A DNA stretch of 64,000 nucleotides, taken from assembly GCA_004297165.1 (NCBI GenBank), contig SCUJ01000011.1:192095-256094 (forward strand), given 5' to 3'. Position numbers and translations under genes: made by a program. Within the stretch, counting starts at the first letter, position 1. Each line of letters opens with the position of its first letter. Source of the stretch: Gammaproteobacteria bacterium (lineage in GTDB: Bacteria > Pseudomonadota > Gammaproteobacteria > Eutrophobiales > Eutrophobiaceae). Below, in pieces: positions 1 through 64,000 of the stretch. The notes under the pieces were generated by a model. The model was not told the DNA's origin. It saw only the letters and a list, made by a program, of their open reading frames with translations, and ran no database searches.

Positions 1-2
1 CC

Positions 3-68
3 GACACCACGGCCAGCCGTCTCGCCCAGACCCGCCTGCAACAGCTCGCGCTCTCGGGCAATCGCTAG
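3..68 (+). CDS. cpoB: C-terminal end of a CpoB/YbgF-like Tol-Pal protein (partial)
   Basis: Only the last 21 codons and a TAG stop lie in the window. The tail (DTTASRLAQTRLQQL...) is an amphipathic helix like the end of the TPR domain of CpoB/YbgF, the periplasmic Tol-Pal partner. The main support is context: in many gammaproteobacteria cpoB lies directly upstream of queE-queC. The gene starts left of the window, so the assignment rests on synteny more than on sequence. Confidence 0.5.
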   Translation, partial: DTTASRLAQTRLQQLALSGNR

Positions 69-97
69 CAGGAAGTTGAAACGCTGCTGCGCTGGCC

Positions 98-766
98 ATG
101 ACTTTGTCGCGCGCAGATCTGCTTTCGCGCACCCTGATCGTCAACGAGATCTTCCATTCCCTCCAGGGCGAGACGAGCCTCAGCGGCCTGCCCACGGTCT
201 TCGTCCGCCTGACCGGTTGTCCGCTGCGCTGCCAATACTGCGACACGCAATACGCCTTTCATGAAGGTCGACCCATGGCTATCGGCGCGATCCTCGAGGC
301 CGTGGAAAGTTACCACGCACGTTACATCACGGTAACAGGGGGAGAACCTCTGGCGCAGCGGGATTGTCCGGCGTTGCTGCGCCTGCTCTGCGATGCCTCC
401 TACGCCGTCTCGCTCGAAACCGGCGGGGCGCTGGATATCTCCTCGATCGATCCCCGTGTGGTCCGCATCGTTGACCTAAAGACCCCCGGTTCCGGGGAGT
501 CGGCGCGCAACCGCTACGAGAACATCGCCCTGCTCACGCCGCGGGATCAGGTCAAGTTCGTTATCTGCGATCGCGCGGATTACGAATGGTCCGTGCAAAA
601 ACTACATGAATACGCACTCGCCGAACGTTGCGAGGTGCTGTTCTCCGCCAGCCACGGGCAACTGGCGGATGCGCAACTCGCGGAGTGGATCCTCGTGGAT
701 CGCCTGCCGGTCCGGTTCCAGTTGCAACTCCACAAGATCCTCTGGGGCGAGGCCCGCGGCCACTGA
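98..766 (+). CDS. queE: 7-carboxy-7-deazaguanine synthase QueE
   Basis: Radical-SAM enzyme that converts 6-carboxytetrahydropterin to 7-carboxy-7-deazaguanine in the queuosine/preQ0 pathway. The 222-residue protein has the CxxxCxxC iron-sulfur motif (C41, C45, C48 in GCPLRCQYCD), the NEIFHSLQGE segment before it and a GGEP SAM-binding motif near residue 86. Length is normal for the short proteobacterial form. The ATG at 98 lies 30 bp after the cpoB stop; no clear Shine-Dalgarno is visible. queC follows 85 bp downstream, so the two probably belong to one pathway operon. Identification is firm. Confidence 0.95.
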   Translation: MTLSRADLLSRTLIVNEIFHSLQGETSLSGLPTVFVRLTGCPLRCQYCDTQYAFHEGRPMAIGAILEAVESYHARYITVTGGEPLAQRDCPALLRLLCDASYAVSLETGGALDISSIDPRVVRIVDLKTPGSGESARNRYENIALLTPRDQVKFVICDRADYEWSVQKLHEYALAERCEVLFSASHGQLADAQLAEWILVDRLPVRFQLQLHKILWGEARGH

Positions 767-851
767 AATAAACTGTCAGGTGGCGGTATACGGCGCTGAA
801 ACCGGCTAAAATGCCTCCTGTGATCATGTGCGAGAGGGGCCAGCAGAAACG

Positions 852-1520
852 ATGAAAGCGGTGGTACTGGTTTCCGGCGGACTGGATTCCGCCACGACGC
901 TGGCGGTCGCGGTCCATGAGGGCTATGACTGCCATGCCCTCAGTTTCCGTTACGGACAACGGCACGACGCGGAACTCGAGGCCTCCCGCGCCGTGTGCGG
1001 CATGCTGGGGGTACGGGAACACCGGATCATGACCATCGACCTTGGGAGCTTCGGCGGATCGGCCCTCACCGATCACGCCATCGACGTCCCGCGCGAGCCG
1101 ACCCAAGGCATCCCCGTCACCTACGTCCCGGCCCGCAACACCATCTTCCTCTCCTTCGCGCTCGGCCTTGCGGAGGTCCTCAATGCCCGGCACATCTTCA
1201 TCGGCGTCAACGCCGTCGATTACTCGGGTTACCCCGACTGCCGGCCGGAGTACATACAAGCCTTCGAACGAATGGCGCAGCTCGCGACCCGCGCCGGCGT
1301 GGAAGGGGCGACCTGCCGGATCCACACCCCGCTCATCAATCTCGGCAAGGCCGAGATCATCCGGATGGGGACGCGGCTCGGTGTCGATTATGCGCAGACC
1401 GTCTCCTGTTATCTGGCGAACAGCGAGGGTTATGCCTGCGGGAGTTGCGAGGCCTGCCGGATCAGGCGCAAGGGTTTCGCGGACGCGGGGATCATCGATC
1501 CGACGCGCTATCTGAATTGA
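852..1520 (+). CDS. queC: 7-cyano-7-deazaguanine synthase QueC
   Basis: ATP-dependent enzyme that converts 7-carboxy-7-deazaguanine to preQ0, the step after QueE. The protein (222 residues from the chosen ATG) opens with [16 protein letters not shown], the PP-loop of ATP pyrophosphatases, and ends with the zinc site Cx8CxxCxxC ([17 protein letters not shown]). An in-frame upstream start at 828 would add eight residues, but family members begin directly at the strand before the PP-loop, so 852 is preferred. It sits between queE and a Nudix gene on the same strand. Confidence 0.95.
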
Positions 1521-1537
1521 CGGCGGAGCGGGGAACG

Positions 1538-1990
1538 ATGGCCACGCTGGGCGCATTCGCGATCATCTTCGATGAACAACGCCGGGTCCTCTGCGTGCGC
1601 ACCGCCTACGGCGCGCGACGTTGGACCAATCCTGGCGGCCGCATTGAGGCCAACGAATCCCCGCTCGCCGCGCTCACGCGCGAGGTGCTGGAGGAGACCG
1701 GCTATGTGATTGAACCGGGGGAACTCATCGGGGTCTACGCCAAGCCGTATGAGGACGACCTCACGCTCGCCTTCACCGCCAGGATTATCGAGAGGCGGCC
1801 ATGGACGTCCGATGACGAGATCGAGGAGGCAACGTTCTTTCCCGTCGCTGCACTGCCCGGGCCCATGACGAACGCCGCGCGCGCCCGCATCGAGGACGGC
1901 GCAGCCGGGCGGAGGGGCATCTATCGGGTATTCGCCACGGCGGCAGAGGGCAACGGGATACCCACACAAACTGGCAAGACAGGATCATGA
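1538..1990 (+). CDS. Nudix hydrolase
   Basis: A 150-residue single-domain Nudix protein. The Nudix box is complete: G34-x5-E40-x7-REVLEETG (residues 48-55), giving the metal-binding REXXEE core. The family hydrolyses nucleoside diphosphates linked to another moiety; the substrate cannot be read from the sequence. The ATG at 1538 lies 17 bp after queC, and the stop overlaps the next start in an ATGA, suggesting cotranscription with the flavin-reductase gene. An 'oxidised nucleotide sanitation' role would be a guess. Confidence 0.85.
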   Translation: MATLGAFAIIFDEQRRVLCVRTAYGARRWTNPGGRIEANESPLAALTREVLEETGYVIEPGELIGVYAKPYEDDLTLAFTARIIERRPWTSDDEIEEATFFPVAALPGPMTNAARARIEDGAAGRRGIYRVFATAAEGNGIPTQTGKTGS

Positions 1991-2505
1991 ACAACAAAGA
2001 CACGCCGGAAACGGATGTAAAGAAGATCGCCTTACGCATGATCCCTTACGGGCTTTATGTACTCACCGCTCGCGCGAGTGAGGAAGTCACTGCAGCGACC
2101 ATCACCTGGGTCACCCAGACTGCCTTCAAGCCAACGCTGGTTGTTGCCGGGATCCGGGCGGATTCCCGTTCCCATGCCCTGATCAAGCAAAGCGGGGTAT
2201 TCAATCTGAACGTACTGGGCAAGGGCCAGCAGGCGATCGCCTTCAGCTTCTTCAAACCCTCGGTCCTTGAGGATGGCAGGCTCAGCGGCCACAAGTTTCG
2301 TCCCGCCGCCAACGGCTGCCCGATCCTCGAAGATGCGCCCGCCTGGCTGGAATGCAAACTGGTGAATGCCATCGAGGGCGCCGATCACTCCGTGTTCGTC
2401 GGCGAGGTCACCGGCGCCGGGTTGAATGCCTCAATCAGCGGTCGCCCAGACGAACTTACCCTGCATCTGCGGGATTTGGGTGAGAAGATCCACTACGGAG
2501 GTTGA
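1987..2505 (+). CDS. Flavin reductase-like FMN-binding protein
   Basis: A 172-residue protein of the flavin-reductase-like split-barrel family. Typical segments are visible: PYGLYVLTAR, AATITWVTQTAFKPTLV near residues 37-53, and the AFSFFKPS region. Members bind FMN or FAD and reduce it for partner oxygenases or act as NAD(P)H:flavin oxidoreductases. The start overlaps the Nudix stop (ATGA), so translation is probably coupled. No obvious oxygenase partner lies next to it. Confidence 0.8.
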   Translation: MNNKDTPETDVKKIALRMIPYGLYVLTARASEEVTAATITWVTQTAFKPTLVVAGIRADSRSHALIKQSGVFNLNVLGKGQQAIAFSFFKPSVLEDGRLSGHKFRPAANGCPILEDAPAWLECKLVNAIEGADHSVFVGEVTGAGLNASISGRPDELTLHLRDLGEKIHYGG

Positions 2506-2528
2506 ATCGACAGGGTGTTCGATCCTGC

Positions 2529-2984
2529 CTAAGCATTGTATGGTTTGGTATCTCCGGGCTTGCGCAGCATCTTGTTCACCTCATCGAGATGCATTTCCTC
2601 CTGCAGGATCATCTCACGGGCGTATTCTTCCAGGAGTACAGATTTGCCTTCGGACAACTTAAGCAGTGCGTAATACTGCGCCACGGCAGCCTTTTCGTGA
2701 TCGAGACTCTCACGCAGGATGTCGCCAATATCGTGCTTTTCGGTCTCAAGCAAGGGTCCTATTTTTAGCGAGGGGTGACCGCCCAGCAGAGTGACGAGCT
2801 CGCCGGCGCGTTGCGCGTGGTCCATGCCTTCCTTCGCGTTGTCCTTAAGCCAGGAGACAATTGGAATCCGGTTATAGCCGTACACCATCAACGAATAGTG
2901 TGTGTAGCGGACAACGCCCGCCAGCTCAATCTCAAGAATTTTATTGAGCGTTGCTATTGCTGACTTTTTCTCTGTCGCGTTCAT
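2529..2984 (-). CDS. Ferritin-like (bacterioferritin-type) diiron protein
   Basis: A 151-residue all-helical protein of the ferritin-like superfamily. The diiron ligand pattern is visible as a Glu in helix 1 (EIELAGVVRY), an ExxxH element in helix 2 (KEGMDHAQRA), a Glu in DHEKAAVAQYY and a final EExH in QEEMHLDEVNKML. It resembles the small bacterioferritin-type proteins annotated as iron storage or stress proteins. A good Shine-Dalgarno (GGGAG) precedes the ATG. It is convergent with the flavin-reductase gene. Storage cage or simple diiron redox protein cannot be decided here. Confidence 0.8.
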   Translation of the reverse strand: MNATEKKSAIATLNKILEIELAGVVRYTHYSLMVYGYNRIPIVSWLKDNAKEGMDHAQRAGELVTLLGGHPSLKIGPLLETEKHDIGDILRESLDHEKAAVAQYYALLKLSEGKSVLLEEYAREMILQEEMHLDEVNKMLRKPGDTKPYNA

Positions 2985-3052
2985 TAGCCATCTCCCGTTG
3001 AGTTGAGGAACCTCTGATTTACTCGGCGTGCCCTGATAAGTCCAGGATGGGC

Positions 3053-3361
3053 TTATTCCGGGCTTTCCTGGGTAAGCTCATCCGCACTGTCTTTCTTACG
3101 CGACTTTGTGCCCGGAAGAATCCCCAAGATGGTCCCTCCGATAGAAATCACAAGCGCGCCCAGAAAGATGACGCCGCCATATTTTCTGCCGAATTCCGCC
3201 CCGGCTGCCGCGCCTGCCTCCTGCCCTTTGGAGAAGGCTTCAGACATGCTCGTAGCTTCCATGCCGCTACCGGCGGCGCTGCCGACAACGGCGCCTCCAA
3301 TTACCAGGGTGCCGAACCAGATAACCAAAAACCATAAAAATCCAAAGGCAGCTCGCTTCAT
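3053..3361 (-). CDS. Small two-helix membrane protein of unknown function
   Basis: A 102-residue protein with two hydrophobic segments: residues about 4-30 (a long, glycine-rich helix) and about 62-82. A small polar Ala/Gly-rich stretch lies between them, and the tail is charged and probably cytoplasmic. The start was moved to the internal ATG at 3361 because AAGGAG lies six bases upstream; the longer reading frame from 3388 would place this signal inside the gene. I do not recognise a family. Confidence 0.6.
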   Translation of the reverse strand: MKRAAFGFLWFLVIWFGTLVIGGAVVGSAAGSGMEATSMSEAFSKGQEAGAAAGAEFGRKYGGVIFLGALVISIGGTILGILPGTKSRKKDSADELTQESPE

Positions 3362-3520
3362 TGTTATCTCCTTATTATCTGTACCCATGTTTTAATAACA
3401 GCCGATACATCCATCCTTACTCTTTCAATAATAGCGGGATCAAGCGAACTTGTTTAGCTCCTCTTATACGGCGTGTAGCTGTCTAATACGGGAGACATCC
3501 TTATCTGCATCACCATTCCT

Positions 3521-3982
3521 TTATACCCAGCGCCGAACGCGCTCCATGTACTGCTCAAACTCAGGACCGAACTTTGCGAGTAACGCCCGCTCCTCGGGTT
3601 TAATCTGATACCGGGTCATGTATGCGAGAAAGACGGGCAAGAGGAGGGCCGCTACGACATTCGACAGGTACACGGCCCAGCCACAAAGAGCCAGAAATAA
3701 GCCCAGATACATGGGATTGCGCGAGATGCGATAGATGCCGCTCGATACGACGGATGAGGACGCGCTTGGGGTGAGTGGATTGACCGTGGTGTTCTTGCTG
3801 TGAAAGGACGCCACTCCGATGAGCGCTACCGCTGCGCCGAACGTACCAAGCGCCAGTGCGAGGACGATCCTGACGGGCAGCGAGTGCGAGTAACCCGGTG
3901 CGACGTGGGCCACACCGAACATGGCGGCGGCAAAGACCAGCCAGACGAGCGGCGGCGGGATCTTCAACTCAAGCGAGGGCAT
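3521..3982 (-). CDS. Isoprenylcysteine carboxyl methyltransferase-like membrane protein, copy 1
   Basis: A 153-residue integral membrane protein of the ICMT/phospholipid N-methyltransferase-like family. It has four to five hydrophobic helices and the C-terminal family signature GIYRISRNPMYLG ... KPEERALLAKFGPEF..Y, which binds S-adenosylmethionine in characterised relatives. The physiological substrate is unknown. The start at 3982 (MPSLELK) matches that of the paralogue at 38040-38501, which is about 74% identical by hand count and in opposite orientation. It overlaps the 3' end of the RHH-like gene by 14 bp. Confidence 0.8.
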   Translation of the reverse strand: MPSLELKIPPPLVWLVFAAAMFGVAHVAPGYSHSLPVRIVLALALGTFGAAVALIGVASFHSKNTTVNPLTPSASSSVVSSGIYRISRNPMYLGLFLALCGWAVYLSNVVAALLLPVFLAYMTRYQIKPEERALLAKFGPEFEQYMERVRRWV

Positions 3983-4151
3983 GAGGGGTGGATTGGCCAA
4001 CGTAGGTCCGGATCAAGGGTTGATATCCGGAGAATCCCAGAAGCGGGACTACCCGTTTCAGGTCCTCGATCACATCCTCGGGCATTCGAAGGGTAATCGG
4101 CGTCATTGGACGGTTCCGATCCAGACGTTTTTTCAGTTTTTCAATCTTCAT
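3969..4151 (-). CDS. Small RHH/CopG-like protein next to a parE toxin
   Basis: About 60 residues from the ATG at 4151, which has AAGG seven bases upstream; a longer GTG-started form from 4214 overlaps the parE stop and cannot be excluded. The segment TPITLRMPEDVIEDLKRVVPLLGFSGYQPLIRTY looks like a ribbon-helix-helix DNA-binding fold. Similar proteins accompany RelE/ParE-type toxins. Here the toxin already has a Phd-type antitoxin upstream, so this would be a third component or an orphan antitoxin. Confidence 0.6.
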   Translation of the reverse strand: MKIEKLKKRLDRNRPMTPITLRMPEDVIEDLKRVVPLLGFSGYQPLIRTYVGQSTPHALA

Positions 4152-4210
4152 GGCAGCACCTTTCAATGCGAGTCGCTTTTCGCTCAGAGATGCTTTAAGC
4201 CTACTATCCT

Positions 4211-4531
4211 TCACTTCTTAATCTTTTTCGACCGAGCGGCCAGAATTTTTCGCTTGAGTAGCCGTTCGCCTCTTACGACATGCAGGACGTATACGCACTG
4301 CTTCTCAACACGATAGATGACGCGGCAGGGTGATTCCACAATCTGGCGATAGCGCCAGCCGCGCAGTTCGGGTAGCTTTGAACCGCTAAGAGGGTGAGAG
4401 TCGAGTTGTTCGACATGTTTGAATACACGCTGGACGAGTAATGCCGCAGCGCTGGGATTATCGAGAGCGATGTAATCGGCAATCGCATCAAGGTCCGCGA
4501 TTGCAGGTTCGGTCCAGATTACTTCAGCCAT
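4211..4531 (-). CDS. parE: RelE/ParE-type toxin
   Basis: A 106-residue toxin of the RelE/ParE superfamily. The N-terminal signature VIWTEPAIADLDAIADYIA, the middle GSKLPELRGWRYRQIV and the late CRVIYRVEKQCVYVLHVVRGERLL are characteristic of the ParE branch, which poisons DNA gyrase. The gene overlaps the upstream phd-like antitoxin by 13 bp, the usual antitoxin-first order. Assignment to ParE rather than RelE rests on general resemblance. The gene appears intact. Confidence 0.85.
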   Translation of the reverse strand: MAEVIWTEPAIADLDAIADYIALDNPSAAALLVQRVFKHVEQLDSHPLSGSKLPELRGWRYRQIVESPCRVIYRVEKQCVYVLHVVRGERLLKRKILAARSKKIKK

Positions 4532-4776
4532 CGCTCCATGCGCTGTTTGGCTTGCGCATGCGAGAGCACCCGACCATCTTCCACGGCCTTTTCGCCACGA
4601 GCGATGCCCTCAAGCAGGCTCATGCGCCTTTGGAGCAAATCGAAGCTCTCCACGTCAACCAGATAGGCGCTGGGCAGGCCATGCTGGGTAATCAGGATGG
4701 GTTCCCGGTTTCGGCTCAGTTCGTCAAGCAGTTCAGTGGCTTGGCGTTTGAGAGTGGTAACAAGTTCAGTACGCAT
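4519..4776 (-). CDS. Phd/YefM-type antitoxin
   Basis: An 85-residue antitoxin whose N-terminal half (RTELVTTLKRQATELLDEL ... REPILITQHGLPSAYLVDVESFDLL) is the Phd/YefM DNA-binding fold. The C-terminal half is the charged toxin-neutralising tail. It is the first gene of the module and overlaps parE. A 16-bp palindrome starts four bases upstream of the start codon and is the likely autorepression operator. Confidence 0.85.
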   Translation of the reverse strand: MRTELVTTLKRQATELLDELSRNREPILITQHGLPSAYLVDVESFDLLQRRMSLLEGIARGEKAVEDGRVLSHAQAKQRMERWLK

Positions 4777-4780
4777 GGAG

Positions 4781-4796
4781 TGATACTAAAGTATCA
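4781..4796. promoter_or_regulatory. Palindromic operator of the phd-parE module
   Basis: The inverted arms TGATACT and AGTATCA are perfect and separated by two bases. The site ends four bases from the phd start codon, covering the ribosome-binding region. Phd/YefM antitoxins bind such short dyads to repress their own operons. Function is inferred from position and symmetry. Confidence 0.6.
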
Positions 4797-4855
4797 CACG
4801 GCACGACGCAAGATGAAGCAGTCATCTTCATGTGGTTAATTGGCAGCTATGTAAT

Positions 4856-5267
4856 TCATTTGGATGTCAGGGCACTCATTTTACGAATCAGAAATCCAAG
4901 ACCCAATAGAGACAGCCCACCAACTACCCACAAGATTGGTATAACCCGATGAATCCAGTGAGAGTCTGAGGGATACATCATTGAGTAGCCGCCAGCCCCC
5001 ACAAGCATTACTCCGAATCCGATGGCAATCCCTGCATAGGCGACGTATGTAACGTAAGCTCGCGTTGCCTGTGATTCCGTAGTGGATGAACAGAACCCCC
5101 ATCAGCATAAAGTTCACAATTTGGAGAATCCCGCGTGCAAGTTGGTCATCGGTCATGCCTATGAATGGGCCGATAACAAGAAACAGAAAACCCAATACAA
5201 CACCAAGACCTCGTAAGATCCATTTAATTAGGTTACGCAACCGCAACTCAGATCTTGTTCGATACAC
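4856..5267 (-). pseudogene. Frameshifted small integral membrane protein
   Basis: The first reading frame (from a GTG at 5267) gives a membrane protein with helices such as GLGVVLGFLFLVIGPFIGM and IVNFMLMGVLFIHYGI. After about position 5050 it turns into non-membrane, Arg/Cys-rich residues. A neighbouring frame continues with clearly membrane-like sequence (VTYVAYAGIAIGFGVMLVGAGG, then IPILWVVGGLSLLGLGFLI) to a TGA at 4856-4858. The gene therefore carries a single-base-type frameshift around 5040-5060, either real or a sequencing error. Family unknown. A promoter-leader module lies upstream at 5398-5475. Confidence 0.65.
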
Positions 5268-5397
5268 AATGCATTATCCTATAAATATTTGTCACGCCCT
5301 TACTGGTTATTCCAATGCGCTTATTCATTCACTTGCAACATGAATAGGGAGAAATGAACATGACTACACGATGGGATGCATTAGGGGCAAATGTGAA

Positions 5398-5475
5398 CAT
5401 CCATGAAACCTCCTTGATTCTTCGTTGCGATACCTTTGGTGTCAGAGTATAGGCAGTCGATATCAAAGGTGTCCA
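5398..5475 (-). promoter_or_regulatory. Promoter-leader module, copy 1 (minus strand)
   Basis: Read on the minus strand: TGGACA (5475-5470), an 18-bp spacer, TATACT (5451-5446), then AGGAGGT (5414-5408) and two overlapping ATG codons (5404 and 5400). The ATG at 5404 opens a seven-residue ORF; the ATG at 5400 opens one of 23 residues. The block is about 70% identical by hand alignment to the module at 37051 and shares promoter geometry with 28773. It points toward the frameshifted membrane gene. Confidence 0.6.
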
Positions 5476-5537
5476 GGCTGGTTTAACCGGCACCATCCTA
5501 TCTTGGCGTGCTTTGCGTCTTTGCGAGATCTCTTTAT

Positions 5538-5569
5538 GTTGGGGTTCGTTTCACTCGCCCCAACCTACG
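5538..5569. repeat. Short inverted repeat (REP-like)
   Basis: GTTGGGG and CCCCAAC arms enclose a short loop and are followed by CTACG, the form of a small palindrome widely dispersed in proteobacterial intergenic regions. It overlaps the last codons of the next minus-strand gene and could act as a transcript end. Confidence 0.5.
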
Positions 5570-6875
5570 TATTCGCCGCTGTCGCTATCTCCCGGTAGCG
5601 CAGCAGGACGCGGGTGATGATCCAGCCGAGGAACAGGAAAAACACCAGCCATGCGAGCGCCGCCGGGCGGGTGAAGAGCGAGGGCCAGGGGAAGGCGAGC
5701 AGTAATAACGCCTGCGAGAAGAGCAACAGTTGCAGCAGGCGGTCGGCGACCCAGTTGTTGATCACCGATTTCATCTTCGGGACCTCGACGCCGGGCTTGC
5801 CGGCCAGCGTCAAGGCATTGTCGAGTTCGGAGAGATGCAGCCAGATCAGAAACGAGAGGATCTTGAGCAGCATCCCAGTGACCACCGACATGGCGAAGCC
5901 CATCAGGAACAGCACGGCGGTTAGGAGATCGAGCGCGGGCCTGCCGGTGAGTACGGCGGCGATCCAGCAGGCGCAGACGGCGATCAGATGCACCATCCCG
6001 AGCCGCCAGAAGTCGCGGTGGCTGTCGCGGATTCGGCGCTTCGACTGGAATTGCAGTTGTAGCGTGAGCAGGGCGAAACAGACCAACGTCGCCGCGATCG
6101 CCAGATCGATGAGGGTCATGATCGAAATCGCGCCGTTGCCAATCAACGCGCACACGCTCTTGCCCGCGAGCAGCACGAACATCACGGGCACAAACGAGCG
6201 CCGGAACCATTGCGGATAAGGTTGGGTGATCTGGAACATGGGCACGACCTGCCACGCGATGGCGATCACCAGCGCCCCGATCCAGCCCGGCAGGCCCCAG
6301 CTCAGATGCAGGTCCGTGACGACGGGCCGCCAGAGCGGCACGAAGCCGGCGTAACCCGCGGCGAGCAGGATCCCGAGAATGAGCGTGACTGTCAGCGCGA
6401 GGATCGCGAAGCGAATCCCGGAAACGGAATCGCCTTGCGCCTCCGCCGGCAGGAGCGCCGCGATCACCGCCGCGAGAAACGTAATCAACGCGCCACCGGC
6501 CAGGATCGCGGCGGCGGCAAACATCCAGGGTCTCATGTGCAGAAACCCACCGATCAAGCAAAGGATGCCGGGCAGCCACAGCCACCAGACGATGCCGGCG
6601 ATCAATCGCGGCCGCGGTATGAACGCCCCCGCCAGCACCGGCAGCATCTGTTGCAGGGCGCCGATCATGATGGAGGTGAAAAATCCAAGCGCGAGACAAT
6701 GCGTCACCGCCAGGACCGCACCCGTCCAACGCGAATTCGGAAAACCCTCCGGGTGGAGAAAGAGGACCAGCGCGGCGAGCGCACCGAACACGGGGGCAAT
6801 AAGAAAGAAGCGCCCCGGCACCGAGAGCGGCGGGGCCTGTTGCAGGGAGAGTCCGCTGGTCAGCATTGCCGGCAA
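5565..6875 (-). CDS. NnrS/CcoN-like polytopic membrane protein
   Basis: A 436-residue protein with about twelve hydrophobic helices. The segment VTHCLALGFFTSIMIGALQQMLPVLAG near residue 60 is the signature of membrane proteins distantly related to cbb3-oxidase subunit I and to NnrS, with a conserved histidine that may bind heme or metal. It is the last gene of a minus-strand set with a DUF2249 protein and a hemerythrin, a combination found near nitrogen-oxide and respiratory genes. Family placement is from pattern only; an enzymatic role is not established. Confidence 0.6.
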   Translation of the reverse strand: MPAMLTSGLSLQQAPPLSVPGRFFLIAPVFGALAALVLFLHPEGFPNSRWTGAVLAVTHCLALGFFTSIMIGALQQMLPVLAGAFIPRPRLIAGIVWWLWLPGILCLIGGFLHMRPWMFAAAAILAGGALITFLAAVIAALLPAEAQGDSVSGIRFAILALTVTLILGILLAAGYAGFVPLWRPVVTDLHLSWGLPGWIGALVIAIAWQVVPMFQITQPYPQWFRRSFVPVMFVLLAGKSVCALIGNGAISIMTLIDLAIAATLVCFALLTLQLQFQSKRRIRDSHRDFWRLGMVHLIAVCACWIAAVLTGRPALDLLTAVLFLMGFAMSVVTGMLLKILSFLIWLHLSELDNALTLAGKPGVEVPKMKSVINNWVADRLLQLLLFSQALLLLAFPWPSLFTRPAALAWLVFFLFLGWIITRVLLRYREIATAANT

Positions 6876-6881
6876 GTCCGA

Positions 6882-7139
6882 TTAGCCAAGGGAATTCACT
6901 AACGACTCGGCCACGGCATCAGCCGCCGCCCAGATGAAGATCTCGAAAAGGTCCGCGTTCCGTTCGCGGGTAATTTCCCTGAGCCCGTGTTGCTGCAACC
7001 ACGGATACAGCAGGCGCGGCCGGCGCGGGGAGATCATGCGGACATACTGGCCGTGCTTAAGGCGCGGCAGGAGGGCAGTGGCTTGTTCGTAGGGTTCCGG
7101 CGGCTCCAGGCCGCGGACGTCGAGAACGATCTCCGTCAT
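6882..7139 (-). CDS. DUF2249 (TusA-like fold) protein
   Basis: An 85-residue protein starting LDVRGLEPPEPYEQA, the hallmark of DUF2249, and continuing with the typical LYPWLQQHG element. The fold is related to TusA, but the sulfur-carrier cysteine is absent here. Such proteins are regularly found beside hemerythrin-type and nitrogen-oxide genes. It lies six bases from the membrane protein gene and 13 bases from the hemerythrin gene, so the three form one transcription unit. Confidence 0.8.
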   Translation of the reverse strand: MTEIVLDVRGLEPPEPYEQATALLPRLKHGQYVRMISPRRPRLLYPWLQQHGLREITRERNADLFEIFIWAAADAVAESLVNSLG

Positions 7140-7152
7140 CCGTGAGCGCGGA

Positions 7153-7584
7153 TCAGACCTTCTGCATGTCGGCGACGATCTTGTCCACGCCGCTGAGTTG
7201 CTCGTCGCTCATCGGATAGAGCATCCCTTCCTCCTTCATGTTGTGCTGTTGCATCATGACCAGCAGGGTCTCGGAGGTATCCAGATACTCCCGGTCATCG
7301 CGCCGCTCCATGGCTCGCAGCAGTTGGGTCATCAGGCCGCGCATCTGCCGGTGTTCGCCTTTCATGATCATCGTCGGCCCCTGGACGATACCGGTCTGTT
7401 CCTCGAAGGTGGGAAACAGGACCTGTTCTTCCATAAGAAAGTGATGCTCCATGGACTCCACGTATTTGCGCGTCAATTGCTCCGCCTTGCCCCAGTCATG
7501 ATCGTTGACCGCGGCCTCGGCGTCCGCCATCAGGACGTCGCAACGCCGGTGATCCCTGGTCATGAATTCGTTGATCGCTCCCAT
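7153..7584 (-). CDS. Hemerythrin HHE-domain protein
   Basis: A 143-residue cytoplasmic helical protein with the HHE iron-binding pattern: DHRRCD near residue 11, the HHFLMEEQVLFP helix near 47-58, GEHRQM near 78 and MQQHNMKEEGMLYP near 113-126. The histidines and glutamates fit a diiron site. Proteins of this type bind O2 or NO or repair iron-sulfur centres. As first gene of a trio with DUF2249 and an NnrS-like membrane protein, a nitrosative or oxidative stress role is the best inference. Confidence 0.88.
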   Translation of the reverse strand: MGAINEFMTRDHRRCDVLMADAEAAVNDHDWGKAEQLTRKYVESMEHHFLMEEQVLFPTFEEQTGIVQGPTMIMKGEHRQMRGLMTQLLRAMERRDDREYLDTSETLLVMMQQHNMKEEGMLYPMSDEQLSGVDKIVADMQKV

Positions 7585-7665
7585 GTCGCTTCTCGCTCCG
7601 GTTTTAATCGTTTTGGAGCCGGGGATTATGTCGCGGGCGGAATCCGCTTGGCAAGAGAATATCCG

Positions 7666-8259
7666 CTATCGGGAGTTCCCGAGCATTTCCCTTACCTCAT
7701 CGATCCGCTGGTCGCGGCCGCAGGCGAAGCGGTAACCCTTGTAGCGCAGGGTATTTTTTTCGTGGTAATCCTGATGGTATTCCTCGGCCGGATAAAAGGC
7801 CTGCGCCGGCAGGATCTGCGTCTCCACCGGGCGCCCTTCGCCGGCCTGGTCTTGCAAGGCCGCCAGGCTGGCCCGCGCGGCCTGCATCTGCGCCGGATCC
7901 TGGTAGAAGACCGCGGCGCGGTATTGCGACCCCTTATCGCAGAATTGGCCGCCGGCGTCGAAGGGATCGATGTTCTGCCAGAACACCTCGAGCAGTTGCC
8001 CGTAACTGACCTTGGCCGGGTCGTATTCCACGCGCACCGACTCGTAGTGCCCCGTCCCGCCGGACGAGACCTGCTCGTAAGTGGGATTGACCACCTCACC
8101 GCCGGTGTAACCCGAGGTGACGCTCACCACGCCCTCGATCTCCTCGAAGGCTGATTCCATGCACCAGAAACAACCCCCGGCGAAGATCGCTGTCCCGGTT
8201 TCGGCGCATGCCGCGCCGGCCAGACAGAACAGCAGGAGACTTCCGACGAGCCTGCGCAC
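7666..8259 (-). CDS. msrA: Peptide methionine-(S)-sulfoxide reductase MsrA, exported
   Basis: Reduces methionine-S-sulfoxide in proteins. The catalytic motif GCFWC is present (AGGCFWCMESAFEEIEGV), followed by SGYTGG and GTGHYESVRVEYDP. I place the start at the GTG at 8259, two bases after the msrB stop, because it gives a clean signal peptide (VRRLVGSLLLFCLAGAACA); the longer frame from 8328 lies wholly inside msrB. The mature enzyme would be periplasmic. Translation is probably coupled to msrB. Confidence 0.9.
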   Translation of the reverse strand: MRRLVGSLLLFCLAGAACAETGTAIFAGGCFWCMESAFEEIEGVVSVTSGYTGGEVVNPTYEQVSSGGTGHYESVRVEYDPAKVSYGQLLEVFWQNIDPFDAGGQFCDKGSQYRAAVFYQDPAQMQAARASLAALQDQAGEGRPVETQILPAQAFYPAEEYHQDYHEKNTLRYKGYRFACGRDQRIDEVREMLGNSR

Positions 8260-8261
8260 GG

Positions 8262-8771
8262 TCAGGTCCGAAGGGCCGGGAGGGGTTCGGACTCGGGCGC
8301 GAAACGCAGGGCGAGTCCGTTGTTGCAATAGCGCTTGCCGGTTGGCGGCGGGCCGTCATCGAAGAGGTGTCCCTGATGCCCGCCGCAGCGGGCGCAGTGG
8401 TATTCGGTTCGAGGGAGGATCAGCTTGAAGTCGCGGCTGGTGGCGATGCGGCCGGAAATAGCTTGAAAGAAACTCGGCCAACCGGTCCCGCTTTCGTATT
8501 TGGCCTCCGACTCGAACAACGGCAGGTAACAGGCGGCGCAGATAAACAACCCATGGCGCTTCTCCTCGTTCAAGGCGCTGGCGCCGGGGCGTTCCGTGTC
8601 TTCCTCGAAGAGGATCGCGAAGGCATCCGGCGCGAGCAGTTTGCGCCATTCGGCCTTGGATTTTTTCAGCGGAGTAAATTCCAATTTAGTGTCCACGTCA
8701 TGCGCCTGCGACCGGGAAGACAACACACCCAAACACATGCCGAGCCCTTGCAGGAAAGTTCGTCGATGCAT
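8262..8771 (-). CDS. msrB: Peptide methionine-(R)-sulfoxide reductase MsrB with Tat signal
   Basis: Reduces methionine-R-sulfoxide. The two zinc CxxC motifs (CAAC and CARC) and the catalytic RYCNN motif are present, with GTGWPSFF between them. The N-terminus MHRRTFLQGLGMCLGVLSS is a twin-arginine-type signal, so the protein is exported. It lies 60 bp downstream of pfaA on the same strand and 2 bp before msrA, so pfaD-pfaA-msrB-msrA may be one transcript. Confidence 0.9.
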   Translation of the reverse strand: MHRRTFLQGLGMCLGVLSSRSQAHDVDTKLEFTPLKKSKAEWRKLLAPDAFAILFEEDTERPGASALNEEKRHGLFICAACYLPLFESEAKYESGTGWPSFFQAISGRIATSRDFKLILPRTEYHCARCGGHQGHLFDDGPPPTGKRYCNNGLALRFAPESEPLPALRT

Positions 8772-8831
8772 GAAACACCTCCAGAAGATGTTGATTCTGA
8801 CCCGGCCTGCCGCTTACGGTTCCCTTTAACA

Positions 8832-11800
8832 TCACTGCGCCTCTGGCGATTGTACCAATTGGTTCCGGAGGAACGACTCCTTGAGACCCGCGTCGCCGAT
8901 GCATTCGCAGCCTTCCATGCGCGCGAGCATGACCCCGGATCGGTCCTGAAATTCGATCATCGCCGTCACCGCGAGCGGTGATTGTTTGCGGATCCGGGCG
9001 ATCACCCAGATCTCGTCCTTCGGCAGGCGGCGGCGATACTGGTGGTAGCTCTGGATCGCCGCGGGCAGACAGGGGGCGCCGCGTTGCTGCAGCGACCAGA
9101 GGATCAACAACTGGAAGGCCCCGTCCAACATCATGGGGTCCGCGAGCCAGTCGGATCGGATCGGGTGCCGGAGCCAGAGCGCGGGCGCGGGCGCGGCGGC
9201 GACCCGGCCCCGGATCCCCGCGGGTCCGCAGGCGCCGACCTCATGGATCGCCTCGAGCCCGGGGCCGTGAAAGAGACTGCCGTTGCCGTAGTATTCCCGC
9301 TTGCGGAAGGGATAGACCCCGGTGATTGGCGGTTCGTGCAGAGCGGGCGCCTCGGGGTACGCGCCGCCGAGGAGGATGATCGCCCCCGCGTGCAAGGTAT
9401 CGCCGCTGCGCAGTTCCACCGCGACCCGATCCTCGCCCTTGTCATTATGTTGTGGCGCGCCAGCGAGGATTTGCAGATCGATCCCCGTCCCGCCATCGAG
9501 CGTGACGCCCTTGTAGATCCTGAGGGCCTCGAAGCCTAGGAAATTCATCCCTGGGCAGGTGTGCATGGCCCCGTGCGCCAGCCATTCGCCGATGATCGCC
9601 GCCGGCAGCACGGCATGGCCGTTCATGATGTGCGACCCGAGGATGGGCGCGCTGTCGATATCCAGATGCCGCGCGAAGGCGGGTTGCAAACCCTGCGGCG
9701 TGGAGGTTTGTTCCGGCGGCGATGGCCGGTCCGCGGGCGGCGGCGAGGCCAGGATCACCTGCTCGACGGGTCCCGTGCCCGCGATCTCCCGCATGAGATA
9801 TTGCGCTCCAGCCGCGAGGGGGATCACCTCCATGCCTTCCGCGGTGAAGAGCCGCTTAAGTCCCGGCGTCACCATGCCGCCGTCCCACGGACCCCAGTTG
9901 ATCGAAAGCGCGCGGCAGGTTGGGTGATCGATCCGATACCGTTGCGAGAGCTTGTTGAGGGCCTCGTTGGCGGCGGCGTAATCCGCCTGACCCTTGCGTC
10001 CGAACCGCGCGGTGGACGACGAGAAGAGCGTGAGCAGCGCGAGTTCATCCGCCGTCGTCGCCGCGAGCAGGGCCCGCAATCCGTCCACCTTGGTGGACCA
10101 GACGGCGCGAAATTGTTCCAAGGTCTTGTCGGCGATCAGGGCATCGGCGAGCACGCCCGCGCCGTGGATCAGGGCGCTGATCGGCCCCAGTTCGTCGCGC
10201 GCGCGCTGGAGCGCCCCGGCAACCTGATCCAGGTCCCGGACATCGATGGACTCGTAGCGCACCCGCGCCCCGGTCTGCTTCATCCGTTGCAGGTTTGCCC
10301 GGATCTCGCGGGCGGCGAGGTGTTCGCGATAAATCCGTTTCAACTCGGCCGGGCTCAAGCGATCCGCATTATGCCGTTCGATGATCGCGCGCTTCAAGGC
10401 GACCTCATCCGGAATATCCTTGGCCCAGTCCGGTTCCGGTCCAGGGAGCGGACTGCGACCGAGCAGCAGGAGATTGAGGCCATAATCGCGGGCGAGCGCC
10501 GCGGCGATCTCGGCGGTGACCCCGCGCGCGCCGCCCGAGATGACCGCGGTGGAACCTGGCGGGAAGGGATTCGTCATGACGGGGACGAGCCGCTGTGGGA
10601 CTGATGCAAGCCGCAGCCCGGTCGCGCCTCGCGCGGTGATGCCGGTCTCCACCGGCCCGATCTTCAACAACTCCGTCGCGATGGCCGGCGCGAGTTCCAT
10701 CTCGTTGCCGTCGTCCGGCAGATCGATCTGCCGTACATGCATCTCGGGCCATTCCCTGCCTGCCGTCTTGACGAGCCCCGCGAGCCCGGCGGCCTCCGGT
10801 CTCATCCCGGACATCTCCTTGAGGCCGAAGGCGCCTCCCAGCCGGGTGATGCCCGCGAGCAATTGCAGGTGTGGGATGCGCTTTTTTATAAGCAAAAAAC
10901 TTTGCTCGATGAAAACGTCCGCGGCATCCACTGGCGCCGATATCACAAGACCGGCGGCCTCTGACTCAGTGGCCTGCTCGATACTCACCACTGCCGCAGC
11001 GACACCGGCGTCCCGCAAGGCCGCGACAAGGGCGTCAGGGAAGGCCGTGCCGTCGGCGCACACCTCGATCGCGAGAGGGTCAGTAAACGTCAATCCTGGC
11101 CTATCCGTCGGGAGCGGCACAAGTTCGAGGATGCCGCGATAGAGTTCCTGCGCCGGTGCGTGTTGCGGCATCTCCACCGGCGCTGTGACGGGAGCGGTCG
11201 AAACCGCCGTCTTGCCCCGGCCCAGGTGTTCGCCGATCTGCCGCAGGGTTTGCAGTCGTCCGAGGTCCTCGGGTGAGACAATCGGGGCCTCCGGCAGCCG
11301 CTCCTGGATGGCCGAGAGGATCTCCACGCGCTTGATGGAATCGATCCCCAGATCCGCATCGAGTTGCATGTCGAGGTTTAGCATCTCCACCGGATAACCG
11401 GTCTTCTCCGCGACCACGGCGAGCAGCGCCGCTTGCAGATGTTGTGCATCCGCAGTAGCTGTCAGCGTCTGCGTCACTGGCGCGCTGGACGTCCCGGCGC
11501 TCATGTGTTCGAGGATCTGCGCGAGCGTGTGCAGGCGGCCGAGGTCCTCCGGTGAAACAGTCGGGGCCTGCGGCAGGCGTTCCTGCAGGGCCGAGAGGAT
11601 CTCGACGCGCTTGATCGAATCGATCCCGAGGTCCGCATCGAGCTGCATATCGAGGTTCAACATCTCCACCGGATAACCGGTCTTCTCCGCCACCACCGCA
11701 AGCAGGGTCTCCTGTAGTTCGCGCGTGGGGCGCGCGATTGCGGTCCCGGCGCTGGCGGGCGGGATCGACGCCACGACTTCGGCGTCCGGATGGGTCGCCG

Positions 11801-14800
11801 CCATGAACTCGACGATGTGTTGCAGCAACTGGAAGGTACCGAGTTCCTCCGGCGGGATCTGCCGCATCCCCGGCACGCGCTCCTGCAGGGCCGAGAGGAT
11901 CTCGACGCGCTTGATGGAGTCGATCCCGAGGTCCGTATCGAGGCTCATGTTGAGACTCAACATCTCCAGGGGATAGCCGGTCTTTTCCGCGACCACCTCG
12001 AGCAGGATATTCTCATGCGGACGCGCGAACGGTTCCGGACGCGGCGCAGCGATGGCCGGTTGTTGCGGTGCGGCCGTTGTTATTGAGGCGTGCGCGGCCT
12101 GGACCGGCGCTGGCGTCATGGGTGCGCCAATAATTGCCTCCGTCATTCCAGCCTGACCCAACAGCAGGGCGCGGATCGCGCGTTGGGATTCCTCCATGCC
12201 CTCCAGATAACGGCGGTGCAATTCCGCCGTCTGTTCCTGCATCTTCTGCAGGGCCAGGATGCTCTCGGTGGCAAGCCGCGGGTCCGTCGCGGCGCCTGCG
12301 ACGGAGGGTCTCGCGCGTTCCGTAACCCTGATTTCCTTCACTGGCGCGGCAACGGCGGCAACCGGCGGGGTGGGTTTGCGCGGCAGCACATAATTCGCGC
12401 CGGTAAGCTGGACGCTCAGTTTCGGTTCGGGGTCCTGCCGGCGCTGCGCCAGGAATCCCTCATCCCACCGGGCGAGCTGGCACGGGTGACCGAGCGTGGC
12501 GATCTGCGCCAGCGCGCAGGCCAGATCGAACTGACCGGGGCGTTTGCCTTTCGAGGCGTCGAGCGCGATGGCGGCATGGGGTTTGTCGTGCAGGATGGAT
12601 TGCACGAGACCCGTTAGGATCGCCGACGGTCCCGCCTCGATAAATGTGTGGCGCCCGGCCGCGTGCATGTTTTCGATCAGTTTGACGAACTCGACCGGCC
12701 GCGCGAGCTGTCCGGCCAGCAGGGCCCGCGCCGCCGCCGGATCCTCGGGATAGGGCAGGGCCGTGGTGTTGGCGTAAACGGGGATCGTTGCCCCTTGCAT
12801 ATTAATGGAATCGAGAAACTCCGCGAGCGGTTGCTCGGCCGCGGCGACGAAACTGCTGTGGAAGGCCGCGGCGACCGGGAGGACCCGGGCCTGGATCTTG
12901 CGCTGTTTGAAGAGCGTCGCGACGCGTTCGATCTGCGCGGTGGCCCCGGACAGCACCAGTTGATTCGGGGCGTTGTGATTGGCGATGATGAGGTCGAGTT
13001 GCGCCTCCTCAATCGCGTTGAGAACAGTCGTGGTGTCAGCAATCACCGCGAGCATCCCGCCCTGATCGCCGCCCGGCCGTTGCATGAGCTCGCCCCGCCT
13101 GCGGGCGGCCAGCAGAAATTCGCGATCCTCATACACCCCGGCGCAACGCAGGGCCGTCAGTTCCCCGAAGCTGTGCCCGGCGCAGCTCTCCGGCTCGATG
13201 CCGAAATGGCGCAACACGCGCAACGCGCCGAGGCTCACCGCGCCGATCGCTGGCTGGGCGTTCGCGGTCTGCCGCAACGCGGCCTCGTTCTCCGCCCTCG
13301 CCGCGTCGGTGAATACGGGGATGGGATAGATGCGATCGCTGAGTCGCGCGTCCGCTCCCGCTGCATCGATCGCCCGATCGGCCTCCTCCAACGCCGCCAG
13401 GAATTCCGGGAACTGGCAGGCGAGGTCCCGCAACATCCCCGTGTATTGCGCCCCCTGGCCGGGGAAGAGCAACGCGAGTTGGCCGGGCGCGGGGCCCATG
13501 CCGAAGTACGCACCGTCTGTAGTGCGCCAGTGAGGTTCATCAGTCGCGAGTCTTGCCCGCGCGCCTTGTAGCAGCCCCGCGATCGAGGTCCGGTCCTGCT
13601 CCGCAATGAGCACGAGGCGGCAGGGCAGTGACGGATCGAATTCCCGCACGGACTCCGCGGCCAGGACCCGCAATTTTGCCCAGTCCTGCGTTGGATCGAT
13701 GCCCTGGATCCGCTGCTCGATAGCGGCCCGATCCGAGCCTCCGAAGGCAAAGACCAGCACGCGCCCATCCCACTCGATGGCGGGCTTGGCGTGCCCGTGC
13801 TCCTCCAGGACCGCGTGAAAGTTGCTGCCGCCGAAACCGAAGGCGCTCACCGCCGCGCGCCGGGGTTCTGTGGGGTCATGCACCCAGGGGCGTTTGATGG
13901 TATTCACGTACACGGGCGCCGTGCCGGGTTGCAGGGTCTCCAGCGGTTCATCCACCTTTAGGGTGGGCGGCAGGACCTTGTGTTGCAGGGCGAGCGCCAC
14001 CTTGATGAGACCGGCGACGCCGGCCGCGGCCTTGGTGTGACCGATCATCGACTTCACCGAACCGATGGCGCACCAGGTCCCCTTATCGCGCGCCTCGCGG
14101 TAGACCCCGGAGAGGGCCTCGGCCTCCACCGCATCCCCCACGCGCGTGCCCGTGCCGTGGGCCTCCACGAGTTCCACGGTCGCGGGCGAGACCCCCGCCT
14201 CGGCATAGGCCCGGCGCAGGGACTGCCGCTGACCGTTGGCGCTCGGCGCGTAGATCGCATTGCCCTTGCCGTCGCTGGAGGACCCGAGGCCGCGGATCGC
14301 GGCGTAGATCCTGTCGTGATCGCGTTCGGCATCGGCGAGACGTTTCAGGATGACGACCCCGAGCCCCTCGCCGAGGATCGTGCCGTCGCCCTCCTTGTGG
14401 AAGGGCCGGCTGTTCCCGGTCGGCGACAGCGCCGGGGTCTTGCTGAAACACATGTACATGAAGATGTCGTTGAAGGTGTCGAGTCCGCCGGTGATCGCCA
14501 TGTCGCAGCGGCCGCTGTGGAGTTCCAGGGCCGCCATGTGGATCGCGCCGAGCGAGCTCGCGCAGGCGGCGTCCACCACACAGTTGGTGCCGCCGAGATC
14601 GAAACGGTTGGCGATGCGCCCGGCGGCGACGTTGCCGAGCAGACCGGGGAAGGAGTTTTCCTGCCAGGGGACATAACCCTCGCCGATGCGGCGCACCACA
14701 TCCTCGGCCATGGCATCCGCGACCCCGGCATCCCTCAAGGCCCGCCGCCAGAGCGGATGGCCGAGGCGCGCCCCGAGCGGGATCACCAGCTCCAGCGTGC

Positions 14801-15203
14801 CGGTGACGCCGAGGATCACGCTCGCGCGGTCGCGATCGAAGGGCCGCCCGTCGTTGCTGTCCCGGCCGGTGGCATAACCCGCGTCCCGCAGGGCCTCGCG
14901 GGTGGCCACCAAGCCCAGCAACTGGGTGGTGTCGGTGGCCTCGATGTTGTTGGGGCTGATCCCGTAATAGAGCGGATCGAATGCCACCGGGCCGATAAAG
15001 CCGCCGCGCATGGCATAAGTCATGTCCGGGGTCTTCTGATCCGGATTGAAATAATCCGCCGGGTTCCAGTGCGTGGGCGGGACCTCGGTGATGGCGTCCA
15101 CGCCATCCCGGATGTTACGCCAGTAGGCGGCGGCGTCCGGAGCGCCTGGGAAGATGCAACCGATGCCGACGATCGCCAGCGGTTCGAATGTATGATCAGT
15201 CAT
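8832..15203 (-). CDS. pfaA: PfaA-type polyunsaturated lipid synthase, KS-AT-ACPx3-KR-DH
   Basis: A 2123-residue iterative type I synthase. Ketosynthase at 1-470 with active-site C214 (DAACASS), H349 and H389; acyltransferase at about 575-880 with GHSFGE (S678) and H782; three acyl carrier domains with LGIDSIKR serines at 1096, 1196 and 1289; ketoreductase at about 1545-1815 with NADPH loop SGGARGVT and catalytic S/Y1742/N1746; a C-terminal dehydratase-like double hotdog at about 1850-2100 (HxxxGHxxLP at H1858, LDGAFQ at D2027). The order matches PfaA of bacterial PUFA synthases, with fewer ACPs than most. Its ATG overlaps the pfaD stop by 8 bp. Chain length and product are not predictable from sequence. 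Confidence 0.95.
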   Translation of the reverse strand: MTDHTFEPLAIVGIGCIFPGAPDAAAYWRNIRDGVDAITEVPPTHWNPADYFNPDQKTPDMTYAMRGGFIGPVAFDPLYYGISPNNIEATDTTQLLGLVATREALRDAGYATGRDSNDGRPFDRDRASVILGVTGTLELVIPLGARLGHPLWRRALRDAGVADAMAEDVVRRIGEGYVPWQENSFPGLLGNVAAGRIANRFDLGGTNCVVDAACASSLGAIHMAALELHSGRCDMAITGGLDTFNDIFMYMCFSKTPALSPTGNSRPFHKEGDGTILGEGLGVVILKRLADAERDHDRIYAAIRGLGSSSDGKGNAIYAPSANGQRQSLRRAYAEAGVSPATVELVEAHGTGTRVGDAVEAEALSGVYREARDKGTWCAIGSVKSMIGHTKAAAGVAGLIKVALALQHKVLPPTLKVDEPLETLQPGTAPVYVNTIKRPWVHDPTEPRRAAVSAFGFGGSNFHAVLEEHGHAKPAIEWDGRVLVFAFGGSDRAAIEQRIQGIDPTQDWAKLRVLAAESVREFDPSLPCRLVLIAEQDRTSIAGLLQGARARLATDEPHWRTTDGAYFGMGPAPGQLALLFPGQGAQYTGMLRDLACQFPEFLAALEEADRAIDAAGADARLSDRIYPIPVFTDAARAENEAALRQTANAQPAIGAVSLGALRVLRHFGIEPESCAGHSFGELTALRCAGVYEDREFLLAARRRGELMQRPGGDQGGMLAVIADTTTVLNAIEEAQLDLIIANHNAPNQLVLSGATAQIERVATLFKQRKIQARVLPVAAAFHSSFVAAAEQPLAEFLDSINMQGATIPVYANTTALPYPEDPAAARALLAGQLARPVEFVKLIENMHAAGRHTFIEAGPSAILTGLVQSILHDKPHAAIALDASKGKRPGQFDLACALAQIATLGHPCQLARWDEGFLAQRRQDPEPKLSVQLTGANYVLPRKPTPPVAAVAAPVKEIRVTERARPSVAGAATDPRLATESILALQKMQEQTAELHRRYLEGMEESQRAIRALLLGQAGMTEAIIGAPMTPAPVQAAHASITTAAPQQPAIAAPRPEPFARPHENILLEVVAEKTGYPLEMLSLNMSLDTDLGIDSIKRVEILSALQERVPGMRQIPPEELGTFQLLQHIVEFMAATHPDAEVVASIPPASAGTAIARPTRELQETLLAVVAEKTGYPVEMLNLDMQLDADLGIDSIKRVEILSALQERLPQAPTVSPEDLGRLHTLAQILEHMSAGTSSAPVTQTLTATADAQHLQAALLAVVAEKTGYPVEMLNLDMQLDADLGIDSIKRVEILSAIQERLPEAPIVSPEDLGRLQTLRQIGEHLGRGKTAVSTAPVTAPVEMPQHAPAQELYRGILELVPLPTDRPGLTFTDPLAIEVCADGTAFPDALVAALRDAGVAAAVVSIEQATESEAAGLVISAPVDAADVFIEQSFLLIKKRIPHLQLLAGITRLGGAFGLKEMSGMRPEAAGLAGLVKTAGREWPEMHVRQIDLPDDGNEMELAPAIATELLKIGPVETGITARGATGLRLASVPQRLVPVMTNPFPPGSTAVISGGARGVTAEIAAALARDYGLNLLLLGRSPLPGPEPDWAKDIPDEVALKRAIIERHNADRLSPAELKRIYREHLAAREIRANLQRMKQTGARVRYESIDVRDLDQVAGALQRARDELGPISALIHGAGVLADALIADKTLEQFRAVWSTKVDGLRALLAATTADELALLTLFSSSTARFGRKGQADYAAANEALNKLSQRYRIDHPTCRALSINWGPWDGGMVTPGLKRLFTAEGMEVIPLAAGAQYLMREIAGTGPVEQVILASPPPADRPSPPEQTSTPQGLQPAFARHLDIDSAPILGSHIMNGHAVLPAAIIGEWLAHGAMHTCPGMNFLGFEALRIYKGVTLDGGTGIDLQILAGAPQHNDKGEDRVAVELRSGDTLHAGAIILLGGAYPEAPALHEPPITGVYPFRKREYYGNGSLFHGPGLEAIHEVGACGPAGIRGRVAAAPAPALWLRHPIRSDWLADPMMLDGAFQLLILWSLQQRGAPCLPAAIQSYHQYRRRLPKDEIWVIARIRKQSPLAVTAMIEFQDRSGVMLARMEGCECIGDAGLKESFLRNQLVQSPEAQ

Positions 15204-16872
15204 TGCGGTAATCGCTATCGGATAAGAGTTCTTCCACCGGCACAGGGGCGGGATTGTCGCAGCCTTCCGGCGGGGCGATGCCCTGGCAGCGCAGGTTGTT
15301 GGCGCGAGAGATTACGGCGGCGCCATGCAGGAGATTCAACGCGACATCCACCACGCGGCGTCCGCCCGGTTGTTCCAGGTGACTGCCCCGCGTCCATTCG
15401 TTGAAGGCCCCCATGGCCGGTCCGCACCAGACCTGATAATCCGCCTTGCGCGAGGCCTCCCCGGCGATGGCCCAGCGCGAGGACATGCCTAGATACCAGC
15501 GGCAGATCAGCGCCAGCTTGTGTTTCGGGTCCCGTTCCGCGCGGCGGATCTGCTCAGGGTCCCGATCGTTGAAAAAGTTTTGGGTGGTTTTCCAGATCTC
15601 TTCGAGTGGCGCGCGAAAGATTGTCTTCTCCAGATTTTCCCGCTCGGCGGCGGGGATCGCCTCGATGCCTGCATAATTCCGGTAACACTCGTAGAGCTTG
15701 CCGGCGCGCATCGGGAAGAGGGTCCCGCGTTTCAGGACCTGCACCTTGACGCCCATCTCGAACATGTCGACCGCCGGGGCCATCGCGGTGTCGGCCTGGC
15801 CGGCCTCGGCCAGCATGGCGCGCGCCAGATCGCTGCTGCCCGATTCGACACAGGCCTGATTGACGCTGCCGGTCGCGATATAGGCCGCGCCCATGGCGAA
15901 GGCCCCCGCCGCGCCAGCGGGCGTCGCGATCCCGCCGGCCGCCCCGACCCGCGGCCGGTGGGCGTAGCGATGTTCGCGCTGCACGCGATCGCGCAGGGCC
16001 AGCATTGTCGGGATTAGGGTGATCGCCGGCCGGTTGTCGGTATGCCCGCCGGAATCCGCCTCCACCGTAAGGTCATCCGCCATGGGGATGCGCCGCGCGA
16101 GTTCCGCCTGCGCCTCGCTGATCTGTCCGGCTGCCACCAGTTGGGAAAGCATTTGTTCCGGAGGCGGACTGAGCCATTTGCTGGCTACCTCGACCCGCGA
16201 GACCTTGGCGATGATGCGGTTGGGCGCGACGATCCTTCCTTCGTTATCCGTATGAATCCCGTGTAAGCGATAACGAACCGCCGGCAGCGTAAGGGCCAGA
16301 TAGGCCGAGGCCTCGATGAGGCGCACGCCGTAGCGGAGCAAGAGATCGACCGTGGCTTCTTCCTTGCCGGTCTCGTTGGGGCTGTGGATCAGATTGACGC
16401 ACCAGGGCAGACCGCCCGGATCGGACTTGAGTTGTACCAGGGCCTCCTCGATCGCGGCGAGACTCAACCCGGCGGCGCCGAAGGACCCGAGCATCCCGGC
16501 ATGGGCTATCGCCCGCACCAGCCGCACCGAGGCGATGCCATTCGCCATGGCCCCTGTCATATAGGCAAAGCGGAGCCCGTGATCGCGGCGGAATTGAGGA
16601 TCGCCCAGGGCCTCGGGCCGGACGGCAGGGACGGATGCGGCCAGCGCAAAGGCTGACTCTGAAGGCGGAGCTGCGGCATGCTGGATCGCGCCGCCGAATG
16701 CGATGCGCCGAACTCCTGCTTGCTCGACGATATAAAAGGGTCGATCGATCTCCCGCAGGACCTCGTCAATACGCTCCATGCCGCAGATGTTTGCGCCGCT
16801 CCACCAGACCGGTTGCGCGTGCGCAGGGGCCTGCGGGGTTTCGGCAGCGGGGAATTGCGTGACTGCGTTCAT
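15196..16872 (-). CDS. pfaD: PfaD-type trans-acting enoyl reductase
   Basis: A 558-residue FMN enzyme of the PfaD family (nitronate-monooxygenase-like TIM barrel) that supplies the enoyl reduction step to PUFA synthases. Characteristic stretches are the N-terminal GANICGMERIDEVLREIDRPF, YMTGAMANGIASVRLVRA, NLIHSPNE, the glycine-rich flavin phosphate site VGAAGGIATPAGAAGAFAMG, and YIATGSVNQACVESG. The start was taken at the ATG at 16872, which gives the usual PfaD length; an upstream frame to 16950 lacks family resemblance. It is the first gene of the pfaD-pfaA unit and overlaps pfaA by 8 bp. Confidence 0.93.
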   Translation of the reverse strand: MNAVTQFPAAETPQAPAHAQPVWWSGANICGMERIDEVLREIDRPFYIVEQAGVRRIAFGGAIQHAAAPPSESAFALAASVPAVRPEALGDPQFRRDHGLRFAYMTGAMANGIASVRLVRAIAHAGMLGSFGAAGLSLAAIEEALVQLKSDPGGLPWCVNLIHSPNETGKEEATVDLLLRYGVRLIEASAYLALTLPAVRYRLHGIHTDNEGRIVAPNRIIAKVSRVEVASKWLSPPPEQMLSQLVAAGQISEAQAELARRIPMADDLTVEADSGGHTDNRPAITLIPTMLALRDRVQREHRYAHRPRVGAAGGIATPAGAAGAFAMGAAYIATGSVNQACVESGSSDLARAMLAEAGQADTAMAPAVDMFEMGVKVQVLKRGTLFPMRAGKLYECYRNYAGIEAIPAAERENLEKTIFRAPLEEIWKTTQNFFNDRDPEQIRRAERDPKHKLALICRWYLGMSSRWAIAGEASRKADYQVWCGPAMGAFNEWTRGSHLEQPGGRRVVDVALNLLHGAAVISRANNLRCQGIAPPEGCDNPAPVPVEELLSDSDYRND

Positions 16873-17035
16873 GTGGATCTCTGCTTCGTATGGCGCCTGC
16901 GCCGGGCGGGAGACGACCCAGGGCGGGATCCGGTTTCGGATCCCGCGCACTTTGTAGGGGGTCTTTATACGTCCGGGGAGGGGATGATAGCACTACGGCG
17001 GGGGAAAAATCCCTCGATTGGGAGATACAGCAGCC

Positions 17036-17106
17036 GTAGCCCGGATGTAGCGCAGCGAAATCCTGGGAATCCTTACCTGGATTCCATTTCATTCCATCCA
17101 GGCTAC
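17036..17106. repeat. Palindromic intergenic repeat
   Basis: GTAGCCCGGATG at 17036 and CATCCAGGCTAC ending at 17106 form the arms of an imperfect hairpin, with internal matches (CGAAATCC/GGATTCC). This is the general form of a repeat common in proteobacteria. It lies between the divergent 5' end of pfaD and the 3' end of the sulfatase gene. Confidence 0.6.
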
Positions 17107-17179
17107 GCGAGACGAAATCTTCAAAACTTGTGTAGAAGACTCAGCCCGGCGGTAGAGACGATTATCAATAAACCCCAGG

Positions 17180-18862
17180 TCAGGGGATGAGGTGATTGCG
17201 CATATGATAATCCTCCCAAAACACCAGCATCTCCGCGAGCCTGTCCGGCTCGCTTTCGGCGAGGTCGTTCTGCTCGGAGATATCATTCGCCAGGTTGAAA
17301 AGCCGCCAGCGGGCCTGGTCACCTTCCCGGCTGTCCCAGACAATCTTCCAGTCGCCCGCGCGGATCCCGCGCTGTCCGCCCAGTTCCCAACCGACGTAGT
17401 CCGGGTCGCGGCGGGGCGAGTCGACCTCGCCTCGCAGCATGGGCAACAGCGATACCCCCGCGACCGGCAGGACCGGCCGACCCTTGTAGGTCGATCCCGG
17501 ATGCGCCGTCCCGGCGAGTTCGAGGAAGGTCGGCAGGAGATCCATCACCGCGCCCACGCCAGCGACGCTCGTTCCGGCCCGCCCGAGCGGGGCATAGTGG
17601 ACGAAGGCGGGCACATGGACGCCGCCCTCATATCCCGATCCCTTGAGGTGGCTGAAGGGCGCGGCGCTGACCCTCGCCCAGTTCGGCCCGTACATAATAT
17701 AGGAGTCGCCGCGGCCGAGGTTCTCCAGGCTGTTGTCGCAACACTTTTCCACCCATTCCTTCAACGGGCTCATGGTCTCGCGCCGCCCGCCTTCCGCCCC
17801 GTTGTCCGAGGTGAAGATGATGAAGGTGTTGTCGAACTCGCCGATGGATTTCAGGTAATCGAGGACCTTGCCCACATGAATATCCAGTTCGCTCACCATC
17901 GCCGCGTAGACCTCCATCTTGCGCGCCTCGATCCGGCGTTCCTCCCCGGTGAGTTCCTCCCAGGCCGGCTGGCCTTCCGCCCGCGGGGCGCCTTTGGCGT
18001 CAGCCGGGATCAGACCCAGCGCCTTCTGGCGGGCGAGCCGTTGTTCATACAAGGCATCGTAGCCCGCGTCGTATTTGCCCTTGAACCGGGCGATGGCCTC
18101 GTCCGGGGCCTGCACCGGCCAGTGCGGCGCGGTATAAGTAAGGAAGGCGAAGAAGGGTTTACCCTCTGCCCGATCCGCCTCGATGTATTCGATCATCTTC
18201 TCCGTATAGGCGCGGGTGGAATAGAAATCATGGCTGGCGGTCACGAGTTGCGTCCCGTCGCGGTAGCGGTTCGTCCCGTCGTCGTTCCAGGAGAACGGCC
18301 CGAGATGCGCGGCCCCGTCGAGCGACACGAAGGCCCGCCGGAAGCCCCGGGCGACGGGCCCGGTCTCCTCGCTCCAGCCCAGGTGCCACTTGCCGGCGAT
18401 ATAGGTGTTGTAGCCGGCGTCCTTGAGCAGGTCCGCGAGACTCGCCACATGGAAATTCAGGCGCCCCTGATAACCCGGCTGGCCCTTGTGTTCCGGCCGC
18501 GAGCCGCCCATCACCCCGACCCCCGCGAGGTGGCTGTCCATCCCGGAGAAGATCATGGAGCGGGTTGGGGAACAGGCGGGACCGGTGTAGAAATTCTTCA
18601 GCCGCACGCCGTTATTCGCCAGGGCATCCAGGTTGGGCGTGGGGATCTCGCTCCCGTAGGCGCCGAGATCGGAAAAGCCAAGATCGTCACCGGCGATGTA
18701 GAGGATGTTGGGACGGCGCGGCGGCGCGGCAGGAGTCGGTGGAGTTTGTTCTGGCGCGGCCATCGGTAGCGCGGCATCTTGCGACCGATCGCCGCTACAG
18801 CCGCCCAACAGGCCCGCGATCAGCAAGATCGCATACATCAGGAATCGGTGGGTCATCGTCAT
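17180..18862 (-). CDS. Sulfatase (arylsulfatase family) lipoprotein
   Basis: A 560-residue type I sulfatase. The formylglycine motif CxPxR is present as C97-S-P-T-R, metal-binding DD at 59-60 (AGDDLGFSDLGAYG) and AGKWHLG further on. The N-terminus carries a lipobox (LLGGC, C22), so the enzyme is a membrane-anchored lipoprotein. Maturation requires a formylglycine-generating enzyme, not seen here. The substrate is unknown. It is transcribed alone, divergent from the next gene. Confidence 0.9.
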   Translation of the reverse strand: MTMTHRFLMYAILLIAGLLGGCSGDRSQDAALPMAAPEQTPPTPAAPPRRPNILYIAGDDLGFSDLGAYGSEIPTPNLDALANNGVRLKNFYTGPACSPTRSMIFSGMDSHLAGVGVMGGSRPEHKGQPGYQGRLNFHVASLADLLKDAGYNTYIAGKWHLGWSEETGPVARGFRRAFVSLDGAAHLGPFSWNDDGTNRYRDGTQLVTASHDFYSTRAYTEKMIEYIEADRAEGKPFFAFLTYTAPHWPVQAPDEAIARFKGKYDAGYDALYEQRLARQKALGLIPADAKGAPRAEGQPAWEELTGEERRIEARKMEVYAAMVSELDIHVGKVLDYLKSIGEFDNTFIIFTSDNGAEGGRRETMSPLKEWVEKCCDNSLENLGRGDSYIMYGPNWARVSAAPFSHLKGSGYEGGVHVPAFVHYAPLGRAGTSVAGVGAVMDLLPTFLELAGTAHPGSTYKGRPVLPVAGVSLLPMLRGEVDSPRRDPDYVGWELGGQRGIRAGDWKIVWDSREGDQARWRLFNLANDISEQNDLAESEPDRLAEMLVFWEDYHMRNHLIP

Positions 18863-18987
18863 GCGCTGTTCCCCTAAAAAGAATATTTATTCTGAATCAA
18901 AGCCGCGCCGGCTTCAATCGCGCTGAAGGATCTTTCTTGATTCTTGCAAATTGCCCCATGACTCGTGCATACGCGGCGACTAGAATT

Positions 18988-20475
18988 ATGCCAACGATGC
19001 AGAAACTTCTTCACGTAGGGATTGTGGCGGCGCTGGCGCTGGCGTGCCTGGCCGACCTTGCTTACGCCCTGCCAAAAGCCAACGCCATCGAATTCAGCAA
19101 CTGCACCCTCAGCCTGCCGGGGACGACCCTGACCACGGATGCGCGCTGCGGCCGGCTGGAAGTCCCGGAAGACCCCGAGGCGCCGGAGGGTCGGAAGATA
19201 AGCCTCCATATCGCAATGGCCCCGGCCGTGGATCGCACCGCCAGCCCCGACCCTCTCTTTTTCCTTGCCGGCGGCCCCGGCCAGGCGGCCTCCGAGACCT
19301 GGCCGATCATGCGAGCGGTGCTGGAGAAGGTTCGCAGGCACCGCGATATCGTCCTCGTCGATCAGCGCGGCACGGGCCAATCCAACCCCCTGAAATGCGC
19401 GATGCAGGAGACCGAGGCGGATCCGCTTCAGACGATCGTCGATCTCGATCTGATCCGGCGGCTGACCCGCGCATGCCTGGAACAACTTGACGGCGACCCG
19501 CGCCTGTATACGACGACGATCGCCATGGGCGATATCGACCGGGTGCGTGCGGCGATGGGTTACGAGCGGATCAACCTGCTCGGGATCTCCTATGGCACGC
19601 GCGCCGCGCAGGTCTATGCGCGGATCTTCCCGGATCGGGTCCGCACCGTGGTCCTGGACAGCGTCGTGCCGATGGAACTCGCCCTCGGAGAGGAGCACGG
19701 TCCCATGCTGGATCGGGCGGTGCGGCAGGTCTTCGCGGACTGTGCCGACGACGCCGTCTGCAAGGATCTTTTCCCGATCGGGATGGAAGACCTGCGCGCC
19801 GCATTCGCCGATCTGCGAGCGCATCCTCGCGCGATCCAATTCACCCATCCCGCCACCGGCAAGGTCGAGGAACTCACGGTCACTGCGGATGTACTCGCCT
19901 TCGCCATTCGCTTCCTCAGTTATGCGACGCAGACCCAGGCGGTGCTACCGTTACTCGTACATGAGGCCGCGAGCCTCAACAAACTCGATCGCCTCATGAC
20001 CCAGGCTACTCTGATCGGCGGCTCGCTCACCGAGCAGATCAGCCGGGGCATGGAATTGTCCGTGACGTGCAGCGAGGATTTTCCATTCTTCGATCCGCGG
20101 CAGACTGGCGCGGACACCCTGCTCGGACCCACTTTTCTCGAGGTCATCCAGGTCTCCTGCGAAATCTGGCCGCGCGGCGAGGTCCCGGCGGATTTCCATC
20201 AACCGGTTTCGATCGCAGCCCCGGTACTGCTGCTCGCCGGGGCGCGCGACCCGGTCACGCCGCCCGAATACGCGACAGCGACGGCCGGACATTTCCCCGA
20301 CAGCCGCGTATTAATCGCAAAAGGCCAGGGTCATTCCGTCGGCACCCATCCCTGCCTGCGCGATGTCATGAGCGCATTCATCGAAACCGGGACCCTGAAG
20401 GATCTTGATACCGCCTGTGTCCGCGGTATCGAGCCCGCCCCATTCTTCACCAGCATCCTCGGACCCAATCCCTGA
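18988..20475 (+). CDS. Exported alpha/beta hydrolase, TAP/prolyl aminopeptidase-like
   Basis: About 495 residues with a signal peptide (KLLHVGIVAALALACLADLAYA). The oxyanion segment GGPGQ, RGTGQSNPL, nucleophile GISYG, acid ARDPVTP and histidine GQGHSVG form a complete catalytic triad of the tripeptidyl/prolyl aminopeptidase-like family. The start is uncertain: ATGs at 18958, 18988 and 18997 all precede the signal peptide and none has a strong Shine-Dalgarno. It ends 10 bp before an ABC transporter gene on the same strand. Confidence 0.85.
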   Translation: MPTMQKLLHVGIVAALALACLADLAYALPKANAIEFSNCTLSLPGTTLTTDARCGRLEVPEDPEAPEGRKISLHIAMAPAVDRTASPDPLFFLAGGPGQAASETWPIMRAVLEKVRRHRDIVLVDQRGTGQSNPLKCAMQETEADPLQTIVDLDLIRRLTRACLEQLDGDPRLYTTTIAMGDIDRVRAAMGYERINLLGISYGTRAAQVYARIFPDRVRTVVLDSVVPMELALGEEHGPMLDRAVRQVFADCADDAVCKDLFPIGMEDLRAAFADLRAHPRAIQFTHPATGKVEELTVTADVLAFAIRFLSYATQTQAVLPLLVHEAASLNKLDRLMTQATLIGGSLTEQISRGMELSVTCSEDFPFFDPRQTGADTLLGPTFLEVIQVSCEIWPRGEVPADFHQPVSIAAPVLLLAGARDPVTPPEYATATAGHFPDSRVLIAKGQGHSVGTHPCLRDVMSAFIETGTLKDLDTACVRGIEPAPFFTSILGPNP

Positions 20476-20485
20476 GCGCGGGGTC

Positions 20486-21220
20486 ATGATAAAGGCAGGC
20501 AATCTGCACAAGTCCTTCGGCAGGGTGCATGCGGTCCGGGGCATTTCCTTCACGGCGCGGGACGGCGAAGTCACCGGACTGCTTGGGCCGAACGGCGCGG
20601 GCAAGACCACCACCCTGCGCATGCTGTACTCGCTGCTGCCGCCCGATGCCGGCGAGATCGAGGTCGACGGTCTGAACCCGGTCCGCGATGCGCTCGCCAT
20701 CAAGCGCAACCTGGGCGTGGTCCCGGACAATCGCGGCCTCTACAACCGCCTGACCGCGCGCGAGAACATCCGCTATTTCGGCGAGCTGCACGGCATGAGC
20801 AATGACGCGATCGTCGCACGGCTGGAAGAATTCGCCCGGCGTCTCAACATGGCGGATTTCATGGACCGGCGCTGCGAGGGCTTCTCCCAGGGCCAGCGCG
20901 TCAAGGTCGCAATCGCCCGGGCGATGGTCCACCAGCCCCGCACGGTCCTGCTCGACGAACCCAGCAATGGCCTGGATGTCATGAGCACGCGCGAATTGCG
21001 CAAATACATCCTCACCCTGAAAAGCGCGGGCCATTGCATCGTCCTCTCCACCCACATCATGCAGGAGGTTGCCGCCCTCTGCGATCGGATCGTCATCATC
21101 GCCGGCGGCCTCATCGCCGCGGAGGGGTCGCCGCCGGAGCTGCTTGCGCGCACCGGACGCGCATCGCTGGAGGACGCCTTCGTCGATCTCATCGGGACGG
21201 ATGAGGGTTTGCTCGCATGA
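20486..21220 (+). CDS. natA: NatA-like ABC transporter ATP-binding protein
   Basis: A 244-residue ABC ATPase with Walker A GPNGAGKTT (near residue 35), signature FSQGQRVKVAIARA, Walker B TVLLDEPSNGLD and switch histidine STHIM. The short, single-domain form with ABC-2 permease partner matches NatAB-type exporters. The start ATG at 20486 lies 10 bp after the preceding hydrolase gene. It overlaps the permease gene start (ATGA). The substrate is unknown; the symbol is by family resemblance only. Confidence 0.85.
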   Translation: MIKAGNLHKSFGRVHAVRGISFTARDGEVTGLLGPNGAGKTTTLRMLYSLLPPDAGEIEVDGLNPVRDALAIKRNLGVVPDNRGLYNRLTARENIRYFGELHGMSNDAIVARLEEFARRLNMADFMDRRCEGFSQGQRVKVAIARAMVHQPRTVLLDEPSNGLDVMSTRELRKYILTLKSAGHCIVLSTHIMQEVAALCDRIVIIAGGLIAAEGSPPELLARTGRASLEDAFVDLIGTDEGLLA

Positions 21221-22395
21221 ACTCCATCCTGGTGGTCTTTCGCAAGGAGATCATGGAAAGTCTGCGGGACCGCAAGGCCACCTTCAACAGTCTGCTGTTG
21301 GGTCCGCTGTTGTTTCCTGTGCTCTTCCTCGGCATCGCCTGGTTCGGGATCAGTATGCAGCAGGAACGGGCCGAGAAACCCCTGCGGATCCCCATGGTTG
21401 GCGCGGAGCATGCGCCGAATCTGGTCGCCTGGCTGGAGGAGCAGGGCGTGGAAAAGTTGCCGCCGGTCGATGATCCTGAAGACATGGTGCGCCGGAATGA
21501 CGCCGAGGCGATCATCCGCATTCAGGCGGACTTCGCAAAAGACTGGCAGGCCGGACGCCCCGCCCCGATCGAGATTATCGCCGACCCATCCCGCCGCGAG
21601 ACCACCATCGCCATCAATCGCATCAGGGGACTTATTCAGGCGTACAGCGGGCAGATCGGCAGTCTGCGTGTGCAGTTACGCGGGGTCAGCCCGGATCTGG
21701 CCCGTCCGATCCAGATCATCAATGTGGATCTCTCCACCCCGAAGAGCCGCGGCATGATGGTGATGATCTTCCTGCCTTACGTGCTGATGCTTACAGCCTT
21801 TACCGGCGGTCTGCACCTCGCCATGGATTCCACGGCCGGCGAGAAGGAACGCCGCTCGCTCGAACCCCTGTTTCTGAATCCCGTGCCGCGCTGGCGAATC
21901 ATGTGCGGCAAGCTGCTGGCCACCATGGCCTTCGGTTTCTTGTCGCTCCTGCTGACGCTGTTGTCGTTCCGCCTTGCCCTGCCGTTCCTGCCCATCGATC
22001 AACTGGGTATCGATTTGAAGATATCAACCCACTCTTTCCTGACGATACTCCTCGTCATCGCCCCGGTCACGTTGCTCGCCGCAGCGCTGCTGACCCTGCT
22101 GGCCTCCTTCGCCCGGAGTTACAAGGAGGCGCAATCCTACATGGCTCTGGTCATTCTGATCCCGGTGATCCCCAGCATGCTCTTCATGACCAATCCGGTG
22201 AAACCGGAGGCGGACATGATGTGGATCCCGCTCTTCTCACAGAATCTGTTGATCAGCGAGATCGTGCGCGGAGAGGCGGTGCCGGCGGTTTGGCTGCTGG
22301 CATCGGCGGGCGGCACACTCGCGCTCGGACTCGCGCTCGCCTGCGTCGCCGCGAATCTCTATAACCGGGCCAAGCTCATCTACAGCGGCACCTGA
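21217..22395 (+). CDS. natB: ABC-2 type permease (NatB-like)
   Basis: A 392-residue membrane protein: one N-terminal helix (residues about 24-47), a large extracytoplasmic domain (to about 185), then five hydrophobic helices. ALEPLFLNP-type text (RRSLEPLFLNPVPRWRIMCGKLLA) is typical of NatB/YhaP permeases. It forms an exporter with the overlapping ATPase. The downstream neighbour is convergent and ends 3 bp away. Confidence 0.85.
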   Translation: MNSILVVFRKEIMESLRDRKATFNSLLLGPLLFPVLFLGIAWFGISMQQERAEKPLRIPMVGAEHAPNLVAWLEEQGVEKLPPVDDPEDMVRRNDAEAIIRIQADFAKDWQAGRPAPIEIIADPSRRETTIAINRIRGLIQAYSGQIGSLRVQLRGVSPDLARPIQIINVDLSTPKSRGMMVMIFLPYVLMLTAFTGGLHLAMDSTAGEKERRSLEPLFLNPVPRWRIMCGKLLATMAFGFLSLLLTLLSFRLALPFLPIDQLGIDLKISTHSFLTILLVIAPVTLLAAALLTLLASFARSYKEAQSYMALVILIPVIPSMLFMTNPVKPEADMMWIPLFSQNLLISEIVRGEAVPAVWLLASAGGTLALGLALACVAANLYNRAKLIYSGT

Positions 22396-22398
22396 ACC

Positions 22399-23448
22399 TT
22401 AAATACCGTCCGCGCCTTCCCGCCGTAACGTAAACGTACGCACGCCGCCTGGCCCTGGGGCTGTCTCCACTGCCCCGCCAAAATGGCCGCGCCCGCCCGG
22501 ACCTCGCTCCGGCAGGACTATCTTTAATGTCTCCTTGCGTTTTTTCCGCATAATCTCGAGTTCCAGCGACTCGCCGCCGGCATAGGACCCCAGGATGCGC
22601 AGGGCGTGACCCGGCCCCGTGGGAGTACGGCCGTCGATCGTCAGGATGACATCGCCGTCTTCCAGTTTGAAATCCTTATCCCTGGGGGCGCGCACCACCA
22701 GCACCCCCTTGTCCGCGCCGAAATACTCGCCCAGCGTGGCGGACAACTCGACGAGCTCCATGTCTCCCCAGACATTGGGAAACGGCATATTAAAAAAAGG
22801 CAGGCCGGGCTCGCCGGGCACCGCCACCTGAGGACCCGCACGATAAATAAAGTTATCCCCGCCGGGCCCCATTCCGCCGATGATCGAGCGCATCATCGTC
22901 GGCCGCAGGGCCTCGGTGGCGACCTCGACCTGATCGGTCTTGTCCCCGCGCCGGTATGCAACCTTGACCTTGTCGCCCGGCTTGACCGACTCCAGTTCGC
23001 CAATCAAAACATCCATCGCATCCTTGGGGCTGACCCCGGTGAGCGTCTTGCCGTTGATGGAGGTGAGGACATCTCCGTGCTCCAGTCCGGCCTTGTCGCC
23101 CGGGCCATCCGGGCTCACGCCAAGGATCCGCAGACCGTCTTGTTTATCCTGATCGTCCATCAGGCTGACATTGACGCCGAGGCTCGCGCGCCCTTCCTGC
23201 CAGGGCATGCTCGCGAAATTCGCGGCGGACCCCATGAGTTCGGCGGTAAGCTCGCCCACCTCGCGAGCGGCTGCCTCCATGCGTTCCCGGGCCCCGGCCA
23301 AACGCTCTTCCATCTCCTTGTGCCAGCCTTCGTCACGCCGCGCCGCACCGGCTTCAGGCGCCGGCTTTTCGGTCTGGGCGCTGACGGCGGGCATGAACGC
23401 CGAAAGCGTAAGACACAATGCGATCGTTCCGAGCAGTTTTGTATTCAT
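22399..23448 (-). CDS. Exported two-PDZ-domain protein
   Basis: A 349-residue protein starting at the ATG at 23448 with AAGGGG upstream and a signal peptide (LLGTIALCLTLSAFMPAVSA). After a coiled, charged segment (about 30-75) come two PDZ-like domains: about 85-180 (SLGVNVSLMDD...GDKAGLEHGDVLTSINGKTL) and about 225-320 (KGVLVVRAPRDKDFKLEDGDVILTIDGR). No protease domain is present, so it is not DegP. It follows an ECF sigma and anti-sigma gene on the same strand and probably belongs to that envelope-stress unit. Confidence 0.8.
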   Translation of the reverse strand: MNTKLLGTIALCLTLSAFMPAVSAQTEKPAPEAGAARRDEGWHKEMEERLAGARERMEAAAREVGELTAELMGSAANFASMPWQEGRASLGVNVSLMDDQDKQDGLRILGVSPDGPGDKAGLEHGDVLTSINGKTLTGVSPKDAMDVLIGELESVKPGDKVKVAYRRGDKTDQVEVATEALRPTMMRSIIGGMGPGGDNFIYRAGPQVAVPGEPGLPFFNMPFPNVWGDMELVELSATLGEYFGADKGVLVVRAPRDKDFKLEDGDVILTIDGRTPTGPGHALRILGSYAGGESLELEIMRKKRKETLKIVLPERGPGGRGHFGGAVETAPGPGGVRTFTLRREGADGI

Positions 23449-23476
23449 GGCGAAACCCCTTACATTGAAATATAAA

Positions 23477-24169
23477 TCAAGGTTGATAGACCGCCGGCTG
23501 AGCCTCGGCATAGCGGACGTTGACCAGGGAGTTCAGCAGATCGACCCGCCGCTGCCATAGCTCCCGGGATTGGGTGGTGTCAAGTTGCCTGCCTTCCCTG
23601 GTCAGGCGATAGTCGATAAGGGCGACGCCGTCCTCCAGGCCCATGATGGTCGCGGTGGTGCCCGCGCGCTGTACGACGCGGCGCTCCGGCAGGGCGCGCA
23701 GGACGGATTCGAGCGCGTGGGAACGATTCACCAATTCCTCGATCCCAGGCTCGGCGCTGAAAGATGAAACCGGATCGGCGGCGGCCACGGTGTCCGACAG
23801 GATAGCCGGGGTTGCCGCGACCGCCACCGCCGGTGGGGGAAAGCTTGAAGAAGTAATGGTTACCTCGCGTTGTTTAACTGTCACCGCCAGCGTCGCAACC
23901 AAAACCGACGAGGCCGCGACCGTCAACCAATAGGCGTAACGATTCGTTTTTGTCCGCGGCGCAAATTCCGCTGGTTGAACGCGCGCCGAGATTGCCCGCC
24001 AGAGATTCGGGGCGGGGACATCAGGGAGGGTGCGCAGCGACTCGCGCAGCACGGCATGTTCATCCAGGCGCTGCCGGCAGGCGATGCAACCTTCGACATG
24101 CAGCAACACCTCCGCCGCGACCGGCCGTTGGTCCCGCAGTTCTAGCAATTGTTCGATACTTGCATGCAT
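23477..24169 (-). CDS. ZAS-type transmembrane anti-sigma factor
   Basis: A 230-residue protein. The N-terminal domain has the zinc anti-sigma motif HxxxCxxC (H24, C28, C31). One transmembrane helix spans about 78-98, and a roughly 130-residue C-terminal domain would face the periplasm. It begins 28 bp inside the 3' end of the ECF sigma gene, the classic sigma/anti-sigma overlap. It should sequester the sigma factor and release it on an envelope signal. Confidence 0.85.
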   Translation of the reverse strand: MHASIEQLLELRDQRPVAAEVLLHVEGCIACRQRLDEHAVLRESLRTLPDVPAPNLWRAISARVQPAEFAPRTKTNRYAYWLTVAASSVLVATLAVTVKQREVTITSSSFPPPAVAVAATPAILSDTVAAADPVSSFSAEPGIEELVNRSHALESVLRALPERRVVQRAGTTATIMGLEDGVALIDYRLTREGRQLDTTQSRELWQRRVDLLNSLVNVRYAEAQPAVYQP

Positions 24170-24744
24170 GGTTCCGTAACACTCTCGTTGTCCAGCAGGG
24201 CCTGCAAGCGCGCGTGCGCGCGGGCCAGCCGGGATTTGCTGTAACTCGCGGTCCTGCCGAGCAGGTCCGCGATCTCGCCATGGGTATAGCCCTCCACATC
24301 GTGCAGCCAGACCACCAGCCGGCTCGTGTCGGAGAGTCCGGCGAGGGCCCTTTCCAGGGCCACCTGATCGACCATCCGGCACGTGCTGTAGCCTTCATGC
24401 GAATGGACCTCGCCTCCCAAAGGGGGATCTTCCTCAAGCTCGAGGGAAGAACGCCGCGAATGCCAGGGCGACCGCAAGGTCATCAGGCATTTGTTCACCG
24501 TAATCCTGCGGATCCAGAAGGCGAACGGGGCCTCGCCGCGGTAGGCGTGAAGGTTGGTCAGCACCTCGACAAAGGTATCCTGCAAGACCTCCTCCGCCTG
24601 CGCCTGTCCGCCGAGGAGCCGCCGCGCCAGGTTATACACCGGACCGGAGAAACTCCGGTAGATGCCCTCGCGCGCCCGCGGGTCGCCGTCGCGCGCGGCG
24701 GTCAGGGTCTTCTCGTCCACCTCAAGATCGCTGAATCGGGGCAT
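24142..24744 (-). CDS. ECF-type RNA polymerase sigma factor
   Basis: A 200-residue group IV sigma factor. Region 2 is at about 25-90 (VYNLARRLLGGQAQAEEVLQDTFVEVL ... FAFWIRRITVNKCL) and region 4 at about 128-185 (LSDTSRLVVWLHDVEGYTHGEIADLLG). The linker is long. First gene of a unit with the overlapping ZAS anti-sigma factor and the PDZ protein; such operons are commonly autoregulated, but I cannot point to the promoter. Confidence 0.9.
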   Translation of the reverse strand: MPRFSDLEVDEKTLTAARDGDPRAREGIYRSFSGPVYNLARRLLGGQAQAEEVLQDTFVEVLTNLHAYRGEAPFAFWIRRITVNKCLMTLRSPWHSRRSSLELEEDPPLGGEVHSHEGYSTCRMVDQVALERALAGLSDTSRLVVWLHDVEGYTHGEIADLLGRTASYSKSRLARAHARLQALLDNESVTEPCMQVSNNC

Positions 24745-24918
24745 ATGTCTGTCTTAGATGCGGGAGCTGGGAAAAGGGTCGCAGCCGTTTTATAACGATT
24801 ATAGAACCCGTCCTCATAAACTAGCCCTGTGACCGCCCCGATTCATGGCGATAATCTTCCGGAAAAGGTCAGGCAAGTCTACAATCCCTTACTTTCAGTT
24901 AATAACTAAGGGGGCGCC

Positions 24919-25938
24919 ATGAAGAACAAGAATCTGCTGTACGCCTGCGGTTTACTGCTGCTCTCCAATCTGGCCCTGGCCCAGGCCCCGCTCTGGACCG
25001 GGGACAATCTGAACAAATCCTGCGACCGCGCCTGCCTAGTGCAGATCCTCGACGGTTACATGGCCGCGATCTACGCCCATGACCTAGCCGCCGTACCACC
25101 ACTCGCCAAGCGATACCGCATGACCGAGAACACTGGCCGTATTGAGGTTGGTGAAGGCGTCCTCTGGCGGAACAAGGTGCAGCCGACCACTTTCAATATC
25201 CGCGTTGCCGATCCCGTCGCGGGCCAGGTGGCCCTGCAGGCCCGCGTCCGGATCGTGGGACAGCGTGGACCCGAGGACCGCCTGATCGCTGTGCGCCTCA
25301 AGGTCGATCGGGGCGAGATCGCCGAGATCGAGCACCTCTGGGCGGGCGGCATCAATGAAGCGGCGCTCGAACTCCTGACCACACCGCGCGATTTATTGAC
25401 CACGGATGCGCCCGCCGCCGAACGGATCTCCCGCGACGCGATGTTCCGGGTCGCGAATTCCTACTTCGATGCCCTGGAGGGGGACGACGGGCGGATCGGC
25501 GCCTTCGCCGACGATTGCGTGCGGCACGAAAACGGCTACCGGACCGTGAACAATCCGCCGCCTGGCGGACGCATGATGCCGGCCCCGATGCTTCCGGATC
25601 CCAACACCCCGCAGGGCAAGGAACAACTGCGTTTCAGCATGCTGACCTGCACGGAGCAGATCAACGAAAAGACCTTCGCCTACATGAAACACATCCGGCC
25701 GCGCCGCGCGCTGATCCTCGACGAGGAGAAGCAGACCGTCGCCACCTTTCCCCTGTTCGTGCATGACGGCACCCGCCGGGGCGCCGCGCCCGATGCCCCG
25801 CCGGGGATGCTGCAGAACCTGGTGACGATGGAGACCTTCGGCGTGCGTGGCGGACAGATCCATCACGTGGAGGCCTTCCCCTTCGTCACCCTGCCTTACG
25901 GGCTCGGCGACGGCTGGACCCCTGACTCGGGCCGCTGA
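24919..25938 (+). CDS. Exported protein with NTF2/SnoaL-like repeats, function unknown
   Basis: A 339-residue protein with a signal peptide (NLLYACGLLLLSNLALA) and a good Shine-Dalgarno (GGGGGCG region). The segments LVQILDGYMAAIYAHDLAAVPP and FRVANSYFDALEGDDGRIGAFADDCVRHENG look like the starts of two NTF2-like (SnoaL-type) cone domains. Two cysteines in CDRAC near the N-terminus suggest a disulfide. No catalytic set can be assigned. It is divergent from the sigma operon. Confidence 0.65.
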   Translation: MKNKNLLYACGLLLLSNLALAQAPLWTGDNLNKSCDRACLVQILDGYMAAIYAHDLAAVPPLAKRYRMTENTGRIEVGEGVLWRNKVQPTTFNIRVADPVAGQVALQARVRIVGQRGPEDRLIAVRLKVDRGEIAEIEHLWAGGINEAALELLTTPRDLLTTDAPAAERISRDAMFRVANSYFDALEGDDGRIGAFADDCVRHENGYRTVNNPPPGGRMMPAPMLPDPNTPQGKEQLRFSMLTCTEQINEKTFAYMKHIRPRRALILDEEKQTVATFPLFVHDGTRRGAAPDAPPGMLQNLVTMETFGVRGGQIHHVEAFPFVTLPYGLGDGWTPDSGR

Positions 25939-25993
25939 GAAGCGCAATACACCAGGCTGGCGCGCGGGTTAAATACGACCCGAGACACGGGCG

Positions 25994-26827
25994 ATGACTG
26001 AAACGTCTTCCACGATCCGCGCAGGCACATCCGCCCGGATTAACATCGGCGGATATATCGTCGAGTTATTTCACTTCACCGTGAAGGAGACGCGCGCCTG
26101 CACCTTCGCCGGGCTCTTCTTTCTCGCCGTGCTCAGTGTCCCGCAAGCGGGGCTGCTCGGGATCCCGCGTTTTGACCTGCTGCTCGGCATCGCCCTGGCG
26201 ATCCAGTTCTGGATGCTGTGGACCGGGATGGAGACGGTGGACGAACTCAAGGCCATCTGCCTCTTTCATGTCCTGGGGTTCGCCCTCGAGGTCTTCAAGA
26301 CCTCCGAGGGTATCCGGTCGTGGTCCTATCCCGATTTCGCCTACACCAAGATCCTCGGCGTGCCGTTGTTCTCGGGTTTCATGTACGCCGCCGTGGGCAG
26401 CTACATAATCCAGGCGTGGCGACATCTGCACCTAAGAATCGAACATCATCCGCCTTACTGGATGGCGGCGCTCATCGCCATCGCGATCTACGCCAATTTC
26501 TTCACGCATCATTTCATCGGCGACTATCGCTGGTATCTCGCGGCCGCCGCGCTCGGGCTTTATGCGCGGTCACGTGTCGTCTTCCGTCCGCATCGGCGCG
26601 ACCTGCGCATGCCGCTCCCGGTCGGGCTCATTCTCACCGGTTTTTTCATCTGGCTTGCCGAGAACATCGGCACCTTCTTCGGGCTGTGGGCCTATCCCCA
26701 TCAACTCGGGGCCTGGGCCGCCGTGCATGTCACGAAGTGGAGCGCCTGGTCACTGCTGGTGTTGATGAGCTTCACGATCGTGACGAACCTGAAGCATATA
26801 AAGGCTACGGTGCACGTGCCGGAGTAA
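25994..26827 (+). CDS. DUF817 polytopic membrane protein
   Basis: A 277-residue protein with seven to eight hydrophobic helices. The segments VKETRACTFAGLFFLA, LCFHVLGF-like CLFHVLGFALEVFKTSEGIRSW, GFMYAAVGSYIIQAWR, YANFFTHHFIGDYRW and the closing WSLLVLMSFTIVTNLKHI are those of DUF817. The family is widespread and uncharacterised. It lies 55 bp after the exported NTF2-like gene on the same strand, so cotranscription is possible. Confidence 0.85.
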   Translation: MTETSSTIRAGTSARINIGGYIVELFHFTVKETRACTFAGLFFLAVLSVPQAGLLGIPRFDLLLGIALAIQFWMLWTGMETVDELKAICLFHVLGFALEVFKTSEGIRSWSYPDFAYTKILGVPLFSGFMYAAVGSYIIQAWRHLHLRIEHHPPYWMAALIAIAIYANFFTHHFIGDYRWYLAAAALGLYARSRVVFRPHRRDLRMPLPVGLILTGFFIWLAENIGTFFGLWAYPHQLGAWAAVHVTKWSAWSLLVLMSFTIVTNLKHIKATVHVPE

Positions 26828-26855
26828 GAGGAAAAACTGCTGCGCCAGGCTGACG

Positions 26856-27062
26856 CCCCCTCTCCCCCTACCCCTCTCCCGCGCGGGGAGAGGGGGGAGG
26901 TGGGCCTTCGATGGGTGATCGCAAGGAACCCTCTCCTGCGTGGGGAGAGGGGGATGTTGCCTTTTACTCCCTCCCCCTGGACGGGGGAGGGCCGGGGAGA
27001 GGGTGAGCGATATTTCTCATGTCGGATTTCTCCAAACCCTCCCTTCACCCGGGAGGGTGTAA
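26856..27062. repeat. CCCTCTCCC-type intergenic repeat cluster
   Basis: Several inverted pairs built from CCCTCTCCC and GGGAGAGGG follow each other, with a last pair CCCTCCC...GGGAGGG near 27040-27062. This is a dispersed GC-rich palindrome class common in proteobacterial intergenic DNA. It fills the gap between two convergent genes and could form transcript-end hairpins. Confidence 0.7.
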
Positions 27063-27104
27063 GCGCTCAATCGAACCCTCCGTCTCCCAGGTAACGTACT
27101 TCTA

Positions 27105-28196
27105 TCAGACTTTGTTCGGTCGCGCCCGCCGGTGCGCGGTCTCGCGCGGATAGATGTCCGCATGCGTCACGCGCGAAGCGGCGGCGAGCCGCCCTGGCGT
27201 TACTTCGCCCTCCGGCACGGAGGCCATGAAGGCGTCGAAGCGCTCCTGCATCCCGTCCTTGAATTCCGGATGGGTGAGGATGAAGAGGTCGTTGTTACGC
27301 ACGCCTTCCAGCACCAGCTCGCCGGCCCGCAGCGGGTCCATACCTGGGGACTGTGGCCGGGTCCGACCGTCCGGCATCGGCTGCGGGACATAATTCGGAT
27401 CGTTCTGGGTGTTGACGAGGCCAGGGCAATAGGCCGAGGTCCCGACATTGGTGCGTTCGAGTTCGATCCGCAACGCCTCCATCAAACCCACCGCCGCGAT
27501 CTTGGTGGCCGTATAGACGCCAGCCTGCGCGCCAGGCAGGACGCCGCTCATCGACGAGGTCGTGACGATGTGCGAACCCTCGCCATGCTCCAGCATGTGC
27601 GGCAGCACGGTAAACACGCCGTTGTAAATGCCGGTGAAGTTCACCGCGACCGCGTTATCCCATTCCTCGAAGGGGGCCTCGCTGGCCTTGCGCATGGTCT
27701 TCACCCCGGCATTGTTCACCAGCAGGTGCAGATTGCCGAACTTCGCGTTGATCTCCGCGAGCAGGCTCTTCCAGCCCTCGCGATCGGTGACGTCATGCTT
27801 GATGGGCAGCACCCCCGCGTTCCCTTCCTTGAAGAGCGGCAGGGCCCGCTTGAGCCGGTCCGGATTGCGATAGCCGATCACAACCTTCATCCCGGCGTTC
27901 GAACAGGCCCGCGCGATGCCGAGCCCGATCCCGTCGGAGGAGGCGGTGATGTAGGCCGTCTTGCCCTTGAGGTCCACGAGCTGCGGCGGTTGTGCCTCCT
28001 TGAGCGGCGGCAACGGCGGCGGCATGACCGGGACGCCCTGGGGCGCGGGTCCGCCCTGCTGGGCGTAGACGCGCTGGCCAAGGCCCAGCATGCCGATGGC
28101 CCCGGCGCCGAGCGCCATGCCCTCGAGGAAGCGCCGGCGATCCAGCGTGGGTTGTTCGGTGGTGCGTGGTGGGTTCTGCGGTGTTTTTCTGGCCAT
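27105..28196 (-). CDS. Short-chain dehydrogenase/reductase with Tat signal
   Basis: A 363-residue SDR. The catalytic core is intact: cofactor loop ASSDGIGLGIA, NNAGV, the serine of TTSSMSG and YTATK. It is preceded by a twin-arginine signal (DRRRFLEGMALGAGAIGMLG) and a proline-rich linker, so the enzyme is predicted to be exported already folded. A periplasmic location is unusual for an NAD(P)-dependent enzyme. GAGGGG precedes the ATG. The natural substrate is unknown. Confidence 0.85.
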   Translation of the reverse strand: MARKTPQNPPRTTEQPTLDRRRFLEGMALGAGAIGMLGLGQRVYAQQGGPAPQGVPVMPPPLPPLKEAQPPQLVDLKGKTAYITASSDGIGLGIARACSNAGMKVVIGYRNPDRLKRALPLFKEGNAGVLPIKHDVTDREGWKSLLAEINAKFGNLHLLVNNAGVKTMRKASEAPFEEWDNAVAVNFTGIYNGVFTVLPHMLEHGEGSHIVTTSSMSGVLPGAQAGVYTATKIAAVGLMEALRIELERTNVGTSAYCPGLVNTQNDPNYVPQPMPDGRTRPQSPGMDPLRAGELVLEGVRNNDLFILTHPEFKDGMQERFDAFMASVPEGEVTPGRLAAASRVTHADIYPRETAHRRARPNKV

Positions 28197-28388
28197 GGTT
28201 TCCCCTCGTGGAATGTCCGCGCCGCTGCAAGGCCGGCGTACGGGTTATTGTATTAATGCGATCAGGCGTAAATCGCCTTGTGCAAGGGAGCATACCGCAT
28301 CCGTTTCGCGGGGGTCCACTGATGCCGAATAAATCCTTTTTCCTTGAAAGATTATGGGCGACAGGGCGCCACTGGATAAAAACAAAGC

Positions 28389-28421
28389 CGTAGGGTGGCG
28401 CACGTCTTCTGTGCCCACGCG
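28389..28421. repeat. Short dispersed inverted repeat
   Basis: GTAGGGTGGCGCACG and GTGCCCACGC form an imperfect palindrome of a kind often seen between proteobacterial genes. It marks the left approach to the integron remnant. The flanking stretch 28197-28388 holds no gene I can recognise. Confidence 0.45.
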
Positions 28422-28459
28422 GATACTACACCAGGCAATCCACCGTTCCAGAACTTGCT

Positions 28460-28701
28460 TCACAGGCTGTCAATCGGTGACTTCACACACAGACCGCCGC
28501 GGTTCAGCACATGGGTGTAGATCATGGTTGTGTTCACGTGGGCATGTCCCAGGAGTTCCTGAACGGTGCGGATGTCGTAGCCGATTTCGAGCAGATTCGT
28601 CGTGAAGGTAATGAATGCAGATAGCGAATAAGGGTTCGAACTTGATCGAGCAAACGGGGTTTGCGTATACCATCAATGGCGAAAACTCCTGTGGTTGCCA
28701 C
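28460..28701 (-). pseudogene. intI: Integron integrase (IntI) with internal deletion
   Basis: On the minus strand the 5' part encodes [17 protein letters not shown], the conserved N-terminus of integron integrases. After CATTCATT the sequence jumps, in another frame, to the C-terminus: [22 protein letters not shown] then [14 protein letters not shown] and SPIDSL before a TGA at 28462-28460. IntI-specific text [13 protein letters not shown], the catalytic histidine of LLGH and the YTHVLNRGG tyrosine are all visible. Roughly 230 middle residues, with the first catalytic arginine, are gone. The 5' end (GTG at 28701) faces the attI-like region, as in intact integrons. Confidence 0.85.
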
Positions 28702-28772
28702 CTTAACGGAACGACTGTCCTACTAATTGAAAAACAGGAGCAGCCCGGCTATGGATATTGGAAACATCAAAG

Positions 28773-28905
28773 TGGACACCCCGGATATTGGCTGTCTATA
28801 CTTCATTCCAATCTAACTCATTGAACAGGGAGGTAAGTCCGCATGCACCACTCCACCGCCCATATAATATTGTCCGATAATGTGTCCTACTATCACTAGT
28901 TGGGC
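28773..28905 (+). promoter_or_regulatory. attI-like region with promoter-leader module, copy 2
   Basis: TGGACA (28773-28778), an 18-bp spacer and TATACT (28797-28802) make a near-consensus sigma70 promoter reading into the cassettes. GGGAGGT (28828-28834) and a short ORF follow. The module ends at GTTGGGC (28899-28905), a GTTRRRY core site where cassette 1 begins. Position between a divergent intI remnant and the first cassette is that of attI plus a cassette promoter. Confidence 0.7.
28843..28899 (+). CDS. 18-codon leader ORF in the attI-like region
   Basis: ATG at 28843, GGGAGGT 8 bp upstream, 18 residues, TAG at 28897-28899. Its stop codon ends on the G of the GTTGGGC recombination point, and it is in the same frame as the Shedu gene that starts 39 bp later. 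Class 1 integrons have a similar short ORF in attI1 (ORF-11) that raises translation of cassettes lacking their own ribosome site. An equivalent role is inferred here. Confidence 0.5.
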   Translation: MHHSTAHIILSDNVSYYH

Positions 28906-30217
28906 ATCACTGTCCACCAGTCGCCGTACATTCATGCCATGAGCGATGACTACGAATATTTCAAAAACAAGAGGCCAGATCGGGTCTATCTAAGTCGCTC
29001 TCTTTCGCAAAAGCAATACCGCAAGAATGACGCGGGAGAGGTCGAAGAGTTTGAACGCCCTTTCCGGGTTGTCTCAAAGGTCATCGACTGCCGAGAATCC
29101 CATCAGTTCTTCAAGGATGGGAAGCAAGTCTCCCTCCGAATCACCGGCGGCGCTCGCCAGGAAGTCGTCGCAAAGTTCTACGAAGACACACGAGGGGTAT
29201 TCACACTTCAGATTCAGCGTTACACGGTTGAGAGTGGCGCACCGCACAACACCTACTTCACGTTCATCAACGAAGAAATCTCCACTCTCTACAACTTTCT
29301 CCGAAACATAGATGTCCTTCCATTGCGCGACGATCAAAGCGCAAGACTGGATGACAAGTTCGTTTCCAGTCTCGTGCTCACGCGCGAGCAGGCGCTTGGT
29401 CTTCTCAACTCCCAACCCGGCCTTGTCGAAGAGTTGGTAAGAACACAGGTGACTGCGCAAGACGTTGCTGAACTCGGCCACCGCAGAGAACAGCTCGCAG
29501 AGTTCGAGCGGCTGCTCAATGATTCGCAACACTTCAAATCTCGGCTCGTCAACTTAGGATCGAACAAGGGGCCAGAAGCGGTTTGGCAGTCGTTCTTTGA
29601 ACAGAATACTTGGATCTTCGGCTATGGTTTGAACTATGTTTTCAATGCACCGCTGGACGGCGCAAAGCTTGAGCGCGCAGTGAAAGGGCACGATTTCGCT
29701 AGCGCTGGCAAGCGGGTTGATGCTCTATTGAAGACCCAGGGCCTAATCAGCGCATTGTCATTCGGCGAGATCAAGACGCACACCGCTGAGTTACTCAAGC
29801 CTGTCGCTTCAGCCTATCGCCGGGAGTGCTGGCAAGTTTCCGATGAGCTGGCTGGAGGCATCGCTCAGGTTCAGCGATCTGTGCAGGCTTCGTTGGGAAA
29901 CATTCGTTCGAAAACCGAAATGAACGATGACACCGGCGCACCAACCGGCGAGTTAGTCTTCTTGTATCAACCTCGCTCCTTCTTGGTCATCGGCTCACTA
30001 TCGGAGTTTCATGCCGCACATGGCATCAACGAGGAGAAGTACTCGTCATTCGAGCTCTTTAGGCGCAATCTCAAGTCGCCCGAGGTCGTTACATTCGATG
30101 AGCTATTTGAGCGAGCGAAGTACATCGTGGAAAGCGGCGTTCAGGCAAAGTGACGCCCAACCCTTCCATCGAGAGGACATGCCCCGGCAAGCCGGGACAT
30201 GTCTCTCATGTCAAATG
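28899..30217 (+). mobile_element. Integron gene cassette 1 (Shedu)
   Basis: The cassette runs from the GTTGGGC core site to the crossover G of the attC R' box at 30217. As expected for one excisable cassette, its first bases (TTGGGC) are the reverse complement of the GCCCAA in its own attC R'' box (30155-30161). It carries a single ORF in the usual orientation away from intI. With the local integrase destroyed, movement would need an integrase supplied in trans. Confidence 0.8.
28939..30153 (+). CDS. sduA: Shedu-type (DUF4263) anti-phage nuclease
   Basis: A 404-residue protein. The N-terminal 200 residues are family-variable. The C-terminal DUF4263 domain (about 210-390) is recognisable: E..WQSFFEQNTWIFGYGLNY, then GKRVDALL, the catalytic-type SFGEIKT, YRRECWQVSDELAGGIAQVQR and FLVIGS. 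This is the PD-(D/E)XK-like domain of Shedu SduA, a single-protein phage-defence nuclease. ATG at 28939 is used; a TTG in frame at 28900 lies at the cassette edge. No strong ribosome site of its own is visible. Confidence 0.8.
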   Translation: MSDDYEYFKNKRPDRVYLSRSLSQKQYRKNDAGEVEEFERPFRVVSKVIDCRESHQFFKDGKQVSLRITGGARQEVVAKFYEDTRGVFTLQIQRYTVESGAPHNTYFTFINEEISTLYNFLRNIDVLPLRDDQSARLDDKFVSSLVLTREQALGLLNSQPGLVEELVRTQVTAQDVAELGHRREQLAEFERLLNDSQHFKSRLVNLGSNKGPEAVWQSFFEQNTWIFGYGLNYVFNAPLDGAKLERAVKGHDFASAGKRVDALLKTQGLISALSFGEIKTHTAELLKPVASAYRRECWQVSDELAGGIAQVQRSVQASLGNIRSKTEMNDDTGAPTGELVFLYQPRSFLVIGSLSEFHAAHGINEEKYSSFELFRRNLKSPEVVTFDELFERAKYIVESGVQAK

Positions 30218-30223
30218 TTGGCC
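30155..30223 (+). other. attC recombination site of cassette 1
   Basis: A 69-bp site: R'' GCCCAAC (30155-30161), near-palindromic arms GAGAGGACATGCCCCGGC and GCCGGGACATGTCTCTC around an AA centre, and R' GTTGGCC (30217-30223). The imperfect pairing with extrahelical bases is typical of attC hairpins. The next gene starts 15 bp after R', the normal cassette spacing. Confidence 0.85.
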
Positions 30224-30237
30224 GTAAGCGAGCGCGC

Positions 30238-30894
30238 ATGATACAGCGTAGAGACATACCTCCAGTATTCACGCCCGATAATGAGCCTTACCTTGGGCTT
30301 GAGTCCGTGCATTGGTTCGACCGCATCATTTGCTGGTCGATGGAGTCGAATACGCAGGTTACCGCTTGGACACGCCGGAACTCGAATACTCTGAACCCAC
30401 TCCAGCGGGCCGCATGTCAGATACTTCCTCAGGGAGTCGGCATCGCTCTCAGCATTCGAGAGTTGATTCGACAGGCGTACCTCTTCTCTGCTCTGATCCT
30501 TGTCCGTTCGTTGATTGAGCGCGCGGCCGTGATCTCGTATCTCGATACGCATCCGAGCGCAGTGTCCGAGTGGGAGAATGGTTGGCGTTGCCGGAAGAGG
30601 CCCACGCTTGCCACGCTGCTTGCTTCGATGGCAGGCGGTGTCCCCGTCGCAGAAGCCCAGAAGATATGCGACGCACACAATCACATGGTCCACGGAGATC
30701 CGTGGAGTTGCTGTAACAACCTCATCACTCTTCCAGACGGTGCCGTTGGCTACGCCAGCGGCAAGATACTGAACAACCCAACATTGTGCGACGAGGTAGC
30801 GATGGAGTCTCAGTGTTATCTCGTCGTCTTAAGCAGTCGTATGTCGAGCATCTTTCCTGGCGCTGGAGTACATAGTGCTCCAGAAAGGAATTGA
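30238..30894 (+). CDS. Cassette 2 protein, helical, possibly HEPN/DUF5677-like
   Basis: A 218-residue protein from the ATG at 30238; the longer frame starts inside attC. It is soluble and helical. Two blocks stand out: LFSALILVRSLIERAAVISYL near the middle, and AHNHMVHGD about 60 residues later. An R/E-rich helix followed by an N-x-x-H-G motif recalls HEPN-like or DUF5677 proteins, some of which act in phage defence or toxin-antitoxin modules. This is weak resemblance; the family is not established. Confidence 0.6.
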   Translation: MIQRRDIPPVFTPDNEPYLGLESVHWFDRIICWSMESNTQVTAWTRRNSNTLNPLQRAACQILPQGVGIALSIRELIRQAYLFSALILVRSLIERAAVISYLDTHPSAVSEWENGWRCRKRPTLATLLASMAGGVPVAEAQKICDAHNHMVHGDPWSCCNNLITLPDGAVGYASGKILNNPTLCDEVAMESQCYLVVLSSRMSSIFPGAGVHSAPERN

Positions 30895-30899
30895 CGAAT

Positions 30900-30987
30900 G
30901 GCCAACAAGATCACTGGACCGAACGCGGGCGGGCCACGTCAGTTTCCAATTCGGATGTCACTGGCCGCCCGAGTCGGTCAGTTCTGG
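30900..30987 (+). other. Probable attC of cassette 2, 3' end damaged
   Basis: GGCCAAC at 30900-30906 is the exact complement of the GTTGGCC that opens cassette 2, as expected for its R'' box. It is followed by complementary arms (ACTGGACCG...GGGCGGGCC against GGCCGCCCGAGTCGGTCAGT). No convincing GTTRRRY R' box follows. A lone R''-like GCCCAAC sits at 31019-31025, 14 bp before the methylase gene. Confidence 0.5.
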
Positions 30988-31039
30988 CGTCAGCCCGAGT
31001 TAACCACACAGTAACATCGCCCAACAATCACATCTTCCA

Positions 31040-31696
31040 ATGAACTACGTCAAATCCAAACAGCGCGTCGCCGACCACGGGGAGGTCTTCACTCCGGCGT
31101 GGATGGTCGAGGCGATGCTCGATCTGGTGAAGGACGAGACGGAGCGCATTGACTCCCGCTTCCTGGAGCCGGCGTGCGGGAGCGGCAACTTCCTCGTGCA
31201 GATCCTGAGGCGCAAGCTCGCCGCCGTGGAACTCAGGTACGGCAAGTCCGACTTCGAGCGACGGCACTACGCGATCCTCGCGCTGATGTGCATCTACGGT
31301 ATCGAGCTGTTGGCGGACAACATCGCCGAGTGCCGGGCAAACGTGTTGGAAATCCTCGCCGAGTACCTGAATCTGAACGAGTCGGACGAACTCTATCGCG
31401 CCGCGACCTACGTGCTGTCACAAAACCTCGTGCACGGCGACGCGCTGACGATGCGTACACACGGGGGGCAGCCGATCGCCTTTGCCGAGTGGGGCTACCT
31501 GGGCAAGGGCAGGTTCCAGCGCCGCGACTTTCGCTTCGACGTTCTCACTGGTTCGTCGGCCTTCAGCGCGGAAGGATCGCTCTTCGCCCACCTCGGCAAG
31601 CACGAGATCTTCACGCCGACGAAGACCTACCTGCCGATGACGGTGAGCGAGCTGGCCGCAGCCGCTTGCGGCGACGCGCCGAAGGAGGCCGTATGA
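31040..31696 (+). CDS. Small N6-adenine methylase-like subunit
   Basis: A 218-residue protein with the N6-methylase N-terminal element HGEVFTPAWMVEAMLDLV and SAM-binding motif I FLEPACGSGNFLVQIL. The catalytic motif IV (D/N-PP-Y/F) is not found; the matching region reads FDVLTGSSAFS. It is therefore probably a non-catalytic or regulatory partner of the larger methylase that follows with an ATGA overlap. First gene of a four-gene operon. No clear Shine-Dalgarno. Confidence 0.75.
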   Translation: MNYVKSKQRVADHGEVFTPAWMVEAMLDLVKDETERIDSRFLEPACGSGNFLVQILRRKLAAVELRYGKSDFERRHYAILALMCIYGIELLADNIAECRANVLEILAEYLNLNESDELYRAATYVLSQNLVHGDALTMRTHGGQPIAFAEWGYLGKGRFQRRDFRFDVLTGSSAFSAEGSLFAHLGKHEIFTPTKTYLPMTVSELAAAACGDAPKEAV

Positions 31697-33342
31697 GCGG
31701 GCAGGCCGGTTTCACGTTGCGCGGCCGCAATCCGGATGTGCTGACATGCATCGCGAACCTTTCCAACGACGAGGTATTCACGCCACCGGAGTTCGCCAAC
31801 CTGATGTTGGATACCCTTACAGAAGCGTGGGCTGCCAGCCACAACGGGGCGAACCTCTGGGCGAACAAGTCAGTGAGGTTCCTCGATCCGTGCGCCAAGT
31901 CGGGCGTGTTCCTGCGGGAAATCACCAGCCGTCTCACCAAGGGACTGGCGGACCAGATTCCCGATCTCGATGAGCGCGTCGATCACATTCTCACCAAGCA
32001 GGTGTTCGGTATCGGCATCACACATCTCACGAGTCTCTTGGTGCGACGCAGCGTGTATTGCTCGAAGCACGCCAGCGGGCAGCATTCCATTGCCAAATCG
32101 TTCAAGAGCGACTCGGGGAACATTTGGTTCGAACGAACCGAGCACACGTGGGCCAATGGCAAATGCACATTTTGCGGCACCAGCCAAGCGGCGCTGGATC
32201 GCGGCGAAGGACTGGAAACTCACGCTTACGCGTTCATCCACACAGATAACATCAAGACTCGAATGAACGAGTTGTTTGGAGGCAATATGCAGTTCGATGT
32301 CATCATTGGCAACCCGCCCTATCAGTTGGACGACGGCGGCTTTGGCAAGAGTGCTGCACCGATTTATCAGTTGTTCGTGGAGCAGGCCAAGAAGCTCGAA
32401 CCGCGTTATCTGTCTCTGGTGATTCCAGCGCGCTGGTTCGCTGGCGGCAAAGGCCTCGATGATTTCAGAGAGGCAATGCTTGCCGATAATCGCTTGCGTT
32501 CCATTGATGACTACCTCAGCGCGGCGGATGTATTTCCGGGCGTGGGTCTCAAAGGTGGCGTGTGTTACTTCCTATGGGAACGGGACAACCCCGGCCTCTG
32601 CCGCGTTACCACCCGCTTCAAAGATTGGCCAGTTTCGACCGCCACACGACGGTTGCTTGAACAGGGCGCGGATGTGTTCATCCGCTTCAACGAAGGGCTG
32701 TCGATTCTCAAAAAAGTCGTTTCTGTCGAATCAGGGCAATCTAAAACACTCTTGTTGCCAGAAAGTAAACGATTTGATCGGCTCGTCAGCTCCAGAAAGC
32801 CATTCGCATTTGAAACAACTTTCAAGGGCAAGGCAACAAAGCGCGCTGGTGATGTGCTCATCTACCAGAACGGCGGGACAGGGTACGTCGCCAGAAATAC
32901 CGTACCGTCTGGCACTGAACTCATCGACAAGTGGAAGATTTATGTTGGCCGCGCTGCGCCGGGCACCGGCAATCGCGACACCTATCCGCATCGCATCCTC
33001 AGCACGCCCTTCATCGGGGAGCCGGGTAGCATCTGTTCCGAAACCTATTTGTGCATCGGCCCGCTCGATTCCAAGAGCGAGGCAGAGAGTGTCTTGTCCT
33101 ATCTCACTTGTCGGCTGACGCGCCTGCTGATTCTTCTGCACAAACCTTCGCAAGACACCACGCGCAAGGTTTACACCTTTGTGCCAACGCAGGATTGGAC
33201 CAAGCAGTGGACGGACGCTGACCTCTACGCGAAATACGGGCTGACGGACAGTGAGATTGCTTTCATTGAAAAGATAGTGCGCCCGATGAATCTCGCCAGT
33301 GATTTGTTCGATGATGTCACGGTCGTCGAGGAAGATGCGTAA
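31693..33342 (+). CDS. Eco57I-like N6-adenine DNA methyltransferase
   Basis: A 549-residue methylase. Motif X-like DEVFTPPEFANLMLDTL, a divergent motif I (FLDPCAKSGVFL, Lys where Gly is usual) and a clear catalytic motif IV FDVIIGNPPYQ near residue 205 are present. A CTFCG pair may be half of a zinc site. The C-terminal half (about 300-549) looks like a target-recognition region. Start ATG at 31693 overlaps the small methylase stop; the long open frame before it is a shadow. It overlaps the DUF1016 gene by 8 bp. Confidence 0.85.
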   Translation: MSGQAGFTLRGRNPDVLTCIANLSNDEVFTPPEFANLMLDTLTEAWAASHNGANLWANKSVRFLDPCAKSGVFLREITSRLTKGLADQIPDLDERVDHILTKQVFGIGITHLTSLLVRRSVYCSKHASGQHSIAKSFKSDSGNIWFERTEHTWANGKCTFCGTSQAALDRGEGLETHAYAFIHTDNIKTRMNELFGGNMQFDVIIGNPPYQLDDGGFGKSAAPIYQLFVEQAKKLEPRYLSLVIPARWFAGGKGLDDFREAMLADNRLRSIDDYLSAADVFPGVGLKGGVCYFLWERDNPGLCRVTTRFKDWPVSTATRRLLEQGADVFIRFNEGLSILKKVVSVESGQSKTLLLPESKRFDRLVSSRKPFAFETTFKGKATKRAGDVLIYQNGGTGYVARNTVPSGTELIDKWKIYVGRAAPGTGNRDTYPHRILSTPFIGEPGSICSETYLCIGPLDSKSEAESVLSYLTCRLTRLLILLHKPSQDTTRKVYTFVPTQDWTKQWTDADLYAKYGLTDSEIAFIEKIVRPMNLASDLFDDVTVVEEDA

Positions 33343-34495
33343 GACCATCGACAAAAACCTTGCGCCTAGGCCAGACGCGCTCCTCGGGCGCGTCGTGGCC
33401 ATCCTCGAACAGGCGCGGGGCAATGTCGTCCGGGCGGTGAACACCAATATGGTGCTCGCCTACTGGCTGATCGGGCGGGAGATCGTTCAGGAATTGCAGG
33501 GTGGCGAGGAACGGGCGGAGTACGGGAAGAAGACTATCGAATCGCTTTCGGTGAACCTGACAGAACGGTATGGAAAGGGGTTTTCCGCACAAACGCTCTG
33601 GAAGTTCAGGCTGTTTTATCAGGTCTATTCTGATCGAATCCCGATTCTATCCCCGTCGGGGAGAGAATCGGGAGATACGGGAACAATATCCCCAGTAGGG
33701 ATAGAATTGCCAAAAAGATCCTCAGCGGGTGATGAATTGCCGCATGGCTTCTCACCCCATCTCACCTGGTCGCATTACCGCGCCCTGATGCGGGTGGAAA
33801 ATGTGGCCGCTCGCGATTTCTACGAGCGGGAAGCCAGTGAATGCGGCTGGTCGAAGGTGCAACTGGAAAGGCAGATTCACAGTTTCTACTACGATCGGAT
33901 TGTTGGCCATCGCGGTGAGAAAGGGTTGCTGCCCGATGGCAGGGAGCGTCTGCCCGGCGAAGTGGTTCAGCCATCCCACCTGCTCAAGTCGCCCATGGTA
34001 CTAGAGTTTCTCGGGCTTCCCGATGCGCATGAACTCCATGAAAGCAAACTCGAACAGGCAATTATCGACAACCTGCAAAATTTCCTGCTGGAACTCGGCA
34101 AGGGGTTTTCGTTTGTGGCCCGGCAAAAGCATATACGGTTCGGCGACGACGATTTTTACATTGACCTGGTTTTCTACAACTACGTCCTGAAGTGCTTTCT
34201 GCTTCTCGATCTGAAAATGGGCAAGCTCACCCACGCCGATGTCGGGCAGATGGATGGCTATGTCAGGCTTTATGAAGACCAGTTCAAAATCCCTGGCGAC
34301 AATCCCACCATTGGTTTGCTGCTCTGCTCGGACAAGAGCGAGGCGGTGGCCAAATACTCGATCCTGAACGAGAGCAAGCAGATTTTTGCCTCGAAATACC
34401 TGCCCAACCTGCCGACGGAAGAGCAACTCCGGCGGGAGATCGAGCGAGAACGGCATCTCATCGAATCGGCTCTCGAGGATCGCGCCGGTGAGTAA
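33335..34495 (+). CDS. DUF1016/YhcG-family PD-(D/E)XK nuclease
   Basis: A 386-residue protein. The N-terminal half matches the YhcG N-terminal domain (AVNTNMVLAYWLIGREIV, WKFRLFYQ, LTWSHYRALMRV, ERQIHSFYYDRI). The C-terminal half carries a nuclease core (DDDFYIDLVFYN ... LLDLKMGKLTHADVGQMDGYV). Between FYQVY and LTWSHY an unusually long segment corresponds to a DNA palindrome inserted in frame (33640-33706). It overlaps the methylase gene by 8 bp and precedes the helicase gene by 7 bp. Confidence 0.85.
   Translation: MRKTIDKNLAPRPDALLGRVVAILEQARGNVVRAVNTNMVLAYWLIGREIVQELQGGEERAEYGKKTIESLSVNLTERYGKGFSAQTLWKFRLFYQVYSDRIPILSPSGRESGDTGTISPVGIELPKRSSAGDELPHGFSPHLTWSHYRALMRVENVAARDFYEREASECGWSKVQLERQIHSFYYDRIVGHRGEKGLLPDGRERLPGEVVQPSHLLKSPMVLEFLGLPDAHELHESKLEQAIIDNLQNFLLELGKGFSFVARQKHIRFGDDDFYIDLVFYNYVLKCFLLLDLKMGKLTHADVGQMDGYVRLYEDQFKIPGDNPTIGLLLCSDKSEAVAKYSILNESKQIFASKYLPNLPTEEQLRREIERERHLIESALEDRAGE
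33640..33706. repeat. Palindromic element inside the DUF1016 gene
   Basis: Arms CCCGATTCTATCCCC (33640-33654) and GGGGAGAGAATCGGG (33658-33672) pair at 14 of 15 positions with a 3-base loop. A second hairpin TATCCCC-AGTA-GGGATA follows, and its right side GGGATAGAAT also complements the first left arm. The element is translated in frame as part of a surface-like Ser/Gly/Pro-rich linker. Confidence 0.7.
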
Positions 34496-34502
34496 GGCCA
34501 CC

Positions 34503-37028
<2,526 letters not shown>

Positions 37029-37050
37029 GGCATTGATAAAAAATGCAGCC

Positions 37051-37162
37051 TGTACACCACGGATAAAGGCTGCCTATACTTTGTCCTCAATATATCGCAA
37101 TGACAAATCAGGAGGTATCACGGATGTCCAGTTGTACTTCCATATATTTTAAACGGATATAG
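37051..37162 (+). promoter_or_regulatory. Promoter-leader module, copy 3
   Basis: TGTACA (37051-37056), an 18-bp spacer, TATACT (37075-37080), AGGAGGT (37110-37116) and a 12-codon ORF (ATG 37124, TAG 37160-37162). The spacing and several blocks (CGGATA..GGCTG.CTATACTT, and AATCAGGAGGT.TCA.GGATGT shared with the 5.4-kb copy) repeat the other two modules. It probably drives the cyclase gene at 37200. No GTTRRRY core site follows. Confidence 0.65.
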
Positions 37163-37199
37163 TGTCCATTAATCCCTGGTCAGGCTTCAGGGTGCTTGT

Positions 37200-37868
37200 A
37201 TGAGCGCGGATAGAAACATTGAAGCTACATTTTGTTTTGCCGATATTGCCGGTTATACCGCGCTTACCGACACACACGGCGAATTAGCTGCGGCAGACCT
37301 CGTTGACGAATTTGTCGAATTGATTGGAAAATCCGTCGGATCGCGGGGGCATTTGCAATCACTTACTGGAGATTGCGCGTTCCTTATCTTCTCAGATCCC
37401 CTTGTAGCCATAGACGCACTATCGGCACTCTACCGATTGGTCGCGGATCGTCAGAATTTCCCGGTTATCCGCGCCGGCTTGCACCACGGCTCATCGCTTT
37501 ATCGTGGAAACAGTCACTTTGGATCAGCCGTGAATATTGCAGCGCGAATAGCGGCCCAAGCAATAGGCGGCCAAATACTGTGCTCAAAGCAAATTGCCGA
37601 CATGATTGTCCAGGCAGGACTCGCGGATATCGCGGTTAAACACCAAGGGGCCGTCTTGCTCAAGAACTTGCCACAGCCCATAGACCTTTATGAACTTGTC
37701 TTGTCCGGCAGTTCGCGTCAATATGCGATTGATCCCGTCTGCAAGATGCAAGTCGATACGCAACGCGCGGCCGGAGACCTCCACTTCAATGACAGGACCT
37801 ATTGGTTCTGTTCGCTGGCGTGTGTTGAGCGGTTTGCGAAACAGCCTTCTTCGTATATTCAAGTGTGA
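37200..37868 (+). CDS. Class III nucleotide cyclase fused to a YHS domain
   Basis: A 222-residue two-domain protein. Residues 1-165 form a cyclase homology domain with the two metal aspartates (FADIAGYTAL, D14; TGDCAFLIF, about D57) and the SAVNIAARIAA transition-state helix. Residues about 173-220 are a YHS metal-binding domain (DPVCKMQVD...YWFCSLACVERF). Such fusions may sense a metal or redox state and make cAMP or cGMP; this is inference. AGGG precedes the start. Confidence 0.85.
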   Translation: MSADRNIEATFCFADIAGYTALTDTHGELAAADLVDEFVELIGKSVGSRGHLQSLTGDCAFLIFSDPLVAIDALSALYRLVADRQNFPVIRAGLHHGSSLYRGNSHFGSAVNIAARIAAQAIGGQILCSKQIADMIVQAGLADIAVKHQGAVLLKNLPQPIDLYELVLSGSSRQYAIDPVCKMQVDTQRAAGDLHFNDRTYWFCSLACVERFAKQPSSYIQV

Positions 37869-38039
37869 ACGCATGTTCGATCACGATGACCAGCCCAGCG
37901 CTCGCGCGAACCCGCCGGTAAAAGTCTTCATCAGGGCTGCCGCACAAACGACGTTATGGCAGCGGCATGCTTGGCATGAATGCTCAAGAGCAGGCGCATT
38001 CGTGCTGCCGCCTGATTCATGTTATTTCGCACGCCCGGC

Positions 38040-38501
38040 ATGCAGAGACTTGAGCTGAAAATCCCGCCACTGCTCGTGTGGCTTATCTTTGCCGGCGCAA
38101 TGTATGGCATGGCCTGCGTCGCACCGGGGCTCTCGTACGCCATGCCCGCAAGATTGGCAGTGGCGTTGGCGCTGGTTGTGCTCGGCGGAGCGGTGGCTCT
38201 CGCCGGAGTTGTCTCCTTTCGCAGCAAGCGCACCACAGTCAACCCACTCACCCCTGGCGCGTCCTCATCAATTGTGTCCGGAGGTGTCTACCGCGTCTCG
38301 CGCAATCCCATGTATCTCGGCTTCTTTCTGGCGCTTGCGGGCTGGGCGCTGTACCTCTCAAATGCTGGCGCAGTTTTGTTGTTGCCGGCCTTTTTGGCGT
38401 ACCTGACTCAGTACCAAATCAAGCCCGAAGAGCGTGCGTTACTCGCAAAGTTCGGCCCCGAGTTTGCGCAGTACATGGCGCGCGTACGACGGTGGGTGTA
38501 G
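38040..38501 (+). CDS. Isoprenylcysteine carboxyl methyltransferase-like membrane protein, copy 2
   Basis: A 153-residue paralogue of the protein at 3521-3982, about 74% identical by hand count and without gaps. It keeps the SRNPMYLG and KPEERALLAKFGPEF signature of the ICMT-like family. The start at 38040 (MQRLELK) was chosen by alignment with copy 1. Differences concentrate in the membrane helices, as expected for old paralogues under selection. The 170 bp upstream contain several short inverted repeats but no gene. Confidence 0.8.
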   Translation: MQRLELKIPPLLVWLIFAGAMYGMACVAPGLSYAMPARLAVALALVVLGGAVALAGVVSFRSKRTTVNPLTPGASSSIVSGGVYRVSRNPMYLGFFLALAGWALYLSNAGAVLLLPAFLAYLTQYQIKPEERALLAKFGPEFAQYMARVRRWV

Positions 38502-38542
38502 GTGCGGTTTAATAACGACCAGAACACGAAATCTAAAACACC

Positions 38543-38944
38543 ATGGAATTTGCAATTGGAATCGCCGCTGCTGCTGCAGTTGGAATATTCGCCACCGTGA
38601 TTGGCTTTGACAAGGAACGGAGCTTCTACCCGGTCGTGTTGATTGTTATAGCCACCTTATACCTGCTATTTGCGGCGATGGCCGGTTCCATAGGTTCCCT
38701 TATCGCGGAGGCCATTCCTGCACTAGCGTTTGTGGCGTTGGCCGCGCTTGGGTTCCGGAAGACTCCATGGCTCGTGGTTGCCGGCTTGGCGCTTCATGGA
38801 GTTTTTGATTTCTTTCATGCTGCATTGATAGCGAACCCCGGAGTCCCTGTATGGTGGCCAGGTTGGTGTCTTGCCTATGATGTCGTTGCTGCTGTCTACC
38901 TGGCCGCGCTGATATTTTTTCGGAGGACTTCGCATGCGGCCTAG
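38543..38944 (+). CDS. Small polytopic membrane protein, function unknown
   Basis: A 133-residue protein with four or five hydrophobic helices. The segment ALHGVFDFFHAALIANPGVPVWWPGWCLAYDVVAAVYLA carries conserved-looking His, Asp and Trp residues, as in small uncharacterised membrane proteins of the DUF6010 type. It starts 41 bp after the methyltransferase-like gene. I cannot assign a function. Confidence 0.6.
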   Translation: MEFAIGIAAAAAVGIFATVIGFDKERSFYPVVLIVIATLYLLFAAMAGSIGSLIAEAIPALAFVALAALGFRKTPWLVVAGLALHGVFDFFHAALIANPGVPVWWPGWCLAYDVVAAVYLAALIFFRRTSHAA

Positions 38945-38996
38945 GGGTTGAAGATAAGGCGCCACCCAGCTAACCGGCAAGACCGTGATCCTGTCT

Positions 38997-39183
38997 TTAT
39001 TCCCCGGCGAGATGGGTCAGGAATACAGTCACTTCAAGCTCACCCATGGCGGTTGGATGACCGTTCATTTTGAAACAGGATAAAACGTTTAATCCGTTGA
39101 ATATGCGTTTGTTCCGTTCTATAACTGTAATGGCGGACTCGGATGGCGAAGCGCACTTGTTCCAATAATGGGGAGTTCTTCAT
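38997..39183 (-). pseudogene. intI: Second integron integrase fragment (N-terminal part)
   Basis: The minus strand encodes SPLLEQVRFAIRVRHYSYRTEQ then IQRIKRFILFQNE, the standard start of integron integrases. A frameshift follows, and another frame continues with HPTAMGELEVTVFLTHLAGE to a TAA at 38999-38997. Only about 65 of the usual 320 residues remain, with no catalytic part. It differs from the 28.5-kb remnant, so there were probably two integrases. Plus-strand genes to its right lie where its cassettes would be. Confidence 0.8.
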
Positions 39184-39344
39184 GTCTGCCTCCATGCGGC
39201 GGTTTTTATTACGAATTGCAGTGTTTTTTCTTGTTAAGCCTATGATTCGCATAAGACTGCCATTTTATCAACGCCTAAAAGCCGTAAATGAAAACAGCTT
39301 TTGGGCCGTCTACTAAGTTTTATGACACAAGAGTAAGGGATAGC

Positions 39345-39598
39345 GTGGACCTTGTACCGATAACGATTTCCTCTTTAGCGCTCGCGATTTCGGCGATTAC
39401 GGCCTACTTGACACTGTTTCACAGGGGGCCGTGAAGATGACTCGCCCCACCCTCTTCTTTTTCGGTCCTGATGGTATGAACGGCTCAATGAAGATCTTCC
39501 TTCGCACGCTGTTGTACTGTACTTCCCGCTCGGGAGAATGGCGACAGAAAATGAGAATACTCTCATTGGCGCGAGCGACGCGTCGCATGAGTACTTGA
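39345..39598 (+). pseudogene. Broken cassette-like ORF, function unknown
   Basis: From a GTG at 39345 (AAGGGA upstream) the frame encodes a membrane helix (ISSLALAISAITAYLTLFHRG) and stops. Adding one base in the run of five G restores a longer reading (AVKMTRPTLFFFGPDG ... KIFLRTLLYC) to a TGA at 39598. A single-base loss seems to have broken it, and the C-terminus is short. GCGTTAGAC at 39605-39613 resembles an attC R' box directly before the next gene, but no partner R'' box was found. The stretch 39184-39344 holds nothing I recognise. Confidence 0.45.
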
Positions 39599-39628
39599 TG
39601 CGGAGCGTTAGACAACAGGAGAAGTGAC

Positions 39629-40234
39629 TTGATCCGTAAAGGCGTGAGCTGTCTTTTATTATCGAGCTCGCTGGCTTTGGCGCAGCCGATTCATGAAATA
39701 CCTGCTGACTGGCATCTGGCCTTGGCCAGCCCTAGTCCCATCACCGTAAAACTTGATCACTTCAATGCAACTTCCGGGGCATCAAGCGTGGAGATTGCCC
39801 GAGAGGGTTCGTCCACTACGGGATTCGTAGCCCTGATGCAGGCAACGGATGCGGCAGACTACCGAGGAAGGCGCGTCAGGTTCTCCGGTGATCTCAAGAC
39901 TCAGGATGTCAAAGACTGGGGCGGCCTCTGGTTTCGAGTTTTGGATGCCCGAGGCAAGACCCTGGCCTTCGACAACATGCAAAAGGAGGAGCGACGCGTG
40001 ACGGGTGACACCGACTGGCAGCGACGCGATATCGTCATTGACGTATCGGATCGTGCTGCGAACGTGCTTTATGGCGTTACCCTCAACGGCACGGGCAAAT
40101 TCTGGGCTGACGGACTGAGACTCGAGGTAGTTGATCAATCAGTACCGATTACGGCAAAAAGCTCCACACTGAATGCCAAAGTGTGGCTACCATCTCCACT
40201 GTCTTCGCCCAGGAACCTGGATTTTGAGGAATAA
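39629..40234 (+). CDS. Exported beta-sandwich-like protein of unknown function
   Basis: A 201-residue protein with a signal peptide (SCLLLSSSLALA). The middle (DYRGRRVRFSGDLKTQDVKDWGGLWFRVLDARGKTLAFDNM and the late YGVTLNGTGKFWADGLRLEVV) has the pattern of a carbohydrate-binding-module-like jelly roll seen in stand-alone and regulator-linked proteins. The start is a TTG at 39629 with AGGAG seven bases upstream; no ATG is available before the signal peptide. It is followed after 2 bp by the DUF1801 gene. Confidence 0.6.
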   Translation: MIRKGVSCLLLSSSLALAQPIHEIPADWHLALASPSPITVKLDHFNATSGASSVEIAREGSSTTGFVALMQATDAADYRGRRVRFSGDLKTQDVKDWGGLWFRVLDARGKTLAFDNMQKEERRVTGDTDWQRRDIVIDVSDRAANVLYGVTLNGTGKFWADGLRLEVVDQSVPITAKSSTLNAKVWLPSPLSSPRNLDFEE

Positions 40235-40236
40235 CA

Positions 40237-40650
40237 ATGGCTAAACGCAAGACAAACGAAACCGACGACAGCGTGGATCAGTTTATCGACGCAATCGCGG
40301 ACGAATCGAAGCGGACAGATTGTCGCGCGATCGTGAAACTAATGACGGCAGCGACCGGGGTGGAGCCCAAGATGTGGGGCGCCAGCATCGTTGGATTCGG
40401 GAAGCATCACTATCAGTACGCAAACGGGAAGCCCGCCGAGATTTGCAAGGTCGGGTTCGCGCCTCGTTCAAAGTCATTCGCGTTCTATATTCCCAAGTAC
40501 CCGGAGCACGCGTCCCTGATAAAGAAACTGGGCAAGCACAAATACAGCGGGGGCTGTTTGCACATTACTCGCCTTGCTGATGTGCAGGTTGAGATTCTGA
40601 CGCGCATGATCGAGAGAGCTTTTCGGGCGGATGGTCGCGGCACGGACTAG
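40237..40650 (+). CDS. DUF1801 protein
   Basis: A 137-residue protein of the DUF1801/YdhG-like family: VDQFIDAIADESKRTDCRAIVKLM, the MWGASIVGFGKHHYQYANGK motif, FAPRSKSFAFYI and the closing KYSGGCLHITRLADVQ. Function of the family is unknown (an iron-chaperone frataxin-like fold has been noted for relatives). GAGG precedes the ATG at good spacing. Confidence 0.85.
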   Translation: MAKRKTNETDDSVDQFIDAIADESKRTDCRAIVKLMTAATGVEPKMWGASIVGFGKHHYQYANGKPAEICKVGFAPRSKSFAFYIPKYPEHASLIKKLGKHKYSGGCLHITRLADVQVEILTRMIERAFRADGRGTD

Positions 40651-40689
40651 CAATGCGCTGCAACTAACGAGTCAATATCACTAATCTGT

Positions 40690-40830
40690 TGCGAATCAAA
40701 TCCGCTGGGATTAAACGCTTTGTTGGCGAAGAAACCGTTAAGTGGTCGTGTCCTGGTTGCGGGACGCTGCTTTACATGCACAAGGCACAATGTCTCCAGC
40801 GTGGTCACGCATGGCGGGGGTTGCAGGTGT
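40690..40830 (+). pseudogene. DUF3795-like zinc-finger protein fragment
   Basis: The plus strand reads KSAGIKRFVGEETVKWSCPGCGTLLYMHKAQC, which fits the C-terminal zinc-binding part of DUF3795 proteins (CPxCG followed by a second Cys set). The second CxxCG is lost (CLQRGHAWR) and the N-terminal half is absent. It is best read as a decayed fragment in the cassette-like stretch. Confidence 0.4.
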
Positions 40831-40873
40831 GTCATTTAGTTGCCTTTAAACCGATAAACCACAGAAAAATGTT

Positions 40874-41485
40874 ATGAAGAAAATAGATTACAAGAAACAA
40901 CTCAAGCATCTGTATGGCCCATCCGCCAAACAGGTCGAGTCCGTTGAAGTTCCGCAAATGAATTACCTCATGATTGATGGCAAAGGCGATCCGAATACGG
41001 CGAAGTCCTTCAGCGATGCAGTCGAAGCCCTTTATCCTGTCGCCTACACGTTGAAGTTCATGGTCAAGAAGGGCGCGATGGACATCGATTACGGCGTGTT
41101 GCCGCTGGAAGGTTTGTGGTGGGCGGATGATATGTCCGCGTTCAGCACCGGGAACAAGGATGCGTGGAAATGGACGATGATGATCATGCAACCGGAGTTC
41201 ATCACGTCTGACATGGCAAACGAGGCGATAGAAGAAGTGGCGAGGAAGAAAAAACCGGTCGCTTTGCCCTTGCTGAGGTTCGAGGCGTTCAAGGAAGGGA
41301 GGTCGGCGCAAATAATGCACATCGGACCATTCACGGAGGAAGGACCGGCTATCGCGAAGGTGCATGCCTTCATCGAAGCAAGCGGCGCCCGCATGACCGG
41401 CAAGCATCACGAAATCTATCTGAGCGACATGCGCCGCACGGCGCCGGAGAAATGGAAAACCATCATCCGCCAGCCGCTGGCGTGA
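40874..41485 (+). CDS. GyrI-like small-molecule-binding protein
   Basis: A 203-residue protein of the GyrI-like/SOUL-type ligand-binding family: VEVPQMNYLMIDGKGDPN, FSDAVEALYPVAYTLKF, the WWADD segment and GRSAQIMHIGPFTEEGPAI are diagnostic. It is a stand-alone ligand-binding domain without a DNA-binding part. No strong Shine-Dalgarno is visible. Confidence 0.85.
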   Translation: MKKIDYKKQLKHLYGPSAKQVESVEVPQMNYLMIDGKGDPNTAKSFSDAVEALYPVAYTLKFMVKKGAMDIDYGVLPLEGLWWADDMSAFSTGNKDAWKWTMMIMQPEFITSDMANEAIEEVARKKKPVALPLLRFEAFKEGRSAQIMHIGPFTEEGPAIAKVHAFIEASGARMTGKHHEIYLSDMRRTAPEKWKTIIRQPLA

Positions 41486-41673
41486 TTCCGGGTAATGGTT
41501 TACGGAGGTTTGGTTCTGGAAACGCGGCAAGGGATGCCATTTCTACCGCTTGATAATGTCCTGAATCTGAGCGAATCTGTGCCCCGGCCGTGATAAATCG
41601 GGGGAGGCGCGATATGAGTTGTGCAATCTACCAGACGATTTGCCAGTCACAACCAGATTGGGAGTAAATTCCG

Positions 41674-43245
41674 ATGGCCATCCCTCCTGGCGTTTCCGAA
41701 CGCGATTTCTCCCTGGCACTGAGCGAGTTTGCCGGCGCCGTGGGCCGCGAATGGGTCTACACATCGGCGGCAGATATGGACCTCTACCGGGACGCCTACT
41801 CGCCGTACCAAGGCGAGAGCGAGGATCGCGCGCCATCCGCGGCGGTTGCGCCGGATCGGGTCGAGCAGGTTCAGCAGATCGTCCGGATCGCGAACCGCTA
41901 CCGGATCCCGCTCTGGACCATTTCGACCGGCAGGAATCTCGGCTACGGCGGCTCCTCGCCGACACTGTCCGGCAGCGTGATCCTCGATCTGAAGCGGATG
42001 AACCGCATCCTCGAGGTCAACGACAAGACCCACTACGCCGTGGTTGAACCCGGCGTCAGCTACTTCGATCTCTATCGCCATATTCAGGAGCGCGGGCTCA
42101 AGGTCTGGATCGATCCGGCCGATCCCGGCTGGGGAAGCCCGCTCGCCAATGCGCTCGAGCGCGGCGGTGGCCGCACGCCGATGCGCGATCACTGGAACGC
42201 AGTCTGCGGCCTCGAGGTCGTGCTGCCGGATGGCGAACTGCTGCGCACCGGCATGGGGGCGCTGCCAGGCGCCGAGGTCTGGCATCAGTACAAGTACGGA
42301 TTCGGACCGATCGTCGACGGGCTCTTCTCGCAGTCGAACTTTGGCATCGTCACGCGCATGGGCATCTGGCTGATGCCGTCCCCGGAGGCCTACCGGGATG
42401 GCCGGGTCATGGTCCCTAGGCACGACGACCTCGTGCCCTTCCTCGAGCACTATGCCTACCTGATGAACTCGGACATCCTGCGCGGCACAATGCTGCTCGA
42501 TAGTCCCTTGTTGAACTACCACGCCTCTCAGGGCGGCTCGTTCTTCGATATGCCCGGCGGGCCGTCGATCGCCGAACTCGACGGTCTGGCGCGTGACCGG
42601 AATCTGCCGTACTGGGGCGCCGAGTTCCGGTTCTGGGGTCCGCCGAAACTGATCGAGGCGCAGTGGGAGTATGTGAAGGAAAGATACTCGACGATCCCCG
42701 GCGCCATGTTTACCGAAGGCCGGAACTATGTCTTTCCGACCGAGATCGATTCGGCTGACGCGACGCTGCCCGTCGCCCTTGGCATTCCGACACTTGGCGT
42801 CTTTGGCCTGTTGCAGGGCGGCGGACACCTTGGATTCTCGCCGATCATCCCCATGACCGGCGAAGCGGTGTTCAAGGCCCAGCGCGTCTTCGGCCAGCTC
42901 TACGCCGAGATGAACCTGCCCGCCGGCAATCAGTTCTTTGCGTTGCCGTGGTCCTATTCGCCACGGGCGCTCGTGCTCCTGTTCGGCATTCCGCTGTCCG
43001 CTGATATCGAACAGAACCGGAACGGACGGCGCATCTTCGAACGCATGGTCGAGGCCTCGGCGGCGAACGGCTGGGGCGAGTACCGCACACATGTCGCGTT
43101 CATGGACCATGTCGCGGACACGTATTCGTTCAACGATCACGCCATGCGCCGGCTGCACGAAAGGCTGAAGGATCTGCTCGACCCGAACGGCGTGCTGTCG
43201 CCCGGCAAATCCGGCATCTGGCCAAGGCATATGCGCGAAGGATAA
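41674..43245 (+). CDS. FAD-linked oxidase, vanillyl-alcohol oxidase / 4-cresol dehydrogenase family
   Basis: A 523-residue flavoenzyme of the VAO/PCMH family. The PCMH-type FAD domain is clear: PSAAVAPDRVEQVQQIVRIANRYRIPLWTISTGRNLGYGGSSP near residues 50-95, then the MNRILEVNDKTHYAVVEPGVSYFDLY and NAVCGLEVVLPDGELLRTG segments. Relatives oxidise para-alkyl phenols and vanillyl-type alcohols; the substrate is a guess here. No cytochrome subunit gene is next to it. GGGAG precedes the ATG. Confidence 0.8.
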   Translation: MAIPPGVSERDFSLALSEFAGAVGREWVYTSAADMDLYRDAYSPYQGESEDRAPSAAVAPDRVEQVQQIVRIANRYRIPLWTISTGRNLGYGGSSPTLSGSVILDLKRMNRILEVNDKTHYAVVEPGVSYFDLYRHIQERGLKVWIDPADPGWGSPLANALERGGGRTPMRDHWNAVCGLEVVLPDGELLRTGMGALPGAEVWHQYKYGFGPIVDGLFSQSNFGIVTRMGIWLMPSPEAYRDGRVMVPRHDDLVPFLEHYAYLMNSDILRGTMLLDSPLLNYHASQGGSFFDMPGGPSIAELDGLARDRNLPYWGAEFRFWGPPKLIEAQWEYVKERYSTIPGAMFTEGRNYVFPTEIDSADATLPVALGIPTLGVFGLLQGGGHLGFSPIIPMTGEAVFKAQRVFGQLYAEMNLPAGNQFFALPWSYSPRALVLLFGIPLSADIEQNRNGRRIFERMVEASAANGWGEYRTHVAFMDHVADTYSFNDHAMRRLHERLKDLLDPNGVLSPGKSGIWPRHMREG

Positions 43246-43311
43246 AGCCGGGCCACACGAATACCGCTGCTTGTACAGTGAGCTAACCACCGTAACGCAC
43301 AGAAGGCAACC

Positions 43312-43920
43312 ATGCATATCGAGGAAATGATCGCCGCGGTTCAAAAGGCGCTGGGCATCGAGATTGACGGCAAGGCTGGCCCCGAGACATGGGGCGCGAT
43401 CTACGAACGCCTGGTGAAGAAAAAGATCGACGGCCAGAAGCCGGCCGAGGCCATCGCGGCAGTGGACAACCGCAGCGAGAAGGCCATCGCCACGCTGCTG
43501 CCAGAGGCGCAGCCGATCGCCCGCGCCCTCGTGCAGAAGGCGGCCGCCTCGGGCATCGCGATCAAGATCATCAGCGGGTTGCGGACCTACGCCGAGCAGG
43601 ATGCCCTCTACGCACAAGGCCGGACGACGCCGGGCGCCATCGTCACCCGCGCTCGGGGCGGTTATTCCAATCACAACTTCGGGATTGCCTTCGATATCGG
43701 CGTGTTCGAGGGCAACAAGTACCTGCCGGAATCGCCGAAGTACAAGGCCGTTGGCGTTTTGGGTATGGAGTTGGGCCTGGAGTGGGGCGGGAACTGGAAG
43801 ACAATCGTCGATCAGCCTCACTTTCAGTTGCGGCCGGCGTGGGCCGCCGACATCTCCGAGAAGCAAATGCTCGCCGAGCTGCGATCCCGGCTGGATAGCC
43901 AGACTCCGGTATATGCGTAA
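43312..43920 (+). CDS. M15-type peptidoglycan endopeptidase (endolysin-like)
   Basis: A 202-residue protein. A peptidoglycan-binding-like N-terminal helix set (MIAAVQKALGIEIDGKAGPETWGAIYE) precedes an M15 metallopeptidase with the zinc ligands in SNHNFGIAFDIGVF and the final DQPHFQLRP. This is the L-alanyl-D-glutamate/D-Ala-D-Ala peptidase type found in phage endolysins and CwlK. No signal peptide is present, which favours a phage-derived enzyme. AAGG precedes the ATG. Confidence 0.85.
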   Translation: MHIEEMIAAVQKALGIEIDGKAGPETWGAIYERLVKKKIDGQKPAEAIAAVDNRSEKAIATLLPEAQPIARALVQKAAASGIAIKIISGLRTYAEQDALYAQGRTTPGAIVTRARGGYSNHNFGIAFDIGVFEGNKYLPESPKYKAVGVLGMELGLEWGGNWKTIVDQPHFQLRPAWAADISEKQMLAELRSRLDSQTPVYA

Positions 43921-43983
43921 CGCGGCGGGCGATGACTAATCCACCGGCAGAAAACTCAAGAGCGAAACAAGATTGATTGCGCC

Positions 43984-44547
43984 ATGCAGACTGACCTAAT
44001 GAAACACAAGGTAATCCTGCATGTCGTAGCAAGCCTGGACGGTTTCATCGCCAGGAACGACAACAGCGTGTCGTGGCTCGACGATACCGGAGACATTTAC
44101 GAACGCGGCGTTGCTGGCAATGGCGAGGAAGAGGCCGGTGAAGACAACTACTGCTTTGTATTAGGCTCCCGCACCTACGAACACGCGCTGCAACTCGGCT
44201 GGCCCTATGGCGATACCCCCACCTTCGTGGTAACACACCGGCAATTGCAATCCGCAAGACAGAGCGTGGAATTCTATTCGGGCGATCTCAAGCGCCTGGT
44301 CGATGAGATACTCGCGCCCCGATTCCGCAACATCTGGCTCGTAGGCGGGGCCAGATTGTGTCAGGACTTTCTCTCGCTCGGCCTGGTAGATGAGATCAGA
44401 CTTTCGATCATGCCGGTTCTGTTGGGGAGCGGGCTGTCGCTGTTCGGCAATGCCGGCAGCGAAACGCGCTGGCGTCTGAAGGATGTGATCGCCTACAAGA
44501 CCGGCATCGTCGAACTGGTGTACGGGAGTTACGGACACCCTGACTGA
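43984..44547 (+). CDS. Dihydrofolate reductase/RibD C-terminal family protein
   Basis: A 187-residue protein with VILHVVASLDGFIARNDNSVSWL near the start, FVLGSRTYEHAL, and IWLVGGARLCQDFLSLGLVDEIRLSIMPVLLGSG, the signature of YyaP/RibD-C-like reductases. The physiological reaction is unknown. An ATG at 43999 (MKHKVILH) is an equally good start; neither has a ribosome site. Confidence 0.85.
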   Translation: MQTDLMKHKVILHVVASLDGFIARNDNSVSWLDDTGDIYERGVAGNGEEEAGEDNYCFVLGSRTYEHALQLGWPYGDTPTFVVTHRQLQSARQSVEFYSGDLKRLVDEILAPRFRNIWLVGGARLCQDFLSLGLVDEIRLSIMPVLLGSGLSLFGNAGSETRWRLKDVIAYKTGIVELVYGSYGHPD

Positions 44548-44597
44548 GTCAGTCAGTTCGAAATCGTTATGGCTTCCCCTTGTATGACCAGTGCATC

Positions 44598-44627
44598 TGG
44601 ACGATCCACCTTAATGGAAAGTAGGAT
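44598..44627 (+). promoter_or_regulatory. Candidate promoter of the pfaC-ole operon
   Basis: TGGACG (44598-44603), an 18-bp spacer and TAGGAT (44622-44627) approximate a sigma70 promoter 74 bp before the synthase start. The geometry echoes the promoter-leader modules, but the following sequence is not clearly related to them. This is a visual match only. Confidence 0.3.
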
Positions 44628-44700
44628 CCGGGCCGATTTCCGGGAGGCGCATCTATGCTAGACTCCGCCTCCCCGGCAGCGTTTAGACGAGCATATACCC

Positions 44701-47700
44701 TTGAAACAACCCCCCACCATAGCCATCGTAGGCATCGGCGGCGTCTTTCCCGGCGCGGAGGGTCTGGAGACCTTCCAGGAGAACATCATGCTGGCCAGGG
44801 ACTCCGTGCGAGAACCGCCCGCGGGCCGCTGGTTGCTGGACCTCGCGGATGTCTATGACCCGTCGGGTCCCCAACCGGACCGGATCTATTCCCGGCGCGC
44901 CTGTTTCGTCGATGACTTCGGGTTCGACGACCCCGACCTCAAGGCGGATCCCCAATGGCTCGCCACCCTCGATCCGATGTATCGCCTGCTGCTCAAGGCG
45001 GGATGCGCGGTGTGGCGTGACGGGGTCACTGCAAACGTTGACCGTAGAAGGGCGGGCATCATCATCGGCAATATCGTCCTGCCCACGGCCGGGGCCGCCG
45101 CGCTCGCCGAAGAGATTGTCGGGCCGCTGCTTGAGCGCTCCATCTCCAGCCGCGTCTCTCCAACGGAGCACAAGGTAAACCGCCTCAACCGTTATGTCGC
45201 CGGCCTGCCGGCGGGACTGCTCGCGCGCGCGCTCGGCATCGGCGGCGGCAGTTACACCCTGGATGCGGCCTGCGCCTCCTCGCTTTACGCCATCAAGTAC
45301 GCCGTGGACGAATTACAGGCGGGACGCGCCGACCTCATGCTGGCCGGCGGTCTGTCCCGGCCCGATTCGCTCTACACCCAGATGGGTTTTTCCGCGCTGC
45401 ACGCGATCTCGCGGAGCGGCCGTTGCGCACCCTTCGATCGCAGGGCCGACGGCCTGGTGGTCGGCGAGGGGGCCGGGCTGGTCATGCTCAAACGCCTGGA
45501 GGACGCCTTGCGGGACGGCGATCGCATCTACGCAACCATCGCCGGGATCGGGCTCTCCAACGATATCGAGGGCAACCTCATGTCGCCCGCGAGCGAAGGC
45601 CAGTTGCGCGCCATGCGCGCCGCCTATGCAGCGGCCGGCTGGCGGCCGGGCGTTGTGGATCTGATCGAATGCCACGGCACCGGCACGCCGGTGGGCGACG
45701 CCGTGGAGTTCAACAGCCTCCGCACCTTGTGGCGGGATGAGTCGCGCGAACGGAGGTGCATCATCGGCTCGGTCAAGAGCAACGTCGGCCATCTGCTCAC
45801 CGCTGCCGGCGCGGCCGGACTCATCAAGACCCTGCTCGCGATGCAAGCGGGACGATTGCCGCCGACCGCGAACTTCGAGGCCCCGGGCGCGAACATCGAT
45901 CTCGAATATAGTCCATTCGCCGTGCTCGCCGAGGCCCGACCCTGGGAGCAACGAGACGCCGCAACGCCGCGCCGGGCGGCGGTGAGCGCCTTCGGCTTCG
46001 GCGGGATCAACGCCCATCTCCTGATCGAGGAGTGGCGCGAGGCGCCCGTGGCGTACCCGCGTTTGCAACAACAGACTGAGCCCCCGCCGCCCATCGCCGT
46101 GGTGGGCATGGCCGCCTGCTTCGGACCCTGGCGCGACCTCGCCGCCATACGGGGGCGCGTGTTCGATCGCGAAATGAACTCGCCCACGGCGCAGCCCGTG
46201 ACGGGTTGGGGTCATGACACCGGGTTGCGCGGATTCCTTATGGATAAGGTGGAGGTCCCGGTGGGGCGCTTCCGGATCCCGCCAACGGAATTGCAGGACA
46301 TGCTGCCGCAGCAGTTGCTGATGCTGCAAGTCGCGGCCGACGCCCTTGCCGCCGCGGGTATTTCTGTCCAAGGGGAGGAGGCGCTGCCGGATGCAGGTGT
46401 CTTCATCGGCATCGGGCTCGACCTCAACACCACGAATTTCCACCTGCGCTGGTCGCTGTTAAACCGGGCGCGGGAATGGCGGCGTGACATGGGCCTTGCC
46501 CTCGATGAGCGGGAGTTTCAACAGTGGGTGACGGAACTGCGGGACGCCTGCCATCCGCCGCTCACCGCAAACCGTACCATGGGCGCGCTGGGCGGGATCG
46601 TCGCGAGCCGGATCGCGCGGGCCTTCCGAATCGGCGGGCCGTCCTTCACGGTCGCGAACGAGGAGGCCTCCGGCTTGCGGGCCCTGGCCATGGGCGTGCG
46701 CGCCCTGCAACGCGGCGAGATCCGTGCCGCCATCGTCGGGGCCGTGGACCTTGCCGGCGACATCCGGGCCGTGCTCGCGCAGGCGGACACAAGGCCATTC
46801 ACGAATCAAACGCAGTGCGCGCCATTCGGTCAAGAGGCGGACGGCAGTCTGGTGGGCGAGGGCGCGGCGGCCTTCGTGCTGAAGACGCTCGCGGACGCCG
46901 AACGCGACGGCGATGTCATACATGCGGTGATCGCGGGCCTCGGCGCGGCCTCCGGCGGGGACATGGGGGCTGTCATACCGCCCGCGGCTGTTTGCGGCGC
47001 AGCCATGCGCGCCGCCTGCCATGACGCCGGGATAGAACCCGGCGCGATTGGACACATCGAGGCCCACGGCAGTGCCTGTCCCGCCGAGGATGCCGAAGAG
47101 ATCGCTGCCCTTGAGGAATTTCTACCTTCACGCGATAACCGCGCGCCGGTCAGTCTCGGCAGCGCGATGGCGGATTTCGGCCATTGCGGCGCGGCCGCCG
47201 GCATGGCGGCCCTCACCCGCGCCATCCTCTGTCTGGAGGAACGCCAGCAGGCGTCCCTGCGCGGCTGGCATCAACAACCCTTGCCGAAGCTGCATGAATG
47301 CCGGGACCGCCTCGCGCCGCCGGCTTTCGCGCGGCCCTGGCTGCGCAACCGCGCGGACGGACCGCGGCGTGTGCTGGTGAACAATCTTGGCAGCGACGGC
47401 AACTGCCTCAGCGCGGCGCTGGCCCAACATGATGGGAACGCCGCATTTCAAGAAACAGGGCTGCGGCCCGGCGATCCCGGCCTCTTTTCCGTGAACGGCG
47501 CGGACACGACAGAGTTGTTGCGGGGCCTCGGGGAACTTGCGGGTCTCGACCGCAATACCGGCGCCGGGGAACTCGCCGCCCGTTGGTGGCGCAGCGGCCG
47601 TTACCGGGAAGGCGCGCGCTCCATCAACCTCATCGCAAGCGATCCCAGAGAACTCGCCGCCCTGATCGATAAGGCGAGATTAGCGATCGAAACCGGAATC

Positions 47701-50700
47701 CCCGGCGCAGATCCCAATCTCCATTACCTCCCGGTCCCGGAAGCGAACCGGGGCGGGCTCGCCTTCGTCTTCCCTGGCTCCGGGAATCATTTTCCCGGCA
47801 TGGGGCGCGAGGCGGGCCTGCGCTGGCCGCAGGTCCTCAAGCGGCTGGATGACGAGAACGGACAGCTCGCGGCGCAATTCGCGGGCGGGGGTTTCTGGCG
47901 CGATAACGCCGGAGATGATTTCGACTGTCGCGATTTCATCTTCGGCCAGGTCTGGTTCGGGACCTTCATGAGCGATGTGATCCGGCTCTTCGGGATCGAG
48001 CCCGAGGCCATCATTGGCTACAGCCTCGGGGAGACGGCGGGGCTCTTCGCGACCCGCGCCTGGACCGACCGTGACCTCATGCTGCAACGTATCAAGGGGA
48101 GCCGCCTGTTCACCCATGAACTCGCCGGGCCCTGCGAGGCTGCGCGCCGCCTGTGGGGCGCGCATGACGACGAGCCGATTCAATGGCAGACCGGCGTCGT
48201 CCCTGTCCCGGCGGACCGTCTGCGCGAGGCCCTGCAAGGCAAGTCGCGGGTTTATCTTTCGATCGTCAACACCGATACCGAGTGCGTCATCGGCGGCGAG
48301 CGCCGCGCCGTGCAGGAACTGGTCGCGGCGCTTGGCTGCAACTTTCATCCCGTGGAGGGCGTCACCAGCGTGCATTGCGAGGTGGCAAGATCCGTCGCCA
48401 AGGAATACCGCGACCTGCATCTCTTTCCCACCACGCCGCCTGCGGGCGTCCGCTTCTACAGCGGGATCCTGGGGCGCGCATATCCGGTGGATCAAGACAG
48501 CGCGGCCGACTCCATCGTCGGCCAGGCCGTCGCCCCCTTCGATTTCACGCGTGTGATTCGTTCCGCCTGGGACGACGGGATCCGGACCTTCATCGAGCTG
48601 GGACCTGGCGCCACCTGCACGCGCATGATCGGGCAGATCCTGAACGACCGTCCGCACCGGGCGCAGGCCATCTCCGCGCGTGGTCAGAATGAGGTCCTGA
48701 ACATCCTGCGGGCGCTTGCGTTCCTGCGCGCCTCCGGCAGGCCCGTGGATCTGGCCCCGCTCTATCCGGCCAGGGAGACGCTGCGCGACCCCTGGGAGGG
48801 ACACGCCAGGATCAGCATCTCCACCACTCAACCTGAGATCAGGTTGCCGTTGCCCGCGCTGCGCGATCAACCCGCCAGGGTCGCGGCGCAGGCAGACACC
48901 GGGATCGCACAGATCCTCACCGCGTTCCAGCGGGTGGAGGCGGCGAAGGCGGAATCCCACGCGGCCTTCCTCAGGGTCGCGAACGGCATCACGACAACGC
49001 TCGCGCAGGCGTACGCCTTGCAGCGGGAGATCGGCGGCGGCGCCGCTGTCCCGGTCGAATCCGGGCCGCAATTATCGGCAGTCACGCAGACATCAGACAT
49101 GCGCAGAGAGGTCCGCTTCGATCGCGGGCAATGTCTGGAATTCGCCCGGGGTTCCATCGGCCGGATGCTCGGCCCGGATTACGCGGCCAGCGACGTGCAT
49201 CCCACCCGCGTGCGCCTGCCCGACGAGCCCCTGATGCTGGTGGACCGCATCCTGACCGTCGAAGGCGAACCACACGCCTTGGGGACGGGCCGGGTGGTCA
49301 CGGAACACGATGTCCTCCCCGGGGCCTGGTACCTGGATCACAACCGCATCCCCACCTGTATTGCAGTCGAGGCCGGCCAGGCGGACCTGTTTCTCTCGGC
49401 CTGGCTCGGCATCGATGAGCGCACGCGGGGACTTGCGGTCTATCGGCTGCTGGATGCGGAGATCACCCTGCACGGCCCGCTGCCGCAACCGGGGCAGACC
49501 ATCCGCTACGACATCCACATCGATCATTTCTTCCGCCAGGGCGAGACCTGGCTGTTCCGTTTTCATTTCGATGGGACTGTGGATGGAAAACCCTTGATCA
49601 CCATGCGCAACGGATGCGCCGGATTCTTCAGCGCCGCGGAACTTGAGGCCGGGCGCGGGATCGTGCTGACCCGGCTCGAACAGCAACCGCAACCAGGCAA
49701 GCGTCCCGCGGACTGGAAACAGCTCGCGCCCATGCGCCGTGAGCGTTACGACGCTGCGCAGGTCGAGGCGTTGCGCCGGGGCGACCTCGCCGACTGTTTC
49801 GGTCCGGACTTCGCGAGGCTTCCCCTCAAACAGCCCTCCGGCCTGCCCGGCGGGCGCATGACCCTGGTCCACCGGGTCCTCGATCTGGACCCGGAAGGCG
49901 GGCGTTACGGGATCGGCCTCATCACCGGCGAGGCGGATATCGGGACGGACGACTGGTTCCTGACCTGCCATTTCGTCGATGACCGGGTGATGCCCGGCAC
50001 GCTGATGTACGAGTGCTGCCTGCACACATTGCGGGTCTTCCTGATGCGCCTCGGCTGGGTGGGGGAAACGGCGGAGGCGGCCTATGAGCCCATGCCCGGC
50101 GTCAGCAGCCGGTTGAAGTGCCGCGGGCAGGTCATCCCCGGTACGCGGACCGTTCAATACGCCATCACGCTGAAGGAATACGGCTACGATGCCACCGGAA
50201 CCCCATACGCCATCGCCGATGCCCTGATGTCCGCCGATGGCCGGCCGATCGTGCAGATGAGCGACATGTCCCTGCGCTTGAGCGGACTGCAACGTGACCG
50301 TATCGAGGCATTGTGGGCTAAAGCATCCGGGGAAAGTGAGCATGTGCCAACCTCGCCAGGAAAGGCGCTCTTCGATCAGGCCTCCATCACCGAGTTCGCG
50401 ATAGGTAAACCTTCCCTGGCCTTCGGCGATCGCTACCGTGTTTTTGACGATAAGCGCGTGATCGCCCGCCTGCCAAGGCCCCCCTTCCAGTTCCTGGATC
50501 GCATTGTCGCGATCGAGAATTGCCGGCCGTGGGAACTGCGCCCCGGCGGGGAGATTGTGGCCGAATATGACGTGCCGCCCGAGGCCTGGTATTTCCGCGA
50601 GGCGCGGCGGCCCCACATGCCGTTCGCCGTCCTGCTGGAGGTGGCCCTGCAACCCTGCGGCTGGCTCGCGGCCTATCTAGGATCCGCCCTCACGAGCGAG

Positions 50701-51417
50701 GTGGACCTGTGCTTCCGCAACCTGGGCGGCAGCGCCCGGCAATTGCTCCCCGTCGGCCCGGATGCCGGTACGCTCTCGACCCGGATCCGCATCACCCGGG
50801 CCTCGGCCTCCGGCGGCATGCTGATCCAGAATTACGACTTCGAGGTATCCGGTCCGCGGGGAGTGATTTATCAGGGCGACACCTATTTCGGATTCTTCTC
50901 CAGGGAGGCCCTGGCCAATCAGGTCGGTCTGCGGGAGGTATCATTGGCCAACATCCCCGCCGGCAGCGAAGGTTGTGAGTATCCGTCCGATCCGCCCTTC
51001 CCCGGCCCCATGCTGCGGATGATCGATGCCATCGATCACTACGACCCGAAGGGCGGGGCGCGGGGACTCGGATTGATCCAGGGCAGCGTGAGAGTCAACC
51101 CCGGCGCCTGGTTCTTCAAGGCGCATTTCCATCAGGACCCGGTCTGGCCCGGTTCGCTCGGGCTCGAATCCTTTCTGCAGATCCTCGAATATGCCGCCCG
51201 GAGACATTGGGCCGATGCCGGGGCGATGCAATTGACCGGGACTCATCAATGGACCTACCGCGGGCAGATCCTGCCCACGGACAGCAAGGTAACGGTCCAG
51301 GCTGAAATCACCGCGCTCGATCACGCCGCCCGGTCCTTGAGCGCGGACGGTCTCCTGTCGGTGGATGGGAGAATTATCTATCGAATGCAGGATTTTCAGC
51401 TTAAACTTGCCCCCTGA
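44701..51417 (+). CDS. pfaC: PfaC-type polyunsaturated lipid synthase, KS-CLF-AT-DH-DH
   Basis: A 2238-residue subunit. Ketosynthase at 1-450 with C191, H325 and H364; chain-length-factor domain at about 463-860 in which the active-site cysteine is replaced (VANEEASGLRAL, E654-E655); acyltransferase at about 1018-1345 with GYSLGE (S1108); then two double-hotdog FabA-like dehydratase regions, about 1500-1865 and 1925-2235. Catalytic-type motifs HFxxDxxMPGxL (H1757) and HFxxDPxWPGSLGLE (H2142) occur in the second hotdog of each pair. The AT inside PfaC resembles myxobacterial Pfa3 rather than marine systems with a separate PfaB. The only usable start is a TTG. oleA begins 2 bp after the stop codon. 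Confidence 0.93.
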   Translation: MKQPPTIAIVGIGGVFPGAEGLETFQENIMLARDSVREPPAGRWLLDLADVYDPSGPQPDRIYSRRACFVDDFGFDDPDLKADPQWLATLDPMYRLLLKAGCAVWRDGVTANVDRRRAGIIIGNIVLPTAGAAALAEEIVGPLLERSISSRVSPTEHKVNRLNRYVAGLPAGLLARALGIGGGSYTLDAACASSLYAIKYAVDELQAGRADLMLAGGLSRPDSLYTQMGFSALHAISRSGRCAPFDRRADGLVVGEGAGLVMLKRLEDALRDGDRIYATIAGIGLSNDIEGNLMSPASEGQLRAMRAAYAAAGWRPGVVDLIECHGTGTPVGDAVEFNSLRTLWRDESRERRCIIGSVKSNVGHLLTAAGAAGLIKTLLAMQAGRLPPTANFEAPGANIDLEYSPFAVLAEARPWEQRDAATPRRAAVSAFGFGGINAHLLIEEWREAPVAYPRLQQQTEPPPPIAVVGMAACFGPWRDLAAIRGRVFDREMNSPTAQPVTGWGHDTGLRGFLMDKVEVPVGRFRIPPTELQDMLPQQLLMLQVAADALAAAGISVQGEEALPDAGVFIGIGLDLNTTNFHLRWSLLNRAREWRRDMGLALDEREFQQWVTELRDACHPPLTANRTMGALGGIVASRIARAFRIGGPSFTVANEEASGLRALAMGVRALQRGEIRAAIVGAVDLAGDIRAVLAQADTRPFTNQTQCAPFGQEADGSLVGEGAAAFVLKTLADAERDGDVIHAVIAGLGAASGGDMGAVIPPAAVCGAAMRAACHDAGIEPGAIGHIEAHGSACPAEDAEEIAALEEFLPSRDNRAPVSLGSAMADFGHCGAAAGMAALTRAILCLEERQQASLRGWHQQPLPKLHECRDRLAPPAFARPWLRNRADGPRRVLVNNLGSDGNCLSAALAQHDGNAAFQETGLRPGDPGLFSVNGADTTELLRGLGELAGLDRNTGAGELAARWWRSGRYREGARSINLIASDPRELAALIDKARLAIETGIPGADPNLHYLPVPEANRGGLAFVFPGSGNHFPGMGREAGLRWPQVLKRLDDENGQLAAQFAGGGFWRDNAGDDFDCRDFIFGQVWFGTFMSDVIRLFGIEPEAIIGYSLGETAGLFATRAWTDRDLMLQRIKGSRLFTHELAGPCEAARRLWGAHDDEPIQWQTGVVPVPADRLREALQGKSRVYLSIVNTDTECVIGGERRAVQELVAALGCNFHPVEGVTSVHCEVARSVAKEYRDLHLFPTTPPAGVRFYSGILGRAYPVDQDSAADSIVGQAVAPFDFTRVIRSAWDDGIRTFIELGPGATCTRMIGQILNDRPHRAQAISARGQNEVLNILRALAFLRASGRPVDLAPLYPARETLRDPWEGHARISISTTQPEIRLPLPALRDQPARVAAQADTGIAQILTAFQRVEAAKAESHAAFLRVANGITTTLAQAYALQREIGGGAAVPVESGPQLSAVTQTSDMRREVRFDRGQCLEFARGSIGRMLGPDYAASDVHPTRVRLPDEPLMLVDRILTVEGEPHALGTGRVVTEHDVLPGAWYLDHNRIPTCIAVEAGQADLFLSAWLGIDERTRGLAVYRLLDAEITLHGPLPQPGQTIRYDIHIDHFFRQGETWLFRFHFDGTVDGKPLITMRNGCAGFFSAAELEAGRGIVLTRLEQQPQPGKRPADWKQLAPMRRERYDAAQVEALRRGDLADCFGPDFARLPLKQPSGLPGGRMTLVHRVLDLDPEGGRYGIGLITGEADIGTDDWFLTCHFVDDRVMPGTLMYECCLHTLRVFLMRLGWVGETAEAAYEPMPGVSSRLKCRGQVIPGTRTVQYAITLKEYGYDATGTPYAIADALMSADGRPIVQMSDMSLRLSGLQRDRIEALWAKASGESEHVPTSPGKALFDQASITEFAIGKPSLAFGDRYRVFDDKRVIARLPRPPFQFLDRIVAIENCRPWELRPGGEIVAEYDVPPEAWYFREARRPHMPFAVLLEVALQPCGWLAAYLGSALTSEVDLCFRNLGGSARQLLPVGPDAGTLSTRIRITRASASGGMLIQNYDFEVSGPRGVIYQGDTYFGFFSREALANQVGLREVSLANIPAGSEGCEYPSDPPFPGPMLRMIDAIDHYDPKGGARGLGLIQGSVRVNPGAWFFKAHFHQDPVWPGSLGLESFLQILEYAARRHWADAGAMQLTGTHQWTYRGQILPTDSKVTVQAEITALDHAARSLSADGLLSVDGRIIYRMQDFQLKLAP

Positions 51418-51418
51418 T

Positions 51419-52618
51419 ATGCATTACAAACGCGTCTACATGGAATCCATCGGCTACGAGCTGCCGCCGGTCGTCGTGACCTCGGAGGAGCTCGAAAACC
51501 GGCTCGCGCCCATGTATGACGCCCTGCATATCAGCCACGGCCAGCTCGAAGCCCTGACCGGCATCACCGAACGGCGCTGGTGGGAGAAGGGGCACTCGCT
51601 CTCGGATGGGGCGACCGTGGCGGCGCAAAAGGCCATGCAGCAATCCAACGTCCGGCCGAATGACATCGAGGCCCTGATCTACACGGGCGTCTGCCGGGAG
51701 AACTACGAACCGGCCACCGCCTGCGCGGTCGCCGCCAAGCTCGGCATCCAGAGCGATGCCTATGTCTACGACATCTCGAATGCCTGCCTCGGCACCATGA
51801 ACGGGATCATCGACATCGCCAACCGCATCGAGCTCAAACAGATCCGGGCGGGCCTCGTGGTCTCCTGCGAATCCGCCCGCGAGATCGTGGATATCATGAT
51901 CGACCGCATGCTCGCCGAGAAGACCATGAAGATCTACACCACCTCGCTCGCCACCCTGACCGGGGGCTCCGGGGCGGCCGCAGTCCTGCTCACGGACGGC
52001 AGCTTCAGCAACAAGACGGCGCACCGGCTCATCGGCGAGACCACCAAGTCCGCGCCGGAACATCACAAGCTGTGCCGCTGGGGCGTGACGCTCACCCCGG
52101 TAGGGATTGGCAAGATGATGTTCTCGCCGGACAAACTGCTCGCCGCGATCGAGGAGGTCACCGAGCCGAACGCCATACCGTCGGCACTCAAGGAGTTGAT
52201 GACCAGCGAGAGGCTGCCGCCGGCGATCGCGAACATCATGCCCTCGGAATCGCTGCCGGCCGCGCTGTCCGAATTCATGGCCACGGACTCGGTCGCCGTC
52301 CTCAAGCACGGGGCGATCCTCGGCGTACGGACCTGGGCCGCGTTCCTCAAGAAGATGGGGTGGGCCCGGGACCAGGTGGATCGGGTCATTTGTCATCAGG
52401 TGGGCGAGGGCCATCGCGACACCATCTTGAAGGAACTCGGCATCGCCCCTGAAAAGGATTTCAGCACCTATCGCTATCTCGGCAATATCGGCACGGTTTC
52501 GCTGCCGCTCACGGCCGCCATCGCCGAACAACGGCAGTTCCTGAAGCCGGGGGACCGCGTCGGCTTCCTCGGGATCGGCAGCGGGCTCAATTGTTTGATG
52601 ATCGGCTGGGAGTGGTAG
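51419..52618 (+). CDS. oleA: OleA-type thiolase: head-to-head acyl condensing enzyme
   Basis: A 399-residue thiolase-fold enzyme that condenses two fatty acyl thioesters to a beta-keto acid. From the ATG at 51419, E97, C123 (NACLGTMNG), H326 and N356 match the catalytic set of Xanthomonas OleA (E117, C143, H285, N315 from memory); Glu-Cys and His-Asn spacings are identical. The Cys-His spacing is 61 residues longer. The insert, about 230-292, contains three 13-residue repeats (253-291) of form LPxA(L/I)xx(L/I/F)Mx(S/T)(E/D)x and a degenerate fourth before them. The start follows the pfaC stop by one base, so translation is coupled. Confidence 0.9.
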   Translation: MHYKRVYMESIGYELPPVVVTSEELENRLAPMYDALHISHGQLEALTGITERRWWEKGHSLSDGATVAAQKAMQQSNVRPNDIEALIYTGVCRENYEPATACAVAAKLGIQSDAYVYDISNACLGTMNGIIDIANRIELKQIRAGLVVSCESAREIVDIMIDRMLAEKTMKIYTTSLATLTGGSGAAAVLLTDGSFSNKTAHRLIGETTKSAPEHHKLCRWGVTLTPVGIGKMMFSPDKLLAAIEEVTEPNAIPSALKELMTSERLPPAIANIMPSESLPAALSEFMATDSVAVLKHGAILGVRTWAAFLKKMGWARDQVDRVICHQVGEGHRDTILKELGIAPEKDFSTYRYLGNIGTVSLPLTAAIAEQRQFLKPGDRVGFLGIGSGLNCLMIGWEW

Positions 52619-52671
52619 CGGTCCGGGCAACAAAAACTACCCGAGCCTGTAAGGCGAGGGGGTACTCTTTC

Positions 52672-53565
52672 ATGAATCTCCCCGAGTACCCCTTCGCCAG
52701 CCAGTACCACACGGTCAACGGTTTCCGGATGCATTATCTCGACGAGGGCCCGCGAGAAGGGGAGATACTCCTCATGCTGCATGGCAACCCGAGCTGGTCC
52801 TATCTCTACCGCAAGCCCGTGCTCGCCTGGCGCGACCGCTACCGTTGCATCGTCCCGGATCACATCGGCATGGGACTTTCGGAGAAACCCACAGCCGCGG
52901 CTTACCCATACACCCTGGCAAGACGCATCGACGACCTCGATGCGCTCATGGAGATGCTGGCGCCCGATAAGCCGCTGACCCTAATCCTGCACGACTGGGG
53001 CGGCATGATCGGCATGGGTTACGCCCTGCGGCATCCCGCACGGATCAAACGCCTGGTGGTGATGAATACCGCCGCCTTTCATCTGCCGTCCAACATCCCG
53101 CTGCCCTGGCAACTGCGCCTCGCGCGCCTGCCGGTGATAGGTCCCTTGCTCATCCGGGGCGCGAATGCCTTCTGCCGGGGCGCGATCGCCTGCGGCGTGA
53201 CGCGCGATCCGGCGCCGCCCGAGATTAAGACTGCCTTCCTCGCACCCTATGCCTCCTGGCGCGAGCGGCTTGCCGTCATGCACTTCGTAGAGGACATCCC
53301 GCTCGGGCCAGACGAGCCCTCATACGCGACGGTGAGCGCGATCGAACAGGGCCTGCCCCGTTTTGTGAATTTGCCGATATTGTTCTGCTGGGGCATGCGC
53401 GATTTTATCTTCGACGGCCGTTTCCTCGCGGCATGGATCGAACGATTTCCCGAGGCCGAGACACTGCGGATAGAAGATGCCGGACACTATCTCATGGAAG
53501 ACGCCGCGGCTGAGGTGATCGCCGCGATAAGCGCGTTCCTGAAACGCAATCCCCTTAACGCATGA
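52672..53565 (+). CDS. oleB: OleB-type beta-lactone decarboxylase
   Basis: A 297-residue alpha/beta hydrolase of the haloalkane-dehalogenase-like group. HGNPSWSYLYR forms the oxyanion region, D108 (LILHDWGG) is the nucleophile and H272 (DAGHYLMED) the catalytic histidine, close to their positions in known OleB proteins. OleB removes CO2 from the cis-beta-lactone to give the cis-olefin. ATG at 52672 has GAGGGGG upstream. It lies 53 bp after oleA and overlaps oleC by 4 bp (ATGA). Confidence 0.9.
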   Translation: MNLPEYPFASQYHTVNGFRMHYLDEGPREGEILLMLHGNPSWSYLYRKPVLAWRDRYRCIVPDHIGMGLSEKPTAAAYPYTLARRIDDLDALMEMLAPDKPLTLILHDWGGMIGMGYALRHPARIKRLVVMNTAAFHLPSNIPLPWQLRLARLPVIGPLLIRGANAFCRGAIACGVTRDPAPPEIKTAFLAPYASWRERLAVMHFVEDIPLGPDEPSYATVSAIEQGLPRFVNLPILFCWGMRDFIFDGRFLAAWIERFPEAETLRIEDAGHYLMEDAAAEVIAAISAFLKRNPLNA

Positions 53566-55217
53566 ACGAAACGGAGAACAACAGCAATATCGCCGCGAGC
53601 CTGATACGGATGGCCCGGCAGCAACCCGAGGCAGCCGCGGTGATCATGGACAGGCCCGGAGGCCGGGGACGAAAGGTCACTTATCGGGAACTCGATGAGG
53701 ACAGCGATCAACTCGCCAGAGGACTGAAGGCGATTGGTATCGGCAAAGGTACGCGCACCGCCCTCATGCTGCCGCCATCTCCGGATTTCTTCGCCCTGGT
53801 CTTTGCCATCTTCAAGCTGGGCGCCATCCTCGTCGCGGTCGATCCGGGTCTGGGCGTCAGGGGTTTAAAACAATGCCTGAAAAACGCAGAGCCCGCGGCC
53901 TTCATCGGGATCGCTAAGGCGCATCTCGCCCGCATCCTATTGCGCTGGGATGCCGAAGGTCTGCGCCACCGGATCGTCACCGGCGCGATCGGCCTCCCTG
54001 GGCTTGTAAGCCTGAATGAGATACGCAGACTTGGCGCCGGCAGCAGCGCCCCGATCCTGGAACCTGCCGTGGCTGACACCCATGCCGCGATACTCTTTAC
54101 CAGCGGCAGCACCGGCGCGCCCAAGGGCGTGCTCTATACCCACGGCAATTTCTCGGCGCAGATCGAGGCCCTGCGTCGGGAATTCGGGATTTGCCCAGGG
54201 GAGGTGGACCTCGCCACCTTTCCCCTCTTTGCCCTCTTTGCCCCGGCACTCGGCATGACCGCGGTGATCCCGGTCATGGATTTCACCCGCCCCGGCGGCG
54301 TCAATCCCGAAAGCATACTCAAACCCATCGAACGCTATGGAATCACCAACATGTTCGGCTCGCCGGCCCTGCTGGATCGCGTCAGTCGCTGGGCTGACCC
54401 GCGCGGGATTAAATTCTCAGGCGTGCGCCGGGTGCTGTCCGCGGGCGCGCCGGTGCATGCCCGGATCATGGAGCGGTTTCGCTCCCTGCTCGCGCCGGGC
54501 GTCCAGGTCTACTCCGCCTATGGGGCGACTGAGTCTCTGCCGGTCAGCATAATCGGCAGCGATGCGGTGCAGGGCGAGACGGGCAACCTCACGGCGGAAG
54601 GCAAGGGTGTGTGCGTCGGCCGTCCGGTGGCGGGCATCGAGGTGCGCATCATCGCGCTGACCGACGTCGCGATCCCCGTCTGGCGGGACGACCTGGCGCT
54701 TGCGCCGAACATAATAGGCGAGATCGTCGTCCGGGGACCGCAGGTCACCCAGGGTTATTACAACAACGCGGCGGCCACGGCGCTCTCCAAGATCTATACA
54801 GCGGCGGGGGACTGGTATCACCGGATGGGTGATGTAGGTTATCTGGACGAACAAGGCCGGCTCTGGTTCTGTGGCCGCAAGGGTCAGCGGGTGGAGACCG
54901 GAGAGCAGACGCTCTTCACCATCCCGTGCGAGGGCGTGTTCAACACCCATCCCGAGGTAAAGCGAACCGCGCTGGTCGGCGTGCCCGCAGGGGCTCCCAT
55001 CCGCCGACCGGCTCTCTGCGTGGAGCTTGAGGCGTCCGCCCGCGGCAGGGATCTGTCTGCGATCCGGAACGAGCTGTTGACCCTGGGGGCGAAGTACAGC
55101 CACACCCGGTCGATCCGCGAGATCCTGTTTCACGACCGCTTCCCCGTGGATATCCGGCACAACGCCAAGATCGATCGCGACCGGCTCTCCCGCTGGGCGG
55201 AGCGGAAATTGCGATGA
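53562..55217 (+). CDS. oleC: OleC-type beta-lactone synthetase (AMP-forming ligase family)
   Basis: A 551-residue member of the ANL adenylating superfamily. The P-loop-like AILFTSGSTGAPKG is at about 176-189; YSAYGATESLP and GDVGYLDEQGRLWFCGRKGQRV are the later adenylation motifs; K of DIRHNAKIDRDRL is near the C-terminus. In the Ole pathway this enzyme closes the beta-hydroxy acid from OleD to a beta-lactone. Position between oleB and oleD with ATGA overlaps on both sides supports the assignment over a generic acyl-CoA ligase. Confidence 0.9.
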   Translation: MNETENNSNIAASLIRMARQQPEAAAVIMDRPGGRGRKVTYRELDEDSDQLARGLKAIGIGKGTRTALMLPPSPDFFALVFAIFKLGAILVAVDPGLGVRGLKQCLKNAEPAAFIGIAKAHLARILLRWDAEGLRHRIVTGAIGLPGLVSLNEIRRLGAGSSAPILEPAVADTHAAILFTSGSTGAPKGVLYTHGNFSAQIEALRREFGICPGEVDLATFPLFALFAPALGMTAVIPVMDFTRPGGVNPESILKPIERYGITNMFGSPALLDRVSRWADPRGIKFSGVRRVLSAGAPVHARIMERFRSLLAPGVQVYSAYGATESLPVSIIGSDAVQGETGNLTAEGKGVCVGRPVAGIEVRIIALTDVAIPVWRDDLALAPNIIGEIVVRGPQVTQGYYNNAAATALSKIYTAAGDWYHRMGDVGYLDEQGRLWFCGRKGQRVETGEQTLFTIPCEGVFNTHPEVKRTALVGVPAGAPIRRPALCVELEASARGRDLSAIRNELLTLGAKYSHTRSIREILFHDRFPVDIRHNAKIDRDRLSRWAERKLR

Positions 55218-56194
55218 AGGTCCTGGTCACGGGCGGCGGCGGATTTCTCGGCAGGGCCATTGTCCGGGCGCTGCGCGCGCGCGGCGATCAGGTGGTCGCC
55301 ATGCAGCGCGGCGAATATCCGGAACTCCAGGCGCTTGGCGTTGAGGTTATTCGGGGCGACCTCGGCGATAGCGCCCTCCTGCGCCAGGCCGGCAAGGGCT
55401 GCGATCTCGCGCTGCATGTCGCCGGCAAGACCGGGGTCTGGGGCGACTATCGCGAGTTCCATCACTGCAATGTCACGGCGACCCGCAATGTGATCGAGAC
55501 CTGCCTTGAAAACGGCATCGGGCGACTGGTCCATACCAGCACGCCGAGCGTCGTCTTCGCCGGCCGCGATGAAGACCCCATCGACGAATCCGCGCCCTAT
55601 CCGGCGCGCTTCCTCAACCACTATCAGGCCACCAAGGCGGAGGCGGAAAGGCTCGTGCTCGCGGCCAACGGCGAGAGGCTCGCGACGCTCGCCCTGCGTC
55701 CGCACCTGATCTGGGGGCCCGGCGATCCCCACCTGATCCGTCGGGTGGTCGAGCGCGCGCGCTCGGGCAAACTGCGGCTCGTGAAAACGAATAAAAAGGT
55801 GGATGTCACCTTCATCGACAACGCCGTTCATGCGCATCTCCTCGCGGGAGATGCCTTGCGGCCGGGCGCTCCGTGCGTGGGCAAGGTCTATTTCATCTCC
55901 GATGGCGCGCCGCAACCGCTTTATATCACCATCAACGAGATCCTCGCGGCGCACGGTCTGCCGCCGGTCAGGAATTTCATCTCGCCCGCGCTGGCCTATC
56001 TCGCGGGATCGGTCTTCGAACTGGCGTACCGTCTGTTAGGGATAGAGCGGGAACCGCTGCTCACGCGTTTCGTCGCGCGTCAGTTGAGTTGCGCCCACTG
56101 GTACGACCTTGGCGCGGCGCGGCGCGACCTCGGCTACCAGCCTGTGGTCGGTCATCAGGAAGCCCTGGCCAGACTCAGGCGGGCCGTTGCCTGA
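55214..56194 (+). CDS. oleD: OleD-type 2-alkyl-3-oxoalkanoate reductase
   Basis: A 326-residue extended SDR of the 3-beta-HSD-like family. VTGGGGFLG (5-13) binds NADPH; STPSVVF with Y137 and K141 (YQATK) form the active site. OleD reduces the unstable OleA beta-keto acid to the beta-hydroxy acid before OleC. It overlaps oleC by 4 bp. The following PPTase gene starts 7 bp after its stop. Confidence 0.9.
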   Translation: MKVLVTGGGGFLGRAIVRALRARGDQVVAMQRGEYPELQALGVEVIRGDLGDSALLRQAGKGCDLALHVAGKTGVWGDYREFHHCNVTATRNVIETCLENGIGRLVHTSTPSVVFAGRDEDPIDESAPYPARFLNHYQATKAEAERLVLAANGERLATLALRPHLIWGPGDPHLIRRVVERARSGKLRLVKTNKKVDVTFIDNAVHAHLLAGDALRPGAPCVGKVYFISDGAPQPLYITINEILAAHGLPPVRNFISPALAYLAGSVFELAYRLLGIEREPLLTRFVARQLSCAHWYDLGAARRDLGYQPVVGHQEALARLRRAVA

Positions 56195-56201
56195 GGGTGA
56201 G

Positions 56202-56933
56202 ATGAACGCGCCGCAAACGATCGATGTCTGGACCCTGGCGCACGATCAGGACGCCGCCCTCGTCTCTGCCTGCGAAAAGGTCCTCTCGGCGGAAGAGATC
56301 GCGCGGCTCTATCGCTTCAAACCCGAACACAAGCGCAGGGAATTCGCACTCAGCAGGGCCATGTTGCGCGGCGTGTTGGGGGAGATGCTCGAGGCCCGAC
56401 CCGTGGATCTTGAATTCGCCTATGGCAACAAGGGCAAACCGGCGCTCGGCGGGAAGTTTGTCGATGCGTCGGTCAGTTTCAATCTCAGCCACAGCGGCGG
56501 GATGACCGTACTCGCCGTCACCCGTTGCGAGGCGGATCTGGGCGTGGATATCGAACGGCTGCGCGCGGATGTCGATTGCATCGGCCTCGCCAGCCGCTTT
56601 TTCTCCAGCAGTGAATCCCGTGAACTCGCGGATATCCCGGCGAGTGCGCGGCCTGCCGCCTTCTTTGCCTGTTGGACCCGCAAGGAGGCTTTGGTGAAGT
56701 CCTTGGGGATGGGGATTGTCTTCGGGCTCGCCGAGTTTTCCGTTTCCATGGACCCGGCGGAGTCCGAGGCGCGGCTCGCATCCGATCATCCGGCCTTGGC
56801 CGGGGCCTGGCGCATATACAGCATCAGCCCTGAGCCGGGTTATCTCGCGGCGGTGGCGGTAGGCGATCCCGGCGACCATACCATCCGGCAGCATGATGCG
56901 GCGCCGCTATTGCGGCGTGCGGTAGGGAAATAA
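56202..56933 (+). CDS. pfaE: Sfp-type 4'-phosphopantetheinyl transferase (PfaE-like)
   Basis: A 243-residue PPTase. GVDIE (114-118) and WTRKEALVK (158-166) are the metal-binding and catalytic motifs; FNLSHSGG is at about 93-100. It attaches phosphopantetheine to acyl carrier serines, and as last gene of the pfaC-ole operon its natural targets are the three PfaA ACPs. ATG at 56202 is preceded by GAGGGTGAG. It ends 5 bp from a convergent gene. Confidence 0.92.
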   Translation: MNAPQTIDVWTLAHDQDAALVSACEKVLSAEEIARLYRFKPEHKRREFALSRAMLRGVLGEMLEARPVDLEFAYGNKGKPALGGKFVDASVSFNLSHSGGMTVLAVTRCEADLGVDIERLRADVDCIGLASRFFSSSESRELADIPASARPAAFFACWTRKEALVKSLGMGIVFGLAEFSVSMDPAESEARLASDHPALAGAWRIYSISPEPGYLAAVAVGDPGDHTIRQHDAAPLLRRAVGK

Positions 56934-56938
56934 CTCCT

Positions 56939-58609
56939 TTACCTGTCGAAGACCCGGGCCGCGCCTTCGCCGCGCGGATCACTCGCGGCGCTCACCGCCC
57001 CGTCCTCAAGCTCCCAGAGGATCGCCTGCATGTCCCCGAACAATTGACTGGTCCCCTCCAGACGATGTCCCATGCCGCGCAGTCGATTGAGCTCCGCCTG
57101 ACTGAAGGCCGGGACCTCGAAGATGGTCAGATCCGGAAGATACTGATGATGAAAACGCGGCATGCCGACCATGGTCTCGACCGAGCGGCCGGCCGCGAAA
57201 TCCAGGACGGCGAGCAACAGCGAACTGATTATCCGGTTGCCGCCGGGAGATCCCAGGATGGCGATCCGATCCGGGGTTTCAAGGAAGATCGGGGTCATCG
57301 TGGTCAGGGGACGTTTGCCGGGCATCAGCGCATTGGCGTCATCCAGCGCGTTGTGGTCCGGGGCATTCGCCGGAGGCGGCGGGGCGAAATTCTCCAGGCT
57401 GTCATTCAGGAGGATGCCGGTTCCGGGGACGACAAAGCCGGCGCCGAATAACCGGTTGAGTCCCAGCGTGCCCGACACCCGATTGCCGTCCCCGTCCATC
57501 ACGGAAAAGTGCGTGGTCTGCATGCTGTCCGCGAGCAGGCCGGGGGTATCGCCGATCTCGGCGCTGGGTGTGGCGCGATCCGTTTCGATGGTCAAGGCAA
57601 GGCCATCGAGATAGGCGGGATCGAGCAGCCGGTCCACCGGGATGGCCGCAAAATCCGGATCGCCGAGATAGGCCGTGGGCTCGCGGAAGGCCCGCCGCAT
57701 GGATTCGATGATCAGATGACTGCGCTCCTCGGAGGTTGCCGCCGCCAGATCGAAATGCTCCAGGATCTTCAACGCCTCGAGCAGCACCACGCCCCCGGCG
57801 GAAGGCGGCGGGGCGGTAACGATACGGACATCGCCATAGGTGTTTACCAGAGGCTTGCGCACCGCCACCCGGTAATTCGCGAGGTCTTCCAGGGACCAGA
57901 TCCCGCCCCCGCCGCGCACCCCCTGCATGATCCGTTGCGCGGGTTCGCCCCGATAAAAACCCGCCATCCCCCGATCGGCCAGAAGCTGCAAGGATCGCGC
58001 GAGATCCTTCTGTACGATTCGGGTCCCCACCGCGGGTGCGCGGTACTCCCTGAGAAAGATCCGCGCGCCTTCCGGATCGTTCCGCAGCTGCGCCTCGCTT
58101 TCCTTTGTATACCGCTGGTACTGCGGGCCAACCGCGAAGCCCCGTTTGGCGTAATCGATCGCCGGTTTGAGCGTCTTTTTCAGCGGTAAACGACCATAAT
58201 GCTCCGCCAGATAGACCAGTCCCGCCGGCAGACCGGGGATGGCCGCGGCCCGCGGTCCCGCCGCGCCAAACTCCCCTTTTTCATTGACCAGCATTCCCCA
58301 GTGCGACAACGCCGGGGCCTGTTCCCGGCCATCCACCAGCAAGGTCTCCTGCCGGTCCGCAACGTGGAGCAGCCACATGCCGCCGCCGCCCAGACCGCAG
58401 GCATAGGGCGCCACCACGGCGAGCGCGGCGCTCACCGCGACCGCGGCATCGAAGGCATTGCCGCCCTGACGGAAAATGCTTTCTCCGGCGGCGGTGGCGA
58501 GCGGATGGGCGCTCGCGATGGCGGCCGCGGGCGGCGGACTGCCCGCCTGGACCGACGCGACCCCGAGCGAAAATAAAAGCAGGCAGGCCCGCGCGCAGCG
58601 GCGGGACAC
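56939..58609 (-). CDS. ggt: Gamma-glutamyltransferase
   Basis: About 556 residues, an N-terminal nucleophile hydrolase that cleaves glutathione and other gamma-glutamyl compounds in the periplasm. The autoprocessing/catalytic threonine is in MQTTHFSVMD; GSPGGNRI and the early GGNAFDAAVAVSAALAVV are typical. The start is uncertain: an ATG at 58768 gives an N-terminus translated from a dispersed repeat (58642-58731). I prefer the GTG at 58609, which gives a clean signal peptide (ARACLLLFSLGVASVQA). It is directly downstream of coaD. Confidence 0.85.
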   Translation of the reverse strand: MSRRCARACLLLFSLGVASVQAGSPPPAAAIASAHPLATAAGESIFRQGGNAFDAAVAVSAALAVVAPYACGLGGGGMWLLHVADRQETLLVDGREQAPALSHWGMLVNEKGEFGAAGPRAAAIPGLPAGLVYLAEHYGRLPLKKTLKPAIDYAKRGFAVGPQYQRYTKESEAQLRNDPEGARIFLREYRAPAVGTRIVQKDLARSLQLLADRGMAGFYRGEPAQRIMQGVRGGGGIWSLEDLANYRVAVRKPLVNTYGDVRIVTAPPPSAGGVVLLEALKILEHFDLAAATSEERSHLIIESMRRAFREPTAYLGDPDFAAIPVDRLLDPAYLDGLALTIETDRATPSAEIGDTPGLLADSMQTTHFSVMDGDGNRVSGTLGLNRLFGAGFVVPGTGILLNDSLENFAPPPPANAPDHNALDDANALMPGKRPLTTMTPIFLETPDRIAILGSPGGNRIISSLLLAVLDFAAGRSVETMVGMPRFHHQYLPDLTIFEVPAFSQAELNRLRGMGHRLEGTSQLFGDMQAILWELEDGAVSAASDPRGEGAARVFDR

Positions 58610-58641
58610 TTGGCGGAGGCTAAGGAAATTTTGCACAAGCA

Positions 58642-58731
58642 CCCGTTCGTGCTGAGCCTGTCGAAGCTCGAATGGAAAACTCGTTGATTCCGCCCGAATT
58701 CGTTGCCCTTCGACTAGCTCAGGGCGAACGG
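58642..58731. repeat. REP-like inverted repeat
   Basis: CCGTTCGTGCTGAGCCTGTCGAAG and CTTCGACTAGCTCAGGGCGAACGG form the arms of a widespread proteobacterial palindrome with about 40 bp between them. It sits between coaD and the mature ggt sequence, and an open frame runs through it. Confidence 0.7.
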
Positions 58732-58768
58732 ATTCGAGTTTGTTCAGAGGTCTCTTAAAACCAGACAT

Positions 58769-59254
58769 TCAGGACTTGCCGGATTTTTCCCGCAAGGCCC
58801 GGACCACGCCGGCATGCACGAAACGGGAGACATCGCCATCGAGCCCGGCGATCTCCTTCACCAGGCTGGATGAAATGTAATTCAGATGTTCCGCGGGGGT
58901 CAGGAAGATGGTCTCGACGCCATCGTAAAGATGCCGGTTCATGCCCGCCATCTGAAACTCGTATTCGAAATCGGAAACCGCGCGCAGGCCGCGGATGATG
59001 ACGGTCGCCCGCTCGCGTTTGGCGTATTCGGTAACGAGGCCGGAAAAACTGCGCACCTCCACGTTGCCCAGTCCCGCGAGCGCCTTGGCGGCAAGCCCCA
59101 CCCGTTCCTCGGCGCTGAACAAGGTTTTTTTACCGGTACTCTGCGCGACCGCGACAATAACTCGATCGAACAGCCTTGCGGCGCGGTTGACGATATCGTG
59201 ATGCCCATTGGTGATCGGATCGAAGGTGCCAGGATAGATCGCTATGATATTCAT
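58769..59254 (-). CDS. coaD: Phosphopantetheine adenylyltransferase CoaD
   Basis: Penultimate enzyme of coenzyme A synthesis. The 161-residue protein has the nucleotidyltransferase motif TNGHHD ([10 protein letters not shown]) near residue 18 and ISSSLVKE near 128. Length and motifs are canonical. Its ATG overlaps the rsmD stop by one base, the common rsmD-coaD arrangement. Confidence 0.96.
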
Positions 59255-59835
59255 TATTCCGCCTGCTCCTCGCGCACGAGCAGGGTATATTCCACCTGCC
59301 CGGCTTGAGATTGTCTGTGGATCTGGAAGTTATCGGCGAGCCCCGCATTGCCGCAGACCCCCGGCTCGCTCTCGACATACACCCGGGAATGCGGGTGCAA
59401 GTGTCGCCTGTTCAGCAGGATCTCACAAGAGGGCGCGATCAGATTTTTCCGGAACGGCGGATCGAGAAACACGAGGTCGAAGACCTCGCTGGTCGCATTA
59501 AGCCAGGCCAGGGCCTCCGCCCGGACGATCTCGATGACGGCGCAATCCAGATGCTGGCGCTGCTCCTCAAGGCCGCGGGCAAGCCGTTGGTCCTGCTCAA
59601 TCATTACCACGCGCGCGGCGCCTCTTGAGATCGCCTCGAAGCCCAGCGCGCCGGTCCCGGCAAACAGATCGAGACACACCGCGCCTTCGATCACGGGCTG
59701 CAACCAGTTGAACAACGTGACCCTGACCCGGTCTGGCGTCGGTCGCAGTTCCGGCAGCGCGGGTACCGGGAGTTTCCTGCCGCGCCATTTGCCGCCGATG
59801 ATCCGGATTTTACCCGGTGCATTGTTTACCGTCAT
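59254..59835 (-). CDS. rsmD: 16S rRNA (guanine-966-N2) methyltransferase RsmD
   Basis: About 193 residues. [15 protein letters not shown] and [16 protein letters not shown] open the protein, [19 protein letters not shown] is the SAM site and FLDPPF the catalytic motif IV. I use the ATG at 59835, which has GGAG nine bases upstream; an ATG at 59850 is also in frame. It is divergent from ftsY. Confidence 0.95.
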
Positions 59836-59943
59836 CAGTATGAACTCCAACCCGCCGCCATGGCGCCAGACCTTGTGGCGGTTCTAAATCCGGCGCTTGT
59901 GCGATACAGTATCACCACGAGTCATCAGGTTTCCATCCCACAT

Positions 59944-60912
59944 ATGTTTGGTTTCAAGAAAACCGCCGCTGTCACGGCGCCGGCCCCCGGCATCCTGGAT
60001 CGCCTGCGCAACGGTCTGCAAAAGACCCGCGCCGTGCTATGCACAGACATCGAAGATCTGTTCAAGGGCAAGCCGGCAATCGACGAATCCGTACTCGACG
60101 AGATCGAGAATCGCCTGCTGCTGGCAGACCTCGGCGTGGACGCCACGAGCCGTATCATGGCCGCCCTGCGCGCCGAGGCGAAACGTAACAAGCTCGGTAC
60201 GGCCGCGGAGGTCATCGCCGTCTTGCGGCAACAGATGCTCGAGATCCTGCTCCCGGTTCAACAAAACATCGAGCTTGATGCGAGCCGCGCCAGGCCTCAT
60301 GTCATCCTGGTCGTGGGCGTCAACGGCGTCGGCAAGACGACCACCATCGGCAAACTGGCCGCGTACTACAGGCAACTCGGATCCGATGTGCTGCTCGCCG
60401 CCGGCGACACCTTCCGGGCGGCGGCCATCGAACAGATTCAGGTCTGGGGGCGGCGGACAGGAATCCCTGTCATCGCCCAACATAGCGGCGCGGACTCGGC
60501 CGCCGTCATCTACGACGCCCTGCAATCCGCGCGCGCGCGGCAGGCGGAAATCCTGATCGCGGACACCGCCGGCCGTCTGCACAACAAAGACAACCTCATG
60601 GGCGAACTCGCCAAGATCCGGCGCACCATCAGCCGCTTCGACCCCGAACTGCCCGTCGAGGTCATGCTCGTACTGGACGCCACCACCGGACAAAATGCCC
60701 TCGCTCAGGCGGAACAGTTCCACAAACTCGCAGGCGTCACCGGCATCACCCTGACCAAACTGGACGGCACGGCCAAGGGCGGCGTCATCTTCGCCCTTGC
60801 GCACAAGCTGGCGATCCCCTTGCGCTTCATCGGGATCGGCGAGCAGGCGGAGGATCTGCGGCCATTTGCGGCCGAACCCTTCATCGAGGCGTTGCTCGAC
60901 ACCGGCGCATGA
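59944..60912 (+). CDS. ftsY: Signal recognition particle receptor FtsY
   Basis: A 322-residue SRP GTPase with GVNGVGKTTT (G1), DTAGR (G3) and TKLDGTAKGG (G4). The acidic N-terminal A domain of E. coli FtsY is almost absent, giving a short form. The start at 59944 (MFGFKK) resembles typical FtsY N-termini. It overlaps ftsE by 4 bp in the standard ftsYEX operon. Confidence 0.96.
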   Translation: MFGFKKTAAVTAPAPGILDRLRNGLQKTRAVLCTDIEDLFKGKPAIDESVLDEIENRLLLADLGVDATSRIMAALRAEAKRNKLGTAAEVIAVLRQQMLEILLPVQQNIELDASRARPHVILVVGVNGVGKTTTIGKLAAYYRQLGSDVLLAAGDTFRAAAIEQIQVWGRRTGIPVIAQHSGADSAAVIYDALQSARARQAEILIADTAGRLHNKDNLMGELAKIRRTISRFDPELPVEVMLVLDATTGQNALAQAEQFHKLAGVTGITLTKLDGTAKGGVIFALAHKLAIPLRFIGIGEQAEDLRPFAAEPFIEALLDTGA

Positions 60913-61619
60913 TCCGGTTTACCAATGTCTCCATGCGGTACGAGGCGAACATCGAGGCCTTGCGCCGCATCAATCTGTTTATCGAACAGGGCGCCATGGT
61001 CTATGTCACGGGACGCTCGGGGGCCGGTAAAAGCACGCTGCTCCGGCTCATAGCCCTCATCGAGCGGCACACCGAGGGACAGGTAATCGTCAACGGCCAG
61101 AACCTGGAGCGGGTCTCCGGGCGCCGAATCCCCCTCTACCGGCGCAACATCGGTTTTACCTTCCAGGATCACCGCCTCCTCAGGGATCGGACGGTGTTCG
61201 ACAATGTCGCCTTGCCGCTGGTGGTTGCGGGGTATCGTTATCAGGAGATACGCAAACGCACCCAGGCCTCGCTGGACAAGGTCGGGCTGCTAAAGAAGGC
61301 CAGATTTCTCCCCATGCAATTATCGGGCGGTGAACAGCAACGGGTCGGGATCGCGCGCGCGGTGGTCAACCGCCCCGCCCTGTTGCTCGCCGATGAACCC
61401 ACGGGGAATCTGGACCCGGCCCTGGCGCTCGAGATCATGCAACTGTTTGAGCAGTTCAACCAGGTGGGCGTAACCGTGCTGATCGCCAGTCATGACATCG
61501 ACATTCTCCGCAAGATGAAAAAGAAGATCATCACCCTGCGTGAAGGCAGGCTCCTCGACAACACCGCGCAAACCCCGGAAGACCATGACGATGGGAACGA
61601 CCAGGAACAAGGCGCCTAG
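60909..61619 (+). CDS. ftsE: Cell-division ABC transporter ATPase FtsE
   Basis: A 236-residue ABC ATPase with GRSGAGKST, LSGGEQQRVGIARA and LLLADEPTGNLDP. FtsEX transmits a division-site signal to peptidoglycan amidases. The C-terminal tail beyond the ATPase core is short and acidic. It is flanked by ftsY and ftsX with overlaps. Confidence 0.96.
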   Translation: MIRFTNVSMRYEANIEALRRINLFIEQGAMVYVTGRSGAGKSTLLRLIALIERHTEGQVIVNGQNLERVSGRRIPLYRRNIGFTFQDHRLLRDRTVFDNVALPLVVAGYRYQEIRKRTQASLDKVGLLKKARFLPMQLSGGEQQRVGIARAVVNRPALLLADEPTGNLDPALALEIMQLFEQFNQVGVTVLIASHDIDILRKMKKKIITLREGRLLDNTAQTPEDHDDGNDQEQGA

Positions 61620-62559
61620 TCAACGTTTCCGGCCGGGCGCCCTGTTGCGGGCCTGGTTGAATCAGCACCTGCGTGCCTGTCTGTTCAGCATCGTTCAGAT
61701 CCTGAAGAACCCGTTGGGCAGTTTGCTTACGATCGGCGTTATCGGGGTTTCCCTTTCGCTGCCTGCCGCTTTCTATCTCGCCTTGGGAAACATAGCCCAA
61801 CTCACCGATCACTGGGGCGGCGGACTCGAGATCAATCTCTTTCTGAAGCAGGAAGTGGAATTGGATGCGGCTAGGGAACTCGTGGAAAAACTGACTGCAA
61901 CAACAGGGATCGGTGCGGTGGAGTTGATCGATCGGGAAACTGCCCTGAAGGAATACCGCGAAAATTCCGGGTTCGCGGATGCCTTGGCCGGGCTGGAGGA
62001 CAACCCCCTCCCCCATGTGATCCTGGTAACGCCCGAGGATGACCTGGTAGCCTCGGACCGGAGCGAGGAACTGCTGGCGACCCTCCAGGGACTGCCCGAG
62101 GTCGACAGCGCCCAGTTTGATCGGCAATGGGCCCTGCGGCTCTTCAGCATCATCGACATCTTCCGGCGCGGGGTATACATCCTGGCCACCCTGCTGGCCT
62201 TCGCCGTGTTGCTCATCATCGGCAATACCATCCGGCTCGCCATCTACAACCGGCGGGACGAGATCGAGATAAACCAGTTATTCGGCGCGACCGACGCCTT
62301 CATTCAGCGGCCTTTTCTCTACAGCGGGTTGATCCACGGCCTGGCTGGCAGTCTGATGGCCTGGTTGCTCCTGGGACTCGCCGCCCTGCTGCTCGAAAAT
62401 CCTGTTGTGCGGTTATCCAGTCTCTATAACAGCGATTTCCGGCTGATCCATTTGCAGCCAATGGAGACGCTGCTGCTGATCATCATCGGCAGTGTGCTCG
62501 GTCTGGTTGGGTCCTGGGTCGCCGTGAAACGTCATATCCGGTCCATTGGCCTCTCCTAA
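61585..62559 (+). CDS. ftsX: Cell-division membrane protein FtsX
   Basis: About 324 residues with the FtsX layout: a cytoplasmic N-terminus, helix 1 (LLTIGVIGVSLSLPAAFYLAL), a periplasmic domain of about 120 residues, then three helices, with NTIRLAIYNRRDEIEINQLFGAT between helices 2 and 3. The ATG at 61585 is chosen and overlaps ftsE by 35 bp; 61591 is also possible. Confidence 0.95.
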   Translation: MTMGTTRNKAPSQRFRPGALLRAWLNQHLRACLFSIVQILKNPLGSLLTIGVIGVSLSLPAAFYLALGNIAQLTDHWGGGLEINLFLKQEVELDAARELVEKLTATTGIGAVELIDRETALKEYRENSGFADALAGLEDNPLPHVILVTPEDDLVASDRSEELLATLQGLPEVDSAQFDRQWALRLFSIIDIFRRGVYILATLLAFAVLLIIGNTIRLAIYNRRDEIEINQLFGATDAFIQRPFLYSGLIHGLAGSLMAWLLLGLAALLLENPVVRLSSLYNSDFRLIHLQPMETLLLIIIGSVLGLVGSWVAVKRHIRSIGLS

Positions 62560-62611
62560 CTTCATATATCTAAATCTGTTTTCTACCCCTCACCGGGAAC
62601 CTAGCACTTCA

Positions 62612-62638
62612 TTAGCACTCTATGCGCAAGAGTGCTAA
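62612..62638 (+). promoter_or_regulatory. CIRCE operator (HrcA-binding site) upstream of rpoH
   Basis: TTAGCACTC, nine bases, GAGTGCTAA: a perfect match to the CIRCE consensus, including spacer length. It ends 26 bp before the rpoH start. CIRCE is bound by the repressor HrcA, normally at groESL and dnaK operons. Placement here predicts heat-inducible, HrcA-controlled rpoH expression. Confidence 0.9.
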
Positions 62639-62664
62639 AATTCATATTAAATGATGGAGTGGGT

Positions 62665-63534
62665 ATGACCATGAACAATATATTAAGCCTGCAACCCGGC
62701 TTGCTCTCGGGTTCACTTGATAGTTACATCCTGTCGGTAAATCAGATCCCGATCCTGAGCAAGGAAGAGGAACAACGGCTCGCCCGGCAGTTCCGGGAAA
62801 GCGGGGATTTGACGGCTGCGCGTCAATTGGTGCTTTCGCACCTGCGCTTCGTCGTCCGCATCGCCAGGGGTTACAAGGGTTATGGCCTGCCGCTCGCCGA
62901 TCTCGTTCAGGAAGGAAATGTCGGACTGATGAAGGCGGTCAAGAAGTTCGATCCCGAGGTCGGGGTCCGTCTGGTGTCCTTCGCCATCCACTGGATCAAG
63001 GCCGAGATCCATGAATATATCCTCCGCAACTGGCGCATCGTCAAGGTCGCCACGACCAAGGCGCAGCGCAAGCTGTTTTTCAATCTGCGCTCGGCAAAAA
63101 AACGCCTGGGCTGGATGAACGACGAGGAGATCGACGGGATCGCGAGCGACCTCGGCGTGCCCAGATACGAGGTCGTCGAGATGGAAAAGCGTCTCCATGC
63201 CCGTGACCCTTCGTTCGACACATCCTCCTCCGAAGACCCGGAGGAGGATGCGGCGCCGATCCCTGTCTCCTATCTCGAGGATCATTCCTTCGGCCCCGAA
63301 GAACACTTCGAGACAGCGGAGTCTGACCATCACGCCAAACAACAGTTAGAGGATGCCCTGGAATCGCTGGATGATCGCAATCGCCGGATCATAAAAAGCC
63401 GCTGGCTGGCGGAAAAGAAATCGACCCTGACCGATCTGGCGGATGAGTTCGGCGTCTCCGCGGAACGCGTGCGGCAACTGGAACAGAACGCCCTGAAAAA
63501 ATTACGCATGGCGATGCTGCCCGCGCAGGTTTGA
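62665..63534 (+). CDS. rpoH: Heat-shock sigma factor RpoH (sigma32)
   Basis: A 289-residue group 3 sigma factor. Region 2 text [17 protein letters not shown] and [20 protein letters not shown], the RpoH-specific box QRKLFFNLR, and region 4 [24 protein letters not shown] are all present. The ATG at 62665 has GGAG five bases upstream; the next ATG (62671) is less well placed. It lies downstream of ftsX as in other gammaproteobacteria, with the CIRCE site between them. Confidence 0.97.
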
Positions 63535-63541
63535 CAACCGC

Positions 63542-64000
63542 TTACTCGGGTTCCAATACCTCAAGAATGCCGTAACCCCGGTGTTTGCCGCCGTATTCAT
63601 CCACGGCATCGACCATGATGACATGCGCTCCCGGCTGCAAATTCCTGGGTAAAGACGCAGCCCATAGATGGGTTGAAGGCGTTTCCACCCCGGCGTTGAA
63701 GACCTTGCGATTCACATAACTCGCGAAGGCGAATGGGTCGCTTCGCAGTTCCTGATGCATCTCCTGTGGTTCGCCATCATCCATGCGAAATACAAGCCTG
63801 GAATTGTTGCCGCCATCGAAGAGGTTCACCAGCAACCTGGCCTGCTGGAGTTGAGTCGTCTTGACTGCCGAAATGAGCCCGCCATCGGGTTGTAACTCGA
63901 TCATCAGCCGCATCTGATATTCATAGGACTTTCCCGCCGCCCGGTAGCCGACGCGATAATCCGTACCGTTGACTTGCATAAGGTGATACCCGTTGGGCGT
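63542..64000 (-). CDS. C-terminal part of a calcineurin-like phosphoesterase (partial)
   Basis: The reading frame runs off the right edge; 152 residues and the stop are seen. TPNGYHLMQVNGTDYRVGY, LLVNLFDGGNNSRLVFRMDD and STHLWAASLPRNLQPGAHVIMVDAVDEYGGKHRGYGILEV resemble the beta-rich C-terminal domain of secreted metallophosphoesterases of the calcineurin-like group. The catalytic domain lies outside the window, so this is provisional. It is convergent with rpoH. Confidence 0.55.
   Translation of the reverse strand, partial: TPNGYHLMQVNGTDYRVGYRAAGKSYEYQMRLMIELQPDGGLISAVKTTQLQQARLLVNLFDGGNNSRLVFRMDDGEPQEMHQELRSDPFAFASYVNRKVFNAGVETPSTHLWAASLPRNLQPGAHVIMVDAVDEYGGKHRGYGILEVLEPE

Follow-up and report, generated by a model that had tools for sequence, protein, structure and literature searches.

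The window, by which we mean the whole 64,000-nucleotide stretch of DNA analysed here, encodes an OleA protein directly behind a pfaC-type gene. OleA couples two fatty-acid chains, the opening step of long hydrocarbon synthesis. The oleA ATG (51419) is 1 base past the pfaC stop codon, and oleB (52672), oleC (53562) and oleD (55214) are all nearby.

8832..15203, minus strand: pfaA-type gene with three ACP domains (KS-AT-3xACP-KR-DH; Pfam)
28900-30153: Shedu SduA C-terminal domain gene
31174-33342: Eco57I-type methylase gene
34386-37028: ResIII helicase domain gene
44701..51417, plus strand: pfaC-type gene (KS-KS/CLF-AT-4x FabA-like), directly upstream of oleA (Pfam; also in relatives' loci)
51419..52618, plus strand: oleA coding sequence, 399 residues, OleA/PRK09258 family (ORF, translation, NF006720, fold match)
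52672..53565, plus strand: oleB, alpha/beta hydrolase (Pfam; conserved order)
53562..55217, plus strand: oleC, AMP-binding enzyme (Pfam; conserved order)
55214..56194, plus strand: oleD, 3Beta_HSD/NAD-dependent reductase (Pfam; conserved order)

The pfa cluster is split (8832-16950 and 44701-56194), with pfaA and an adjoining pfaD-like gene on the opposite strand from pfaC-oleABCD and ~28 kb away. Probable defence genes (28900-37028) lie between the two parts. Unlike the split cluster of the window, loci L037, L043 and L044 have pfaA-like sequence immediately upstream of pfaC. PfaA of the window is presumed to be the acyl donor.

The OleA protein matches the NF006720 profile over its full length (residues 1-399 on profile positions 1-338) with 479 bits against a cut-off of 285. 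Crystal structures of X. campestris (Xc) OleA (PDB 3row, 4ku3 and others) are the top fold matches of its predicted model, with a TM-score of 0.80 by query and 0.93 by target. The catalytic residues, assigned by alignment, are all invariant in the alignment of relatives:

51707..51709, plus strand: catalytic Glu97, equivalent to Xc E117 (invariant column; PDB OleA alignment)
51785..51787, plus strand: catalytic Cys123, equivalent to Xc C143 (invariant column)
52394..52396, plus strand: catalytic His326, equivalent to Xc H285 (invariant column)
52484..52486, plus strand: catalytic Asn356, equivalent to Xc N315 (invariant column)

The Glu-Cys (26) and His-Asn (30) spacings are those of the OleA family, including X. 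campestris OleA with its same E-C-H-N set, and the Cys-His spacing is 203. In Xanthomonas OleA, numbered E117/C143/H285, the Cys-His distance is 142. An earlier note on this DNA was correct that the first two spacings equal those of Xanthomonas and that the third is 61 residues longer. A downstream oleB is common to the Xc-type relatives; the Xc-type loci examined are without pfaC. On sequence grounds the window OleA is most likely an ordinary head-to-head condensing thiolase, predicted to join a pair of acyl thioesters into a beta-keto acid, and most likely belongs to an oleABCD pathway, linked to pfa, that makes polyunsaturated long-chain hydrocarbon. The enzyme itself is already known, and what is new is a repeat-expanded loop. 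A plasmid search for near relatives of this OleA returned nothing but distant FabH-like matches.

The phmmer alignment to the solved Xanthomonas OleA in the PDB breaks exactly at query residues 222|286. The loop that precedes the conserved M-x-T-D-S motif comprises 65 residues in the window protein vs 4 in Xanthomonas OleA, whose sequence as used in local alignments matches the PDB sequence over the parts compared. The loop and the repeat units found in it are:

52082..52276, plus strand: expanded loop, residues 222-286, 65 residues, from LCRW to MATDS (phmmer alignment break; relatives' alignments)
52094..52132, plus strand: weak unit A, residues 226-238, TPVGIGKMMFSPD, phase shifted by one residue (unit profile)
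52136..52174, plus strand: degenerate unit B, residues 240-252, LLAAIEEVTEPNA (unit profile)
52175..52213, plus strand: unit C, residues 253-265, IPSALKELMTSER (direct sequence)
52214..52252, plus strand: unit D, residues 266-278, LPPAIANIMPSES (direct sequence)
52253..52291, plus strand: unit E, residues 279-291, LPAALSEFMATDS, with a C-terminal half (MxTDS) native to OleA (unit profile; relatives' alignments)

The 13-residue repeat is real. The self-similarity of residues 224-291 at a shift of 13 exceeds that of every shuffle (0/2000 reach it), and in the mean of 28 relatives none of 1000 column permutations, corrected over shifts 5-30, gives as high a 13-residue period, which has a harmonic at 26. 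The three exact 13-residue units that the earlier note had read at residues 253-291 are present as described, with pairwise identities of 5/13. A profile built from these three clear units ranks residues 240-252 4th among 387 positions, in support of the degenerate unit also proposed there, and ranks residues 226-238 6th, a weak unit that had been missed. Besides the three clear units, the array thus holds a degenerate and a weak one. Unit E, the last, is mostly native sequence, since MxTDS is found in OleAs that have no insert. Short-loop relatives have a segment resembling unit E at the native site (DPAALIQMMVTDS in L068, LASQFTQFMSTDS in L077). A search for DNA-level repeats within the insert saw none, so the duplications are probably old rather than recent. 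We infer that a 13-residue piece was tandemly duplicated long ago and that the loop grew in this way.

The size of the gain depends on the reference. The ordinary loop of pfa-linked OleA is 10-17 residues, most commonly 13, and 13 is the length in every one of the 15 OleAs sampled from the Desulfuromonadales phylum. The 61-residue insert of the earlier note therefore holds relative to Xanthomonas OleA (~61), and relative to the typical pfa-linked OleA the lineage-specific gain is ~52 residues, or four units. By alignment, the window loop is about five times the usual length. Pfa-linked OleAs from Desulfuromonadales, Planctomycetota and Verrucomicrobiota (for example L052, L131-L145, L045, L046) are about 55-68% identical to the window protein over the N-terminal 224 residues and share its pfaC-oleA-oleB order, but their loops (10-17 residues, mostly 13) are without a repeat array.

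Overall, the loop site spans 4 to 67 residues. Expanded loops at this site are 27 (L067), 53 (L061-L064), 64 (L048) and 65-67 residues long, the last in the window's family and in three Planctomycetota that carry a close form of the window loop. The four Planctomycetota proteins L061-L064, also beside pfaC, resemble the window OleA in an LP-A-hydrophobic repeat flavour (LLPAAVNKV.., ILPSAV.., LMPQLV.., LLPARL..; OleA residues about 222-274) but differ from it in the sequence and length of the loop, and they occupy a separate branch of the core tree. The Gemmataceae protein L048 (10001-11194) has a Gly/Ala-rich loop apparently unrelated in sequence to that of the window. Lengths among pfa-linked loops include 13, 27, 53 and 65, each close to a multiple of 13, a pattern that is suggestive only because ordinary pfa-type loops also measure 10, 12, 14, 16 and 17. 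In a core-only OleA tree built with FastTree, the expanded loops occupy four separate places, all pfaC-linked; because several branch supports are modest, independent expansions can be counted only approximately. OleAs with 65/67-residue loops form one clade that takes in the gammaproteobacterial family and the three Planctomycetota, which suggests transfer between the two.

The variability of this site raises the possibility that the expansion is nearly neutral, a slippage-tolerant surface loop lengthened by duplication and retained since it folds harmlessly. The unrelated expansion in L048 fits such an account, as does nonsynonymous change in the insert at about twice the core rate. Within the family, however, OleA is 399 residues long in 27/27 members from eight genera, with the loop length fixed, and none of the 30 insert-bearing proteins departs from P227, P237, P250, P254, P267, P275, P280, L240, M261 or L279. 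For close pairs dN/dS is about 0.08 in the insert vs 0.04 in the core, and mean identity is 62% vs 84%. The insert is thus under purifying selection and is kept, though under a looser constraint than the enzyme core. Given the fixed length, the invariant prolines and hydrophobics and the low dN/dS, we regard near-neutrality as rather unlikely.

An AlphaFold model from 27 sequences has a well-predicted core (mean pLDDT over the whole chain 82.6), with the inserted segment between two strands (219-225 and 283-289). Helices are predicted at residues 227-234, 237-246, 255-262, 268-271 and 279-282, roughly one per unit, at pLDDT 44-63. A model from insert-bearing sequences alone was poor (mean pLDDT 52.5) with similar helix positions. 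Read as helices, the three clear units of the window protein are amphipathic (p 0.008-0.022), which supports the short amphipathic helices of the earlier note for these units, with helix prediction at low confidence. Among the PDB sequence and fold matches, no solved structure shows such an arm or comes from a Pfa-linked OleA.

Conserved hydrophobic faces on the short helices, together with the usual presence of oleBCD downstream of oleA in insert-bearing loci, could mean that the arm contacts OleB, OleC, OleD or the membrane and aids transfer of the poorly soluble beta-keto acid or hydrocarbon. Yet the helices of the window protein are uncharged or acidic and lack the positive charge that lipid-binding helices usually carry, and their membrane-binding score is low. 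For the OleBCD partners, short-loop OleAs share the same neighbours, and at L111-L113, which encode a 53-residue loop, no oleB, oleC or oleD was found within ~18 kb. Across loci, presence of the insert shows no consistent correlation with oleBCD adjacency. Such a contact appears improbable to us.

We compared 106 OleA loci, 76 with pfaC and 30 without (none within about 1.5-10 kb each side of oleA), a sample clustered by descent, so that the figures are counts and not independent events. All 36 loops of more than 20 residues are in pfaC loci, and none is among the 30 others. The earlier note had held that the same insert in many OleAs without pfa linkage would remove its docking idea, and no such protein appears among these 30. 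The converse does not hold: 40 of the 76 pfaC-linked OleAs, from Planctomycetota, Verrucomicrobiota and the Desulfuromonadales phylum, lack the expansion (loops 10-17). Confinement to pfa-linked OleA is therefore seen in one direction, and the arm fails as a hallmark that is present there and absent elsewhere. In a survey of the gammaproteobacterial class, 9/369 genomes were above threshold and the long loop occurred only in the window's own family. The Planctomycetota phylum survey gave an OleA-like match in 111/392 genomes and a near-continuous match in seven. OleA was found in 3/289 Verrucomicrobiota genomes and 15/297 genomes of the Desulfuromonadales phylum, the insert in none of these.

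This distribution bears on the proposal that the arm docks acyl carrier domains of the Pfa synthase and so steers polyunsaturated acyl-ACP to OleA. The window encodes a PfaA with three ACPs, and OleA has been inferred to receive its acyl groups straight from the Pfa ACPs, a contact deduced from the effect of an inactive mutant in Shewanella (PMC6463001). However, Shewanella pealeana OleA, a 38-kDa protein, yields a Pfa-derived 31:8 ketone when co-expressed with pfaA-E (PMC6463001). The Shewanella pealeana/oneidensis enzymes use Pfa-derived acyl chains and have their catalytic cysteine at C123, the same number as in the window OleA, but, compared by size, have no room for the arm because they are only 38 kDa (PMC6463001). 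The arm is therefore dispensable for cooperation with Pfa. The charge of the arm also argues against docking: the proposed ACP contact of OleA is a positive patch (PMC6463001), yet the arm is net acidic in the window protein (K+R 4, D+E 8) and hence ill-suited to grip an acidic ACP. No positive surface complementary to acidic ACP was found in the window insert; charge is mixed in relatives. Because of the pfaC-linked OleAs without the expansion and the Shewanella enzyme, obligatory docking is not supported, and the idea survives only as a lineage-specific refinement, which we consider to have little likelihood. Most pfa-linked OleA lineages manage without the arm, so the chemistry cannot depend on it. 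As an accessory add-on, the expansion is neither a requirement for pfa linkage nor its hallmark.

Our preferred reading, held with a confidence that falls a little short of even, is that amphipathic helices form an accessory arm or lid next to the mouth of the channel, derived from ancient tandem duplication. A 13-residue piece would have expanded an OleA surface loop from the usual ~13 residues to 65, giving a string of short proline-capped amphipathic helices. From the FabH fold, the residue following this loop would be expected near the pantetheine tunnel. By homology with FabH-fold enzymes, the loop is probably near the mouth of the substrate channel; a literature search on the geometry of the corresponding FabH loop found no paper. 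The helices could then form an arm or lid beside the pantetheine/acyl entrance, their hydrophobic faces packing against OleA or a partner, and may tune the holding and hand-over of long polyunsaturated chains or of the beta-keto product.

The arm or lid is favoured by the period, the fixed length, the invariant residues, the low dN/dS, the amphipathicity and the per-unit helices, and also by the loop lengths near multiples of 13, the unit-E-like native segments and the four pfaC-linked places on the tree. It is weakened by the low pLDDT of the arm, by the faster evolution of the insert than of the core, and by the many pfa-linked lineages and the solved structures that are without an arm. A bolder version, which we think very improbable, makes the arm a modular adaptor of helices. 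It would have been extended in steps of 13 residues in several separate lineages and would match OleA to one Pfa megasynthase, or to how large the acyl product of that synthase is, with copy number tuning the channelling of PUFA synthesis into hydrocarbon. The series of 13-, 27-, 53- and 65-residue loops beside the presumed channel mouth offers a natural set for swap and truncation work.

Four OleAs outside pfa loci (L102, L106, L122 and L124) have 17-42 extra residues in another region of the alignment and not in this loop. At L051 (10001-11051) the OleA match is broken into two parts that lie in different frames (query 1-206 and 211-399), which suggests that near the loop there is a frameshift or an error of assembly.
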